NCBI GenBank assembly: GCA_028015205.1
Contig: CM051512.1
Span: 18,817,139-18,881,138 of the forward strand
Direction: 5' to 3'
Length of the DNA: 64,000 nucleotides
Origin: Mytilisepta virgata
Lineage: Eukaryota; Mollusca; Bivalvia; Mytilida; Mytilidae
The translations under genes and the position numbers were made by a program. Shown piece after piece: positions 1 to 64,000 of the stretch. How positions within the stretch are numbered: position 1 is the stretch's first letter; each line of letters begins with the position of its first letter. A model generated the notes under the pieces. That model was given only the letters and a program-made list of their open reading frames with translations, was not told the origin of the DNA and searched no databases.

Positions 1-128
1 ATGCATGAAGTTAAAAATGCACGAGGAGTTCTGGAGACAAGATTATCTAAGGGACGGACGGACAGACGGACGGTCAGACGGACCGATTACAAATATCCCC
101 GGACTTCATTCGAAGTGCGGGGATAAAA
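1..128 (-). repeat. Terminal fragment of the ATCCCCGCA interspersed repeat
   Basis: A tract rich in GGACGGAC units is followed by a sequence ending in AGTGCGGGGATAAAAA. This matches the reverse complement of the left end of the full-length repeat at 43603-44362, whose start reads ATCCCCGCAC followed by CCGTCC-rich DNA. The open reading frame over this stretch is a by-product of the simple sequence. Confidence 0.6.
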
Positions 129-1409
129 ATAACTATGACCCACTGCTTAAAATAAAATTATTAAATTTTTTTGAAGACTTAGCTTTACCCTTTTGGCTAA
201 TTCAGATATTCAATCGGCTCTTCGACACTTTGGGTTATCGCTTCGGCTTTCAAAGGAGAAAGGTCACTTTTCCTTTTGATCATTTTATTCATAACTGTTA
301 AAAGTTAACATTTTTAAGATTCGCCAATTTCCTCTGTAAAAAATGGTAAATTGTAATTGGATATTTACAAACTGATAATTACTGGTTAATTATTAATAAG
401 TTCGTCTTTGTCTAATTGTTTTTAAAATATCGTTATGTAGGGAACTCAGAACAATAACATGAAACGAGGAAAATATATTGGTATGAGTTTCCCTTCTGTT
501 GAAAAATGGTCTTAAAGACCACAAAGTGACAAAAATTGTGTTTCCGAAAATGGTCTTTAAAAATTCTTAGATATGAAGTGTATTTTTAAGTAACGAATTT
601 AATACCAATTATGTAATCTTACATTGTCGTACGAGCACATATATTCAATTAGTAAGATTTTGAGGTATATCTTAATTTTTGTCAAAGATTATAATAAAAA
701 CAACAAAAAAACAGTATTACGTTTTTCATTATTCATAAAATGAATCTGCCTTTTTTGCTACTTAATAAATTTGTATTCTAAGTTTCATTATTCTTATCAA
801 TGAAAGAGAAAATATGTTGCGATCTAGTTAAATTAAGATCGAAGAGGTAGGTTATCAGAAACCAATATAACGAGTTGATAAAGGAATTAATGCACAATTG
901 TAAATATTCAATGAAATTCCAATTTTGAAATACAAGATATACATATCTTACCGTCTTACGCCTCAGCAGATGTGCTCAAGTCCAAAATAACAATCCAAAG
1001 ATACTAAATGTTAGATATAGTAAATTTATACTATGCTGTATACGACCGGGTATACGACGCATTTCAAGGAGTTACCTCTTATCAGCAGCATTAAAACAGA
1101 AACATTTGGAAGACCAAAAACCAAACTTATATTAAACAAGAAATAATCAACCAAAAATACCGAAATAGGAAGCCTAAGGAGATCTTCCATGTGCGATACA
1201 AGGAATGAACACTTAGTATTTCTATTATTTTAGAATTTTGCTAAATACTGGTAATTTCTTTAACAAATCAATGAATAATCATGTCAGACAAGTCTGACGA
1301 AAAATGTTGAACCAAGAACGCTGCAAAATAAGATTTAAATGCCAACATGACCAAAAGGGTAAAGCCAAAAAATGGCTAAAATCCATAACAATGAGAATAA
1401 GATAAAACT
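129..1409. other. AT-rich non-coding stretch, probably intron
   Basis: I see no coding signal here. In particular there is no WGT-(I/V)-C-D-D-like segment of the kind that marks the first half of an SRCR domain. It lies directly left of the palindromic element and, given the SRCR exon at 17747, is probably the same intron. Confidence 0.5.
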
Positions 1410-1415
1410 GATGTG
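1410..1415. repeat. Left target-site duplication GATGTG
   Basis: GATGTG abuts the left end of the palindrome (AGTAGTATATGAGGAC...). The same six bases abut the right end at 17348-17353. Outside these six bases the flanks are unrelated, which is the pattern of a single insertion. A 9-bp reading (ACTGATGTG on both sides) is possible if the right terminus is set three bases further in. Confidence 0.75.
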
Positions 1416-1436
1416 AGTAGTATATGAGGACAGGCA

Positions 1437-1745
1437 AATTAGCATTTGTGGTGGTGGGTGTGGTGGAGGTGCTGTGGAGGTGCCGGAAGTGACGTCACCG
1501 GAACCGGAAATGACGTCACAGGAAGTGACATAACCGGAACCGGAAGTCACGTGACCAGAACCGGATGTACCGGAAGTGATTTGCGCGCATGCGCAACCGG
1601 AAGTAGTGGTTTTTTCCGCCATTTGTTTACGGAAGTGACGTAAGTCACGTGCTAGGACCCGGATGTGTGGTCTGCGCATGTTCAGGCGGAACCGGAAGCA
1701 CCAGGAAGTGGTTTGCGCGCATGCGCAACCCGAAGTGATGGGTTT
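1437..1745 (+). promoter_or_regulatory. ETS/CRE/NRF1-like motif array in left terminal repeat
   Basis: CCGGAAGTG (ETS/GABPA-like) recurs many times. TGACGTCA (CRE-like) occurs at 1490 and 1511, CACGTG at 1646, and the palindrome TGCGCGCATGCGCA (NRF1-like) at 1582 and 1714. CCGCCATTTG near 1617 resembles a YY1 site. These motifs are typical of CpG-rich animal promoters. Their density here suggests a terminal promoter or enhancer for the element. That role is inferred; only the motifs are seen. Confidence 0.55.
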
Positions 1746-1769
1746 TCTCCATTAACAGAAGTCCAAAGA

Positions 1770-1960
1770 GAGCTCCTCCAAGGGGAGATAACCCTGTAAA
1801 TGGGGAGATAACTTTCCAGTACCATATTTTCCTCCTCCAACAAGGGGGAGGTAACTTTCCAGGACTTTTCCCATATTCTCCTCCATTAATACAAGGGGAG
1901 ATAATTTTCTAGGATTTTTCCCATATTCCCCCTTCATTAATTCAAGGGGGAGATAATTTT
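1770..1960 (+). repeat. AGGGGAGATAA-type degenerate tandem repeat, left arm
   Basis: About five imperfect copies of a unit containing CAAGGGGGAGATAA and CCATATTCCTCC are spaced 35-60 bp apart. The mirrored block lies at 16685-16865. No function is apparent. The open frames across it on the minus strand come from the repeat. Confidence 0.6.
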
Positions 1961-2380
1961 TCCTTTAATCTATATATTTACTTTTAAACTTTTTCTTCTT
2001 CTGTTTTATTATTTTATAATTTTTCTTAGTTTTCTTAATTCATTTTTTAAATTTTATTATTATTTTTTTTTTTTGTTAATTTTTTTAATATATTTACATA
2101 ATTTTATTTTCTTTTTTTATTTTCTTTTTTTTTTATCATTATTATTATTTAATTTTTTATTATGTTTTTAAATTTTTTAATTTTTCTTAATTTTTCTTAA
2201 TTTTTTTATTATTTAATTTTTTATTTTTTTATAATTTTTTTGAATATATTTACATAATTTAATAATTTTTCTTAATTTTTTTTAACAAGTAATATATTTA
2301 CATAATTTTTCTAATTTTAATTCCTTTTTTTGTTTTGGTTTTGGAACAATTTAGTAAACAAATTATAATTATTTTAACTA
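1961..2380. other. AT-rich low-complexity spacer, left arm
   Basis: Almost pure A/T sequence of T-runs with TTAATTTTT-like motifs, between the terminal repeat block and the polymerase promoter. Mirrored at about 16265-16680. I see nothing else in it. Confidence 0.7.
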
Positions 2381-2699
2381 TTTTCTGGGTTTTCGCCAAC
2401 ATTCGGGTGTTTTCGCCAACATTCGGAACAATTTTTTACCCTTCGTGAATGTTCGGTCGTTTCCGGAGGGCTGCTGACTTACAGGTCCGCGTTCGTGGAG
2501 GCATCCATGTTGGATCCCGTTAATGTGACGTCATGGAAATTTTCAGTGGAAATTTCCATTAGAAAACGGATTGAAACATGTCGGGGAACGCGGCCGTTAG
2601 CGAAGACACCTTGGGTGCTCTCTTTTACGTCCGCGTTCTGGCTATATATACAGTGCAGAACCTCTCATTTCGTCTTGAACCTTTGATAAGGTAACAACC
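2381..2699 (+). promoter_or_regulatory. Polymerase gene promoter, left arm
   Basis: A duplicated TTTTCGCCAACATTCGG block (about 2391-2430) and a TGACGTCA at 2526 precede GGCTATATATACAG at about 2640. That is a good TATA box roughly 50 bp before the ATG at 2700. The mirrored copy keeps the TATA box (about 15996-16004). The 11-mer AGGTCCGCGTT near 2484 recurs inverted near 8717 on the inner side of the gene, which may mark the ends of an ancestral unit. Confidence 0.6.
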
Positions 2700-5600
2700 A
2701 TGTTCTCTTGTGAGAAATGCGGTAAGACTTTTACCGAGAAGAGAAGCCTGCTTCGCCACCAGAAGACCCATGCTGCTTCGTCTCAGACGTATTCCTGCCA
2801 GGTATGTGGAAAGGAGTTTGCCAGGGCCGACAACCGGAAACGCCACCAGGAGTCCCACCAGCAGATTGAGCCTGGAAAGCCGGATCCAGTCCAGTCCCTT
2901 GCCTGCCAGGTATGTGGAAAGGAATTTGCCAGGCCGGATGCCAGGAAGCGCCACGAAGCTACCCACCACCAGCAGAGTGAGCCTGGAAAGCCAGATCCAG
3001 TCCAGTCCTTTGCGTGCCAGGTCTGTGGAAAGGAGTTTGCCAGGGCCGACACCAGGAATCGCCACCAGGAGTCCCACAGGTACAGGGTGACGTGTCCAGA
3101 CTGTGGGCAGTACTTCAACAGATTGGACAGTTTAGCTCGCCACAGATTGTTGCATACCAAGCCAGATGCCAAGCCCAGGATGAAGAAACCAGTCAAGAGA
3201 CCAGCCTCGCCACTACCTGGCCCCAGTGCAAAAAGACGCAGGACAGTGTCGCCACCTGAGAGTCCAGCCAGTCCATCTCAAGCTGACGTTTTGCCAGAAG
3301 ATCCCGATACCAGGGTTTTGTACCTGAGACACTGGCAGTCCATCCGGACAGAAGAAAATACCGGCAACCGTGTCCAGGATCGGTTCAACTTTACGTTGAA
3401 CGAGATTACAACCGCCACCTTTCCTGACATGGTTCGCCACATTTTCGAACTCCAGACCACGACCTTCAAGATCAACGTGTCGTTTGGATTTGTACTGAGG
3501 AACGTAGAGACCGGAGAACTGAGATACTTCCATTCCACCCAGAACAACGCCCGATTTTTCGACGTACCACACCTGATTAGGAATGAAGAAGACCTAGAGA
3601 AGTTTTTGGAAGAATTGAGCCGTCACGACATTTTGGAGTTTATCCGGCAGCAGAGACCCGATACCAAATGGGTGGTGCATTTACTGACAAATGCCACGTT
3701 TTATGTCAACAAGTTGGTGGAACACCCGATAGGAGCCAGAGTCGTGTAACCAGACTTCTTCCTAAGGAACAAAGGCTTGGTGTGCTTGGTTGCTGGATCC
3801 CATGGGCCATATGATGACAACCTGTGTTTTTTCCGGTGTTTGGCCGTCCACCGTAGTTTTGTAGTAACAGACGTAGAAGTACCTGCCAAGACTTACTATC
3901 GTCAATATTTGGAGAAGACAGAAATGTCCGGCGGTGATTTCAAAGGTATTTGTTTAGACGATTTGGCGTACATCGAACCACTGTTCCAAGTCAACATCTG
4001 TGTGTACGATTTGCAAGAGACGGAAGACGGCGACATAGCGGCGAGATTGGTACGACGTTCCCCTTACAGTTTTCAGGACACCATGAACCTGAATTTGTAT
4101 GAAAACCATTTCAGTTATGTCAGCGACATGGAGAAATACAGTCACAGCTACCTATGTTCCAAATGTGACCAGATGTGGAAGCATGTAGGGCACTTACACA
4201 GACACGAGAGAACCTGCACCGGTGAAGTCCTGTACAAATATCCCGGCGGGGTGTACCACAGACCGTGTTTGAACGTTTGGAGGACGAAGGTATCCAAGTC
4301 CCGGAAGAAGGCAGATATTACCCTTACAGAGCCACTTACGATATAGAGGCGATGCTTCAACCTACAGAAAAACCAAGATCTGAAAAATTGGAATGGACCA
4401 GCCAGCACGTTTTGCTCAGCGTCTCCGTGTGTTCCAACGTACCGGAGTTTACAGAGCCAATTTGTTTCGTGTCCGAAGGCGATAGCAGTGAAACCGTGGA
4501 TTCCTGTTTGATCCATTTGACAGAAATTAGTGACAAAGCCTTTCGCTTACTGATGCCCAGGTATGCTGGTGTCTTTGAAGAGATCCAAGAGAGACTGGAC
4601 CGGGACCTGGAAGAATACCAAGACGACGAAGAGCGAGAACGCCAGGAAAAGAAACATCACCTGTACAAGTTGAAGCAGCAACTGGAACGACATCTCCAAG
4701 AATTACCCGTGATTGGCTTCAACACCGGGAAATACGACGTGAACGCCATGAAGATAGATTTCTTCACTCGTCTGGTGGAAAGTCACAAGATAAAGTATAC
4801 CGTGAAACACAACAACAATTTCATGTGCATCAAGACGGAGAAGTTGAAATTTTTGGACATCACCAACTACCTGGCTCCCGGATTTAGTTACTCCCAGTTT
4901 TTGAAAGCCTACGGCTGTACGGAAGAGAAAGGATTTTTTCCATACGAGTGGATGACCGGTTTAGACAAGTTGGCAGTGACGGAGTTACTACCACACCAGG
5001 CATTTTTCAGTACACTGAAAAACGAGAACATTGCACCCGAAGAGTACCAGCTGTATCGCCAAGTCTGGCAGGAAAAGAACATGAAGAACATGAAAGAGTT
5101 CCTGATATGGTACAACAACAAAGACGTGGAGCCCATGCTGGAAGCCATCGAGAAGATGTTTGTATATTACAAGGGATTGAAGGTGGACATGTTTAAACAC
5201 GGCATCAGCGTACCGGGACTCACACTGAAAACCATGTTCGATGGTCTGTCTGATTATTTCACCGTACCGGACGAGAAGAATAAAGATCTGTACGAGTTGT
5301 ACAAAGAAAACATAGTGGGTGGACCCAGCATCGTCTTCCACAGATACCACGAGAAAGACCAGACCTTCATCCGTCCTGCCGAATACCAAGTATTATGCAG
5401 GATATGCCAACGGGTCACTTCATCCGTCGCAAGAGCCAGGAAGATTTTAAAAGACAGACACCTCGAAGGTACGAACGGATGGCTATCGAGTGGTTGGAAT
5501 GGAAGGCCCAGGAGACAGGACACCACATACGTCACCAAGGGAACGATACGGAAAAACTGATAGGACGTCCGCGCCTTCCCGTGGATAGTTACTGTAAGGA

Positions 5601-7038
5601 TACTAATACAGTTTACGAGTTCCAGGGCTGCCTGTGGCACGGACATTGTTGTCGCCTGACTCGGGGAAAGACAGAAAACCCGTTGAACGGAAAGAGCCTG
5701 GATGAATTATACAAGACTACACAGGAAAAAATACAGTACATAACAGAAAACGACTACCAAGTGAAACAGATGTGGGAGTGCGAATGGGACCGGTTAAAGA
5801 AAGAAGACCAAGGAATCAAGACCTTCGTGTCTCAGAGGCAGAGACCCTGCGATCGTTTCGCCGCGATGACCGAAGACGACATCATGAGAGCCGTGATGGA
5901 GGACAAGTTGTTTGCTGCCTTGGAAGTGGACCTGCACGTACCTGAGGACCTAAAGGCAAAATTTGCAGAAATGCCTCCAGTGTTTAAGAACGTAGACGTG
6001 TCCAGAGACGACATTGGGGACCACATGAAGAGTTATGCAGAAGAAAAAGGAATCATGCCGCAGCCTAGAAAGTCGTTAATCGGCAGCATGTTTGGAGAGA
6101 AGATCATGGTAATATCCCCGTTGCTGAAATGGTACGTCAACCACGGACTGAAAGTCACCAGGATTTACCAGGTGGTGGAGTACACGCCGTCGGCGTGTTT
6201 CAGTCCCTTCGGAGATCAAGTCAGTAATGCCAGGCGAGCCGGAGATGCCGACCCAAATAAAAAGATAATTGCAGAAAACGAGAAACTGAGGGGAAATTCT
6301 AGCTACGGCAAGACGGTGACCAACAAGGAAAGGCACACGGATGTGATTTACTGCCAGGAACACCAGATCAGTCGCTACCTCGTAGATCCCTCTTTCCGGC
6401 GGTGCAACCAGCTGAGTGACAAAACGTTCGAAGTGGAAATGAGTAAAAAGACCATACACCTGGACCTGCCCATGCACATTGGCTGTTTCGTTTACCAGTA
6501 CGCCAAGCTTCGGATGTTGGAATTTTATTACGATTTTATGGACGTCTTTGTCGATCGCCGTGATTTTCAGTATTGTGCAATGGACACCGACAGTGCCTAC
6601 ATGGCTCTCTCTGGCGACAGTTTGGAGGAAGTGATCAAACCGCAGTTGCGTCGGCGCTTTGAAGCAGAGAAGAAGAATTGGTTTCCCCGTACTGACACAC
6701 CACAACTGACTGCTTGGGACAAGAGGACTCCAGGACTGTTCAAGACAGAATTCAGTGGTGACGGGATGATTGCCTTGTGTAGCAAGACGTACTTTTGCTT
6801 TGGAGACGAAACCAAGTACAGCTGTAAAGGGGTCAACAAGAGAACCAACGACATCAACAAAGAAAAATACATGGACGTTCTCCTGTCAAAGAACTCTGGC
6901 TCCGGAACCAACAGAGGGTTTCGTTCTGTAGACAACCAAGTCTACACCTACTTGCAAGAGCGAGCTGGCTTTTCCTACTTTTATCCAAAACGTAAAGTTT
7001 TGGCGGACGGGGTGTCCACGACACCCTTAGATATTTAA
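2700..7038 (+). pseudogene. C2H2 / peptidase-like / family B DNA polymerase, left copy, broken
   Basis: The ATG at 2700 opens five C2H2 fingers (to about 3157; repeated CQVCGKEFAR) and a basic KKPVKR...KRRR stretch. A region follows with YDDNLCFFRC (about 3811) and YENHFSYV (about 4100), like the Cys/His segments of OTU-type peptidases, then a CxxC...H...C knuckle near 4150. Exonuclease motifs follow: TYDIEAML (about 4337), GFNTGKYDVN (about 4710) and YNNKDVEPML (about 5110). A nuclease-like insert has VDSYC...VYEFQGCLWHGH (about 5581-5645). Polymerase motif B is RGNSSYGK (about 6286) and motif C is CAMDTDSAYM (about 6575). Lesions relative to the right copy are a T-to-A nonsense change ending the first frame at 3749, a 7-bp deletion near 4258, and a 58-bp deletion at about 5390 that removes motif A and shifts the frame. 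The intact length would be near 1,470 codons. Family B polymerase identity is firm; the peptidase and nuclease roles are inferred from motifs. Confidence 0.85.
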
Positions 7039-7134
7039 TCGGATGAACGGCTTACCGACTCGACTGATTACAGTGGGAAAGCTTTTCATTTGATGTATGA
7101 ACAGACCACTCTTTTTAGAGTCGTCTGTTAACCG

Positions 7135-7240
7135 ATAACAAAAAAAAAAGAAAAAAAAAGAAAAAAAAGAAAAAAAAAAAAAAGAAAAAAAGAAAAAAAA
7201 ATATAAAAAAAAGAAAAAAAAAGAAAAAGAAAAAAAGAAC
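7135..7240. repeat. A-rich simple repeat after the polymerase gene
   Basis: Runs of 5-13 A separated by single G or T follow the polymerase stop codon by about 100 bp. The mirrored T-rich tract is at about 11350-11462 and is longer. It could be a relic of a poly(A) tail or a replication-slippage tract. Confidence 0.8.
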
Positions 7241-7411
7241 TAGGTACCTGGTAACAGGGGCTCAACCCACAGAGCTGCCTAGCGCGTCCCCCAGGTGGCG
7301 GATAGGGGATGCCCTCTCGTTGAGGGTTGTCAGGTCGTTAAAAGCCTGACCGCGGACCATAGTGGGTAAAGTGTTTGGAGAACCATGTTTTATCAAAAAT
7401 AATTATAAAAT
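7241..7411 (+). other. GC-rich structured spacer, left arm
   Basis: A non-coding block from GGTACCTGGTAACAGGGG to AGTGTTTGGAGAACCATG separates the A-rich tract from the minisatellite. It can form several helices: GGGG with CCCC, CTCAAC with GTTGAG, GCT-GCCT-AGC, and AGGG-GATG-CCCT. The mirrored block at about 11180-11343 differs by only a few bases. Its compact GC-rich nature resembles the 5' end of a non-LTR retroelement or a structured RNA. I do not recognise it further. Confidence 0.45.
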
Positions 7412-8640
7412 TTGTTAAATTTATTTGTTGCTCTTTGCTGCTCGCCGCTGTTTTTCTCCTGCTCTTTGTTGCTCATCGCTGTTTTTCTCTTGCTCTTTGT
7501 TGCTCATCGCTGTTTTTCTCTTGCTCTTCTCTTGTTCATCGCTAATTTTCTCTTGCTCTTTGCTGCTCGTCGCTGTTTTTCTCTTGCTCTTTGTTGCTCA
7601 TCGCTAATTTTCTCTTGTTCTTTGCTGCTCATCGCTGTTTTTCTCTTGCTCTTTGCTGAGAAGTCGCTGTTTTTCTCTTGCTCTTTGTTGCTTATCGCTG
7701 TTTTTGTCTTGCTCTTTGTTGCTCATCGTTGTGTTTCTCTTGCTCTTCTCTTGCTCATCGCTGTTTTTCTCTTCCTCTTTGCTGCTCGTCGCTGTTTTTC
7801 TCTTGCTCTTTGTTGCTCATCGCTGTTTTTCTCTTGATCTTTGTTGCTCATCGCTGTGTTTCTCTTGCTATTCTCTTGCTCATCGCTGTTTTTCTTTTGC
7901 TCTTTGCTGCTCGTCGCTGTTTTTCTCTTGCTCTTTGTTGCTCATCGCTGTTTTTCTCTTGCTCTTTGCTGCTCATCGCTGTTTTTCTCTTGCTCTTTGT
8001 TGCTCATCGCTGTTTTTCTCTTGCTCTTTGCTGCTCATCGCTGTTTATCTCTTGCTCTTTGTTGCTCGTCGCTGTTTTTCTCTTGTTCTTTACTGCTCAT
8101 CGCTGTGTTTCTCTTGTTCTTTACTGCTCACCACTGTTTTTCTCTTGCTCTTCTCTTGCTCATCGCTGTTTTTCTCTTGGTTTTTTGTTGCTCATCGCTC
8201 TTTTTCTCTTGCTCTTTGTTGCTCATCGCTGTTTTTCTCTTGCTCTTTGTTGCTCATCGCTAATCATGACCTTACTCACGTGCTCATTTCAGTTTTTTGG
8301 GGGGCTACTTGTCACTGTTTTCGCAGCTGTTTCTGCTCCTGCTGCTTGTTGCTGTTCGTCATTGCTTATCTTCTCTTGCTCTTTGCTGTTCATCTCTACT
8401 CAGGACCTTACTCGCGTGCTCATTTCGGTTTTCTTGTGCTACTTATCGCTGTTTTCGCTGCTGTTCTCTTGCTCATCGCTGTTTTTCTCTTGCTCTTTAT
8501 TGCTCATCGCTACTCATGATTATACTCACGTGCTCATTTCGGTTTTTTGGGGGCTACTTGTCAATGTTTTCACTGCTGCTGCTGCTCCTGGCTGTGGTCG
8601 CTGTTCGTTGCTGCTGCTGCTGAGGAGGTGAAGGTGGGAT
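7412..8640 (+). repeat. 31-bp minisatellite and CTG-rich tail, left arm
   Basis: The unit TGCTCATCGCTGTTTTTCTC followed by TTGCTCTTTGT (31 bp) repeats with few changes to about 8265. It then degenerates into blocks with ACTCACGTGCTCATTTCGG and a CTG-rich end. Because 31 is not a multiple of three and the + strand lacks stops, all three + frames stay open and each gives the same hydrophobic Cys-rich repeat. I treat these frames as non-genic. The mirrored array is at 9680-11168. Confidence 0.85.
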
Positions 8641-8795
8641 TCTCACCGTTTTGTTATGAACCACCTCTTGGTCTCGTTGATGTTACGATGGACATCAAGA
8701 TGGCTGCGCCCATGTAACGCGGACCTGAAAGAAAGCACCCTAATGAAACGGAAATTTTAGAGTCTTTCCGGCCGTTAACGAACGTTTACGGATTT
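8641..8795. other. Inner unique segment, left arm
   Basis: A short non-repetitive block contains AAGATGGCTGC (YY1-like) near 8697, AACGCGGACCT near 8717 and CCGGCCGTTAACG. The 11-mer is the inverse of AGGTCCGCGTT in the polymerase promoter, so the gene plus minisatellite is bounded by small inverted sequences. Mirrored at 9506-9660. Confidence 0.5.
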
Positions 8796-9063
8796 CAGTC
8801 CTAACCCTAACTCCAGTCCTAACCCCAACCCTAATCCTAACCCTACCCTAATCCCTAACTAACCCTAAACCTAACTTAACCATAACCCTAACCCTAACTC
8901 TAACTCTAACACTAACTCTAACCCTGACCCTAACCTAACTTAACACTAAACCTAACCCTAGTTCTAACCCTAACACTAACTCTAACCCTATCCTAATCCT
9001 AACCCTAACCCTAGTTCTAACCCTAACCTTAACTCTAACCCTAACCGTAGTCCTGTCTCTAAC
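8796..9063 (+). repeat. Degenerate telomere-like CCCTAA array, left of centre
   Basis: Dozens of CCCTAA-type units are mixed with CTCTAA, CACTAA, CCTAAT and CCTTAA variants. The G-rich strand points away from the centre of the palindrome. A fused pair of chromosome ends would show the opposite order. The variants and the mirror-image copy show it is part of the element. Confidence 0.9.
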
Positions 9064-9238
9064 CCTTATCGTGGGTCTGTCTCGCACTCCTGCTCTAACC
9101 GCTCATACCCCACCGTCGGTGGTTCACTGGTGCAAGCGTGACAAACATGAGGCAAACAGTCACGCTTGCACCAGTGAACCACCGACGGTGGGGTATGAGC
9201 GGTTAGAGCAGGAGTGCGAGACAGACCCACGATAAGGG
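9063..9238. repeat. Central hairpin: 80-bp perfect arms, 16-nt loop
   Basis: The left arm (ending TGCAAGCGTGAC at 9142) and the right arm (starting GTCACGCTTGCA at 9159) are perfect reverse complements for 80 bp. They flank the loop AAACATGAGGCAAACA. Beyond the arms the palindrome continues through the telomere-like arrays. The absence of mismatches, compared with scattered differences elsewhere, could reflect recent hairpin-based replication or repair. Confidence 0.9.
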
Positions 9239-9505
9239 TTAGAGACAGGACTACGGTTAGGGTTAGAGTTAAGGTTAGGGTTAGAACTAGGGTTAGGGTT
9301 AGGATTAGGGTAGGGTTAGAGTTAGTATTAGGGTTAGAACTAGGGTTAGGTTCAGTGTTAAGTTAGGTTAGGGTCAGGGTTAGAGTTAGTGTTAGAGTTA
9401 GAGTTAGGGTTAGGGTTATGGTTAAGTTAGGTTTAGGGTTAGTTAGGGATTAGGGTAGGGTTAGGATTAGAGTTGGGGTTAGGACTGGAGTTAGGGTTAA
9501 GACTA
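9238..9505 (-). repeat. Degenerate telomere-like TTAGGG array, right of centre
   Basis: Mirror image of the array at 8796-9063, with the same order of variant units (TTAGAG, TTAGTG, TTAGAAC). One or two single-unit differences between the arms are visible. Confidence 0.9.
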
Positions 9506-9679
9506 AAATCCGTAAACGTTCGTTAACGGCCGGAAAGACTCTAAAATTTCCGTTTCATTAGGGTGCTTTCTTTCAGGTCCGCGTTACATGGGCGCAGCCA
9601 TCTTGATGTCCATCGTAACATCAACGAGACCAAGAAGTGGTTCATAACAAAACGGTGAGAATCCCACCTTCACCTCCTC
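9506..9679. other. Inner unique segment, right arm
   Basis: Mirror of 8641-8795, containing GCAGCCATCTT and AGGTCCGCGTT. It ends at the (CAG)n run that starts the right minisatellite; this run is longer than in the left arm. No gene is seen. Confidence 0.5.
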
Positions 9680-11168
9680 AGCAGCAGCAGCAGCAGCAGC
9701 AGCAACGAACAGCGACCATAGCCAGGAGCAGCAGCAGCAGTAAAAACATTGACAAGTAGCCCCCAAAAAACCGAAATGAGCACGTGAGTATAATCATGAG
9801 TAGCGATGAGCAATAAAGAGCAAGAGAAAAACAGCGATGAGCAAGAGAACAGCAGCGAAGACAGCGATAAGTAGCACAAGAAAACCGAAATGAGCACGCG
9901 AGTAAGGTCCTGAGTAGAGATGAACAGCAAAGAGCAAGAGAAGATAAGCAATGACGAACAGCAACAAGCAGCAGGAGCAGAAACAGCTGCGAAAACAGTG
10001 ACAAGTAGCCCCCCAAAAAACTGAAATGAGCACGTGAGTAAGGTCATGATTAGCGATGAGCAACAAAGAGCAAGAGAAAAACAGCGATGAGCAACAAAGA
10101 GCAAGAGAAAAAGAGCGATGAGCAACAAAAAACCAAGAGAAAAACAGCGATGAGCAAGAGAAGAGCAAGAGAAAAACAGTGGTGAGCAGTAAAGAACAAG
10201 AGAAACACAGCGATGAGCAGTAAAGAACAAGAGAAAAACAGCGACGAGCAACAAAGAGCAAGAGAAAAACAGCGATGAGCAGCAAAGAGCAAGAGAAAAA
10301 CAGCGATGAGCAACAAAGAGCAAGAGAAAAACAGCGATGAGCAACAAAGAGCAAGAGAAAAACAGCGATGAGCAACAAAGAGCAAGAGAAAAACAGTGAC
10401 GAGCAGCAAAGAGCAAGAGAAAAACAGCGATGAGCAAGAGAATAGCAAGAGAAACACAGCGATGAACAACAAAGATCAAGAGAAAAACAGCGACGAGCAA
10501 CAAAGAGCAAGAGAAAAACAGCGATGAGCAGCAAAGAGCAAGAGAAAAACAGCGATGAGCAACAAAGAGCAAGAGAAAAACAGCGATGAGCAGCAAAGAG
10601 CAAGAGAAAAACAGCGATGAGCAACAAAGAGCAAGAGAAAAACAGTGACGAGCAGCAAAGAGCAAGAGAAAAACAGCGATGAGCAAGAGAATAGCAAGAG
10701 AAACACAGCGATGAACAACAAAGATCAAGAGAAAAACAGCGATGAGCAACAAAGAGCAAGAGAAAAACAGCGACGAGCAGCAACGAGGAAGAGAAAAACA
10801 GCGATGAGCAAGAGAAGAGCAAGAGAAACACAACGATGAGCAACAAAGAGCAAGACAAAAACAGCGATAAGCAACAAAGAGCAAGAGAAAAACAGCGACT
10901 TCTCAGCAAAGAGCAAGAGAAAAACAGCGATGAGCAGCAAAGAACAAGAGAAAATTAGCGATGAGCAACAAAGAGCAAGAGAAAAACAGCGACGAGCAGC
11001 AAAGAGCAAGAGAAAAACAGCGATGAGCAGCAAAGAGCAAGAGAAAATTAGCGATGAACAAGAGAAGAGCAAGAGAAAAACAGCGATGAGCAACAAAGAG
11101 CAAGAGAAAAACAGCGATGAGCAACAAAGAGCAAGAGAAAAACAGCGGAGAGCAGCAAAGAGCAAATA
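9680..11168 (-). repeat. 31-bp minisatellite and CAG-rich tail, right arm
   Basis: Reverse complement of the left array, with units AGCGATGAGCAACAAAGAGC plus AAGAGAAAAAC. It is longer than the left array. An identical block of about 249 bp (eight units) appears twice in succession, at about 10472 and 10721. The long open frames on the minus strand are products of the repeat. Confidence 0.85.
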
Positions 11169-11462
11169 ACTTTAACAAATTTTATAATTATTTTTGATAA
11201 AACATGGTTCTCCAAACACTTTACCCACTATGGTCCGCGGTCAGGCTTTTAACGACCTGACAACCCTCAACGAGAGGGCATCCCCTATCCGCCAGCTGGG
11301 GGACGCGCTAGGCAGCTCTGTGGGTTGAGCCCCTGTTACCAGGTACCTAGTTCTTTTTTTTCTTTTTCTTTTTTTTCTTTTTTTTTATATTTTTTTTTCT
11401 TTTTTTTTTCTTTTTTTTATATTTTTTTTTCTTTTTTTTTTCTTTTTTTTTTTTTTTTTTTG
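11169..11462 (-). other. GC-rich structured spacer and T-rich tract, right arm
   Basis: Mirror of 7135-7411. The GC-rich block differs from the left one by about one base in the CCCCCAG-G/C-TGGCGG segment. The T-rich tract (about 11350-11462) is expanded and interrupted by TTTATATTT twice. Confidence 0.6.
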
Positions 11463-11562
11463 TTATCGGTTAACAGACGACTCTAAAAAGAGTGGTCTGT
11501 TCATACATCAAATGAAAAGCTTTCCCACTGTAATCAGTCGAGTCGGTAAGCCGTTCATCCGA

Positions 11563-14500
11563 TTAAATATCTAAGGGTGTCGTGGACACCCTGTCCGCCA
11601 AAACTTTACGTTTTGGATAAAAGTAGGAAAAGCCAGCTCGCTCTTGCAAGTAGGTGTAGACTTGGTTGTCTACAGAACGAAACCCTCTGTTGGTTCCGGA
11701 GCCAGAGTTCTTTGACAGGAGAACGTCCATGTATTTTTCTTTGTTGATGTCGTTGATTCTCTTGTTGACCCCTTTACAGCTGTACTTGGTTTCGTCTCCA
11801 AAGCAAAAGTACGTCTTGCTACACAAGGCAATCATCCCGTCACCACTGAATTCTGTCTTGAACAGTCCTGGAGTCCTTTTGTCCCAAGCAGCCAGTTGTG
11901 GTGTGTCAGTACGGGGAAACCAATTCTTCTTCTCTGCTTCAAAGCGCCGACGCAACTGCGGTTTGATCACTTCCTCCAAACTGTCGCCAGAGAGAGCCAT
12001 GTAGGCACTGTCGGTGTCCATTGCACAATACTGAAAATCACGGCGATCGACAAAGACGTCCATAAAATCGTAATATAATTCCAACATCCGAAGCTTGGCG
12101 TACTGGTAAACGAAACAGCCAATGTGCATGGGCAGGTCCAGGTGTATGGTCTTTTTACTCATTTCCACTTCGAACGTTTTGTCACTCAGCTGGTTGCACC
12201 GCCGGAAAGAGGGATCTACGGGGTAGCGACTGATCTGGTGTTCCTGGCAGTAAATCACATCCGTGTGCCTTTCCTTGTTGGTCACCGTCTTGTCGTAGCT
12301 AGAATTTCCCCTCAGTTTCTCGTTTTCTGCAATTATCTTTTTATTTGGGTCGGCATCTCCGGCTCGCCTGGCATTACTGACTTGATCTCCGAAGGGACTG
12401 AAACACGCCGACGGCGTGTACTCCACCACCTGGTAAATCCTGGTGACTTTCAGTCCGTGGTTGACGTACCATTTCAGCAACGGGGATATTACCATGATCT
12501 TCTCTCCAAACATGCTGCCGATTAACGACTTTCTAGGCTGCGGCATGATTCCTTTTTCTTCTGCATAACTCTTCATTTGGTCCCCAATGTCGTCTCTGGA
12601 CACGTCTACGTTCTTAAACACTGGAGGCATTTCTGCAAATTTTGCCTTTAGGTCCTCTTCCAAGGCAGCAAACAACTTGTCCTCCATCACGGCTCTCATG
12701 ATGTCGTCTTCGGTCATCGTGGCGAAACGATCGCAGGGTCTCTGCCTCTGAGACACGAAGGTCTTGATTCCTTGGTCTTCTTTCTTTAACCGGTCCCATT
12801 CGCACTCCCACATCTGTTTCACTTGGTAGTCGTTTTCTGTTATGTACTGTATTTTTTCCTGTGTAGTCTTGTATAATTCATCCAGGCTCTTTCCGTTCAA
12901 CGGGTTTTCTGTCTTTCCCCGAGTCAGGCGACAACAATGTCCGTGCCACAGGCAGTCCTGGAACTCGTAAACTGTATTAGTATCCTTACAGTAACCATCC
13001 AAGGGAAGGCGCCGACGTCCTATCAGTTTTTCCGTATCGTTCCCTTGGTGACGTATGTGGTGTCCTGTCTCCTGGGCCTCCCATTCCAACCACTCGATAG
13101 TCATCCGTTCTTACCTTCGAGGTGTCTGTCTTTTAAAATCTTCCTGGCTCTTGCGACGGACGAAGTGACCCGTTGGCATATCCTGCATAATACTCCACAA
13201 ATACAAGGCATTGGCGTCCACACCGTAGATCTTCTTGCACGGTTTTGGGTCTTGGTATTCGGCAGGACGGATGAAGGTCTGGTCTTTCTCGTGGTATCTG
13301 TGGAAGACGATGCTGGGTCCACCCACTATGTTTTCTTTGTACAACTCGTACAGATCTTTATTCTTCTCGTCCGGTACGGTGAAATAATCAGACAGACCAT
13401 CGAACATGGTTTTCAGTGTGAGTCCCGGTACGCTGATGCCGTGTTTAGACATGTCCACCTTCAATCCCTTGTAATATACAAACATCTTCTCGATGGCTTC
13501 CAGCATGGGCTCCACGTCTTTGTTGTTGTACCATATCAGGAACTCTTTCATGTTCTTCATGTTCTTTTCCTGCCAGACTTGGCGACACAGCTGGTACTCT
13601 TCGGGTGCAATGTTCTCGTTTTTCAGTGTACTGAAAAATGCCTGGTGTGGTGGTAACTCCGTCACTGCCAACTTGTCTAAACCGGTCATCCACTCGTATG
13701 GAAAAAATCCTTTCTCTTCCGTACAGTCGTAGGCTTTCAAAAACTGGGAGTAACTAAATCCGGGAGCCAGGTAGTTGGTGATGTCCAAAAATTTCAACTT
13801 CTCCGTCTTGATGCACATGAAATTGTTGTTGCGTTTCACGGTATACTTTATCTTGTGACTTTCCACCAGACGAGTGAAGAAATCTATCTTCATGGCGTTC
13901 ACGTCGTACTTCCCGGTGTTGAAGCCAATCACGGGTAATTCTTGGAGATGTAGTTCCAGTTGCTGCTTCAACTTGTACAGGTGATGTTTCTTTTCCTGGC
14001 GTTCTCGCTCTTCGTCGTCTTGGTATTCTTCCAGGTCCCGGTCCAGTCTCTCTTGGATCTCTTCAAAGACACCAGCATACCTGGGCATCAGTAAGCGAAA
14101 GGCTTTGTCACTAATTTCTGTCAAATGGATCAAACAGGAATCCACGGTTTCACTGCTATCGCCTTCGGACACGAAACAAATTGGCTCTGTAAACTCCGGT
14201 ACGTTGGAACACACGGAGACGCTGAGCAAAACGTGCTGGCTGGTCCATTCCAATTTTTCAGATCTTGGTTTTTCTGTAGGTTGAAGCATCGCCTCTATAT
14301 CGTAAGTGGCTCTGTAAGGGTAATATCTGCCTTCTTCCGGGACATGGATACCTTCGTCCTCCAAACGTTCAAACACGGTCTGTGGTGTATGGTACACCCC
14401 GCCGGGATATTTGTACAGGACTTCACCGGTGCAGGTTCTCTCGTGTCTGTGTAAGTGCCCTACATGCTTCCACATCTGGTCACATTTGGAACATAGGTAG

Positions 14501-15946
14501 CTGTGACTGTATTTCTCCATGTCGCTGACATAACTGAAATGGTTTTCATACAAATTCAGGTCCATAGTGTCCTGAAAACTGTAAGGGGAACGTCGTACCA
14601 ATCTCGCCGCTATGTCGCCGTCTTCCGTCTCTTGCAAATCGTACACACAGATGTTGACTTGGAACAGTGGTTCGATGTACGCCAAATCGTCTAAACAAAT
14701 ACCTTTGAAATCACCGCCGGACATTTCTGTCTTCTCCAAATATTGACGATAGTAAGTCTTGGCAGGTACTTCTACGTCTGTTACTACAAAACCACGGTGG
14801 ACGGCCAAACACCGGAAAAAACACAGGTTGTCATCATATGGCCCATGGGATCCAGCAACCAAGCACACCAAGCCTTTGTTCCTTAGGAAGAAGTCTGGTA
14901 ACACGACTCTGGCTCCTATCGGGTGTTCCACCAACTTGTTGACATAAAACGTGGCATTTGTCAGTAAATGCACCACCCATTTGGTATCGGGTCTCTGCTG
15001 CCGGATAAACTCCAAAATGTCGTGACGGCTCAATTCTTCCAAAAACTTCTCTAGGTCTTCTTCATTCCTAATCAGGTGTGGTACGTCGAAAAATCGGGCG
15101 TTGTTCTGGGTGGAATGGAAGTATCTCAGTTCTCCGGTCTCTACGTTCCTCAGTACAAATCCAAACGACACGTTGATCTTGAAGGTCGTGGTCTGGAGTT
15201 CGAAAATGTGGCGAACCATGTCAGGAAAGGTGGCGGTTGTAATCTCGTTCAACGTAAAGTTGAACCGATCCTGGACACGGTTGCCGGTATTTTCTTCTGT
15301 CCGGATGGACTGCCAGTGTCTCAGGTACAAAACCCTGGTATCGGGATCTTCTGGCAAAACGTCAGCTTGAGATGGACTGGCTGGACTCTCAGGTGGCGAC
15401 ACTGTCCTGCGTCTTTTTGCACTGGGGCCAGGTAGTGGCGAGGCTGGTCTCTTGACTGGTTTCTTCATCCTGGGCTTGGCATCTGGCTTGGTATGCAACA
15501 ATCTGTGGCGAGCTAAACTGTCCAATCTGTTGAAGTACTGCCCACAGTCTGGACACGTCACCCTGTACCTGTGGGACTCCTGGTGGCGATTCCTGGTGTC
15601 GGCCCTGGCAAACTCCTTTCCACAGACCTGGCACGCAAAGGACTGGACTGGATCTGGCTTTCCAGGCTCACTCTGCTGGTGGTGGGTAGCTTCGTGGCGC
15701 TTCCTGGCATCCGGCCTGGCAAATTCCTTTCCACATACCTGGCAGGCAAGGGACTGGACTGGATCCGGCTTTCCAGGCTCAATCTGCTGGTGGGACTCCT
15801 GGTGGCGTTTCCGGTTGTCGACCCTGGCAAACTCCTTTCCACATACCTGGCAGGAATACGTCTGAGACGAAGCAGCATGGGTCTTCTGGTGGCTAAGCAG
15901 GCTTCTCTTCTCGGTAAGTCTTACCGCATTTCTCACAAGAGAACAT
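11563..15946 (-). pseudogene. C2H2 / peptidase-like / family B DNA polymerase, right copy, broken
   Basis: Same gene as at 2700-7038, read on the minus strand from the ATG at 15946 to a stop at 11563. It keeps polymerase motif A (GVDANALYLW, about 13230-13200), which the left copy lost. A 2-bp deletion in the first zinc finger shifts the frame just after the ATG, so the remaining frame opens from another ATG at 15936. A TAC-to-TAA change ends this frame near 13110. The next frame (13104-11563) covers the nuclease-like insert and motifs B and C. An 18-bp in-frame deletion lies near 12650. The glycine of motif B (NSSYGK in the left copy) is aspartate here, which should harm nucleotide binding. 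Convergent with the left copy; an identical promoter lies upstream. Confidence 0.85.
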
Positions 15947-16265
15947 GGTTGTTACCTTATCAAAGGTTCAAGACGAAATGAGAGGTTCTGCACTGTATAT
16001 ATAGCCAGAACGCGGACGTAAAAGAGAGCACCCAAGGTGTCTTCGCTCACGGCCGCGTTCCCCGACATGTTTCAATCCGTTTTCTAATGGAAATTTCCAC
16101 TGAAAATTTCCATGACGTCACATTAACGGGATCCAACATGGATGCCTCCACGATCGCGGACCTGTAAGTCAGCACCCCTCCGGAAACGACCGAACATTCA
16201 CGAAGGGTAAAAAATTGTTCCGAATGTTGGCGAAAACACCCGAATGTTGGCGAAAACCCAGAAAA
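15947..16265 (-). promoter_or_regulatory. Polymerase gene promoter, right arm
   Basis: Mirror of the left promoter. It keeps the TATA box (TGTATATATAGCC, about 15995-16006), the TGACGTCA and the duplicated CCGAATGTTGGCGAAAA block. The few single-base differences do not touch the TATA box. Confidence 0.6.
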
Positions 16266-16904
16266 TAGTTAAAATAATTATAATTTGTTTACTAAATTGT
16301 TCCAAAACCAAAAAAAAAAGGAATTAAAATTAGAAAAATTATGTAAATATATTACTTGTTAAAAAAAATTAAGAAAAATTATTAAATTATGTAAATATAT
16401 TCAAAAAAATTATAAAAAATAAAAAATTAAATAATAAAAAAATTAAAAAAAATTAAGAAAAATTTAAAAATTTAAAAACATAATAAAAAATTAAATAATA
16501 ATAATGATAATAAAAAAAAGATAATAAAAAAAGAAAATAAAATTATGTAAATATATTAAAAAAATTAACAAAAAAAAATAATAATAAAATTTAAAAAATG
16601 AATTAAGAAAATTAAGAAAAATTATAAAATAATAAAACAGAAGAAGAAAAAGTTTAAAAGTAAATATATAGATTAAAGGAAAAATTATCTCCCCCTTGAA
16701 TTAATGAAGGGGGAATATGGGAAAAATCCTAGAAAATTATCTCCCCTTGTATTAATGGAGGAGAATATGGGAAAAGTCCTGGAAAGTTACCTCCCCCTTG
16801 TTGGAGGAGGAAAATATGGTACTGGAAAGTTATCTCCCCATTTACAGGGTTATCTCCCCTTGGAGGAGCTCTCTTTGGACTTCTGTTAATGGAGAAAACC
16901 CATC
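16266..16904. other. AT-rich spacer and AGGGGAGATAA repeats, right arm
   Basis: Mirror of 1770-2380: A/T-rich low-complexity DNA to about 16680, then TTATCTCCCC-containing repeats to about 16865. No gene. Confidence 0.7.
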
Positions 16905-17347
16905 ACTTCAGGTTGCGCATGCGCGCAAACCATTTCCTGGTGCTTCCGGTTCCGCCTGAACATACGCAGACCATATGTCCTGGTCCTGGCACGTGACTTA
17001 CGTCACTTCCGTAAATAAATGGCGGGAAAATCCATCACTTCCGGTTGCGCATGCGCGCAAAAATCACTTCCGGTTCCTGAACATGCGCAGACCACACATC
17101 CGGGTCCTAGCACGTGACTTACGTCACTTCCGTAAACAAATGGCGAAAAAAAACCACTACTTCCGGTTGCGCTTGCGCACAAATCACTTCCGGTACATCC
17201 TGTTCCGGTCACGTGTCTTCCGGTTCCGGTTACGTCACTTCCTGTGACGTCATTTCCGGTTCCGGTGACGTCACTTCCGGCACCTCCACAGCACATCCAC
17301 CACACCCACCACCACAAATGCTAATTTGCCTGTCCTCATATACTACT
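16905..17347 (-). promoter_or_regulatory. ETS/CRE/NRF1-like motif array in right terminal repeat
   Basis: Same motif set as the left end: TGCGCATGCGCGCA, CACTTCCGG, TGACGTCA, CACGTG and AAATGGCG. One unit of about 121 bp (from CAGACC at 16967 to CAGACC at 17088) is present once more than in the left terminus, so this block behaves as a small tandem repeat. Confidence 0.55.
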
Positions 17348-17353
17348 GATGTG
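17348..17353. repeat. Right target-site duplication GATGTG
   Basis: Direct copy of 1410-1415, immediately after the terminal ...CATATACTACT of the palindrome. Confidence 0.75.
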
Positions 17354-17746
17354 GGATTAATTCAAACGTGTAAATCTGAACTAATCCATTGCATACTGAA
17401 TTATAATACGAAACAACACTTTTATTGACGTATGCGATACCTTTCATGGCTTATCAAGGTATAATTATAAGGAACCTTCCCGCTAAACAAGCGGTTCGGT
17501 GAGGGAATAAATTTGCAGCAAGATAAGGATTAAGGGGTCTCCTTTGGGTGAGATATTAACGTAGGTCATTTAATTCTACAACAAAGCTATTCTAATTCGG
17601 TAAAAACTAGCATCAATCGCGACTAGGAGTTAAAATTTATAATTCTACACGGTTTATATTAGCGAGAACAATCTTGGCTATTGATGTATTATGTTTTTCT
17701 AAATGTAGTGATTCTATTAGGATAATTGACGTAAATTTTTTTAAAG

Positions 17747-17910
17747 CCATCCTGTAGTTCGTCCTGGAGGTTACTTTGGAAACAGTAGTTTATCTGTCAA
17801 AATGGAAGGTCTTAATTGCAACGGAACAGAGACCGACATTTCAGCCTGTTCATTCAGGGGATGGGGACAAAATAATTGTGGTCATGGAGAGGATGTTGGA
17901 GTAGAATGCC
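17747..17910 (+). CDS. SRCR gene exon, second half of SRCR domain 1
   Basis: The acceptor TTTAAAG is followed by a 164-nt exon and the donor GTAAGT at 17911. The frame is one base, 54 codons, one base. It encodes the B half of a group A SRCR domain with the four expected cysteines (LNCNG, SACSF, NNCGH, VEC) and the GWGQNNCGHGEDVGV core. Its A-half partner is not found upstream in the window. SRCR proteins are secreted or membrane recognition receptors, much expanded in invertebrates. All following exons share phase and strand, so one gene is the simplest reading. Confidence 0.9.
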
Positions 17911-18919
17911 GTAAGTTTTTATTTTCATTGACATAGAGTTGGTATAAATGATATTCATATTAGGCCAATTTTCACTCCCCATTAAACGTCTAAGGTAATA
18001 TAGACGGTAAGACATCCTGTTACTTTGTTTATATCTTAGTCACTTGTGTAGATGTACATAAAACCTCTTTATTATGGCCCCTCATCGGATGATGCGGGAC
18101 CCTATAGTTTTCACTGCGTCCGTCTGTCCGTCAACATTTGATGTTATCGCCCTCAATTCTACATTTCTCAACGGGGTTCAACTAAAATTATAATAGGTGT
18201 TTATTGGCAATAACTTGATAAGTTCGAAAATAATAATTTTTGTGGGAGTTACTACCTCGACTTAGTTTTTCCTTATCAACTTCTTGTTAGGGCTCTCAAT
18301 TAGAATTCATTAAAGTCAACTATTTCATTTGACTATATGAATACTTTTTTACAAAGCAGAACTTAATGTAAAATTAAATAAAAACTTAGCTACAATATTT
18401 TATATTATATCGTTGTCGGACGCAATAGCATTTGCTCATATTAATAAATAACAACAAATGATAAAGTTTTTATCAATCCCATGGCCGACATATGTACCAA
18501 AAATCAGAGATAGTCGTTTCGTCGTTCTTAGACGGCATATGCGCAATTAGCAGAGACGATTGTTTAAATCTCTTTTTTTGTCAAGACAACAGCACAAGCA
18601 AAGCTAAATAAGACCGGATATTTGAAAAATAGATAAAGCAGAGATTATGACTGGTCGGCCCATAGATTTGAACCTGTCCTAATCTCTGGTTTCAAATATA
18701 AGGTTGACCAGTCGCAGGACTATTACCTGGTTTTCCGTCTCAGAACAGAGATTTGAACCAAAGTTAAAGTGTAGATTTTAGTTTACCACGTGGAAGGGAT
18801 GTATACAGCGTTGAAAAGTCAAGCAGTTTATAGTATTGCAATAAGATTCCTAGAATAGAGAGATTTCAGTAAGTCTTCAGAAGTTTTAAGAATCCACACA
18901 AATCTAATTCACACAACTC

Positions 18920-19262
18920 GTTGTTTCGAAATTCTACCCCTAAAGGCCCCAATTTTAGAAAATAGAAATTCTAAAAACCTTTTTGCGCATCTGCACATGG
19001 TGCTTAACAATACTGTATAGAAAGAAAATACACAGATTGAAACATGAAAGACGAGTTTAGGGCATAAGCTTGAATTCAAATTTTCGAAGTTCGACCCATG
19101 TTGGCCCCTTGTTTAGAAACTCAAAATTCTAAACCCTTATAGCGCATCTACAGGTTGTATGCAACCATCCTATATAGAAACTAAATTCCTAAGCCCAAAA
19201 GTGAAGAGGGATTTGATGTCACAAGAAAATGTGACGGACGGACAGAGACAATAGTATATCCC
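18920..19262 (-). repeat. ATCCCCGCA repeat family, reverse fragment
   Basis: Contains the family signature in reverse: TTCGACCCATG, TTGCGCATCTGCACATGGTG, AAACATGAAAGACGAG, then GACGGACGGACAGAGACAAT and TATCCCCGAG. It faces the forward copy that starts at about 19443. Confidence 0.6.
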
Positions 19263-19442
19263 CGAGTAATTATAACGTGTAAATACACACTGTCATGCAA
19301 ATTATAAATATGCAATGTATAGCTAAATTGCGGGGTTAGCCTACCATTCTTCACCATATCAGTAATAATGAATGCTTGAATGAAACCTTGTAAAAACGGT
19401 TTTTCTTTGACTGGTTTAAATTCTGTTAAAGTTCTTGGATAT

Positions 19443-21405
19443 TGCGATCGTTCGTCCGTCTGTAAGTCCGTCACACTTTCTCGTGACATCAACTTCTCCT
19501 TCACTTTTGGGTTTAGGAATTTAATTTCTTTATAGGATGGTTGCAAATCATCTGCGCAATAAGGTTTTAGAATTTGATTTTCTAAACTTTGGGACCCACA
19601 GGGGTTCAACTTCGAAAATTGTGGATTTAAGCTTGTGCCTAACATCCTGTTCCCCTTTTCAGCTCATCTGTCTGAAAAGGACATGTGAGCTTTTGACATC
19701 ACTTGGCGTCCGTCGTCTGTCGTAAACTTTTTCAAAGATCCTCTACTCTGAAACTACTGAACCAATTACAGCCATACTTAGTCCGAATGATCCTTATGGT
19801 ATCTGAATAAAGTTGATGTTTTGTTTTCTTAATTGTCCGCCAAGCAACGTGATCGCCATGGCCAAAATTAGAACATAAAGGGGTAAACTGGAGTTTTTTG
19901 CTTATATCTCAAAAACTAAAGAATTTAGAGCATAACTGGTAGAAATAAAAATGTTTATGAGGTCAAGATCTACCTGATGTTAAATTTTCAGACGAACTGG
20001 TCAACCCATTTTCGGGTTATTGCCTCTGAATTGTTAATTTTGAGAAAATTTTGCAGTTTTAGGTTAATTTGAATATTATCATAGATAAAGACAAACTGTA
20101 ACAGCAATCATGTTCAGCAAAGTAAGATCTACAAATAAGTAAGCATAACCAAAATCTTCAATTGACCCCTTACAGGAGTTTTTGCCATTGAAAGATTATT
20201 TACATGTAAACAGTAATTATCAGTAAAAATAATGGTCTGACATATGTCACAGATGTTTAGAACATAACTTGAAATAAATTTAATAGTAGCTGTACAAGAA
20301 AACCGGAGGATCAAGGGTCAAGACCATTGAAAAAGTCCTTAGCAACCGATGAAAAAATCCCTAGCAACCATATTTATTTGGGCTGAGGACCCTATAATTT
20401 ACCTGTACAAGTAAAAAAGAATGGTCAAGAGTCAATGTCATTGAAAAGGTCCATAACAACCGATGAAAAAGTCCCCTGCAACCATATATATTTAAATTCA
20501 GGACCCTATAACATAACTGTTCAAGTCAGTATGGAAGGCTCAAGGCCATTGAAACAATCCATAGCAACCGATGGAAAAGTGCCTAGTTACTAGACATATT
20601 TGGGTTCAGGACCCTACAATTTACCCGTTTAAGTCAAAATGGAAGGTCAAGAGTCAATGCCATTGAAAAAATTCATAGCAACAGATGAAAAATTCACAAG
20701 CAACCATATATACTTGGGTTCAGGATTCTATGTTTTAGCTGTACAAGTCAATATTGAGGCGAAAAATGCGACAGTATACATTAAATAGCTAAAATAATCT
20801 GACATGGGTGCAACATCTACACAAAAAATAACAGGTGACTGATTAAGACTCTTGGGAGCCTCTTGTTCAATTTATGCATTTTATTTCTATACAGTTTTGT
20901 AATGCATCATATGTAGATGCACAATAAGGTTTTAGAACATGTAAAATTTCGATTTTCAAAACTTGTCGCATTTCGAAAATTTTCGTAAGCTTGTGATGTA
21001 AGCTCCGCTTTCATTTTTCAAATCATGCATTTCATTTCTTTACAGTACTGTCATATACCATATGTAAATGGGCTATGTTAGGTATTTGAATTTTGATTTT
21101 CAATTTAAGCTTATGACCCAAAGTCATTTTATTTTTCAATTTATGCATTTTATTTCTTTATAGCACCATTATTTATGTAGATGCACAATAAAGTTTCAAA
21201 ATTACGGTTTTCAAAAATTCTGGCCCACATGGGCTGAATTTCAAAAATTATGAATTAAAGCTTGTGACCTAGACTTTTTCATTTTTCATTGGATTTTGAG
21301 ATTGATATTCTTCATAGAATTGTATAACATCTGTATATGGGCAGCAAAATTGTATATTTTTTACTTCGGGTAAGCGGGGTGTGCGATTCACTGTCGATTC
21401 CTACA
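19443..21405 (+). repeat. ATCCCCGCA repeat family, forward copy split by an insertion
   Basis: The forward copy starts with TCGTCCGTCTGTAAG and GTCACACTTTCTCGTGAC. It breaks off at about 19660 and resumes at about 20869 at the next base of the family pattern (AATTTATGCATTTTATTTC). It ends near GCGGGGTGTGCGATTCACTG. The interruption is the repeat at 19661-20868. Confidence 0.65.
19661..20868 (+). repeat. GCTCA...GTGAGC bivalve-type repeat, nested, with internal tandem units
   Basis: Begins AGCTCATCTGTCTGAAAAGG and ends GGGAGCCTCTTGTTC, like the related copy at 47390-48088. Between about 20290 and 20760 four units of 105-115 bp repeat GGTCAAG...CATTGAAAAAGTCC...AGCAACCGATG...TTCAGGACCCTA. I recall this kind of repeat as common in bivalve genomes; its transposition type is not clear to me. 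Confidence 0.6.
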
Positions 21406-21476
21406 ACAAATATTCAATGTTCACGGCTCTGACTTTGTTGATGAAATTATAAATAGATACATTTCATATAATTCAG

Positions 21477-21624
21477 AGACTAGAGTAAGACTGGTCTATG
21501 GATCTACACCATCCAGAGGTAGGGTTGAGATAATGTACCGAGGAGAATGGGGAACGATATGTGATGACAACTTTGGACCAGAAGAAGCTATGGTTGTTTG
21601 TCGAATGCTAGGATATATCAATTC
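21477..21624 (+). CDS. SRCR gene exon, first half of SRCR domain 2
   Basis: The acceptor ATTCAG is followed by 148 nt and the donor GTAAGA at 21625. Phase 1 in, phase 2 out. The product has the [14 protein letters not shown] strand and [24 protein letters not shown], which carries the two cysteines of the A half. Confidence 0.92.
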
Positions 21625-21983
21625 GTAAGACGAAAAAAAAAAGATCACAAATGTTTCGAAATTTATTAGTGGTATTAATATTCCCTTTTTCATTTAATTA
21701 GTAATGTTAGTAGTAGTTATAATAGTAGATTTAAAATTTGTGAAATTGTAATTTTCTATACATATATATATATCTGTATTGTGTAAATGGGAATCATGAT
21801 ATAGAATGTCGAACCAAATACAATGGAATAAAATATATAGATGTATTACTTATTCATTTATTTATTTATTTATTAATTTATTTATTATAATTCCTGTAGG
21901 AAGGCAATTGTTTTCATCAAAGTACCATATGAGCAATAAGGGCTCCTTTAAACTTCTAAATATTTTCTATTCTTCTTTAAAAG
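21625..21983. other. Short SRCR intron
   Basis: AT-rich intron splitting domain 2, with short TATATA and TTTATT runs. The open frame crossing it into the next exon is in the wrong phase for the SRCR fold. Confidence 0.8.
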
Positions 21984-22147
21984 GAATTACCGCATCCATA
22001 GCTCTGCCTTTTACCATCGCGGAACTGGAAAAATATGGATGGATGATCTATCCTGCGACGGATCTGAAAATGATTTAATCGACTGCAAATTTTCAGGTTG
22101 GGGAAATACCAACTGCGGTCACAATGAAGACGTCGGTGTAGACTGTG
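21984..22147 (+). CDS. SRCR gene exon, second half of SRCR domain 2
   Basis: The acceptor TTTAAAAG is followed by 164 nt and the donor GTAAAT at 22148. The frame gives [17 protein letters not shown] and [17 protein letters not shown] with all four B-half cysteines. Joined to the exon at 21477 it yields one complete group A SRCR domain. Confidence 0.92.
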
Positions 22148-22745
22148 GTAAATATCATATATATCAACCGATCATTATGGAGTTCTTGCTCATAGGAAAA
22201 TATCTCGGATAATTTTATTTTAATCGTCAACCCTGTGTATTTCTGAAAAGGACTAATAAATCGTTTACATTATTTTATTTCAACTTATCAATAGTTACAC
22301 ATGTAGTTTGTTTTATTAAAACTGTTTTCAAAATTTATATATTTATAATTACAATGTATGTGTATGTGTTTGCGATGGTGCGTGCGTCCATGTGTGGAGA
22401 TGTTTAAAACTAGTAAATATGAGGACGCCTGTTTAAACAGCAACTTTCGAGTGAATACCTTTTTTTTTCAATATTCTATCTTCATTGATCTATTTCCAGT
22501 ACAGTAGATATCAACTATGGTGATTCAAATAATTAAAAAAACAATCAAAAATTATGATTTAGTGCAAGCGCATGTACATTAAGAGACATTAGTAGGTAGG
22601 CAGTCAAAATTGTATTAAAAAAACAATTTACTTATTTATCAGGCAAGAAAGTAGAAGTTATTTGTCCTAAAAGCATAATAATGTCAAGCTCTATTATTTC
22701 ATATGTACATGTTCAGGAATTTGAATACCTTGTATATATATTTAG
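22148..22745. other. SRCR intron
   Basis: AT-rich intron between domains 2 and 3, with a short TG-rich run near 22350. Nothing else seen. Confidence 0.7.
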
Positions 22746-22893
22746 ACGTTAGAGTAATATTAAGTGGAGGCAGTAATGGGGGAGAGGGAACAATTCAAGT
22801 ATATCATGAGGACCAATGGGGAACGATTTGTGATGATGGCTTCGGTTCAAATGATGCAAAAGTAATCTGTGCCATGGCTGATTATCATTCTTT
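22746..22893 (+). CDS. SRCR gene exon, first half of SRCR domain 3
   Basis: The acceptor ATATTTAG is followed by 148 nt and the donor GTAAGT at 22894. It encodes QWGTICDDGFGSNDAKVIC, so both cysteines are kept. The normally very conserved CRMLGY is CAMADY, an unusual change at the domain core. Length and phase match the other A exons. Confidence 0.88.
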
Positions 22894-23053
22894 GTAAGTA
22901 TTATCAGATTAACAAAACTACAAACGTATATATCTTAAAAGATGGAAAAATTCTACAATCTTCTAAAGCATGACATAAAAATAAAGCAACGAGTAATAGT
23001 GCTCTGTATCTGATTTTTAATAGGAATAGGCAAAAGGATGCAATATTATACAA

Positions 23054-23252
23054 TTATCACCCTTGTTGGTGTGTGACCCGACAGTTTGTCTCCCAGAGGA
23101 AAGTAAGGTCACCCGAGGGCTTCCCTTGTTGGTGTGTGACCCGACAGTTTGTCTCCCAGAGGAAAGTAAGGTCACCCGAGGGCTTCCCCGAGGGTGACCT
23201 TACTTTCCGAGGGGAGACAAACTGTCGGGTCACACACCAACAAGGGTGATAA
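23054..23252. repeat. Foldback repeat with a 63-bp direct duplication
   Basis: TTATCACCCTTGTTGG at the left end is the inverse of CCAACAAGGGTGATAA at the right end. The left arm is a 63-bp unit present twice in tandem (CCTTGTTGGT at 23061 and 23124). The second copy pairs with the right arm to form a long hairpin. The shape suggests a small MITE or foldback element. Confidence 0.75.
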
Positions 23253-24097
23253 CTGTTATATTATATCGAATATTCAACTTAACAGCACTCGAAATTTTCC
23301 GTTTAGTATTCTTGGAGTCCTTATCAGACAGCAGGCGTTCCATTTCTGCCTCATCCACCGCAAGCAACCTGTTGTCGGACGCCATTTTTTTTTGTTTACT
23401 GAATCAAGGGAAGTAACTATAAATGGAAACACGTGAGGCTCATGAGGCGATTTCCATGGGGTTTTCTCGCGAGCGGTTGACCTTACTATGCGACCCAACG
23501 ATTTTCGGTTGACCCAACGAATGGGCAATTATCACGTGACACTGTTTTAACAAATCAGATTTAAGATTTCTATATGAGTATATAATATTACCAATGTTCA
23601 TTTGAATATTAAGGTCTTATACTGTGTTCCAAGCCGAAATAGAACATACCTTTCAGATTCTAAAGAAAAAAATCAAATACATTGGTGAATGTAATTGACA
23701 AGTTCATATCACAAAAATGGTAACCAAATAGTCAAGTGCATAGATAGGAAAGAACCCAGATTAGGTCAAACGTTCAGTTCAGATGCTTTTTGATTTTATA
23801 TTTTAGTAGTTTGTTAAAATAAAACATATCTTTCATTGAATGTTCCTTTCAACGTAAAAACAGTAAACATCAAACACCCAGAACAGTAGTATAGCCTAAT
23901 ACTGTAGGGCCTAATCTAGGATTTTGAAGAGGGAGAAGTGACTTCTCCTTCCAGGATAGATTAGGGAGAAGTGGTCCTTTTTTCTGGAGAAGTTGACTTT
24001 AATTCACCGTATCGGTTGCGCTTTTTGTGTGTGTCTGTTTTCAATGGCATATATATAAATAAAAGTAGATTCAATATTTTATATTATATATTTTATT

Positions 24098-24099
<2 letters not shown>

Positions 24100-24190
<91 letters not shown>
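24100..24190. repeat. TA dinucleotide microsatellite
   Basis: About 45 uninterrupted TA units. The tyrosine/isoleucine frame across it is spurious. Confidence 0.97.
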
Positions 24191-24192
<2 letters not shown>

Positions 24193-24193
24193 A

Positions 24194-24448
24194 TCAAGCA
24201 CTACATATAGCATAGGCATTGCCTTTTTTAGCGGCACGACAAATTTCACAGTACCAAAGACCTTTTGGGTCTTCCTTATACCAATCAAAGCAATCTTGGC
24301 TCATAACTTTACAAAACTTCTTTGACTTAACATTTTGACCAGTCTCATCTGTATTTTTTCTTTTTAAGTTTGATTTTGGTGATTGAGACTGATTTGGTTT
24401 TGGGGATTGAACTCCTAACCAGTTAGCACAGGCACTTGTTTCTATCAA
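24194..24448 (-). pseudogene. hAT/ZNF862-like zinc-finger remnant
   Basis: The minus frame has a basic Ser/Lys-rich lead followed by CFDWYKEDPKGLWYCEIC and NAYAICSA. This W...G-x-W-x-C-x-x-C plus NA(F/Y) pattern resembles the N-terminal TTF/BED-type finger of hAT-derived proteins such as ZNF862-like. The second His/Cys pair and any transposase core are absent, so I call it a fragment. Confidence 0.45.
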
Positions 24449-24459
24449 TGGGAAGGTCG

Positions 24460-25010
24460 ACTATCCATATATAATTCTATAAATAGATAAAATATTTTGT
24501 AAATTATGTAATAATGACATTGTTGAGGATGAAATTCATTTTCTCCTTCAATGTCCAGACTTAAAACTGAAAGGTCCAGTCTTATTTTAGATTTATCCTC
24601 TAAATTTACTAATTTTAAAACTTTAAATGACCAATCCAAATTTGTATAGTTGATGTCAAATGAAGATCCATTTGTTAATAACATAATGATTAAATTAATA
24701 GATAGTTTAATAAAGACAAGAAGAACAAAATTAAGTATTAATACGTGAGCAGCCCACAGCTCTTCTTCTAATTATAAAACGGTACTGATTGTGTTCACTC
24801 ACTCATTATTTTTGAGAATATATACTGTATTTGTTGTCTCCCTTCGCTTATATAGTTTTATTTTTTATTGTCATGTATTGTAATTTCAATGAAAAAAATC
24901 ACCACAATTATTTGTACACTTTAATTTAAACTGTAATTGTACTGCTCCTCGGGGCGTCTTGATTGACAAATAAAAATTGTTGTTGTTGTTGTTATAAAGC
25001 GGACATCAAT
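24460..25010 (+). pseudogene. LINE 3' end: RT C-terminal segment plus UTR
   Basis: The + frame near 24478 reads KIFCKLCNNDIVEDEIHFLL followed by QCPDLK, the CxxC...H...C knuckle of the C-terminus of many non-LTR ORF2 proteins. Near 24660-24747 it reads EDPFVNNIMIKLIDSLIKTR and ends at a stop. A UTR follows, ending in AATAAAAATTG plus (TTG)n, a typical non-LTR 3' end. A frame break lies between the two coding pieces. Confidence 0.6.
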
Positions 25011-25118
25011 ACTACCCCTGCCCCCTGGTTTTCCTTGTGAGGTGGGTGGTCACGGGTGTAGCAGCAACATATGGCATTAGATTCAAGCTACACCCGCGAG
25101 CCTTCACCTGCACTTACA

Positions 25119-26503
25119 TCTATAATACTAAATTTACGAATTAGCCGAATAGGCGGCAAAACGCATGGTTCAAAATAAACGATGTATGGTTCAGATTATA
25201 AAGGTTATTATCGGATTTGACAATCTGCATTTATAAATTTAAACTGCAGTTTTGTTTATGTGCAAATGGAATTTGCATGGACTTTTCCGGTATGAATTCT
25301 CCAACATATCCCTTAGAAGGTTCTCGAATGCATCATTTTAACACATTGGTTTAAATAAACAATTATGCACATATTTTAAATGTATTTTTGTTTGAAATTA
25401 TGGAAGAAGAGTAAAACAAATTAAAAACATTCTCCTTCGAGTGGAATGTTTCCGCTTCATGTATTCAGGATTGTTTTTTTTTTCTACAGTAATGCAATTT
25501 CTCCTAACTATAAACATTATGAACTTTGAAGATTATGAAGAAGTAAGGCAAAGTTCAGAGGAATTCCTAACTTAGTTGTTTTTTGGATTGCTCGGATGTT
25601 TACTTTGCACAAAGTGATAAAACCAACCATTATCCATTTTTACATTATTTGTCATATGACCTGTCTAAATATATCTCTACCATACAATTCCCTGTAAGCC
25701 CTAGATAAAAATATTTTTAACAAATGGTCATCTTTATCATTAATAACGAAATTTATCTCGGACATCTTTATAAACGTGGACAGCATACACAGCCACACAC
25801 TAAAAATGCTTTTATCGTCTGTTGGATTTATTTGTGAAATTAAGCCTCGCTTGCCCTGACCATGATGACAATGAACAATTGGAATAATTATTTTCCAAAA
25901 ATATGCTCTATTTAACTCACGGCATCTTTTGAAAAATTCATCCGTCACTAAGGAAATGTTTATTCATATTCTTTTTCATATTTATTCTGAATGAAAAAGG
26001 TAATGCATTATGAAATGTGTATTTAATGAACGCTTTTCATCAAGTTCCAGTTCAGAATTAATTGTAACATAAACATATTGACAATTTATGTGGTTGTATT
26101 TTCGTCATAGAATTTGACTATGATGGAACCTTAAGGTCCATTTTGGTAATTCTACGTGGCATATAGTCTACTTCATCAGTGGATACATCTTCGGTAGTAA
26201 CGAACAACCATAAGACAATTAGGTCACGTTGACCTACATTTCACGCTTCATTGACTTTGGTTAAAGTTTGCATTAACATCCATTTCTGGAATACTACAGC
26301 ATATATAGACATGAAACTATCAGTTGATACCACCTACTTGACAGGAAAGTTTATGGGAAGCCTGCCACAACATCCACATTGAGTTCCTGTTCCACGAATG
26401 CCATGGCCGCAAAAACTTTTTAAAGTCAATATGGCCACCACAAAAAAAAAAAAAAAAAAAAAAAATGCTTATTTTCCCGCGCTCGCGCGGGTTCAATGTC
26501 TAG
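25119..26503 (+). mobile_element. Non-autonomous Helitron
   Basis: The 5' end TCTATAATACTAAATTTACG follows an A. The 3' end has the hairpin CCCGCG-CTCG-CGCGGG, then TTCAATGT and CTAG, followed by T. This is the classical Helitron layout (5'-TC, subterminal hairpin about 10 nt before CTRR-3', insertion between A and T). It has a 35-bp A-run near 26430 and no Rep/helicase frame. A stretch near 26220-26290 resembles the 145-bp satellite at 30026. Confidence 0.75.
25652..25948 (-). other. Unassigned 98-codon open frame inside the Helitron
   Basis: An ATG-initiated minus frame with mixed composition. I recognise no domain. It lies within a non-autonomous Helitron and may be captured or chance coding-like sequence. 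Confidence 0.2.
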
Positions 26504-26819
26504 TATATGACATAACCATTAGAAAACTTGAAATATAAGATAGTGGGATGCAGAAAAATTAAAAATAGGCGTGTATACATATTGCATAGAAAAAGAGAGA
26601 AAGGTTTAGGATTTAGCATAAATAATGTAACAAAATAAATAAAGATAAAAAGATAAAGCTGAACTAATTAAAATAGATAACAAAAAGATACGTTTTTAAC
26701 AAAATGATAGTTTAACTAAATGATTATAAGCTAATTAATTTACCTGTCCGAGAAAACCCGCCTGGTTTGCTAAGACCTCAGGTCTCACCGCGACGGGAGT
26801 CATCATCGTGCTCTAATTA

Positions 26820-27900
26820 ATTTAATTTTATTTATTAAAATTTCAAACAAAGATGATACAAATCTTTAAGTAAATGAAATAACACTACTAAGGATGATAC
26901 AATACGGGCGTACATATAAATATATACAGATGACATTGCTGTGTAGCAGCAGCAACATTGGTACCAGGGTATGTGCTACTGCTACACCGCAAAGGATCTA
27001 GTACAAGACTTATTAATTATTATTTTTATATACATGTTGTGCTGAGAAAAATCTGTAAACTAAATTTTGTTTAATGTTAGTTTGATCTATGCTTCTACTA
27101 ATCCAGATTGAATAAGCATAAGCATAGATATACGGATAGAATTTTCTGTCGACATGAAATAAAACTGTGTTTGCATTTAGTGTAACCGTGTCTCCATTTA
27201 ATTCTTCTTTTATTATATTAGAAACGAAATTGCGATACTCGAATAAACTTTTACAATTTATGAACAAGTGTTCAAAAGTTTCAATTTCTACTTTACAAAA
27301 TGGACAAAAATAACTTGGAAGTTGTACGTTTCTTTTTTGTAGTTTTTGGTTTGTTGATAGACAGCGATGTACAACTTTATAAATAAAATCACGAACATAT
27401 AAGGGTTTAATCTCGGACAAATTTGTCCATATGTTATGAAAAGCTACGTGTGGAATTCTATTTCAATTTTGTGTTTATGATTTTCAAGATCAATAAGTTG
27501 TGTGTATATATCTTTAAAATCTTTTCCCACCAGGGTTAACTTGTTTTTATACTTAAGATACAAAAATTTGATTTTGGTATGAATACCTATGGTCTGTATA
27601 CTATGTTGTCGGTTATTGAAGGCTAACTCTGGTAATATCTCTCTCACTGTATATCCCACGAAATAGCAGAAAACTGCTGTCCAAGGTGATCTATTTCCTT
27701 TGGTTATTTCAGAAATTCTATGAAGAAGCATAGCTTCTATCTTTTTCTCAATATCAGATATCTTTTGGCCGCCATTACAAATTGGTCTTGTGAGAGATTT
27801 TCGCTGCAAATATTCAAATTTACCACCCCAAAAGAAGGCAAAAATATACCTATTGATTAATTTACTAAAAAATTCTGTTGGTGGAACAACTCTGGCCACA
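26820..27900 (-). pseudogene. LINE ORF2 C-terminal remnant
   Basis: Two minus frames (27899-27444 and 27420-27013) separated by a frame break together resemble the C-terminal third of a non-LTR reverse transcriptase. Signatures are FFWGG...RPICNGGQKISDIEKKIEAM, then VRDFIYKVVHRCLSTNQKL and the CPFC-x(8)-HLFINC knuckle. The catalytic YxDD core is absent. The 3' end is probably near 26820. Confidence 0.75.
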
Positions 27901-28569
27901 AATTTAATTATGTTATCAATGTTAACAGAATTTTGAATTTGATAAACTATAAAAAATTAGGACAGTTATATACAGTTTGATTTTCATTTGGTCTATTAAT
28001 TTTGAGTACTTGAGTAATTTAACTTTCATAGCTTACCAATAAATTTTATTATCAAAGGATAAGTTGTCAAAACATTGTGTCATTGTAACTCGAGATTCTC
28101 ATACTCAATGTCACTCAAGCCAACTTTCAATCACATAACTAACCTATTAACGGCTAATTATCTTTCACCATAGGTGTTTCATTGTAATCCTAACTGGAGA
28201 ACAAAACAACAATCAGCTGATCTAGGCAACATCGTCCTGACGTCATGCATCTTCAATTCATAACAAACGAATGAAACGATATTTCGATTTCCCTTAAATA
28301 GTTTTGAATATAAAATTCAAATAGGTTTAAAGTCGCCGTTGTATTTATTTCAATCAAACATTGACAATATAAGTCGAGGGCTACTTCAAAATTTCGATTC
28401 TTGATGGTCGCCATTTTGTTTTAAAAATTTACCTGTGCTAAAAAGTTCACGAGTTATCTCCCATTTACTGATTTTTTGATAGCGACTTCACTTCGCCAAG
28501 AAATGGATAGGCCGGCAAGATTTAGCGATTTTGAAAATTCTTTGGCGACTTAAATCGTCATTTCGCCGG

Positions 28570-29700
28570 CAAAATTATGGCCCAGGGCATAGTTCAGTTT
28601 TGATTTGAGGATGTGGTGGATCATCCGGATATGACGTCACCGGAAGCGGGTCATATGACCGTAACCAGAGGTGCCCTGAAGTGACGTCAGTGTCGTCTGC
28701 GCATATGTAGGCGGAACAGGAAGTGGCTTGCAAGCAGGCGCAACCGGAAGAAGTGGATTTTCCTGCCATTTTTCCATTATTTGTTTATTGAAGTGACGTC
28801 AGGCACATGCTGTGACCCGGATATGCCATGCTTAACCGAAATTCGGATTGGGATATCTCCCCTTTTACCCCGCGCTTTTCATCCTCGGTCATATCTGGGT
28901 CTTTAATCGGTCTGTATAGGGTAAGGGTCTCGCATCGAGTCTCTAGGGACCGATACGCTCCATGTTAAGTCGAAGTCCGAGAGTATTCGAAGTACAGAGG
29001 GATGATTGGGTTATCTTCCCTTTTCCCGCGCTTTTCATTCGGGGTTTGTTTTCCGTTTGTTCAAGGGAAGTCCAACGGTAGGATTGGATTATGTCCCCTT
29101 ACCCCCGTTTCGGTTAATGCTGTTGCTGCTTTTCGCTTGCTCCATACTGCTAATTACTGTTCATCGCTGCTCTTCTCTTGCTCATCCCTGCTCTTCTCTT
29201 GCTCATCACTGCTCTTCTCTTACTCTTCGCTGCTCATCGTTGCTCTTCTCTTGTTCTTTGTTACTCTTCACTGCTCATTTCTTGCTCCGTACTACTCTTC
29301 TCTTGCTCCTTGTTACTCATCACTGCTCTTCTCTTGCTTCTCCCTTTCTCCATGCTGCTTCTTGCTGCTCATCGCTACTCATGACTATACTCACGAGCTT
29401 TCGTTTTCTTGGTGATACTGGTCGCTGTTTTCGCTGCTGCTGCTGCAGCTCCTGCTGCTTGTTGTTCGTCATCGCTGCTCGTCTCTTGCTCATCGCTGTT
29501 CATCTCTTGCTCCTTCCTTTCTCTATGCTGCTCATTGCTGCTTATCGCTACTCATGACTATACTCACGTGCTAATTTCGGATTTTTTTGTCTGCTTGTCG
29601 CTGTTTTCGCTGCTGCTGCTGGTCATGCTGCTTGTTGCTGTTCGTCATCACTGCTCTTCTCTTGCTCATCACTGATCTTCTCTTGCTCTGTGCTGCTCAG
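28570..29700 (+). mobile_element. Polymerase-less relative of the palindromic element
   Basis: At 28600-28830 lies a diverged copy of the terminal motif array: GACGTCACCGGAAG, GACGTCAGTG, GGCGGAACAGGAAGTGG, GCGCAACCGGAAG, TTGTTTATTGAAGTGACGTC. At 29130-29700 lies a diverged minisatellite (TGCTCATC-CTGCTCTTCTCT units) with ACTCATGACTATACTCACG and CTGCTGCTG blocks as in the left arm. The polymerase, TATA promoter, telomere-like array and second arm are missing. Frames across the minisatellite are spurious. It shows a family of such elements. Confidence 0.7.
28600..28830 (+). promoter_or_regulatory. Diverged ETS/CRE-like terminal motif array
   Basis: Contains two or three GACGTCA, repeated CCGGAAG/AGGAAGTGG, CATATGACC and TGCGCATATG. 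Relative to the array at 1437 the NRF1-like palindromes are decayed while the CRE-like cores are kept. Confidence 0.4.
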
Positions 29701-29814
29701 ATAGATGTACTGTTACATGTAGGTGCAGACATAACCTCTCGACAAGTTAACTAAGCGCAGTTCTACTGTTGACTGCTTTAGAAATGCTCTAGAATAGTTT
29801 CATGGCTGCTCTAG

Positions 29815-29940
29815 AACAGAATCCGGACCGATTCTGACAGCTCTAACCTGCCATGGTCACGAACGGTTCTAACCTGTCATGGTCTAGAACATCTCTAACC
29901 TGTCATGGTCTGGAACAGTTCTATAACATTGTTATAGAAT
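29815..29940 (+). repeat. Short tandem repeat, about 26 bp
   Basis: Three to four copies of TCTAACCTGTCATGGTCTAG plus a short variable end, immediately after the minisatellite relative. Confidence 0.7.
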
Positions 29941-30025
29941 TGATCATGCCACCCACCCATTCAGGGTATGGATCCTATCACTGACCTGTTAATTTATTTT
30001 TTTTTATTTTCTTTTATATTACATG

Positions 30026-30605
30026 GTGTGAGGGTGCATGTCGGGAATAACACGGCATCCGACCAAAATTAGGTCACTTTGACGGATTTATCGCGCTTCA
30101 TTGACTAAGGTTGCGTTTTACGTCTGAATTCAGTTCTCTGATACCAAGGGACCTGCAATCATACTACTTGGTTAGGGTGCATTTTGGGGATTAACACAGC
30201 GTCCCACCAAAATTAGGTCACTCTGGATTATTTATTACGCTTAATAGAGTTAAGTTAAGTAATACGTCCGAGTTCATTTCTTCGATATCAACCAACCTAC
30301 AGTCATATTACAGGGTGTGATGATGCATCTCGTGGAGTAACACAGCCTTCCATCACAATAAGGTCATTCTGACCTACTTATCGCGCCTCATTGACGTAGG
30401 TTTAGTTTTACGTCCGAGTTCAGTTCTCCGATAGCAAGCTGCCTACAGTCATATTACTTGGTGTCAGGGTGCATCTCGGGGAGTAACACAGCCTCCCACC
30501 AAAATAAGGTCACTCTAACCTTCTTTTTGCGCTTCAGTGACTTAGGTTAAGTTTTACGTCCGAGTTCAGTTCTCTGAGAAATATTTGTAGAAGATATTGA
30601 ATCAT
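30026..30605 (+). repeat. 145-bp satellite, four units
   Basis: Units begin near 30026, 30171, 30316 and 30461 (GTGTGAGGGTGCAT...), so the period is exactly 145 bp. Each has AGGTCACT...GCGCTTCATTGAC...AGGTT...TTTTACGTC...GAGTTCAGTTCTC. Decayed copies lie at about 30770-30830 and inside the Helitron at about 26220. Bivalve Helitron-like elements often carry such central satellites (recalled knowledge). Confidence 0.8.
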
Positions 30606-31027
30606 GCTGTATTTACTGTATACATCGCTAATATATTGTAAGTGTCGATGCAACAGATACTCATCTGGGGAATAACATTCTAATATCACCTTTGCGCTTC
30701 ATTATTGGCAATTTGCAGTACTGTATTAGATTTGTTATGCCCTGCCCATGAATGTGCAGTCATACAATAATTGGATCATTATGACCTACATTTTACACTT
30801 GAGGGACTCTGGTTACGTTTTGGGATTAGTTTCATTTCTTTAGAATTAACCATAGTGTATCAACGAAATTTAAGTTTTGTGTTTATACGGATTTTAGGTC
30901 GTGGCATCCGTGTATTACCAACACAATTTCTACTTTCACATTTCAAATCAAATGGTTTTTCACTGAAGTAAAGATTTTTAAAAACTTAACTGATTCACTA
31001 ATATTTATTGAAGCTAATAATTTCCAG

Positions 31028-31191
31028 AACCCAGAAACCGTACTCAAATGCACAATTTGGTAGACGTTCAGGTCCAATCTGGATGAGCCGTTTAAGCTGC
31101 AATGGGAAAGAAAGCGATATTGGATCATGTTCATTTTCTGGTTGGGGTGTACATGGCTGTTCCCACAGCGAAGATGCTGGTGTTAATTGTG
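31028..31191 (+). CDS. SRCR gene exon, second half of SRCR domain 3
   Basis: The acceptor ATTTCCAG is followed by 164 nt and the donor GTAGGA at 31192 (weaker than the others). It encodes GPIWMSRLSCNGKESDIGSC, then GWGVHGCSHSEDAGVNC with all four cysteines. Its A half is 8.1 kb upstream at 22746. Confidence 0.9.
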
Positions 31192-34100
31192 GTAGGAATA
31201 TTTGAAAATAAATTAAAATGTTTAAAAAGTGTCTATTGAAACTATATTGAAATTGACATTTTAGATAGTTCAATAAATGTAATTTTCAGGCATAGTTGTA
31301 AGCAAAAGGTCGACAATAACATTTCATTCAATTTACGCTATCCATCTGACACGCTTTATATATGATATCAACTTAAATACTTACAAACCTCAAACATAAA
31401 ATATAGAAAGAAAGGCTATTCTAGACTTTTCATACCCAACCCTTCCTCTTGTGTTTCCTTATCCTCCAGTCTACAAAATACTATATAAAATCCAATAAAT
31501 AGAGAATAATGCATAGCAAAATCTTTATCATATATTTTAACAATGGTGAAGAATTTTTAGTCTCAAAGGAATACTTTGTTGCAATTTATATGAATGTAAC
31601 TATGAATGAATAAATGCTTGTTAGCTGTGTAATAATAACAGCATATAACTAGAACTGAAGTTATGGCACAGTAACCATGTTTTTTCCAACGTCAACAACA
31701 AAGACAACGACATTTCGTCTGCTGTAGTAAATTTAAGTACCTTTCCAAGAGGTTCCGTATGAAAAAATCCAAGAAGTCCGAATTGGAGTGCGATACAAGT
31801 TGAGTCATGCGATACAGGTTTAGCCCTGCGATAAATGGTATGTGATAAAGGTTGACCGGCAATGTATGTAATACGGAAGAAGCATCTGGTGCTTTATCAT
31901 ATATAAAAAATGACTGTATTTAGTACTAAATATATGATAAAGTATTATTATAAACAAGATGAAATTTATAGTTTAGTTTAAACATATTTTATTGATGAAA
32001 AGACAAAAGAATTAGGCACAAGTTTTGCAACTTAGTAACGCCTTATCCACACCAAGCATGTATTTACATGATATGAACTTTAAAAAAATATATGAAATAC
32101 ACTGTTAAACATTATACGTATAAAGACATGAAAAAAAACATACAAGATTGAAAAACATTTCCACGGATCCATTCATATTATTAGAGATGTATAATCAAAC
32201 ACATATTCAAAAGGTTTCAGTTTGTCATGAAAACATCACATCCTTAATGACCTACTAATTTATTTGTTACGGACGACTAAATGCATATAATATGATGTTG
32301 GCGTGGACAATGATGCGAGCACAGCAATAGCCCTTTCCAGAAACACATTTCCGATATCACGATTCTGACTCTAAAATCATAATTTCCATTACTTTACTTA
32401 ACTACCGTTTCTGACTAACGAAACTTTTTCTAGCCTTAGTATGTAACACAATATGGCTGCCCACATTAACAAAAGACTTTTCTAAATGATCCATATGTAG
32501 AAAATGAATGTGCTCCTATAGCGCTCGCTATAAGGGATCAAGAAGACGACAGGTGGTAAGTACATGTACATGTACTTAATTAAATCAATCAAAAGATCCA
32601 TCGAAACATTTTTCCAAGATTTTGTACAGTTAATTTTCATTCGGGTATCCGTCAATTTCACATATAAATTGAATAATATCACTTGGTGTCATATTTCTAA
32701 ATAGCAAAACGTTTTGTATTCCTAAAATATTTATATACTGCTTCAAAAATAAGGATATTTTCTGCAAAACTCACTCTTTCGTCACCAAAAAGTAATACTA
32801 ATAAATGAAATTTATTGGCTTCATTTTATGATTTCAGTAGCGACCAAACAATTTCATTCACCTGTTGCCTTTATGCTAAAACATTTCTTTATTAGTTATT
32901 AGTATGGAAAGTCGAAAAATAAGTTAAAATGTTGAAGGGTATATATTATACAAATCCTACGATTCTTGTAAGACCTGTGCTAAATGCTGTCTTAATTCTA
33001 TAGTAGGCCTGATAGTGATTTGTGTAAGATTAAAAACAACAAAGAAAGCTCTGTTAATTTTTTCCAAACCATATAGTGGAGTGTGTTAATGATGGGTCCA
33101 ATTTTTCCTACATACTAAGTGCTGAAATGGCCAAAGTGGCTTGAGAAAAGATATTTGTATTAGCAGGACACTAATTTTTAATTTCCAAAAATTTATAATT
33201 TTAAAACAATAAACAAAAATACGATGGAATGTAGAACCCTGTAGATCCTGCTTTTGAATAATATACAATTGGTTATTTATGTATTCTGCGTTTGTGCTTT
33301 CGTGTCGACTGTTCATAAGTTGTATACATTGTATCGCCTGTCCAACTTTATCGCCGTATTACCACAACATCAACATGGTGCCATGCACAAACTAAATATA
33401 AACTAAGAGAGAAGTGTAACACTTGGGGAGAACTTCTTTTCAATTTCTCAAGAACAAGGACATAAACTGCAGAGTCTGACTTGTAATTTTTGTGTGATTT
33501 TCTGCTGTTTTCATTTTTTTTCTCAGGTTATCATGCGAGAATTGATGCCAAATTGTATGTTTAAGAAATTTGGATTAAAAATTTATCTCGAATTACTGAT
33601 AAGTGGTCGACGTTCGACCATACAAAATGCCATCACTAGATTTAAATAATTTTAGAGATATTTATTTCTAATACAGCGATATAATGGGAACATATTTGTG
33701 AGCACATGAAATTGCCACACTTTTTTATGAGCATTTTATGGTTGTTAAATAAAGTACATGTGAAAAATAAGTTTCATTTAATGAACTTCACGAAAACTAG
33801 ATATCAACATTCCACTGGCCTATTTTTTCAGCGTGTGAAAAGAATTAACTACAGTGATACAATGAGACCCTCAACACCCGAGTCTACACCCGGTTTTTTC
33901 ATCCATGTTGTTCATATGCTTTAATTTTTAAGTGTAGTGTTTGTATTGTTTTGGTCTTGTCTTCATTGTTCTCCAGAGTTTGTCAGTTGTTTTTTATTTT
34001 CCTCTCTTTCGAATATTCCTGTGGTGTTTCTTGACTTTACTTAGGCAACATTTCTTTTATAACTATGGTTGAAAACATATTTCCATAACACAATTTTGAA

Positions 34101-34309
34101 TCAGTTTTACTTTTAAAAACAAATTCGGCCACATCCCACTCATGAAATGGTTGCTGTCTAGTGAATCTCCAATTACTGGAAAATAATAAAAAAAACAAAA
34201 CAAATAAATAAACAGAATTTTTTTTAAAATATTGCCGTTGATAAAAATTATATATATTGTTATATAACAGAACTAGTTGAAAGACTATTATTAAATATAT
34301 TATTTTCAG
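31192..34309. other. SRCR intron, 3.1 kb
   Basis: AT-rich. A GCGATACA/GCGATAAA cluster near 31790-31860 has an inverted counterpart near 33325-33355 (GTATCGCC...TTATCGCC), which may be the ends of a decayed transposon. No gene recognised. Confidence 0.6.
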
Positions 34310-34457
34310 GAACTGCCTTTAGACTTAGAAATGGGAATACTGACCTTGAGGGAAGAGTGGAAGTATTTCATAATGGTAGATGGGGAACAATTTGCGATAA
34401 CAATTTTGGACGGAACGAAGCACGGGTTGTCTGTAGAATTATGGGATATGAACGTCT
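34310..34457 (+). CDS. SRCR gene exon, first half of SRCR domain 4
   Basis: The acceptor TATTTTCAG is followed by 148 nt and the donor GTAAGA at 34458. It encodes FRLRNGNTDLEGRVEVFHNG and RWGTICDNNFGRNEARVVCR with the two A-half cysteines. Confidence 0.92.
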
Positions 34458-34942
34458 GTAAGAATGAAATTTGTTTGGTTTATATTTATATATTAATTTT
34501 TCTTTTGTAATGATGGCACATTTGTATAGCTTTTTGTTCGTCTTCAATATCACGAGTAATGGTTTTTTTTTAAAAATAAATTTTGGGTTATCATGTGCAT
34601 TTGCACGATATGTTAATTATTAGTACACATATATCACTATTAACATAACATTAGTCTGGAAGGACCAATATTAGGTAGTGTTTTTTTTCTTTGTATTTCA
34701 ATATCATGAATGAATTTATGACCATTTATTACCAATACATGTACCTTTAACTTTCATTGGCTAGACAAATTTACAAATGAAAGTCAAAGTTGCCTTACCT
34801 CAACAAAAGTATCCTTAAAGACTTATTGGCTTTGTGTTTAGTTTATGTTTCAAATCGGTCACGACAGTTAAAGTATTTGTTAATATTTTCTGACATATTT
34901 TACAATTAATTTTAAAAAATCTAACTTACTTACCAAGCAACA

Positions 34943-34978
<36 letters not shown>

Positions 34979-37900
34979 CGAGCAACTAGTATTTGATATA
35001 ATGTAAAATTCATATCTAAAGCATTTTTACAAAAAGAAATGGCAAATATGCATAAATAGCAAAATTACAAAATTTTATTCTAAAAAGAACCCTTTTCAGG
35101 GGAGATAATTGGAGGAACACGTTTCTAATGAAAAGTAAAGGTAATTTGAGGTTGTTTTGGAAATAGCAAGAAAAAAAGAACGGTTACCCCAATCTTTCTT
35201 TTGAGAATATGAAAGCATGTCAGATAAGTGTTATTTTCACAATTTTATAAAAAATCTATCTGCCAGTTTTTTTATTGTACGAGAAATTTGGTTTTTTATA
35301 CAATTTACCAACATTAAGACTCAATTATCTCAAATCCAAGAACGGTGGCCTATGTTTTTTTTTCAAATTTCAAAGTATATCCATCCAACATCCTGCCTGG
35401 AAAATATTAGGTAGGCTTTTTACTTGACGTTTGTCATTTAGTGAAGGGTAAACTTCATTAAATTAAAACACAAAATAGGAGTTGAAGCTATATGTTTAGC
35501 ATTGATTAGCAGTTGACCATTAAAAGATACTTATCTTAACAAAGTATGTTTCAAATTTTAACAAGAAATATTGAGCACATCGAAGTCTACACGATTTTTA
35601 ATTTACCCAAAAATTGTTAATTTTGTGATTTTTCGTGCACATTTGATTTTTTACGGACAAGGCGACATAACTCCAGAACAAAATCTGACTTTAATACGGT
35701 AACAGTATAGACATGATAGAGGAGCCTAAGGAAATTTCAGTCTAGTGAGTCTTTTTAGCAACTTCAAACTTTGATCACAGATACAAAGAACTTGGCAATA
35801 TTTTGTAACCAATTTTCACCATTTTAGTAAGGATGATTTAAGTTTTTTAGAATAATTATGAATATTTACCCTGGAAACAATAAGAAAAATGTGTTCATGT
35901 ACTTTTTAATAAAGTTTCATTTTTTTAAGTAGAAAGGCTATATTAGGAAAATCTATCTGCAAAAATATTAGTATTGATCTACCTTAAGGTTAAGGCGAAG
36001 TAATTGAAAGTATCCTGCAGTTTTCTAATTTTTTTGTCAGTATGTAAAGCTAATCGAAATACATTGGAATATGAAATAAAAAAGAGGGTATCCATGCTTG
36101 TTATTTTTTTTTTTTTGCTATAACCCTTGGAAATGCGTTCTGAAATTAACTTTTAACATAGGATATATAGGGAAAATGTCACTTTTTCGACAATTTTGCT
36201 CGAAAATTCTATTAAAACCATTGATGTTAATCCTACAGTTTCTTGAAAATCTAATATTATATTGCCTCATACACGAGCTTTCTGATGATATAAAAATATT
36301 TGGGGGTCCTCGTGCTTGATTTCGTGGGTATCTACTGCTGAGGATAACATCAAGGTACTAATTTTGGTGATTTTTTCCAGGCAACGTCATGACGTCCAGC
36401 GTTCGATAACGTTTATGTATTACAGATAATAACAAGAAACCTTTTTCTTTCATCCGATTTATATTTTTTAATTTTAATTTTTTTGATTAATGTTATTAAT
36501 CTTTATTTATTTATTTATTTATCTATTTTTTTGCTTTCTATAAGGAGTTGCAGATTTTATTTATTATTTGTTGAATGTCAGTGTTTGATTTTCATGTTGT
36601 CGATGGATGATTTGTATTGCAACTGTATCCTCATAGTCCCGTAAAATATGAAAATAAATCACAGTGCGTCAAGTGGACCAATTGCAACTCCACGTATTTG
36701 AAAACAACATTTTTTATTTCATAGTGCGTTAAATTTTGAGGGTATTGTCGTTATCACAAAATAAAAACTTCTAACAAAAAAATTCTTGCATGCGAGAGAT
36801 AAGCAGGAGTGTAAAGATCCGTAAGGATAATTGACGACGGAAACATTTTTTATTTCTTCATCAAAGTAAAAATGATGTTATATGCACAACTTGACTCATA
36901 TATGCATTCGCGATAATTACTTAGTACACAGAAATGAGAAGTTTAGTAAATTTATAACAGTGTACCCGCGATCTAAGTGTCAAAAAAGGTGATTTACGGC
37001 GTGGTAATACCATGGAGTACACTGTACATAAATACCTAAAATTTAAATTAAGCAAATTACTTGCATAATATGTACTGTACAAATAACAACACATACATAT
37101 GATTCTGAAACGAATTAGTGTAAATGTGCGTTTACACAACAAAATAATGCTTTCGAATGCGTTATGATAAAGAGGGGATGTGTGAATGCACAATGAGTTT
37201 TGAAACGTTTCGAAAAAAAATTGCGTTGCGTAATAACTGTACGTCTAAACACACCATTATTGCTACCTTAGGGCGACTCCACTGCTCCCCCGGAGTCAAC
37301 GTCATAAAAGCTACGATGTCAGATAATCAGTCGGGGACGTAATACAATGACAAGGGGCTGTTACCCTTGAAAAGGTAAACAAATGAGGACTAGATGGCGT
37401 TCAATTACTTCGCCTCGACCTTATGGATATTTGCTATTAATAGGTAACCTGGCATGCTTTTTATATCTTTGTATCAAATGTATCATCATTTCTGTAGTCA
37501 CTATACCGACAAATGTTTTGCTTGAGTTGATTAGTTTGAATTCTGTTGAAAAAATAATGTATATTGCATATAGCAAAGTTGGGTCTTGCTTAGGTGTTGG
37601 CTTCATTGTTTCAATTCTTGTTCCGATATCTGTAATCGTTACCAATGAAGATAAATATTTTACTTAATATTTGATTTGTGTTACTATCTTTGTTAAACAG
37701 TTTTTACATAGGTGACGTGTCTGGGACACCGATTATGAAAATGAGGGTAAGTTTCAATGAGACAACATCTCAAAGGATTATACACTGAAACATACTTACA
37801 TTCAGAAGTTGTAGTACGGAACAACTGTCCTTGCGATAAGTAAAGAACTAAATAGCCTCGATAACAAAAATATCAATTTTTTTAAGAATCCAGAAATTCA

Positions 37901-37983
37901 AAATAATACCGGTATTCAATATTATTACGATATCTACGATATAGAATAAAGAGTAAATATTTACATTATTGTAATAATTTCAG
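34458..37983. other. SRCR intron, 3.5 kb
   Basis: AT-rich with a (TA)13 run near 34951. The 94-codon frame at 37383-37667 is hydrophobic but has no recognisable family. A denser, less AT-rich patch lies at 37150-37400. Nothing else supported. Confidence 0.55.
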
Positions 37984-38240
37984 TCACCCCATAGTTTATG
38001 GAAGTGCTCATTTCGGTCCAGGCAGTGGACCCATATGGATAGACAGGGTAAACTGCTCTCATGGCGGTGAAACTGACATTAATAGATGCGTTCGAACATA
38101 TACGACATCATATCAAATCCAATATACTACAAGTGGTTGGTGGGGCAGGAGATCCACCCATTACAAACTAGGGTACACAACACACTCTGAATGGGGACAG
38201 CACAATTGTACACACAGTGAAGACGTGTCGGTCACTTGCA
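37984..38240 (+). CDS. SRCR gene exon, second half of SRCR domain 4, enlarged
   Basis: The acceptor AATTTCAG is followed by 257 nt and the donor GTAAGG at 38241. Phases are normal (2 in, 1 out), but the exon is 93 nt longer than its siblings. The extra 31 codons lie between the third and fourth SRCR cysteines of the domain (after NRC) and are rich in Tyr, Thr and Ser with SGWWGRRS. The end reads WGQHNCTHSEDVSVTC. The frame is fully open, so this looks like a loop insertion and not decay. Confidence 0.85.
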
Positions 38241-38514
38241 GTAAGGTTTTATCCTTCATAAATTGATCTTTATCCCAATGACTGGAACGGTTTTTACTTA
38301 GTCTAGCCTCACATAAATACTGCGGATTTTACATACATTTCAGGACGATACACAATCAAAAAGGAGTGGTATACCTGAATATTCCATTTAATACTGTGAT
38401 GGTTTCCAACCGGAAGCTATTACATAAGAGTTTAAGGATGCACTATGAACTGGAAATGTCAAAGATCTCGAACATGTCCCACATTGAACGTGAAGTTCAT
38501 TATCAGCTATGCAT

Positions 38515-38900
38515 TTTCTAGATATCTTCAGTTAGATTTCACGCACTTCTGAAATTGACACCTCACCGGACTTGACACTTCACTTCTAACGGAGCAGGAC
38601 ATGCTTACCCTTCCGGATTACCTGATGTCAATCCCGGTTTGTAGTGGGAGTACACTTTACTAGTGCTTTAGTTTCGGTACTGTCTTGTACCTTTTTTTGT
38701 TTACTGTATTGTATATTTTCCCCCTTAAATTAAACATATATCATTGTTGAATTTGATTGTTTTGTTCCATTCTCCTGACTGTCTTTTTCTTGGATTTTGA
38801 ATTTGAGGATTTTTCCTACTGTTACGTCGCTTTAGCATACTTTTGTCGATATTCAGCTGAGTGGAGGACAATTATGTTCAGTCGTTTCTCAGTACTGTAA
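38515..38900 (+). repeat. 3' end of a reverse-transcriptase element, partial
   Basis: Shares the series ATATCTTCAGTTAGATTTCACG, GACACCTCACC, GACATGCTTACCCTTCCGGATTA, TAGTGCTTTAGTTTC and GTACTGTCTTGT with copies at 49165-49560 and 50265-50830. Those copies begin with a FYGRHHEL(I)GR reading, so this is the 3' part of the same family. Confidence 0.6.
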
Positions 38901-39284
38901 GTGTTTAATAAAAATAGAAAAATAATACATTGCCAAAAATCCAAAGAACCTCTTTTCTATCTTCTTCGGATACGCGTGCTGTCACAGATATTTTCCCAGC
39001 TTGACACAGGTACAGAATTATTTTCATCATTCTTATAAAAAAAGGCCGTGGTAAAAGAAGAATATTTTCTTCAAGATTGGGGTATTTAAGTTAAGGTGTG
39101 CAGTGGGATGCTTTTAATGAAATTCTTAGACAATTCGTTGTCGAAAGGATCGTTAATTAGGAGTTGTGGTCCTGAACTTCATCATCTTGATTTCAAGGAC
39201 CAATGATCCGATATCAATGCACTATTTTACTCGACATTATATGTTGTTTCAATTTTTTTTTTACTCGTATGTCAATATTGAAAT

Positions 39285-39895
39285 GGAAAGCTACTGTCGG
39301 AATCGACAGTGATCCCTGTACCCCCGCAATTAGTTTGGACACAAAGTTTTGAAAATCAATATTCTAAAACCTTGTATAGAAATTAAATGGATAAATTGAA
39401 AAATGAAATAGTAGTTTATGTCGCAATCTTATTGACAATTTTCGAAATCAGCCAATGTAGGCCCCAATTTTAGAAAATAAAAACCATAAAACACTATTGC
39501 GCATCTACAAACAGAGCATGAAAATACTGTATAGAAATAAAATGAATAAATTGAAAAATGAAAGACGGGTTTACGTCCTAAGCTTAAATTGACAATTTTC
39601 GAAATTCGACCCCTGTGGACCCCAATTTTAGAAAATTGAAATTCTCAAACCTTATTGCGCATCTACATATGGTGCATGACAATATTGTATAAGAATAAAA
39701 TGCATAATTGAAAAATGAAAGAGTTTACATCACAAGCTTGAATCTAAAATGTTCGATGTTCGACCACTGTGGGTCCCAAGTTTGGAAAAACAAAATTCCA
39801 AAAACCTTATGAAATCTACAGGTAGTATGCAACCATTATTATATTTAGAAATTAAATTCCTAAACCCATGTGTTGCTTTTAAATTTTGATGTGAT
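39285..39895 (-). repeat. ATCCCCGCA repeat family, reverse copy
   Basis: Starts with CTGTCGGAATCGACAG...CCCCCGC and continues with three rounds of the AATTTTCGAAATTCGACCCC / TTGCGCATCTAC / AATTGAAAAATGAAAGA sub-units of about 120 bp. Confidence 0.7.
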
Positions 39896-40239
39896 GACAC
39901 AATTAACGCACTTTTGATCTATGAACTGGTCTTAACCAGACTTGCTTTACTGCAAGGTAATATATCTTGTTTTGATGTTGTCACCTTTCTTGCTCTTGTC
40001 TGAAATATCAGAATTCTAAAAATCAAGACAATTAGGCTAAAACAAGACCGCAGTGTCCGGTTGATCAACAGTGTGTTACTAGTGTCTGGAAGTGCGATTT
40101 TTGGATTGGGCTTTTTCTTTTTGTTTTCCTTTTCTTTTACGTACGATAGGGTTATTTCTAATCTAAGGTTCTGCCTTATAGTCAAATTGAGAATGACATG
40201 TTATCTTGAAATGTAAAATTCATCCGTTGTCTTGTACAG

Positions 40240-40387
40240 AAACACAGATACGACTTGTTAATGGGAAAACCACGACAGAAGGAAGAGTGGAAGTTTATCA
40301 CAACAACGAATGGGGAACTGTATGTGATGACTCGTTTGATGCAATTGATGCCACAGTTGTTTGTAGAATGCTTGGATATGATACTAC
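40240..40387 (+). CDS. SRCR gene exon, first half of SRCR domain 5
   Basis: The acceptor TTGTACAG is followed by 148 nt and the donor GTAAGT at 40388. It encodes [20 protein letters not shown] and [20 protein letters not shown], the most canonical A half in the window. Confidence 0.95.
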
Positions 40388-43188
40388 GTAAGTCTGGTTT
40401 TGGAGTTTGTGTTATTTAACTATAGTATGTACGATTATTATTCGTATGATTAATGTATTCAATTGTATGCAGCATCATTTTTTAAAATGTTTCAACTGGC
40501 CTTGAGCAATACTCATCCTACAAATTATCGTTATGTCCATTACTGAGAGATGTAACGCATCACAATATGTATCACTTAGCTCAAATTCTGCCCAGTCTAT
40601 GTAGTTTTAAGATAATTGGCTTGATAGGACTTTGATTCTTGTTAGAGAAATGTTAGTATTACAAAACTCTGTCTTTTAAATTCCAACACATTTTCTTTTT
40701 TCTACCAGCAACATGCCATTCAATTTCTCTACTCTTTATATCAACGTTTATCATTAAAAGCTAACTTTTAGACTTTAGAATTAATTCATCAATGTTTCAC
40801 GTCAATAAATGGAGAACAAAGATATGATGATCCTGTTGTTCGTAGAGATAACCACTTTGTTCAACAACACACAGAATCTAACAGTAAGTACACAGAAAAT
40901 GAGATGATTCAAAAGTTAGTTTTCGTGTATCCATAACGTATTGTTACAGTATAGTGGAAGGGTGTTTCAACAGTCGATCGACACTTCAGTGGTAATAATT
41001 GTGCTCTTCGCCTTGCCAACATCTGTCGCCACGTGTGAGCCTTCTTAAACATCTTCACACAAATAAAGATGAAATAATAGCCACAATTTTAAATTTTAGC
41101 TTCTGCTATACAGATGAGTTCGTAAAAAGTCATGATTTGCTGAATATTAAAATATCATCTATCACATGTGCATACGATAAAGCCTAATTATGACACACGA
41201 AAGTCTTTAACTATACTTTGAAACTGGCGAATAAGAGAAATTGCTAACAAACTACGAAAAACTTCATTACTTCACTTTTCCAATGGTCGACTTCATCAGT
41301 AGAAACATTTTATTGATGTTGTATGATGTTTACATTTCCTAACTAATTCGCTATTCCAACGTTTTTTGTTGTTTTGTTTTTTCCCAGACTTGGAAATTTA
41401 TTGTACTCCTCCTGAGCACCATGGCAGGTGTCTTATAAGAGGCAAGAACTGCTTGCTCATCGGGATCACCTGGGTTCACGTATCAAATTGTTTCATTATT
41501 ATGTTCATCGAAATGTACGTACGTTTGCCTTGTTGCACCTTGATACAATCCACTATATGAATCATATTTCTATTTAATGAAGAATGACCAACAGAAGAAA
41601 AGAGAACAAATACATGTCTTTATTTCATAAAACATTTCAATTTATCTATTTTATGATATATGTTACCCTTATTTGTTCTGTTGTTTTGGTTTTGTCTCTG
41701 GATTTATATTTGATGGATGGTCCTTCGGATTTATGTATAAATATCGGCTGAAATGTATAAAACAATAAGATAGAAGAGAAAGTGAATAAGTTTAAAAACA
41801 AGGCGGAGGTAAAAAAAAACACATAGAAAACAAAAGAGAACCAGAAGAAGACAATAAAACACTAAAGCACCATTAAAGCAACCAAAAAATCTAGGAGTAA
41901 AATGTGAAAGACAACCTTAACATTGAAGGTGAGATTTCGATTCCAATAAAACGTGAATTCTATCTGAAAATTCTGGTCTCATTTGTGAGAAGACGAAGTA
42001 TCGGCCAAACAGTTCATGATGATAACTACTAAACCTTTGGACTAATGATAGAAACCAAGGCTGGACATAATCCTACCCGAAAAGTTTATATCATAGTTAT
42101 TTCGCTTTTCAGAAAGTGCTAATATATATCACATGTATGGCAGTAACATCATCAATGAAATGTTCACATAATTGGTTATAGGCATTGTTATATTACTGTT
42201 GAGAAACAGTCACTATTGGAAATCTGAAAACATAACCTGCATTATGCATGTTTGCTATATATCGTCTTTTATCAATAGTATAATGCAGATTTTAATATGA
42301 CCTGCTTCAAACGCTTTCAGTCTACATCCGTTACAAAATATGGATATTTTGATTACAACGGCGCTGGCGTCAGATGGTTTGTTTGGCAAGGTCATAGTTT
42401 CCCACAAGCTTTAACGACATCATAGTATGATTTGCGTTGTGTAATAAAACCAATTTTGCGGCGTTTCAAAGTGTCGTAGAAACTGTCCTATTAGAATAGA
42501 AATTATTCACGATGGCATAAAAATATCATGATTTTACCACGGGCAAGCCATTGATGCCGATATTTTACCACTCGCGGTCGCTCGTGGCAAAATATTTGGC
42601 ATAAAGGGTTTACCTGTGGTAAAACCATGACATTTTGAAGCCACCGTGAATTATTTCTCAAACTGAATGTTCGAATACCTCATTTCTTTTCATATGGTGG
42701 ATAAGACGCAAAGTATTATTTATTCACTTAGACTAATATTTTAAAGTTAGGATAACTAGAGATCTTTTATATGTATAAGGGAAAATGGAAGCTCTCCTAA
42801 ACAATAGAAATAAATCGGCCACACAGGTTTGTCCCAAAGGAATTTGTATTTTTATTATGAAAAAGTTGTCTTTAAATATCAAAAGTTTTCTCTTGTATAT
42901 TTTTTTTATGATTTATTATTATTTGTTCATTTTTGTTAACTGGATGTATTATAAAAAGTCCTTTTCTTATGTGACTTAACCTTTCTATTCATTACATACT
43001 TTCAGCACTGTTGACTAAATTAAACAGTAATGATTCAAATATGGCTTATCATCATACTTATTTTGATTTTAATTCCAAATGTAAAAATCAAACTTCTTTC
43101 CATTTGCCTTTAAATACATGAATATCTTTAATAAGGTTAACATGTATATTGGGGTTATTTTTTACGCACTGATACGTTCCGGTTTCAG
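40388..43188. other. SRCR intron with a MITE
   Basis: AT-rich. Contains the MITE copy at 42294-42663. I see no other gene or repeat that I can support. Confidence 0.6.
42294..42663 (+). mobile_element. MITE-like repeat, copy 1
   Basis: Begins AATATGACCTGCTTCAAACGC and ends CACCGTGAATTATTTCTCAAAC. A close relative lies at 48135-48492. It has an inner hairpin: TTTTACCACGGGCAAGCC and GGTTTACCTGTGGTAAAA. No frame of note. Confidence 0.75.
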
Positions 43189-43352
43189 ATTTGCGGAAGC
43201 CTTTGGAGGCTCTGTATATGGACCAGGAAGTGGAACAGTTATGATGGATAATGTCGAGTGCAGTGGAAGAGAAATAGATATCGGTGATTGCACCTTTACA
43301 GGTTGGAGAAAAAGTAATTGTGGACATGCTGAAGATGTTGGTGTCTCGTGTG
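43189..43352 (+). CDS. SRCR gene exon, second half of SRCR domain 5
   Basis: The acceptor GGTTTCAG is followed by 164 nt and the donor GTACGT at 43353. It encodes GPGSGTVMMDNVECSGREID, then GWRKSNCGHAEDVGVSC with four cysteines. Confidence 0.92.
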
Positions 43353-45245
43353 GTACGTGCGTTGGGTTTACCAGATATGAATATTTTCGTGATGATGGCG
43401 ATATAGTTACGACCATTGCCGAAAAAAAAACAATAATCAAATATGTTAAATACTTCGATCTAAATGCCTAGATAACCGAAATAGAAATTATTGTTTAAAG
43501 TTAAAACCATATAAGGGCACAGCTGTGCAAAAGGGAGATACTTCTGACTTTTCAAAAAATTAAACTATTTTTCAGTTTTAGTAAACTTTGATATATCATT
43601 TTTATCCCCGCACTTTCGAAGAAAGTTCGGTGATACAGCGATTGTCTCCGTCCGTCCGTCCGTCCATCCGTCCGTTCGTCACACTTTCTTGTGACGTCAA
43701 CTCCTCCTTCACTTTTGGGTTTAGGAATTTAATTTCTATATAGAATGGTTGTAGATGCGCAATAAGGTTTTAGAATTTTGATTTTCTAAACAAGGGGCCC
43801 ACATGGGTTGGACTTCGAAAATTTGAAATTCAAGCTTGTGACCTGAAAACTCGTCTTTCATTCTTCAATTTATGCATTTTATTTCTATACAGTATTGTCA
43901 TGCACCATATGCAGATGCGCAATAAGGTTGTAGAATTTTGATTTTCTAAAATTGGGGCCCACAGGGGTCGAATTTCAAAAAACGGTCAATTTAAGCTTGT
44001 GATCTAATCTCCTCTTCAATTTTACAATTTTTTCTAAACAAGGGGCCCACAAGGGTCGAATTTTGAAAAATTATCAATTTAAGCTTGTGACATTAACTCG
44101 TCTTTTGTTTTGCAATTTATGCATTTTATTTCTTCACAGTATTGTCAAGCAATAATATGCAGGCCAAATTTCAAAAATTGTCGGTTTAAGCTTGTGAACT
44201 AAAGGTTTTTTCATTTTTCGTTAGGTTTATGGATTTAATTTCTTTATAGAATGACTGCATACTATTTTTGGATGGCAATAAGGTATTATATTTTTCACTA
44301 TAGGTAGTGGCCCAACTACTATAGGAGGTGCGGGGATCACTGTCGATTCCGACAGTCCAGTTTTCTAGTTTATTTATCTTTCTGAAATCAACCTATTTAT
44401 TCGTTTAACCATGTATAAATATATTTCTTTATTTACTTTGCAGTATAAAATTCAATATTACATGTTCAGGATTTAAATTGAATTTCTTCCATACAAATCA
44501 AAACTGAGACGATCGTTTAAGCAAACATTATCAAACCAAGCACAACTGCTGTTCACTAGACAAAGCCGGTTTTATGCCGAGGGCAAAATAGAGATATATA
44601 GACACTCTCGTGCCACGAGTATTGACTCCTATAATATTGTGGTTTATACATTTAATCTTACTCATGGCAGTCTGCATATACAACAAAATGGATATAAGGA
44701 ACGGTTAACAATGACACACAAATCAATCAACACAACCCAACAGACAGAACTTTGGAAAACAATTACATAAAAGAGCACAAAACACAAACATAAACATGAC
44801 AGAGAGTCATGATAGTCTTACTTGGTACCGAGATTGAACTGTGTTGGGTTTAAACCGGTTTTATGGATACCCAAACCTCCTATTATTTTTTCTGACACTG
44901 TTGTATAAAAGACACTATAAACATCGATACAGTATAATTACCTAGATGACTGCTTGCTACAACTGGACAAATTGGTTGAAGGGTACATAATTTAGACAGA
45001 GGGTTCGAATATGTTTGCTTGAACTGTAAAACTAGCTAATGATCTCATAGCTGCTGGTCGGAATTTATTTATTTTTATTACCTTCTTCATAACCACGATA
45101 TTTTCTTTGTGTATGGAAAGAACACACAATACTCGATCTTGTGTCAAAAATTTCTGATAAAACATATCCGTAGAGGAATCGTTGACAATTCTACGTATTT
45201 TCTTCACTTTAAAGTACATATGATTGTGGAAAAATGTTATTACAG
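43353..45245. other. SRCR intron with a full-length repeat
   Basis: Holds the full-length ATCCCCGCA element at 43603-44362. The remainder is AT-rich without signals. Confidence 0.6.
43603..44362 (+). mobile_element. ATCCCCGCA repeat, apparently full length
   Basis: Starts TATCCCCGCACTTTCGAAG and ends AGGTGCGGGGATCACTGTCG plus ATTCCGACAG. The outer ATCCCCGCAC / GTGCGGGGAT pair forms terminal inverted repeats, and the end adds the hairpin CTGTCG-ATTC-CGACAG. After a CCGTCC-rich stretch the inside is three or four sub-units of about 120 bp. It is non-coding and non-autonomous; the class is unknown to me. Confidence 0.7.
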
Positions 45246-45393
45246 GTCCCAAAATAAGATTGACTGGGGGCGTTAATGAAGCTCAAGGAAGAATAGAAAT
45301 ACACAAAAGTGGTCACTGGGGAACTATATGTAATAATTCTTTCGATTTAACAGAAGGACGTGTGATTTGTCGTATGCTTGGATTTGATGATTC
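45246..45393 (+). CDS. SRCR gene exon, first half of SRCR domain 6
   Basis: The acceptor TTACAG is followed by 148 nt and the donor GTAAGA at 45394. It encodes KIRLTGGVNEAQGRIEIHKS and HWGTICNNSFDLTEGRVICR. Both cysteines are kept. Confidence 0.92.
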
Positions 45394-45792
45394 GTAAGAT
45401 TGACATTTTAAGCTATTGTATTTATCATTATAATAAAAGAACAATTACATTTGAAACAAAATAGAGATTTCACCGTTTTAATAAGTTATTCCGAAATTAT
45501 TTTAAAAATATATACACAGATAATGAGAACATACAAAAAGAATTCTTGATTGTTGATCAAATTATTAATTAAAGACAATAATTTTTAACAATAGCAGTTC
45601 AGATATTTATGTAACACGTTTTTATGATATTAATTTGTTTTACTGTGCAGAAACAATTAATTTGAGAATCGAGAAAAGATTCGATGGATAATTCTAGACC
45701 AGAAATCTACACATCCAGACGAAAAATATTTTAGCAAAGGAACAGTACTTTTAAACGCCGTTTTCCAATATCTCTGTATATTATATTTTTAG
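45394..45792. other. Short SRCR intron
   Basis: AT-rich intron splitting domain 6. Nothing else seen. Confidence 0.8.
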
Positions 45793-45956
45793 GTTCCTTC
45801 AGATATTTCCAGGTTCACATTTTGGTCAAGGTCCAGCTCCAGTTCTAATGGATGGTCTTTTTTGCACTGGAAGTGAGACTGACATCTCTCAGTGCAAATA
45901 CGGACATTTGGGGAAAACTAATTGTGTAAACAATACGAATATAGGATTGACATGCA
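45793..45956 (+). CDS. SRCR gene exon, second half of SRCR domain 6
   Basis: The acceptor ATTTTTAG is followed by 164 nt and the donor GTAAGT at 45957. It encodes GQGPAPVLMDGLFCTGSETD, then the diverged GHLGKTNCVNNTNIGLTC. The four cysteines remain, but the usual CGHxED loop is CVNNTN, giving a possible N-glycosylation site (NNT). Confidence 0.88.
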
Positions 45957-46479
45957 GTAAGTATGCCACAATGACTAAACATGATATGTTATGATAAATT
46001 AAAGACAAATACAAGTGCTTTTGTTCTTCACCACAGTGTGGATCGCGGAATATATACATGTCAGTCACCCGCTCGTTCGTCTACTGTTTGTCCACATTTA
46101 TACATCTTCAAAAATGTAGAAGAACCGCACATGTACCTTTTCGTATTCTACAACATCATCGATGAAAGTTTAAAGTCGAGATATGAACCATTTTCTAAAC
46201 AAAAAAGGAGAAAACTTTCATTAAAAGGATCAACGCAGGCATTAAACACTATAATATCCCAGACACAACAATAAATAGATAATAAAACGGATGAAACTGA
46301 AAAGGTAAAAAAAAAGGTGTACGAATCAACTACAGCCATCCGATCATAAGACAAAAAGCAACATAAAAGATCCAAAAAACACTAACATAATTATCAGAGA
46401 GTTATGATCGTGTACTCGTGTAATCACGGACACACATTAAAACTGGGGCTTTTAATTATAATGCTTTCAAAGGGTGTGC

Positions 46480-47190
46480 ATGATCTCTTCTAATTTTATA
46501 AAGAGGACAAATATACCCAAGGAGCAAACCAAAAAAAATAGACAACCAGTGAAGACAAATGAACAACCACAAGCACAACAGACAAACACTGAAAACTAAA
46601 AGAACAATGAACAACACAAACTCCTATAAACCCAGGAATGAACTCAGGTGCTTCGGCCGGGTAAGCAGTTCCTGTCCCGTATACGGCACCCGTCGTGAAG
46701 TTCAACAAAGTCTGTGGATATACATGAAATTTTACGACAGTGGGAACAGGTCCAACATCATCTTAGATATAGGAGCACTGTAACGGTCAATTCGTGATGA
46801 CGACCGTAAAATTTCCTAAGTGATGATATCACTTTATCCTTGATGAAACCCTGGTTAATAAGCTTTTGTGACATCAGTAATCCTCTTTGTCAAAAGTCGT
46901 GGTAACTCGCGCAAGCCCTTGAACATCGGATAAGCCGAGTAACGTAGACGCCATGTGCAGGCGATGCTGGTATATGGCTACTCAAGAAGGGAAAGTTAAC
47001 AATTTGAAAATTGAAGTCATCACGTTTGTCATTAAGTTTTCTCTTCAAATATTCCCCATTGTCTATTTCAAGATACAAATCCAAATATAAAGAGGACTTC
47101 AATGTATCTGTAGTATCCTTAATTTCAAGCTCACTGCGGTAGATGACATGTCTTTGAATTTGTCGTTCACGACAAAAGGTCATCTATATA
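46480..47190 (-). pseudogene. Reverse-transcriptase remnant with KRDDFNF motif
   Basis: The minus frame (47183-46890) reads LEIKDTTDT, LYLDLYLEID, KRDDFNFQIVNFPFLSSHIP, GVYVTRLIRCSRACASYHDF. This C-terminal RT block is widespread in invertebrate genomes. In another frame downstream comes the FYGRHHEL reading (near 46785). The 3' part carries GAACTCAGGTGCTTCGGCCG, a repeat I recall as common in mussels. I lean to a Penelope-like or related retroelement; the exact clade is uncertain. Confidence 0.6.
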
Positions 47191-47389
47191 ACGAAAAGTG
47201 AAAATAAAGGATTGGGCTACTTTCTTTTTGTGTTCACGTTGTAGCCCTAGAATGAAGTCCTCTTCATATGAGTACAGAAACAGATTTCATCATCAGAATA
47301 CTTTTTGTCAGAATCAGAGTAGTTCCTCACGAAATAAACATTTTCTCTTCCTAAAACTAGAAATTTATACCTGCATGTGCCATATGTAG

Positions 47390-48088
47390 CTCACCTGGCC
47401 AAAGGCCATGTGAGCTTTTGTCATCACTTGCTGTCCGTCGTCCGTCCGTCCGTCCGTCTGTAAACTTTTACATTTTGATCTTCTGCTCTTCACCCCTGGA
47501 CCTATTGAACTAAAACTTGGTCTGTAGCTTCTATGGAAGGTCCTTTACAAAGTTTCCATAAATCATCTGGGCCCGTGAAACAAAATGGCCTCCATGATGA
47601 TTTACATGTTCTGATTGGTCCAAATTTAAATATTCTTCTGCTCTGAAACTGTAAAGCCAAATGAAGTGAGTTTTAGTATGGAGCATCTATGGAATGTCCT
47701 TTACAAAATTTGCATCAATCATCCCGGTCCGTGAAACAAAATAGCTTCCATGAGCATTTACATGTTCTGTTGGTCGAAATTTAAAACTTCTTCTCCTCTG
47801 AAACAGTAAAGCCAAATAAACTGATTTTTGGACCATCTATGTAAGGTCCTTTACAAACTTTGCTTAAATGTTTCTAGTCCGTGAAACAAAATGGCCCCCA
47901 GAAACATTTATGTGTTCTGAGTGTTCAAAATTTAAAACTTCTCCTCTAAAACCGTTTGGTCAATGAACTTATACTTGGTGTGAAGCATTTCTAAAGTTTT
48001 CTGAAATCAATCTAGGCTGTCAAATCAAATCAAGTTTGTGACTGCCGGGTGAGCGATACAGGCTCAGCCCTTTGGGCATCTTGTTTAA
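47390..48088 (+). repeat. GCTCACC...GTGAGC bivalve-type repeat, second copy
   Basis: Begins AGCTCACCTGGCCAAAGGCC, then ATGTGAGCTTTTGTCATCAC and CCGTCGTCCGTCCGTCC. It ends GGGTGAGCGATACAGGCTCA then GGGCATCTTGTTT. Internally a unit with CTTCTNCTCTGAAAC...CCTTTACAAA...CCGTGAAACAAAATGG repeats four times at about 135 bp. Confidence 0.75.
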
Positions 48089-48134
48089 TGAAAAACATTG
48101 ATATACTAGTTGTTTATTCGATATTTTAATTTCT

Positions 48135-48492
48135 AATATGACCTGCTTCAAACGCTTTCGGTCTACATTCGTGGTAAAACATGGATATATTGCTTACAAC
48201 GTCACAGACGCCAGACCGCTTGGTTGGCAACGTCATTGTAAAGTTCCAACAAGCTTTAGCGACGTCATAGTATAACTAATACTGTGTAATGGCCTCTTCG
48301 TGTCTAAATACCTACGTTGCGGCGTTTCAAAATGTCATAGAAACTGTCCTATTAGAATGGAAATAATTCAAGGTGGCTTGAAAATATCCTGATTTTATCA
48401 CAGGCATGCCATTTATACCGATATTTAGCATAAATGGCCTACCCGTGGTAAAATAAGGATATTTTGAAGCCACCGTGAATTATTTCTCAAAC
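48135..48492 (+). mobile_element. MITE-like repeat, copy 2
   Basis: Collinear with 42294-42663, from AATATGACCTGCTTCAAACGC to CCACCGTGAATTATTTCTCAAAC. Internal differences show independent ageing. Confidence 0.75.
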
Positions 48493-49164
48493 AATGTAGT
48501 TTAGAGTGTAGAGAAGTCGAATGTTTTTATGCTGTTGCATGTAGCCAAAACTTTTGATTTTAGATATTGTAGTAAATTGTTTTGAGTTATTAAGAATCTG
48601 CATCTGATTGACGACACTGGCGGAATATGATGTTTCACGGTAATTCTGAAGGCCCTCTTTAATATGAATGTTAACATTTTTGAGGTTTTGTAGAGCAATT
48701 AGATGACCCACCAATGTTTAAACGGATACTTATATAGTTTAGGAATCCAATAAAGAGCAGGAAGGTCCATCCTTTGTTGAAATGTCAAAGGAATGAGGGA
48801 CGGTCTTGTGGTTATTAAGGACTTCCTGCATAGTGAGTGTGGTCGATGTGTAAGTTCGGTTACCCGCAGTATTATCTATAACTCATTTTTGACACAATGT
48901 TACCTTAATTCTCTTTATCAATTCCAAAAGATGTGACTAGATGAGTGGGAAATAACAAAAATACAAAAGATTGGAAAAGATCATTAACACACCAAGGTCT
49001 CCAGCCTATTTGATGTACATTTCACAGTTGATTTGTTACTGCCGCGCATGTAATTTATACGGCGATTTTCTCGACAGGACGAGTTGCTGTGACAACAATT
49101 TCTAAGACAGGTTTTTTTCGGTCTCTCTGACAGGTTTTGTTCCTTCTCTGTTAATTTCATCACT

Positions 49165-49560
49165 CCAAAGTTTTATGGTCGTCATCACGAATTGATCGGC
49201 CGATACTAAATTTCTATCTCGCGTATTACACATGTATGAGACTAGATATCTTCAGTTAAGATTTCAAGTCCTTCTGGAAATGACTTGACACCTCACCAGC
49301 TCACTAGACTTGATACTTCCGGATCACCTGATATCACTTCAGGTTTTTAATGGGATTCACATTGATAGTGCTTTAGTTTCTGTGCTGTCTTGTTCTAGTT
49401 TTGTTTGGTTTATTATACGATTTTTTATTTAGATATATTCTTGTGGCGTTTGGTTTTTATTTTCCATTCTACTGACTTTGTCTCATTCTTGAAATTTTCC
49501 CTTTTTTTTTTGTCGCTTCGGTATCCTTTTGCCGATATTTTCAATTCGGGAAAGTCATAT
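49165..49560 (+). repeat. 3' end of a reverse-transcriptase element
   Basis: Opens with a reading FYGRHHELIGRY at about 49169, then ATCTTCAGTTAAGATTTCAAG, TAGTGCTTTAGTTTC and CTGTCTTGTTCTAG. Related copies are at 50265-50830 and 38515-38900, and inverted at 46480-46910. Similarity with the 50265 copy extends upstream to about 49035. Confidence 0.6.
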
Positions 49561-49778
49561 TCCAGAATAATCTATCAATTGTCTTTCGTCCTTCAGATAT
49601 ATAAATCATGATAAATTATTGATTAAAAAAAACTTTTAAATATGACTGCAACACAGATATGAGGATTTATGTCCGTGTTTAGATAATATATTTGTTAATG
49701 GAAAATATTGTTTTTTATGTTAGAAAAAATATTCATACATCATAAATTAGTAGAACAGCAATTTTACTTATCATACAG

Positions 49779-49926
49779 AGATTCCAGTCCGATTAGTTGG
49801 CGGCAGTAAAGCCAGTGAAGGAAGACTTGAAGTGCATTTTGGTGAACAATGGGGAACTGTTTGTGAAAACAATTTTGATATAAATGATGCACGTGTTGTC
49901 TGTAGGTCCCTTGGATATGAAGTCAC
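49779..49926 (+). CDS. SRCR gene exon, first half of SRCR domain 7
   Basis: The acceptor CATACAG is followed by 148 nt and the donor GTGAGT at 49927. It encodes PVRLVGGSKASEGRLEVHFG and QWGTVCENNFDINDARVVCR with both cysteines. Confidence 0.93.
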
Positions 49927-50264
49927 GTGAGTACATTGTACCATTTGTCTTATTATCTCCCCGCAAACTAAATGATGTCATTACGTGGTACATTTTCTCT
50001 AGTCATGCGTTTATATTTATTTTATACCCTCTCCCGGACCAAATCGGATTAGATTGTTACGTCCGCTTTCACACTGTGTCTACTGACACTACGTCCAACA
50101 AGCACCTGTGCTATATCCTTAAACAGAATGACAAATTCGTGTCTGCAATTTCTAACTTTTATTCAACATTGATCTTTTCAAAGTATGAGCTGCAAACTTA
50201 AAGTTATAAGTAATTCTGTTAAACCAAATTTACAGTGGCCTGTCACGAATAATGCTAATTTCCC

Positions 50265-50830
50265 AGATTCGCAGTAGATTCGTTACTGCCACGAATGTGA
50301 TTTATACGGCCACTTTCTCGGCAGGGCGAGATTGCTGTCACATAAACTTCTAAGACAGGGTTATGTTCAGTCTCTGTTAATTTCAGCACTCTAAACGTTT
50401 TACGGTCGACATCACGAATTTATTGGCCGATAGTTTCTATCTCGGTCATGAAATTAGATACTTTCAGTTAGATTCCACGTCCTTCTAGAATTGACCCCTA
50501 CCCGGATCTGACATTTCGCTGGCGGGTGTCGTTAACTGAGCAGGACCTGCTTACCCTTTCGGATTAGCTAACAATGTATGTCTCTACCAGTTTTTAATGG
50601 GAGTTCACATTGCTTGTGCTTTAGTTCCTGTGTTGTCTTTTTCTAGTTTGTTTAGTTTATTATACGTTTTTCATTCTTTTAGTTATTTTTGTGGCGTTTG
50701 TTTGCTGTGTTCAATTCTCACGACTTTGTCGTTTCATTGGACTTTGTCGACTTTTCTCACTGTTTTTTTTTTCGCTTCGGTATTCTTTTGTCGATATATA
50801 ATATCATTGGACCGGTATCTCTGCTGGTGG
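50265..50830 (+). repeat. 3' end of a reverse-transcriptase element
   Basis: Longer copy of the family at 49165. It starts with ATTCGTTACTGCCACGAATG, has the FYGRHHEFIGR reading at about 50398, then GACCTGCTTACCCTTTCGGA, and ends with CGCTTCGGTATTCTTTTGTC. Confidence 0.6.
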
Positions 50831-51031
50831 GTGTTGTCCTCGAGGACATCCTTCTAATAAAATTCAACCTTGTTTTGTGAAATTACATGACATTCTAAAC
50901 TTTTAGGATGATCAGTTCCAAGGGTCTATTTCAAAATGTAGAATTTTAATTACTGACCATCATTTACTAGTAAACTTACTAACAGATCTTACACTACCAG
51001 AAGTAACGATGATCCGAACTGCACTTAGAGA

Positions 51032-51400
51032 AATCTTATATATGCATTAGAGTGCACTCTTTACGGGCTTATTAATGTTGGTGAAACTAAGGATCGGTTG
51101 AATAAAAGAATGTTGGGACATACATTTGATATCAACGGCAACAAAAGTCGCCATATCTATGCACATTTTAACCAGACTGACCATTCGATTGTTGATATGA
51201 AAGTCAGGTTCCTTGAGAAAATAAAATATATCATCACACGAATAATCCTTCACTGAGTACAACATGTCGATTACAAAAAGAAGCTTACTGGATCAGAGAG
51301 CTAGGAACCGCAGTACCCTATGGCTACAATGATAACATAGAAAATATAGGTAATTTGTCCAGCCCGGATGTAGTTCTGCGGATGTGATAAATTTTTATAA
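51032..51400 (+). pseudogene. Penelope-like element: GIY-YIG endonuclease end
   Basis: The + frame from about 51032 gives LIYALECTLYGLINVGETKD, LNKRMLGHT, AHFNQTDHS and VRFLEKI. This fits the GIY-YIG fold as found at the C-terminus of Penelope-like retroelements (Y...C..Y...GxT...R...H...HF...H). After a frame break near 51260, RLQKEAYWIRELGTAVPYGY follows, the expected E/W-I-R-x-L-x-T...P-x-G block. The RT core upstream is missing. Confidence 0.75.
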
Positions 51401-52100
51401 CGGAGTCCACGTAGTCATGGTCAGAGACACTGCAACCCTCCCCCTACACACACATTCATGGCATTTCAATAGATGGTCGTCTTCCACACATGAACAAACC
51501 TCTCGATATTCATCACATTCGCACCAAAGTTTACTCCTTACCTCATTCAAAATTACATTCCATTTATAAACCTTGGTTGGATACACCTGCCATTGACCAT
51601 ATATATCTGTTAAATATTAAATAATTGCCATTGTGCTGGATGTTGGCCAACATAGATTATTTAGGCCTGTTAGCATTTCTGGCAATGAACCAGAACGTCG
51701 TTCATTCCTGCAAATTAATTTTGGTAATATCTTGCACAACAAAAACGTAACATCTGAAGTTTCAATGATATTTTATACCTATACCAAACCAATTGCAACC
51801 ACTATTTTCAGCCACAAAAGGGTACTGCGTGACCTCAAAATTGATGAATCTAGATTCAAACCACCTGATTGTTCCCGCTCCTCCTCTCCATATACTTATA
51901 GTCCTGCTGTTCTCGTTATTAATGGCGACCTGAGCATCGTTAACAATACTAAATTGAAAGATATCGTTGCAAAGGGTCCCAAATATTGTGAGCCCCAGCC
52001 TATCAAAATACTAATGGATGCAATTGAGAACAATGCCAGATATTTTTCCAAGCATTTGTTCCAAAATTTTTCAGAGAGATATTATAAGAAATCGTCTTGA
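51401..52100 (+). pseudogene. Penelope-like element: linker and other coding segment
   Basis: In the frame near 51477-51620 I read PLDIHHIRTKVYSLPHSKLH then YKPWLDTPAIDHI. At 51633-52100 the frame has ILHNKNVTSEV, FKPPDCSRSSSPYTYSPAVL and INGDLSIVNNTKLKDIVAKG, which resembles the segment that precedes the RT core in Penelope-like proteins. It lies downstream of the GIY-YIG end, the order expected across the junction of tandem or pseudo-LTR copies. Confidence 0.55.
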
Positions 52101-52619
52101 TAAATTAAATGAAATTGTATTGCGGTGATTTATGACATGTTTTCAGTAATAGCGCCATAATATTTATTAAACAACTTGTAAGCTTGAATTTTATACGTAT
52201 TATTTATACAAGGAAAAAATTATCCGTTTGTTGTTTATGGAAACAATAACACAACAAGGATAATTTAGAAATAAAAAAATCACCGTAAAACACTATGATT
52301 TTTATCTTTGAAAATACAGGGCTAGTATTTGTTTGAAGCATTTGTACTGAAAATTTCTGACAGATCTTTAAAATAGAACATACTGATAAATGTAAAGAAT
52401 TTTATTGCGGTGATTTGTCAGTGCAAGTGCCAAAGTACCGCGACCGTTTGATTTGTTTTTATTAAACCATTTGTAGGCTCGAAATTTTTTACGGACAACT
52501 ACAAGAAGAGAAAAGTGGAATTAGTAGAGAATTATAGCATTAATGTCCTTTTCCCAGTAAATCTATTTAATGCAATTATTTTTATGGCACCTGATTAGGT
52601 AGTTTATTTCATTTCTTAG

Positions 52620-52777
52620 GCAACCAGAAAAAACTACAAAATTTGGCCAAGGAATCGGTAAAATTATGATGAGTAATTTAGGATGCACTGGTACAGAAAA
52701 ATCATTGAGCGATTGTGCGTTTTCAGGAATAGTCAGCCAGACCTGTGGACACGGACAAGACATTGGGGTCGTATGTA
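52620..52777 (+). CDS. SRCR gene exon, second half of SRCR domain 7
   Basis: The acceptor TTTCTTAG is followed by 158 nt and the donor GTAAGT at 52778. Phases are 2 in, 1 out. It encodes GKIMMSNLGCTGTEKSLSDC then GIVSQTCGHGQDIGVVC. It is two codons shorter than its siblings and the GWG before the third cysteine is changed. The phase-1 end implies further exons, but none is seen downstream in the window. Confidence 0.9.
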
Positions 52778-53896
52778 GTAAGTCTTTGATTTTCAAATTT
52801 AGTTACAGAACTTACATTGTCCTGTCATATAACAATTTACAAAATTAAAGCGTCGTTCTGTGGCATTATTTAGTTCAATGCATGCTGTGCAACGTTTTTT
52901 TAAAAACGATTTTACAATGCGGTGTAGTAAAAAGTGTACATTTTTCTAATGAAAGTTCCAACGGCATGTTTGAACCCCCCTCAAAATAGTCCTTGAGATT
53001 TATTTTTATTTTGTTTACCAAAGTTGGTTTACCACTGCTGCCCTTAGAATTGTACTCTTTTCTTACCAAAGACCCAAGGGCATGTTTTAAATCCACCCCA
53101 AACTAGCCACATGGCTATTTCGCCCCCCTTTTTCTTGTGATTTTTTTTGCCGAAGTTGGTTTATCGTCGCTGCCCTTAGAAAAAAAGAAAGGGCAAAGGG
53201 CCCTTAGAATAAAAAAAGGGCAAAAGGGGCCCTTTATTGGGAGGACTATTCCAGCCGTCTCGCCGAGCTCGGTCTTCTTTCCCTTCTTATCTATCTTAGG
53301 CGCCTGTCCTCTCAACTGCTCTATCAAGCCGCTGCCTTTCTATTAGGTTCAAACTACTTCCAAATTTCCAATCCTCCCTTTTTGTATAATTCATAAACTT
53401 TTAACATTCGAATGTTACAATGATCATTTTGAGGTGTGGAAAGATGGTCTCTTAACATCCCAGTCCAACCACCGACTGTTAAGAGATTCGAACTCTTTAT
53501 GTTATATAACGATCGATCGTTATGTTTTAAGTTAGCGACTTAGCGATAGAAACTGTCTGGCTAGACAATTCTTTTATGTTTTTTTAAGGATATTTAAGTT
53601 GTATTTTGCGCATGCGTAGTTAGACCCTAAGGCTACTTTCTTTTTTTCTTTCTCGTTACCTTTTTACTATATTTAACAAGTTAACTTTAGCAATCAGGTG
53701 TATTTACATCATCTAATCCCTGTGTAATATAGAAATGAATTGTGGGAGTAGTGTGCAACTATTATCTGTGTTGATATTATAAATAAGTTCTAAAGATAGA
53801 TAGATAAGAAAATTCCCACTGTAAAGCTATCTGGAAATAAATATTTAAATACTACAATACACTAAAATCAGTTGACTAAGATTATCTTAATTCATT
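52778..53896. other. Non-coding stretch between last SRCR exon and Polinton remnant
   Basis: Contains two diverged direct copies of AAGTTGGTTTA(C/T)C..CTGCCCTTAGAA near 53020 and 53153, and a short GGGCAAA-GGGCCC stretch. TGCGCATGCGTAG lies near 53611. No gene recognised. Confidence 0.5.
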
Positions 53897-54925
53897 TCAA
53901 TTTTTTACTGTATCAGAAAATTTAAGTTCTTCTAAATCTTGACATAAAGGAACTGAAACATCATCTAGGTTTTGAAGTTCGTCGTAAAAAGTACACATAA
54001 AATTGATAATCCTTCCAAATTCCTCATCTGTAATTTGTCCGTCTTCCAATGCCTTACTTATTCCATTTTCAATCTTAAATTTATACTTTCTTGCTAAAGC
54101 GAGCTTTTTTTTTCTTTTTCCTTCGTTTGTAAACCACATTTGAAACCAAAACTACAACAGAATTTACCACGGCCAGCGAACTTAAAGGACGACGCATCTG
54201 CATGGTGGACCCTAGGTTCATGAGGGTATTCGCCAACCCAGTCGTCAGACTTGTTTGACATGTTTGACATGATTATTCATTGATTTGTTACAGAAATTAC
54301 ACTTGGTTGAGTGTGTAGATCACCAAAAATATCGTGTAACGTTCGAAACGTGCGCGTATAACGTGCGAATTGTGTGTGTGTAACGAGTGAATCGTGTGTC
54401 TGACATGATTATTCATTGATTTGTTACAGAAATTACCAGTATTTAGCAAAATTTAAAAATAATAGAAATACTTAGGGTTAATTCCTTGGATTGCACATGG
54501 TAGATCTCCTTGGCTGAAATTTAGCTTCATATTTCGGTATGTTTGGTTATGAGTACTCATTGTTTAAAATAAGGTTGGTTTTTGGTATTCCAAATGTTTC
54601 GGTATTAATGCTGCTGATGAGAGGTAACTCCTTGAAATGCGTCGTATACAACATAGTATAAATTTACCATATCTAATATTAGTATCTCTGGATTGTTATT
54701 TTAAAGGAATACAAGCAATTATTCCTATACATGTAGCTGCTGTCCCGAAGACAGAACTTGTGGCTAAAACATTTAATGTGGTACAAACAGTTAGCGCACT
54801 CTATACAATTTTACTCCAACGTTTATATTTTTCAAGTTCATTCTCATACTTCTTGGTTTCTAATAACAAGTCATCTTCCAGTTCCTCAAGTTCCCGTTGA
54901 CTATACTTTGTTTTTTGATCATCCA
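53897..54925 (-). pseudogene. Polinton small coiled-coil/membrane protein, fragmented
   Basis: From about 54925 the minus frame has SQRELEELEDDLLLE (coiled coil), a stop, then a hydrophobic segment LNVLATSSVFGTAATCIGII. The 54139-53897 frame continues with KIENGISKALEDGQITDEEF, a motif I recall from small proteins of Polinton-like elements. The pieces are separated by non-coding DNA that includes a directly repeated block (GACATGATTATTCATTGATT at about 54270 and 54401). Function unknown. Confidence 0.5.
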
Positions 54926-55069
54926 TTTTTTAAAGTACTTTTTAAAAGCATTTCATTATAAAATTTGTCGGTTGGACTAAGCCAATTATATAAGATGCTA
55001 TAAATATCTTTCTCCTGTGCTTAACGAAGAAAAAATAGACAGAAGAAGCCGCACAAAAAACTTTATTTT

Positions 55070-55365
55070 TGTTGGTAATGAATTGTGTTGTAGCGACATT
55101 TAGTCTTTACGTAATCAAGAAATTCTTGTATCGGTAGAAGACCGTAACTATCGAAGTAAATGCCTCCGGCACTAGTAAGCTTATCACGAATGTCCCAACA
55201 CACCCTTCACCAACTGATTCAATATTCCACACTCATTTTTATTCCTTGATTGTCCCGACTATTCACCCCTCTGAAATTAGTAATACCCAATTTGTCAACC
55301 CACTTTAAGATATCGAAGTTATTTAACGGTTTAAGCGTCTTTTTGTTTGCATTACATATGGTTTT
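55070..55365 (-). pseudogene. Adenain-like capsid maturation protease remnant
   Basis: Minus-strand readings in two frames include PLNNFDILKWVDKLGITNFR and GVNSRDN, then CGILNQLVKGVLGHS (the region of the catalytic His, normally followed by W), then IYFDSYGLLPIQEFLDYVKT (the region of the catalytic Asp/Asn). Frameshifts separate the blocks and the C-terminal Cys segment is not found. These Ulp1-type cysteine proteases process capsid proteins in adenoviruses and Polintons. Confidence 0.6.
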
Positions 55366-55429
55366 CTAACACTGTCCACTTGTAATCCTCTACCACACGG
55401 GGGCTTTATCTGTAGACTAGTTCCCAAAT

Positions 55430-55815
55430 AAACTGGCTAACACTGGTACTGCTAGACTGGCTAACATTACAAGGAATCCACCAGTCTGTTATCTGTTGTC
55501 CAGCGGACTGCGGAGTGCTGCTTGAAGTTGGTCTTTTTGTGGTTTTGACAATAGGTCAACATAAGGCTTAATTAATAAAATAGGAATTTTATTGTATGGC
55601 ACTTTTGCTGTTTGTACTGGTGCGCTTCCAGCTCCACAACCAAGAACTTTCTTCACACCCGATTCGGTTAACGAGGTTATAGCTCTCACTCCAAGAGCGG
55701 GTAATAATTTAGATGCTATAGTCTTCACGAGTGGAAGTGCAAGTTTAGCAAGAGCGCCAAAGAATCCTCGATTTTGTGAATGGACTCTCATTAGTGATTA
55801 TGTGATAGTTGGTTG
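55430..55815 (-). pseudogene. pX/pVI-like minor virion protein
   Basis: The minus frame 55791-55489 starts MRVHSQNRGFFGALAKLALP and has a basic-hydrophobic segment TIASKLLPALGVRAITSLTE. After a stop the frame continues with TGGFLVMLASLAVPVLASLF. Two such amphipathic GGF(L/F) blocks are typical of the small membrane-active virion proteins (adenovirus pX/pVI type) in adintovirus-like elements. It sits between capsid and protease genes, as expected. Confidence 0.5.
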
Positions 55816-56049
55816 AACGCATTTCCCATATGCTTTTGCTTTTTGCATATATTTACTTGCGTTTGCGCTAACGCCATTGGAAAGTTACCTGTTAATTGAC
55901 TATTCATTAATCTTTATGTAAGGCACGATTTATTCTCATATACCTTTGCTCAATTTCTTCGTTGAACTTCGGATAAACCGACTATAGTTGACGTATTTAT
56001 TCATTTTTATTTCCTTATATAATTACAATATCATTTCCAATTGTGTCCA

Positions 56050-57130
56050 GAATTACATTCTCCTCGCATAGACTCGATATGCATCAGCAGGGACGCCATT
56101 TAATTTGTAATGAAGTATAGGAGATGTATTCTCCATATACGCTTTTTTATCTGCATAAGTCAAATCAAAGTAAATAAGCCCATACAAGGACTAAAAATTG
56201 GTAGGGGTTAGAATATCCCTGTATCATACTCGTTACTATCATTAGGTTTGAAATTGCATGCATCATCGAAAATTCTAGCGATTTGATCCGAGCTATATCC
56301 AGTTTCCGGGTAAAATATTCCAAACCCCAATTCTAATTTGGCTATCAGGAGCTACGTTCCGCATTTGCTTCATTTACCCTAAAAGTATCGAGGAATAAGG
56401 GGTTTTCTTTCTGATTAACGTCTTTGCTATCTCTTTGCAAGAATGCGATTACGTGTTTCGGGTGCTTTATTCCTGGTGGCATACGATATACAAGTCCGGG
56501 TGCTCGACTTGAAACACTAGCGGAAATGGATTCTCCCAGGTATGCCCATTGTTTTTGTTTCATGTAATTTTGAAGAACGAGTGGCATAACACCAGAATTG
56601 AATTGCAGTCTTGGAATCCAGAGCTCAAGAGTGTATAATTATGACTCTACTTTCATCAGCCTTGAATATTAAGTAATCATCGTTGTTAATCACTATTTCA
56701 ATTCCCATCTTAACTAGGGGTAATAGATTTTGTTCTAGCGACTGAAAGATACTGAACCGATTTAGAGGTATGTCTGTTGTTACTTCCACAAGGGCAATTT
56801 TTATTGTAGCTCTTGCCGCAAACCCCGTATTACTGCACTAATATCAGGGTAAATAAATCTGTTTTTACCAACAGAATTTACATACCCATCGGACAAAGTA
56901 AGTAATGTTTTAACGTGATTTGCTAATGCCAGATCTTTCCAGTCGTATACCATTTTTCTGTTTTGTCTAATTGACAAATGACTAAGAAAATTAGTGGCAT
57001 CAGAAATAACAGATACCTCATCATTAGTTGACGCGGTTCCATCTGCTAGCTTTTATACTCTGAATTTTATTAGGAAATATCCCTTGTACCAATCATAGAA
57101 CGCCGCCTTATCGTCTACCGTAAAGTTTGT
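56050..57130 (-). pseudogene. Double-jelly-roll major capsid protein remnant
   Basis: The best block is the minus frame 56587-56345: MPLVLQNYMKQKQWAYLGES, PPGIKHPKHVIAFLQRDSKD and NPLFLDTFRV. It resembles the Polinton hexon-like capsid pattern (..W..L...... GI..PKHV..F.Q......NP..FDTF.). Upstream pieces include YDWKDLALANHVKTLLTLSD. Downstream is a C-terminal YGLIYFDLTYADKKAYMENT in another frame. Several stops and frameshifts. Confidence 0.7.
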
Positions 57131-57292
57131 ATGTATGTATAGTTTGTTTTTACCTGTTGTTGTGTGTTGTGAGAAAATTTTATTGGAGTATCTAGTTGGA
57201 TGTTACAATGCTCCTACCTTTCGACAAACTTTGTTCCCCTAAACATCTTTTTCTTACAATAATATTTTTTCTTTTTATATATATATATATAA

Positions 57293-57456
57293 ATGAGTTG
57301 CTACTGTGTGAAAGAGCAAAAGATCACAGAGTCTCTCTTTTCAAGGGTCGTAAGAACAAGCAGTGGAAGATACATGGAATATAGTACGTGTGCTAGCTGC
57401 AGAATCACTAAAACCAAAGTTTGTCTCAGGAAAAAGGGAGGAAAACTGGAGTACCA
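57293..57456 (+). pseudogene. Small zinc-ribbon protein
   Basis: An ATG-initiated frame has CYCVKEQK, then GRYMEYSTCASCRITKTKVC, i.e. two Cys pairs around a basic core. Short Cys-pair ORFs of this kind occur next to the integrase or phospholipase gene in Polinton-like elements, as I recall. The original C-terminus cannot be placed because the frame runs on into the next gene in another register. Confidence 0.45.
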
Positions 57457-57873
57457 AAAGGTGGGATTACTCTACCAGGAACAAATTATTGTGGACCTTA
57501 TAATAGAATGGATATACGCACGAAAGACAAATAAGACGGGGTATGCAGAAGTCACGATCTTTGTTACTCCGATGCTGCGCAGCATTTTTCAGGAGGAAAA
57601 CAACACTGTGACAAAAAGATGTTATGCGAATTAAAACAAGTGAAACCCTCATCTGTCGGGGAGACTGTGAACAAAACGATAGTCCAGGGTGTAATAGGAG
57701 CAAAGAATAAATGGGGACTCGGAGTAAAAAAAGCCACGGACAGCAAAGCAAAAGCCGGAGGCACGAAGCAAAAAGAGGAAATTAAGTTGACAGACAAATT
57801 AGCGGAGGAGTTGCATAAACATGTAAAGAAAAAAGTATTCCATCAGACGAGTGGAAGTGTCCCATGCCGATGA
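57457..57873 (+). pseudogene. Parvovirus-type phospholipase A2 domain protein
   Basis: In the frame starting at 57457 there is LPGTNYCGPYNRMD (calcium-loop type YxGPxN) and, after an in-frame TAA at 57532, DGVCRSHDLCYSDA (the HD-x-x-Y catalytic helix) followed by CDKKMLCELK. This is the pattern of the parvovirus VP1-type PLA2, which helps virions leave endosomes. The frame continues through KNKWGLGVKK to a basic tail ending in HKHVKKK. It abuts the integrase in another frame. Catalytic His and Asp are present; the stop makes it a pseudogene. Confidence 0.7.
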
Positions 57874-58530
57874 CACTTGGAGTATCGATCTTGTAGAAAT
57901 GCAATCTTATTCAAGACATAACAACGGGTACAAGTATTTACTCAATATAATTGACGTATTTTCCAAATACGCGTAGAGTGTGCCACTGAAATCAAAGACA
58001 GGACAAGAAGTGAGCGAAGGGTTCAGAAAAATGCTAAAGGAGGGTAGGACCCCAGAATTATTTTGAGTCGATCAGGGATCTGAGTTTTACAATCAAAGTT
58101 TAAGAAACTTCTGGAGGAGCACGGTATAGAGATGTACCACACGTTCAATCAAGGAAAGGCCGTAATTATACAGCGATTAAATCGCACCCTGAAGGGTAAG
58201 ATGTTCTGCTACTTTAGCGCTAATAATATCAATAATTATATAGCGGTACTACCAAAACTCATGGCGCAATACAATAATACGAAGCACACTTCGATAAAAA
58301 TAAAGCCAGTCGAGGCAAATAAACTCTGTAATGAAACACGGTGTACTGTAATTTGTATCCGGATGCCGTGCAGCATGCGCAGAAATTCTCAAAGATCTCA
58401 AAATTTCAAATGGACGATAAGGTCAGAATAAGAATAATGAGCCTATAGAAGGTAGCTTTTACGAACCCGAACTCCATAAAACAGATCAAGAGATTTAATT
58501 TTGGAAAAGTATCTTGTACCTACACCCTTA
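57852..58530 (+). pseudogene. Retroviral-type integrase with chromodomain end
   Basis: The + frame gives DDTWSIDLVEMQSYSRHNNG, YKYLLNIIDVFSKYA and VDQGSEFYN, supplying the two catalytic aspartates of the DDE core. After a one-base shift comes HTFNQGKAVIIQRLNRTLKG. Here the catalytic glutamate (normally VxERxNRT) is glutamine. YFSANNINNYIAVLPKLMAQ and a C-terminal IEGSFYEPELHKTDQEI (chromodomain-like end) follow. TAG and TGA stops lie at about 57976 and 58064. Polinton integrases insert the element; this one is dead. Confidence 0.75.
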
Positions 58531-58535
58531 ATTTT

Positions 58536-58745
58536 CTACCGGTAATAGCTCCGTCTACTGCCGTTCTCCTCAATATCGAGTATTGTATACATTCCACATG
58601 GTAATTTTTCTAAAGAAATCGGATTGCCACACGCTTCCTTTAATATTTTTAAAAACTTTCTTTTCTCATCGGGGTATACTGACATCAGATCTTTACCTGA
58701 CTCTTCGTAGTCATACTCGTCAACAGTTGGTGGTTTGTCACTCAT
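58536..58745 (-). CDS. Small acidic Polinton ORF of unknown function
   Basis: An intact 69-codon frame begins MSDKPPTVDEYDYEESGKDL and ends shortly before the integrase, to which it is convergent. I recognise no domain. The acidic start and the position between ATPase and integrase suggest it belongs to the element. Confidence 0.35.
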   Translation of the reverse strand: MSDKPPTVDEYDYEESGKDLMSVYPDEKRKFLKILKEACGNPISLEKLPCGMYTILDIEENGSRRSYYR

Positions 58746-58869
58746 TTTTTTCTTTTTGTCTAATTTTTAATCATACAAATGGTGCCAAAAAAGAGAAGGA
58801 TTACGCTTAAAGAGCGTTATTTCATATTTCTTGATTAAAACACCTAAATATTTTTTCTCATGTAAATTT

Positions 58870-59415
58870 ACAACAAAAAGGAATATGGATCTTTAGTAGC
58901 CAGCGAAAGTCTTTCTTTTTGAACCTGAAGCTTAGATGAGACAAGATCCCGTTCTTTTTTGCTTGGAAAATCATATACTATGTAGAAATTACAGTTTAGT
59001 CTACAATCTTTGGGTATCCGAAAATAAGATTGACTAAGATAAATCACACTTAATTTGTTTATGCCTATCGCCTATGAAGTATTTGGATATTGAAGATTGA
59101 TCTTGCTGCGAGCAAATATAGTCATCAAAGATTTCAATATTCTGTCCGGTGTTATCGAAGGTATCAATATCTTCGACGTCTTGATTTGAGACTTGCAGTA
59201 AATTCTCCAAGTCGTCTTTAAATTTTTTTTGCGATTTCCTCAAATCGTTTGATCATTTTCTGGTAGTAATGTTGTTCCAAATTCTTGACCTAAAGAATGA
59301 CCTTGTCAAAATACACTAGTGGTTTGAACAAAAGACATAAAAGAAGTCTTACTAGATCTGGACGGTCCTACAATGAGCATATGGAAAAAATCTCCTGGCA
59401 TATTATCGATTATTA
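58870..59415 (-). pseudogene. A32/FtsK-type genome-packaging ATPase remnant
   Basis: Minus-strand blocks in order: HMLIVGPSRSSKTSFMSFVQ (Walker A, with the GKT glycine replaced by serine), FDDYICSQQDQSSISKYFIG and DRHKQI (Walker B region), LSQSYFRIPKDCRLNCNFYI (sensor region) and VYDFPSKKERD. A stop and two frame changes interrupt it. It follows the polymerase directly on the same strand. Such ATPases pump DNA into the capsid. Confidence 0.7.
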
Positions 59416-59419
59416 TTAT

Positions 59420-62400
59420 TACCCATTCCAGGGAAGTATTGTGGTACCGACGTCATTTTTATAACCGATAGGAAAAGATTTATTTTTATCGACGAAAATT
59501 CTTCCCTTGTATTCCTTCTTTATTGCGAGTCTCTGGAAGTTCCTGATATGAAGAATACTGAAATGTTCTATCCCTTGCTCCTTGGATGATCTCTTCAGAT
59601 GTACCTTCTTCATGGAGAAATCTCTTATGTTCTTCACTTGCTCACCCATCTTTTGAAAATCTTCTTGTGTTAACTTGGAGTTGTGCAACCCTTTTCTCTT
59701 TGTCTTAATTCCGATTGCATTATCGCCATCAATTGTAATAGTCATGTACAGCTTGGGCGCGATTTATCTTTGCGTCCTTTTTTGTTATCATTCGCCAAGT
59801 CGTCCAATTAGTTATTCCCGTTGTAATTCTCTATAAATCTCGCCTGATCTCTCGGCACGTGTGAACTATTAGTGTCCGTGTAATAGAAGTCCTCTTCGAC
59901 CCTTTTATGGGGCTTCAAGTTCATCATGTGGTAGTACATGATCTCGTGACTGTAGGCAAGGACGAAAGAACCCAAGTGCGACGGTTTACTAATTTTATTT
60001 ACCGTATCGATCTCGGATCTGAGACATCCGGAAATGTACCAGGTCTTAGAGACCAGCACGAGATCGGTGACCATATGCTTGTGGTGAAACTTCCAATAAT
60101 CGTTGTTATCCTGATGATCTGAGTATGAGTACATATCTGTCTTTTGATCATCTTCCCGTATAATCCGTCCAGCAGCAGTTTTGCTAATGTGTACTGAACG
60201 CTTCCCTTCTGGCTATTTTTCTTGAGTTCGAAGAACTTCTGTATATAATTATAGAAGACCTTACTCGTCTCTTCCCAATAGTACCCCTCGATAATTTCGA
60301 CTTCGTATCTGTATTTCGTCATCTGCTCGACATCGATTGAAGTATACCAGCCCTCCGAATCTTCTAGGTTCCACTTGGTGAAACCCTTCGTATTTTTATT
60401 TGCCACGACGGGGTGCAACAGGGTCTTATTTGCTTAATAGCTGACTTTATACACCCCATTTTATCCTTCGTAGTGTTACCCTCGTGTAATTTCTCCACCC
60501 GACCGGGAACTCGTTCAACATGGAAGTAGGATAAAGGGACACGACGTCGACATTTAATAAGTAGTCGTGAACATCCTCGTACCTCACTTCCCCCTTCGTT
60601 GTCCCATCGTATTGAGTGGACACGAAATTGGTCTTGCTTTTGTAGCACCGACCGCCGTATATACTCTTCCTGATCTTTTTTCTATTTCTGTAGACTCCGA
60701 TAGATCCACTTGAAGTCCCGAGGGGATATAATCGCGCCATATGTCGAACCCCAGCGAACTAGTGAAAATAAAATTACTAATGTCCCTACCGAAGTCCTTG
60801 AAACACTGATCGTTCAGCTTATTGTATAACTCTTGCAAACAGAGAAAATCAGACCTGAGGTATCGGAGGCACTCGTCCATCCTATAGGGTGTCATATTTT
60901 CCCATCTACAGGCCTTGTTATTGTGATCGAAAGTTCCCTTTTGCACGTCGCATTTGAAATCGGAGAGTGCATGGGACAAAGAACACGAAAGGTGCTTTAT
61001 CAGATCAAAGCACTGGAATCCTTCAGATTCCGCGCCGGAAGGCTCTTTGACTTCTTTTTGTAATCCTGTTTGTAATTCCTTTTGTAATTCGTTTTGTAAA
61101 TTTATTATACTCCCGTTATTCATAATAATTTTCTCGGGAGCCAACCCTAGTCTATTCATACTCTTGAGTAAATGGTAGTGATCAAAGTTACTTCCATTGT
61201 AGGCGTTAACGATGAGATCCTTTCCATAGTCGGTGAAGACGATGGCCCCTTCATCTTCGTTGATTATATTTGCTTTGTGTATTAAATAGAGGACGAAGTC
61301 ATCGACACAATTGTCACGAGAAAATATTTGAAACCCCCTCTTCTCCCAAAAAATCACAGAACGTACGGCGTGTGGACTTCGTGACTGTCTACAATTCTAC
61401 GGTAAGTGTCTATGTCGTAGTGAATCACGTTGTTATTAATATAATTGCAAGTATGTTTTAAATTCTGGACATAAATCCCATCCTAGGACTCGCACTTCAT
61501 TTTCTCTTGAGCAACAATGAGGGTGAAATGTTCCTCGGCCAGCTCTATATTTGTGAGGCATCCCCTGTTTTGTGTTCTTTTGTTTCAGCGCAATATAGAC
61601 CGACGGGAAAACGGGATCGGTGTTCTAGGCGCTAGATTGTAATCCCGCCTTATCAAATTGCACAATGTAATTGAGGGATTAAAACCCGGCAATACTTTCT
61701 TCAGACAACGGAAGAAACAATTGTTATTGGTCGATTTCAGATATTTTCTCTTTACCCCATTTGCTATTTTTCTGACTTTTCTCTGACCAACATCCGCCGT
61801 CTGGAGGCCTCATTACATTAATTCTGATCTCTATTATCTCGTACAGGTAATCCTCGTTCGGTGCGAGATGGATATCCGTGTAACTCTGGTACAGGTCAAC
61901 GAAATAGGCAAAGTCCCTGATGAGAAACGAGTTCATACTCTTCGTCAAGTGAGCGTCAGCGACATCGGTAAAACCGTTCGCAACCGAATGATCTAATCTG
62001 TCTCTTATCAAGAGAGATATTGTCTCCACATCGTCGCTCGTTAGAGAACCTTGATCACCTTGGGGATATCTGACACAATACGATCTAATCCCGTTTTGAT
62101 CTTGGTAGTTCACCTTCTGTGCCTTTTATCTCATTTTCTATTTTAAAATTGGAGTCAGGCATAATTGGCGCTGCACGCTTAGAATGCTCATTAGAACTAT
62201 AGTGATACTCTTTTGCTGTTACACAAAGATGTTTATTACAGATCTCACAGTAGAATTTATGACAGTGGTTGTACTTCTTTGATGCTTCTTTGATGCTTCT
62301 CTGTTGTTAGCACGTTTTTTCTCAACATCTGTTTGGTCCTCCTTATTTTTTGTATTACTTGTTATTATTTATAATAATCTATTTATCCTTCTCTGATTGT
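59420..62400 (-). pseudogene. Polinton protein-primed-type family B DNA polymerase
   Basis: From upstream to downstream on the minus strand: a Cys/His cluster HKFYCEICNKHLC (about 62270), a segment with SYCVRYPQGDQGS (62113-61724), exonuclease II NAYNGSNFDHYHLL (about 61207), exonuclease III YLRSDFLCLQELY, motif A VDVVSLYPTSM (about 60548), motif B AKLLLDGLYGKM (about 60181) and motif C YYTDTNSSHV (about 59880). The second aspartate of motif C is asparagine, which should remove a metal ligand. A C-terminal frame 59745-59419 follows. At least four frame breaks. A different lineage from the zinc-finger polymerase at 2700. Confidence 0.85.
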
Positions 62401-62689
62401 CACGGTTTTATGGGACGCCTTGCCACGTATTGTCCCACCTTTTTGCCTAGTTTTTACTCCCCATGTCTAATGCCGCGGTGGCTGTTTTTTTTTATTGTCT
62501 CTTTTGCTTTTTGTTTTACGGTCTGCTTGGCTGCAGCACTAAATAAACTATCGACCGGCACCCTGCTGCGTATTCTGTTCTTCCCTCGTTATAGGGTCAA
62601 CATAGATATATATTTCCAACTCCTTATTGTACACTCTTTTCATTTGTTTTACTCTTTATATTTCTCTGAAAATAAAAGTAAACTAAATA
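62401..62689. other. Spacer upstream of the Polinton polymerase
   Basis: The + frame here is hydrophobic without a recognisable domain and is probably chance. It lies between the polymerase N-terminus and the structural-protein remnant. Confidence 0.4.
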
Positions 62690-63160
62690 CGTAGATCACG
62701 TCACCGAACTTCCCATCTACGACGGAATCTGTAATCAGATTACGGTGTATGTAAACAGAGTCAATACCATTAGTTATATTAGGTAATTTACTACCGTACT
62801 CTGTCTCCGTCACTATTTTTTGTCAAACCCAATTAAATCAGCAAAGTTCTCCTCTCTCATATCCAGTTAAGTATTGGCGTTTAGTGTGATTATTACTTTG
62901 AAGCTCGTTAAATCAAAGTTTAACTCAATCGGATTATCTTCGATTTTATCATTTACCGATAGATACTCAGCTATATACGTGATATATGTGGACATGTCCT
63001 TGTAACTATAACTTCTGTTGGCGAAGATTTATTCATTAAATGTATTCCCAGAATCAACACTGTATTTCACTTTCTTATTATTATAGGATTCGGATATATC
63101 ATACCAACTGTGCGTCATATTATTTATCTGAGATATTGGACATCGACTTTGAAACCGACT
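62690..63160 (-). pseudogene. Polinton-like structural protein remnant
   Basis: The minus strand reads YDISESYNNKKVKYSVDSGN, YSYKDMSTYITYIAEYLSVN, ELNFDLTSFKVIITLNA, then after a stop LDMREENFADLIGFDKK and EYGSKLPNITNGIDSVYIH. I recall this series of blocks from uncharacterised proteins of Polinton-like elements in cnidarians and molluscs, probably a minor capsid or penton-type protein; the role is not certain. Two or three in-frame stops. Confidence 0.5.
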
Positions 63161-63632
63161 GATAAGGATGAAACCTTTTATTTACTGGGTATACACCTGG
63201 TTTTTCGTGAAAACGGAGGAAAACCTTGTCTAGCCGAATTATGATTAAATTAGAATCAGCCAGGCGCCTCAAATTTAATATTTTTTAAAAACACCAAGAA
63301 AGGGTGCTAGAGATGAGATGACACTGTTTCATGTGGAAATAATAAAGAATAACGCGGAAAATAATTCAGACTGGGGTTCAGGGAGGACCTGTTACCCCTA
63401 TGAATAAAACTGGAAAGAGCAAGGTAGCAGTGGTAGAATTAGAAAAAACCGACCCACTCCTTGAACCGCTTTTTACAAGGTATTGGAAAAGAATTCCAGT
63501 ACCATATCCAGAATTACGGTTCCGAACTATTCTTTCCACACAGAAATGTTGGTTTTTTTAACTAGCTCCGACACACATTATAAAGCTAGATTACTTGAGG
63601 ACCGAGATATCATCGGACCCTTTCAAAAATAA
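63161..63632. other. Stretch without recognised gene
   Basis: Mixed composition, short frames only. I see no repeat shared with the rest of the window. Confidence 0.4.
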
Positions 63633-64000
63633 TTGTCTGCTAGTATTGACATTTATTTGAAAGGTTCAACGTGTTTCCTGGAGTGTTATACTTGGGGGGA
63701 TTTTGGAAGCGAGGTGATAGAGTACTGGGACCCGTATACTGTGGCAGAATGGACACGAGTGTTTTCAAATACTCTTTCTAACGGAACTCAAGATATCGAA
63801 TTCCGAATGGGTTACATCTCTAAATATGTGGTAGTTATTATAAGGGGAGATAGTGGTTATGAAGTAAAGAAAATTACGTTAACTCATAATGAGCAATGTC
63901 ATCGTGTATATCTAAGTCCTGCAGTTAGTACAATACCTCATTTAGACAAATGCACTTATAGTTACTCTTTAGGTGGTTTATTCGGTATGTCTACATACCT
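63633..64000 (+). CDS. Open frame running off the window, unidentified
   Basis: After a TAA at 63630 the frame stays open for 122 codons to the window edge, without an initial ATG. It reads like an extracellular beta-sandwich: SIDIYLKGSTCFLECYTWGD, EWTRVFSNTLSNGTQDIEF, KKITLTHNEQC. It could be part of an exon or a further gene of the viral element. I do not recognise the family. Confidence 0.3.
   Translation, partial: MSASIDIYLKGSTCFLECYTWGDFGSEVIEYWDPYTVAEWTRVFSNTLSNGTQDIEFRMGYISKYVVVIIRGDSGYEVKKITLTHNEQCHRVYLSPAVSTIPHLDKCTYSYSLGGLFGMSTY

What the first reader, a model, noticed from the sequence alone, without database searches (positions are those of the whole stretch)
1410..17353. A 15.9-kb near-perfect palindrome inserted as one unit with a 6-bp duplication
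The whole element is an inverted duplication, yet the symmetry stops exactly at GATGTG on both sides while the outer flanks are unrelated. So the palindrome itself integrated; it was not made by a later local inversion. Termini are AG...CT. This suggests an element that replicates or integrates as a head-to-head dimer with a hairpin centre, a layout I cannot match to a named transposon class.
Basis: partly seen in the sequence, partly recalled or inferred. Interest (0 to 1): 0.95.

Follow-up and report, generated by a model that had tools for sequence, protein, structure and literature searches.

The report
Palindromic derivative of a Maverick transposon
A 16-kb stretch of animal DNA that is its own mirror image turns out to be one of many copies of a mobile element in which the DNA-copying half of a virus-like Maverick transposon has been doubled head-to-head, so that each copied strand could fold back and serve as its own template.

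Summary
In detail: arms 1416-9142 and 9159-17347 are 99.0% identical around a 16-nt loop, flanked by GATGTG/GATGTG. It is one of a family. In the same genome 16 of 19 further convergent PolB pairs have an exact 6-bp duplication outside AGT-AGT ends, as do 14 of 15 end pairs chosen by pattern. One copy splits a reverse-transcriptase frame that is continuous once the flanks are joined. Each arm codes a protein-primed PolB of Maverick/Polinton type, broken in this copy, so the class is nameable. Non-palindromic partners (PolB-PC4-integrase) sit in the same genome; one has the same ends and a 6-bp duplication. A listed integrase lies within 12 kb of 23 of 44 unpaired PolB hits and of 0 of 40 paired ones. 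A second palindrome type doubles a PC4/zinc half. Best reading: symmetric, integrase-less Maverick derivatives, copied by TP/PolB through a fold-back strand and integrated in trans. Insertion as a unit is shown; fold-back replication and trans-integration are inferred. Nine searches of the held library listed no such form. New variant of a known kind.

The parts
1410..1415 (.). left copy of the 6-bp target site duplication, GATGTG
   Evidence: sequence
17348..17353 (.). right copy of the 6-bp target site duplication, GATGTG
   Evidence: sequence
1416..9142 (+). left arm of the palindrome; begins AGTAGTATATGAGG (AGT twice)
   Evidence: 99.0% identical to the right arm
9143..9158 (.). 16-nt loop at the centre of symmetry
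9159..17347 (-). right arm of the palindrome; ends ...CATATACTACT
2700..7038 (+). PolB gene of the left arm, pointing inward, broken into four frames (2700-3749, 3777-4346, 4265-5560, 5395-7038)
   Evidence: ORF list; C2H2 fingers in the first frame; near-identical to the right-arm gene
11563..15936 (-). PolB gene of the right arm, pointing inward, in two frames (13111-15936 and 11563-13104)
7428..8261 (.). 31-bp minisatellite, left arm
   Evidence: Tandem Repeats Finder
10052..11165 (.). 31-bp minisatellite, right arm
8800..9046 (.). degenerate (CCTAAC)n telomere-like tract, left of centre
9255..9499 (.). degenerate (GGTTAG)n tract, right of centre

Best explanation
The element is a symmetric, integrase-less derivative of a Maverick/Polinton. 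(1) SHOWN: the genome carries non-palindromic elements in which PolB is followed on the same strand by a PC4-like gene (8 of 8 held loci) and then a Maverick-type integrase (23 loci by coordinates); one (C3:13096861-13111571) is bounded by the same ends with a 6-bp duplication. (2) SHOWN by comparing those 8 loci with one palindrome (L008): the palindromic form shares only some 270-370 bp after the PolB stop, then has minisatellite, telomere-like tract and centre instead, and the PolB half follows again in mirror image. (3) INFERRED: it arose when a displaced strand that had lost one end folded back on itself and was extended, giving a head-to-head dimer with the AGT-AGT origin at both ends. 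(4) INFERRED: it replicates by protein priming with jumping back on AGT-AGT; the displaced strand of a palindrome folds into a roughly 7-kb hairpin with an origin at its open end, so one strand suffices to regenerate the whole, and the arms are made alike in each round. (5) SHOWN that it inserts as a unit with 6-bp duplications; INFERRED that the integrase comes in trans from the partners. A second palindrome type (PC4 and zinc proteins) is another half treated the same way.
Against: Replication and trans-integration were not observed. Gene conversion between arms after insertion could also keep them alike. In 7 of 8 pairs the centre is asymmetric and the asymmetry is shared between copies, so those palindromes are copied with their loop, not rebuilt from one arm alone. 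L061/L062 has the ends but no duplication, L045/L046 is offset by one base, L057/L058 lacks a recognisable left end. 21 of 44 unpaired PolB have no listed integrase within 12 kb. Two different copies, L028 and L030, are 99.8% identical, so between-copy distance is not always larger than within. Of the 100 ends listed, 64 have no facing partner within 20 kb in that list of perfect matches; only one of them (L074, 3 kb) was looked at. Palindromicity was not checked for most pattern-chosen pairs. Pfam-A does not recognise the window's polymerase pieces. The short element L071 has unlike ends.
Confidence: 0.75

Rival explanations
1. A multipartite system: the PolB palindrome and the PC4/zinc palindrome are stable cooperating segments, each self-folding, that depend on each other and on an integrase-bearing segment.
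For: Two palindrome types share ends, minisatellite and centre sequence; the one PC4-type left end compared and the PolB copy at C5:8968937 are identical for their first 91 bases; both types have groups of copies with identical scores; one mixed PC4-arm/PolB-arm element exists.
Against: The partner already carries PolB, PC4 and integrase on one strand, so the palindromes may be mere parasites of it; no evidence of mutual need.
Confidence: 0.2
2. The palindromes are copied as ordinary units, and the arms are kept alike by gene conversion after insertion.
For: Long inverted repeats convert readily (general knowledge); the asymmetric centre is inherited among copies; the C7 and C23 versions of one insertion have the interior in opposite orientation, as exchange between arms (or assembly) would give.
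Against: In the window copy the arms have drifted by 78 substitutions and 16 indels without being levelled, and end blocks differ between copies but hardly between the two ends of a copy.
Confidence: 0.2
3. The palindromic PolB element is fully autonomous and integrates without a Maverick integrase, for instance through a Vsr-like endonuclease region in its polymerase.
For: Weak Pfam Vsr hit (E 0.041, 14.2 bits against a cut-off of 27) in 5395-7038; no integrase-sized extra frame in the palindrome.
Against: 6-bp duplication and AGT-AGT ends are the Maverick signature; open integrase frames next to the same kind of polymerase sit in the genome.
Confidence: 0.08
4. Assembly artefact or later local inverted duplication.
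For: One pair, C1:120317-135340, has reverse-complement host flanks, as such an artefact or duplication would give.
Against: Pairs with exact direct duplications have different flanks on the two sides; the reverse-transcriptase frame is interrupted precisely; 20 PolB and 66 PC4 pairs.
Confidence: 0.02

Closest known systems
Maverick/Polinton (vertebrate Mavericks, PMC8097293; polinton pPolB architecture, PMC11071308; passages seen)
   Same: protein-primed PolB with phi29-like exonuclease and a vOTU-like region, (AGT)2//(ACT)2 ends, exact 6-bp duplications
   Different: no integrase or recognised capsid gene in the palindrome; inverted repeats make up nearly the whole element; PC4-like gene in the partner
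Maverick on L108 (contig in a MAG of an Escarpia tubeworm symbiont, probably host DNA)
   Same: closest polymerase found with context: 42-46% identical PolB with C2H2 fingers, same-strand order PolB then integrase
   Different: ordinary layout with an ATPase-like frame, integrase, further frames and an adenovirus-type protease; no long inverted repeat in the contig, which is cut at its ends
Symmetric recombinant adenovirus genomes (recalled; one search listed no paper on them)
   Same: head-to-head duplication of one end, with a protein-primed origin at both ends
   Different: sporadic defective virus genomes; here a large family inserted in a genome
pFOXC retroplasmids of Fusarium (PMC3035579, passages)
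   Same: clothespin form: 5'-linked protein at one end, hairpin at the other
   Different: mitochondrial, reverse-transcriptase based, about 1.9 kb
Foldback elements such as Galileo and Tetris (PMC3688188, PMC4079207, search listing only)
   Same: very long inverted repeats; internal tandem repeats (recalled)
   Different: different enzymology; no protein-primed polymerase (recalled)

Membership tests
Maverick/Polinton | protein-primed family-B polymerase | tested here: met
   Exonuclease part best matched by phi29 DNA polymerase; relatives carry PF03175 and L108 scores over its cut-off, though the window's own pieces do not; palm motifs DANALYLWS, NSSYG, MDTDS read by eye
Maverick/Polinton | TP and vOTU domains ahead of the exonuclease | tested here: inconclusive
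   OTUD1 top Foldseek hit, prob 0.99 but E 0.013 and no hit at E 0.001; Cys372/His466 invariant; TP fold only consistent by secondary structure
Maverick/Polinton | 6-bp target site duplication | tested here: met
   window, 16 of 19 PolB pairs, 14 of 15 pattern-chosen pairs
Maverick/Polinton | (AGT)2//(ACT)2 or similar end motif | tested here: met
   compared with PMC8097293
Maverick/Polinton | retroviral-like integrase in the element | tested here: not met
   no such frame of 150 aa or more in the window palindrome; 0 of 40 paired PolB within 12 kb of a listed integrase; present in partner elements
Maverick/Polinton | capsid, protease and packaging ATPase genes in the palindrome | tested here: not met
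   frames of 150 aa or more in the palindrome are polymerase, minisatellite or antisense frames
Maverick/Polinton | capsid gene in the partner element | not tested
   the search did not complete
Maverick/Polinton | terminal inverted repeats of some 100-1000 bp (size recalled) | tested here: not met
   inverted repeat spans 7.7-8.2 kb per side
Foldback element | long inverted repeats containing tandem repeats (recalled) | tested here: met
   31-bp minisatellite in both arms
Foldback element | foldback-type transposase | not tested
   no dedicated search was made; the only long genes are PolB

The most novel reading that the evidence does not exclude
This lineage of Mavericks has given up the ordinary two-ended virus genome for self-templating palindromes: each displaced strand snaps into a protein-capped hairpin that is its own second strand, and the PolB palindrome, the PC4/zinc palindrome and the integrase-bearing element spread as interdependent segments of one multipartite system in an animal genome.
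Probability: 0.22. Interest if true: 0.95.

Novelty: new variant of a known kind. Interest (0 to 1): 0.85.

Why it matters
Protein-primed linear replicons are expected to throw off symmetric one-end duplications, but to my knowledge these are known as sporadic defective virus genomes. Here they are a multi-copy family with target duplications in an animal genome, with the polymerase under purifying selection, beside the integrase-bearing partner that could mobilise them. That gives a natural record of fold-back replication, possibly a built-in clock (arm divergence in each copy), and a partner/derivative pair for testing which Maverick parts are needed in cis and in trans.

Tried and rejected
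Local inverted duplication and assembly artefact were rejected as general explanations; one pair, C1:120317-135340, keeps that signature. My first reading, that no integrase exists in the system, was wrong: PF00665 returned 150 scored of 3,168 candidates, by their long frames probably retroelements, and was uninformative; the integrase of L108 as query found it. The idea that unpaired PolB copies might be single arms was dropped for 23 of 44, which belong to PolB-integrase elements; the other 21 are unresolved. One search seemed to show arms of one copy less alike than arms of different copies; two searches showed that the differences lie mostly in the asymmetric centre, apart from some indel columns (L010/L011, L016/L025, L017/L018).

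No relative was found in IMG/VR for PolB (45 pattern matches, none confirmed); for PC4 one weak locus, L107, not pursued. GTDB contigs gave none for PC4 and three for PolB, of which L109 was searched for inverted repeats only and L110 looks like a chimeric fragment. The C2H2 protein of the second palindrome type had no homologue at E 1e-3. PDB sequence search with the 513-aa piece gave two matches, E 0.6. Foldseek with the full 941-aa piece listed only zinc-finger structures. A search of the genome with the L108 frame that I take for the major capsid protein never got an answer, so whether the partner has a capsid gene is open. PF04665 gave 60 matches among 150 scored of 253 candidates (it also rings in 2 of 14 control genomes), which suggests packaging ATPases in this genome; they were not linked to these elements. 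Papers: nine searches listed no palindromic Maverick; passages of five papers were seen, none was read whole; most subscription papers are not held.
Full report
WHAT IS THERE. The palindrome is real at the given coordinates: arms 1416-9142 and 9159-17347 with a 16-nt loop; leaving out the six duplication columns, 7,620 of 7,698 ungapped columns are identical, with 16 indels of up to 249 nt. GATGTG lies directly outside both ends and the symmetry stops there. The ends are AGTAGTATATGAGG and its complement. Each arm holds, from the end inward: about 1.3 kb without a sense frame of 150 aa, a gene of some 4.3 kb pointing to the centre, a 31-bp minisatellite, a degenerate (CCTAAC)n tract and the centre. 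The gene is broken in both arms of this copy (four frames left, two right).

A FAMILY THAT INSERTS AS A UNIT. The window lies in a 1.03-Gb genome, contig C5. A search with one polymerase piece scored 84 of 859 candidates; 40 hits form 20 neighbouring pairs, all convergent, the window among them; 44 are unpaired in this capped list. I fetched the ends of the other 19 pairs. Both ends were found in 18; the 6-bp duplication is exact in 16, offset by one base in L045/L046, absent in L061/L062; L057/L058 has no recognisable left end. L041/L042 and L043/L044 are one insertion on two contigs. The end word AGTAGTATATGGGNACAG has 1,717 places against 5 for the control. Among the 100 places listed (perfect matches on C1-C3), neighbours closer than 20 kb are 18 facing pairs, 3 same-strand pairs and no back-to-back pair; 64 ends have no facing partner in the list. 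For 15 of the 18 facing pairs I read the flanks in short windows (one left end was already held): 14 have an exact 6-bp duplication; the fifteenth, C1:120317, has reverse-complement flanks. The other three were fetched whole: L073 has GTGATA on both sides, L071 and L072 differ by one base. In L047/L048 the element splits a reverse-transcriptase frame; the flanks joined minus one duplication give 278 open codons with RVT_1 at 3.1e-34 over residues 4-243, junction at 140.

OTHER FORMS. A 14.6-kb element at C1:20461224 has the same kind of end (duplication CTTGCG) and a related centre, is 99% symmetric over the 2.3 kb around its centre, and carries a double PC4-domain protein (Pfam 1.4e-14) and zinc-finger-like frames pointing outward. 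The PC4 frame has 150 scored hits of 1,088 candidates; 66 of 66 neighbouring pairs are divergent, as such a palindrome requires, and 18 hits are unpaired. Its left end is identical to that of the PolB palindrome at C5:8968937 for 91 bases. The C2H2 frame has 150 scored hits of 2,229, with 34 of 35 neighbouring pairs divergent, and lies inside two shorter elements too. One locus, C13:45664161-45670855, joins a PC4 arm to a PolB arm.

THE PARTNER. L108, an 11.8-kb contig in a MAG from a tubeworm symbiont (probably host DNA), is an ordinary Maverick with a 42-46% identical polymerase, an ATPase-like frame, an rve integrase with chromodomain and an adenovirus-type protease (below its Pfam cut-off); the capsid frames are my reading of position and size, as Pfam gave nothing for them. 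Its integrase as query scored 113 of 3,098 candidates in the window's genome. Of the 44 unpaired PolB hits, 23 have a listed integrase 3.13-3.45 kb downstream on the same strand and 21 have none within 12 kb; of the 40 paired hits none has one; chance would be about 0.003 per hit. Eight of the 23 loci were held: all share some 270-370 bp after the PolB stop with the palindrome L008 and then carry the PC4 frame, shortened in L026. The element at C3:13096861-13111571 has integrase, PC4 and PolB between AGT-AGT ends with duplication CGAACC; the pair at C2:5492604 (duplication CCAGAC) also holds an integrase hit. So the palindromic PolB element is the PolB half of this kind of element in mirror image.

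ARMS AND CENTRE. Ends of 18 copies plus the window: mates are 97.8-100% identical over 815-1,000 columns, seven pairs at 100%; the best other copy is farther, except for the two versions of one insertion. In the first 3,000 columns of the polymerase loci the mates of 8 pairs differ at 0-2 columns, against 54-59 in three cross-copy comparisons; the window's mates differ much more, and L028 and L030, different copies, are 99.8% identical. The block at about bases 9-32 of the end differs among copies but agrees at both ends of each of these 19 palindromes apart from single substitutions; the short element L071 has unlike ends. In 7 of 8 pairs the symmetry ends at or near ...AACGTTTAC and an asymmetric centre follows: a one-sided telomere-like tract and a hairpin-forming stretch of about 105 nt (L009: DNA folding z-score -7.1, 0 of 200 shuffles as stable); copies share this asymmetry. 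The window, L002/L003 and the C1 element have the tract on both sides. The polymerase is under purifying selection (median dN/dS 0.089 over the 359 pairs of 28 loci with 15 or more substitutions; pairs not independent, window excluded). In a tree of 30 loci, palindromic (21) and partner (8) polymerases interleave: 4 changes of form, at least 2 forced by well-supported branches, no bootstrap tree with 1, though the bootstrap had not settled. Palindromes may have arisen more than once, reverted, or exchanged sequence with partners.

MECHANISM. The doubled AGT at the ends is taken in PMC8097293 (passages) as the jumping-back signal of protein-primed replication. In a palindrome the displaced strand can fold on itself, which gives a duplex with the origin at its open end; priming there and copying through the loop rebuilds the palindrome. 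This predicts near-identical arms, matching ends and tolerance of different loops, as seen. It does not exclude conversion between arms after insertion. Integration in trans follows from shared ends, a 6-bp duplication and absence of an integrase frame, but is inferred.

STANDING. By features it is a Maverick derivative that fails three usual features (integrase, capsid genes, short terminal repeats), so I call it a new variant and not a member in full.

Noticed in passing
window 28600-29700: Relic with a block like the element's terminal region (about 74% over 110 columns) followed by a minisatellite related to the 31-bp one; probably a decayed short relative.
   Followed up: partly
window 59999-62113, minus strand: Fragments of another PolB (PF03175, E 5.9e-18 and 8.5e-10); the palindrome's polymerase pieces found no tblastn match there.
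   Followed up: no
window 27013-27899, minus strand: Retroelement remnant; the frame at 27013-27420 has a zf-RVT domain.
   Followed up: no
L016/L025 (C7) and L017/L018 (C23): Same insertion and flanks on two contigs, but with the interior in opposite orientation: inversion between arms or an assembly ambiguity.
   Followed up: partly
genome C1:120317-135340: Element whose host flanks are reverse complements of each other, unlike the 14 other pairs of that set.
   Followed up: no
L061/L062: Full ends but unrelated flanking hexamers; perhaps an exchange between two copies or a flank deletion.
   Followed up: no
window 8800-9046 and 9255-9499; centres of other copies: Degenerate telomere-like tracts, C-rich strand reading inward, opposite to what a telomere-telomere fusion would give. 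Unexplained.
   Followed up: partly
L110:2-1627: Contig of a Cohaesibacter MAG whose first frame runs from a PolB fragment into what looks like a bacterial aminotransferase: probably an assembly chimera.
   Followed up: no
P0141: Double PC4 protein, 63% identical to the element's in alignment A3, annotated in a MAG named Candidatus Methanofishera; perhaps host DNA.
   Followed up: partly
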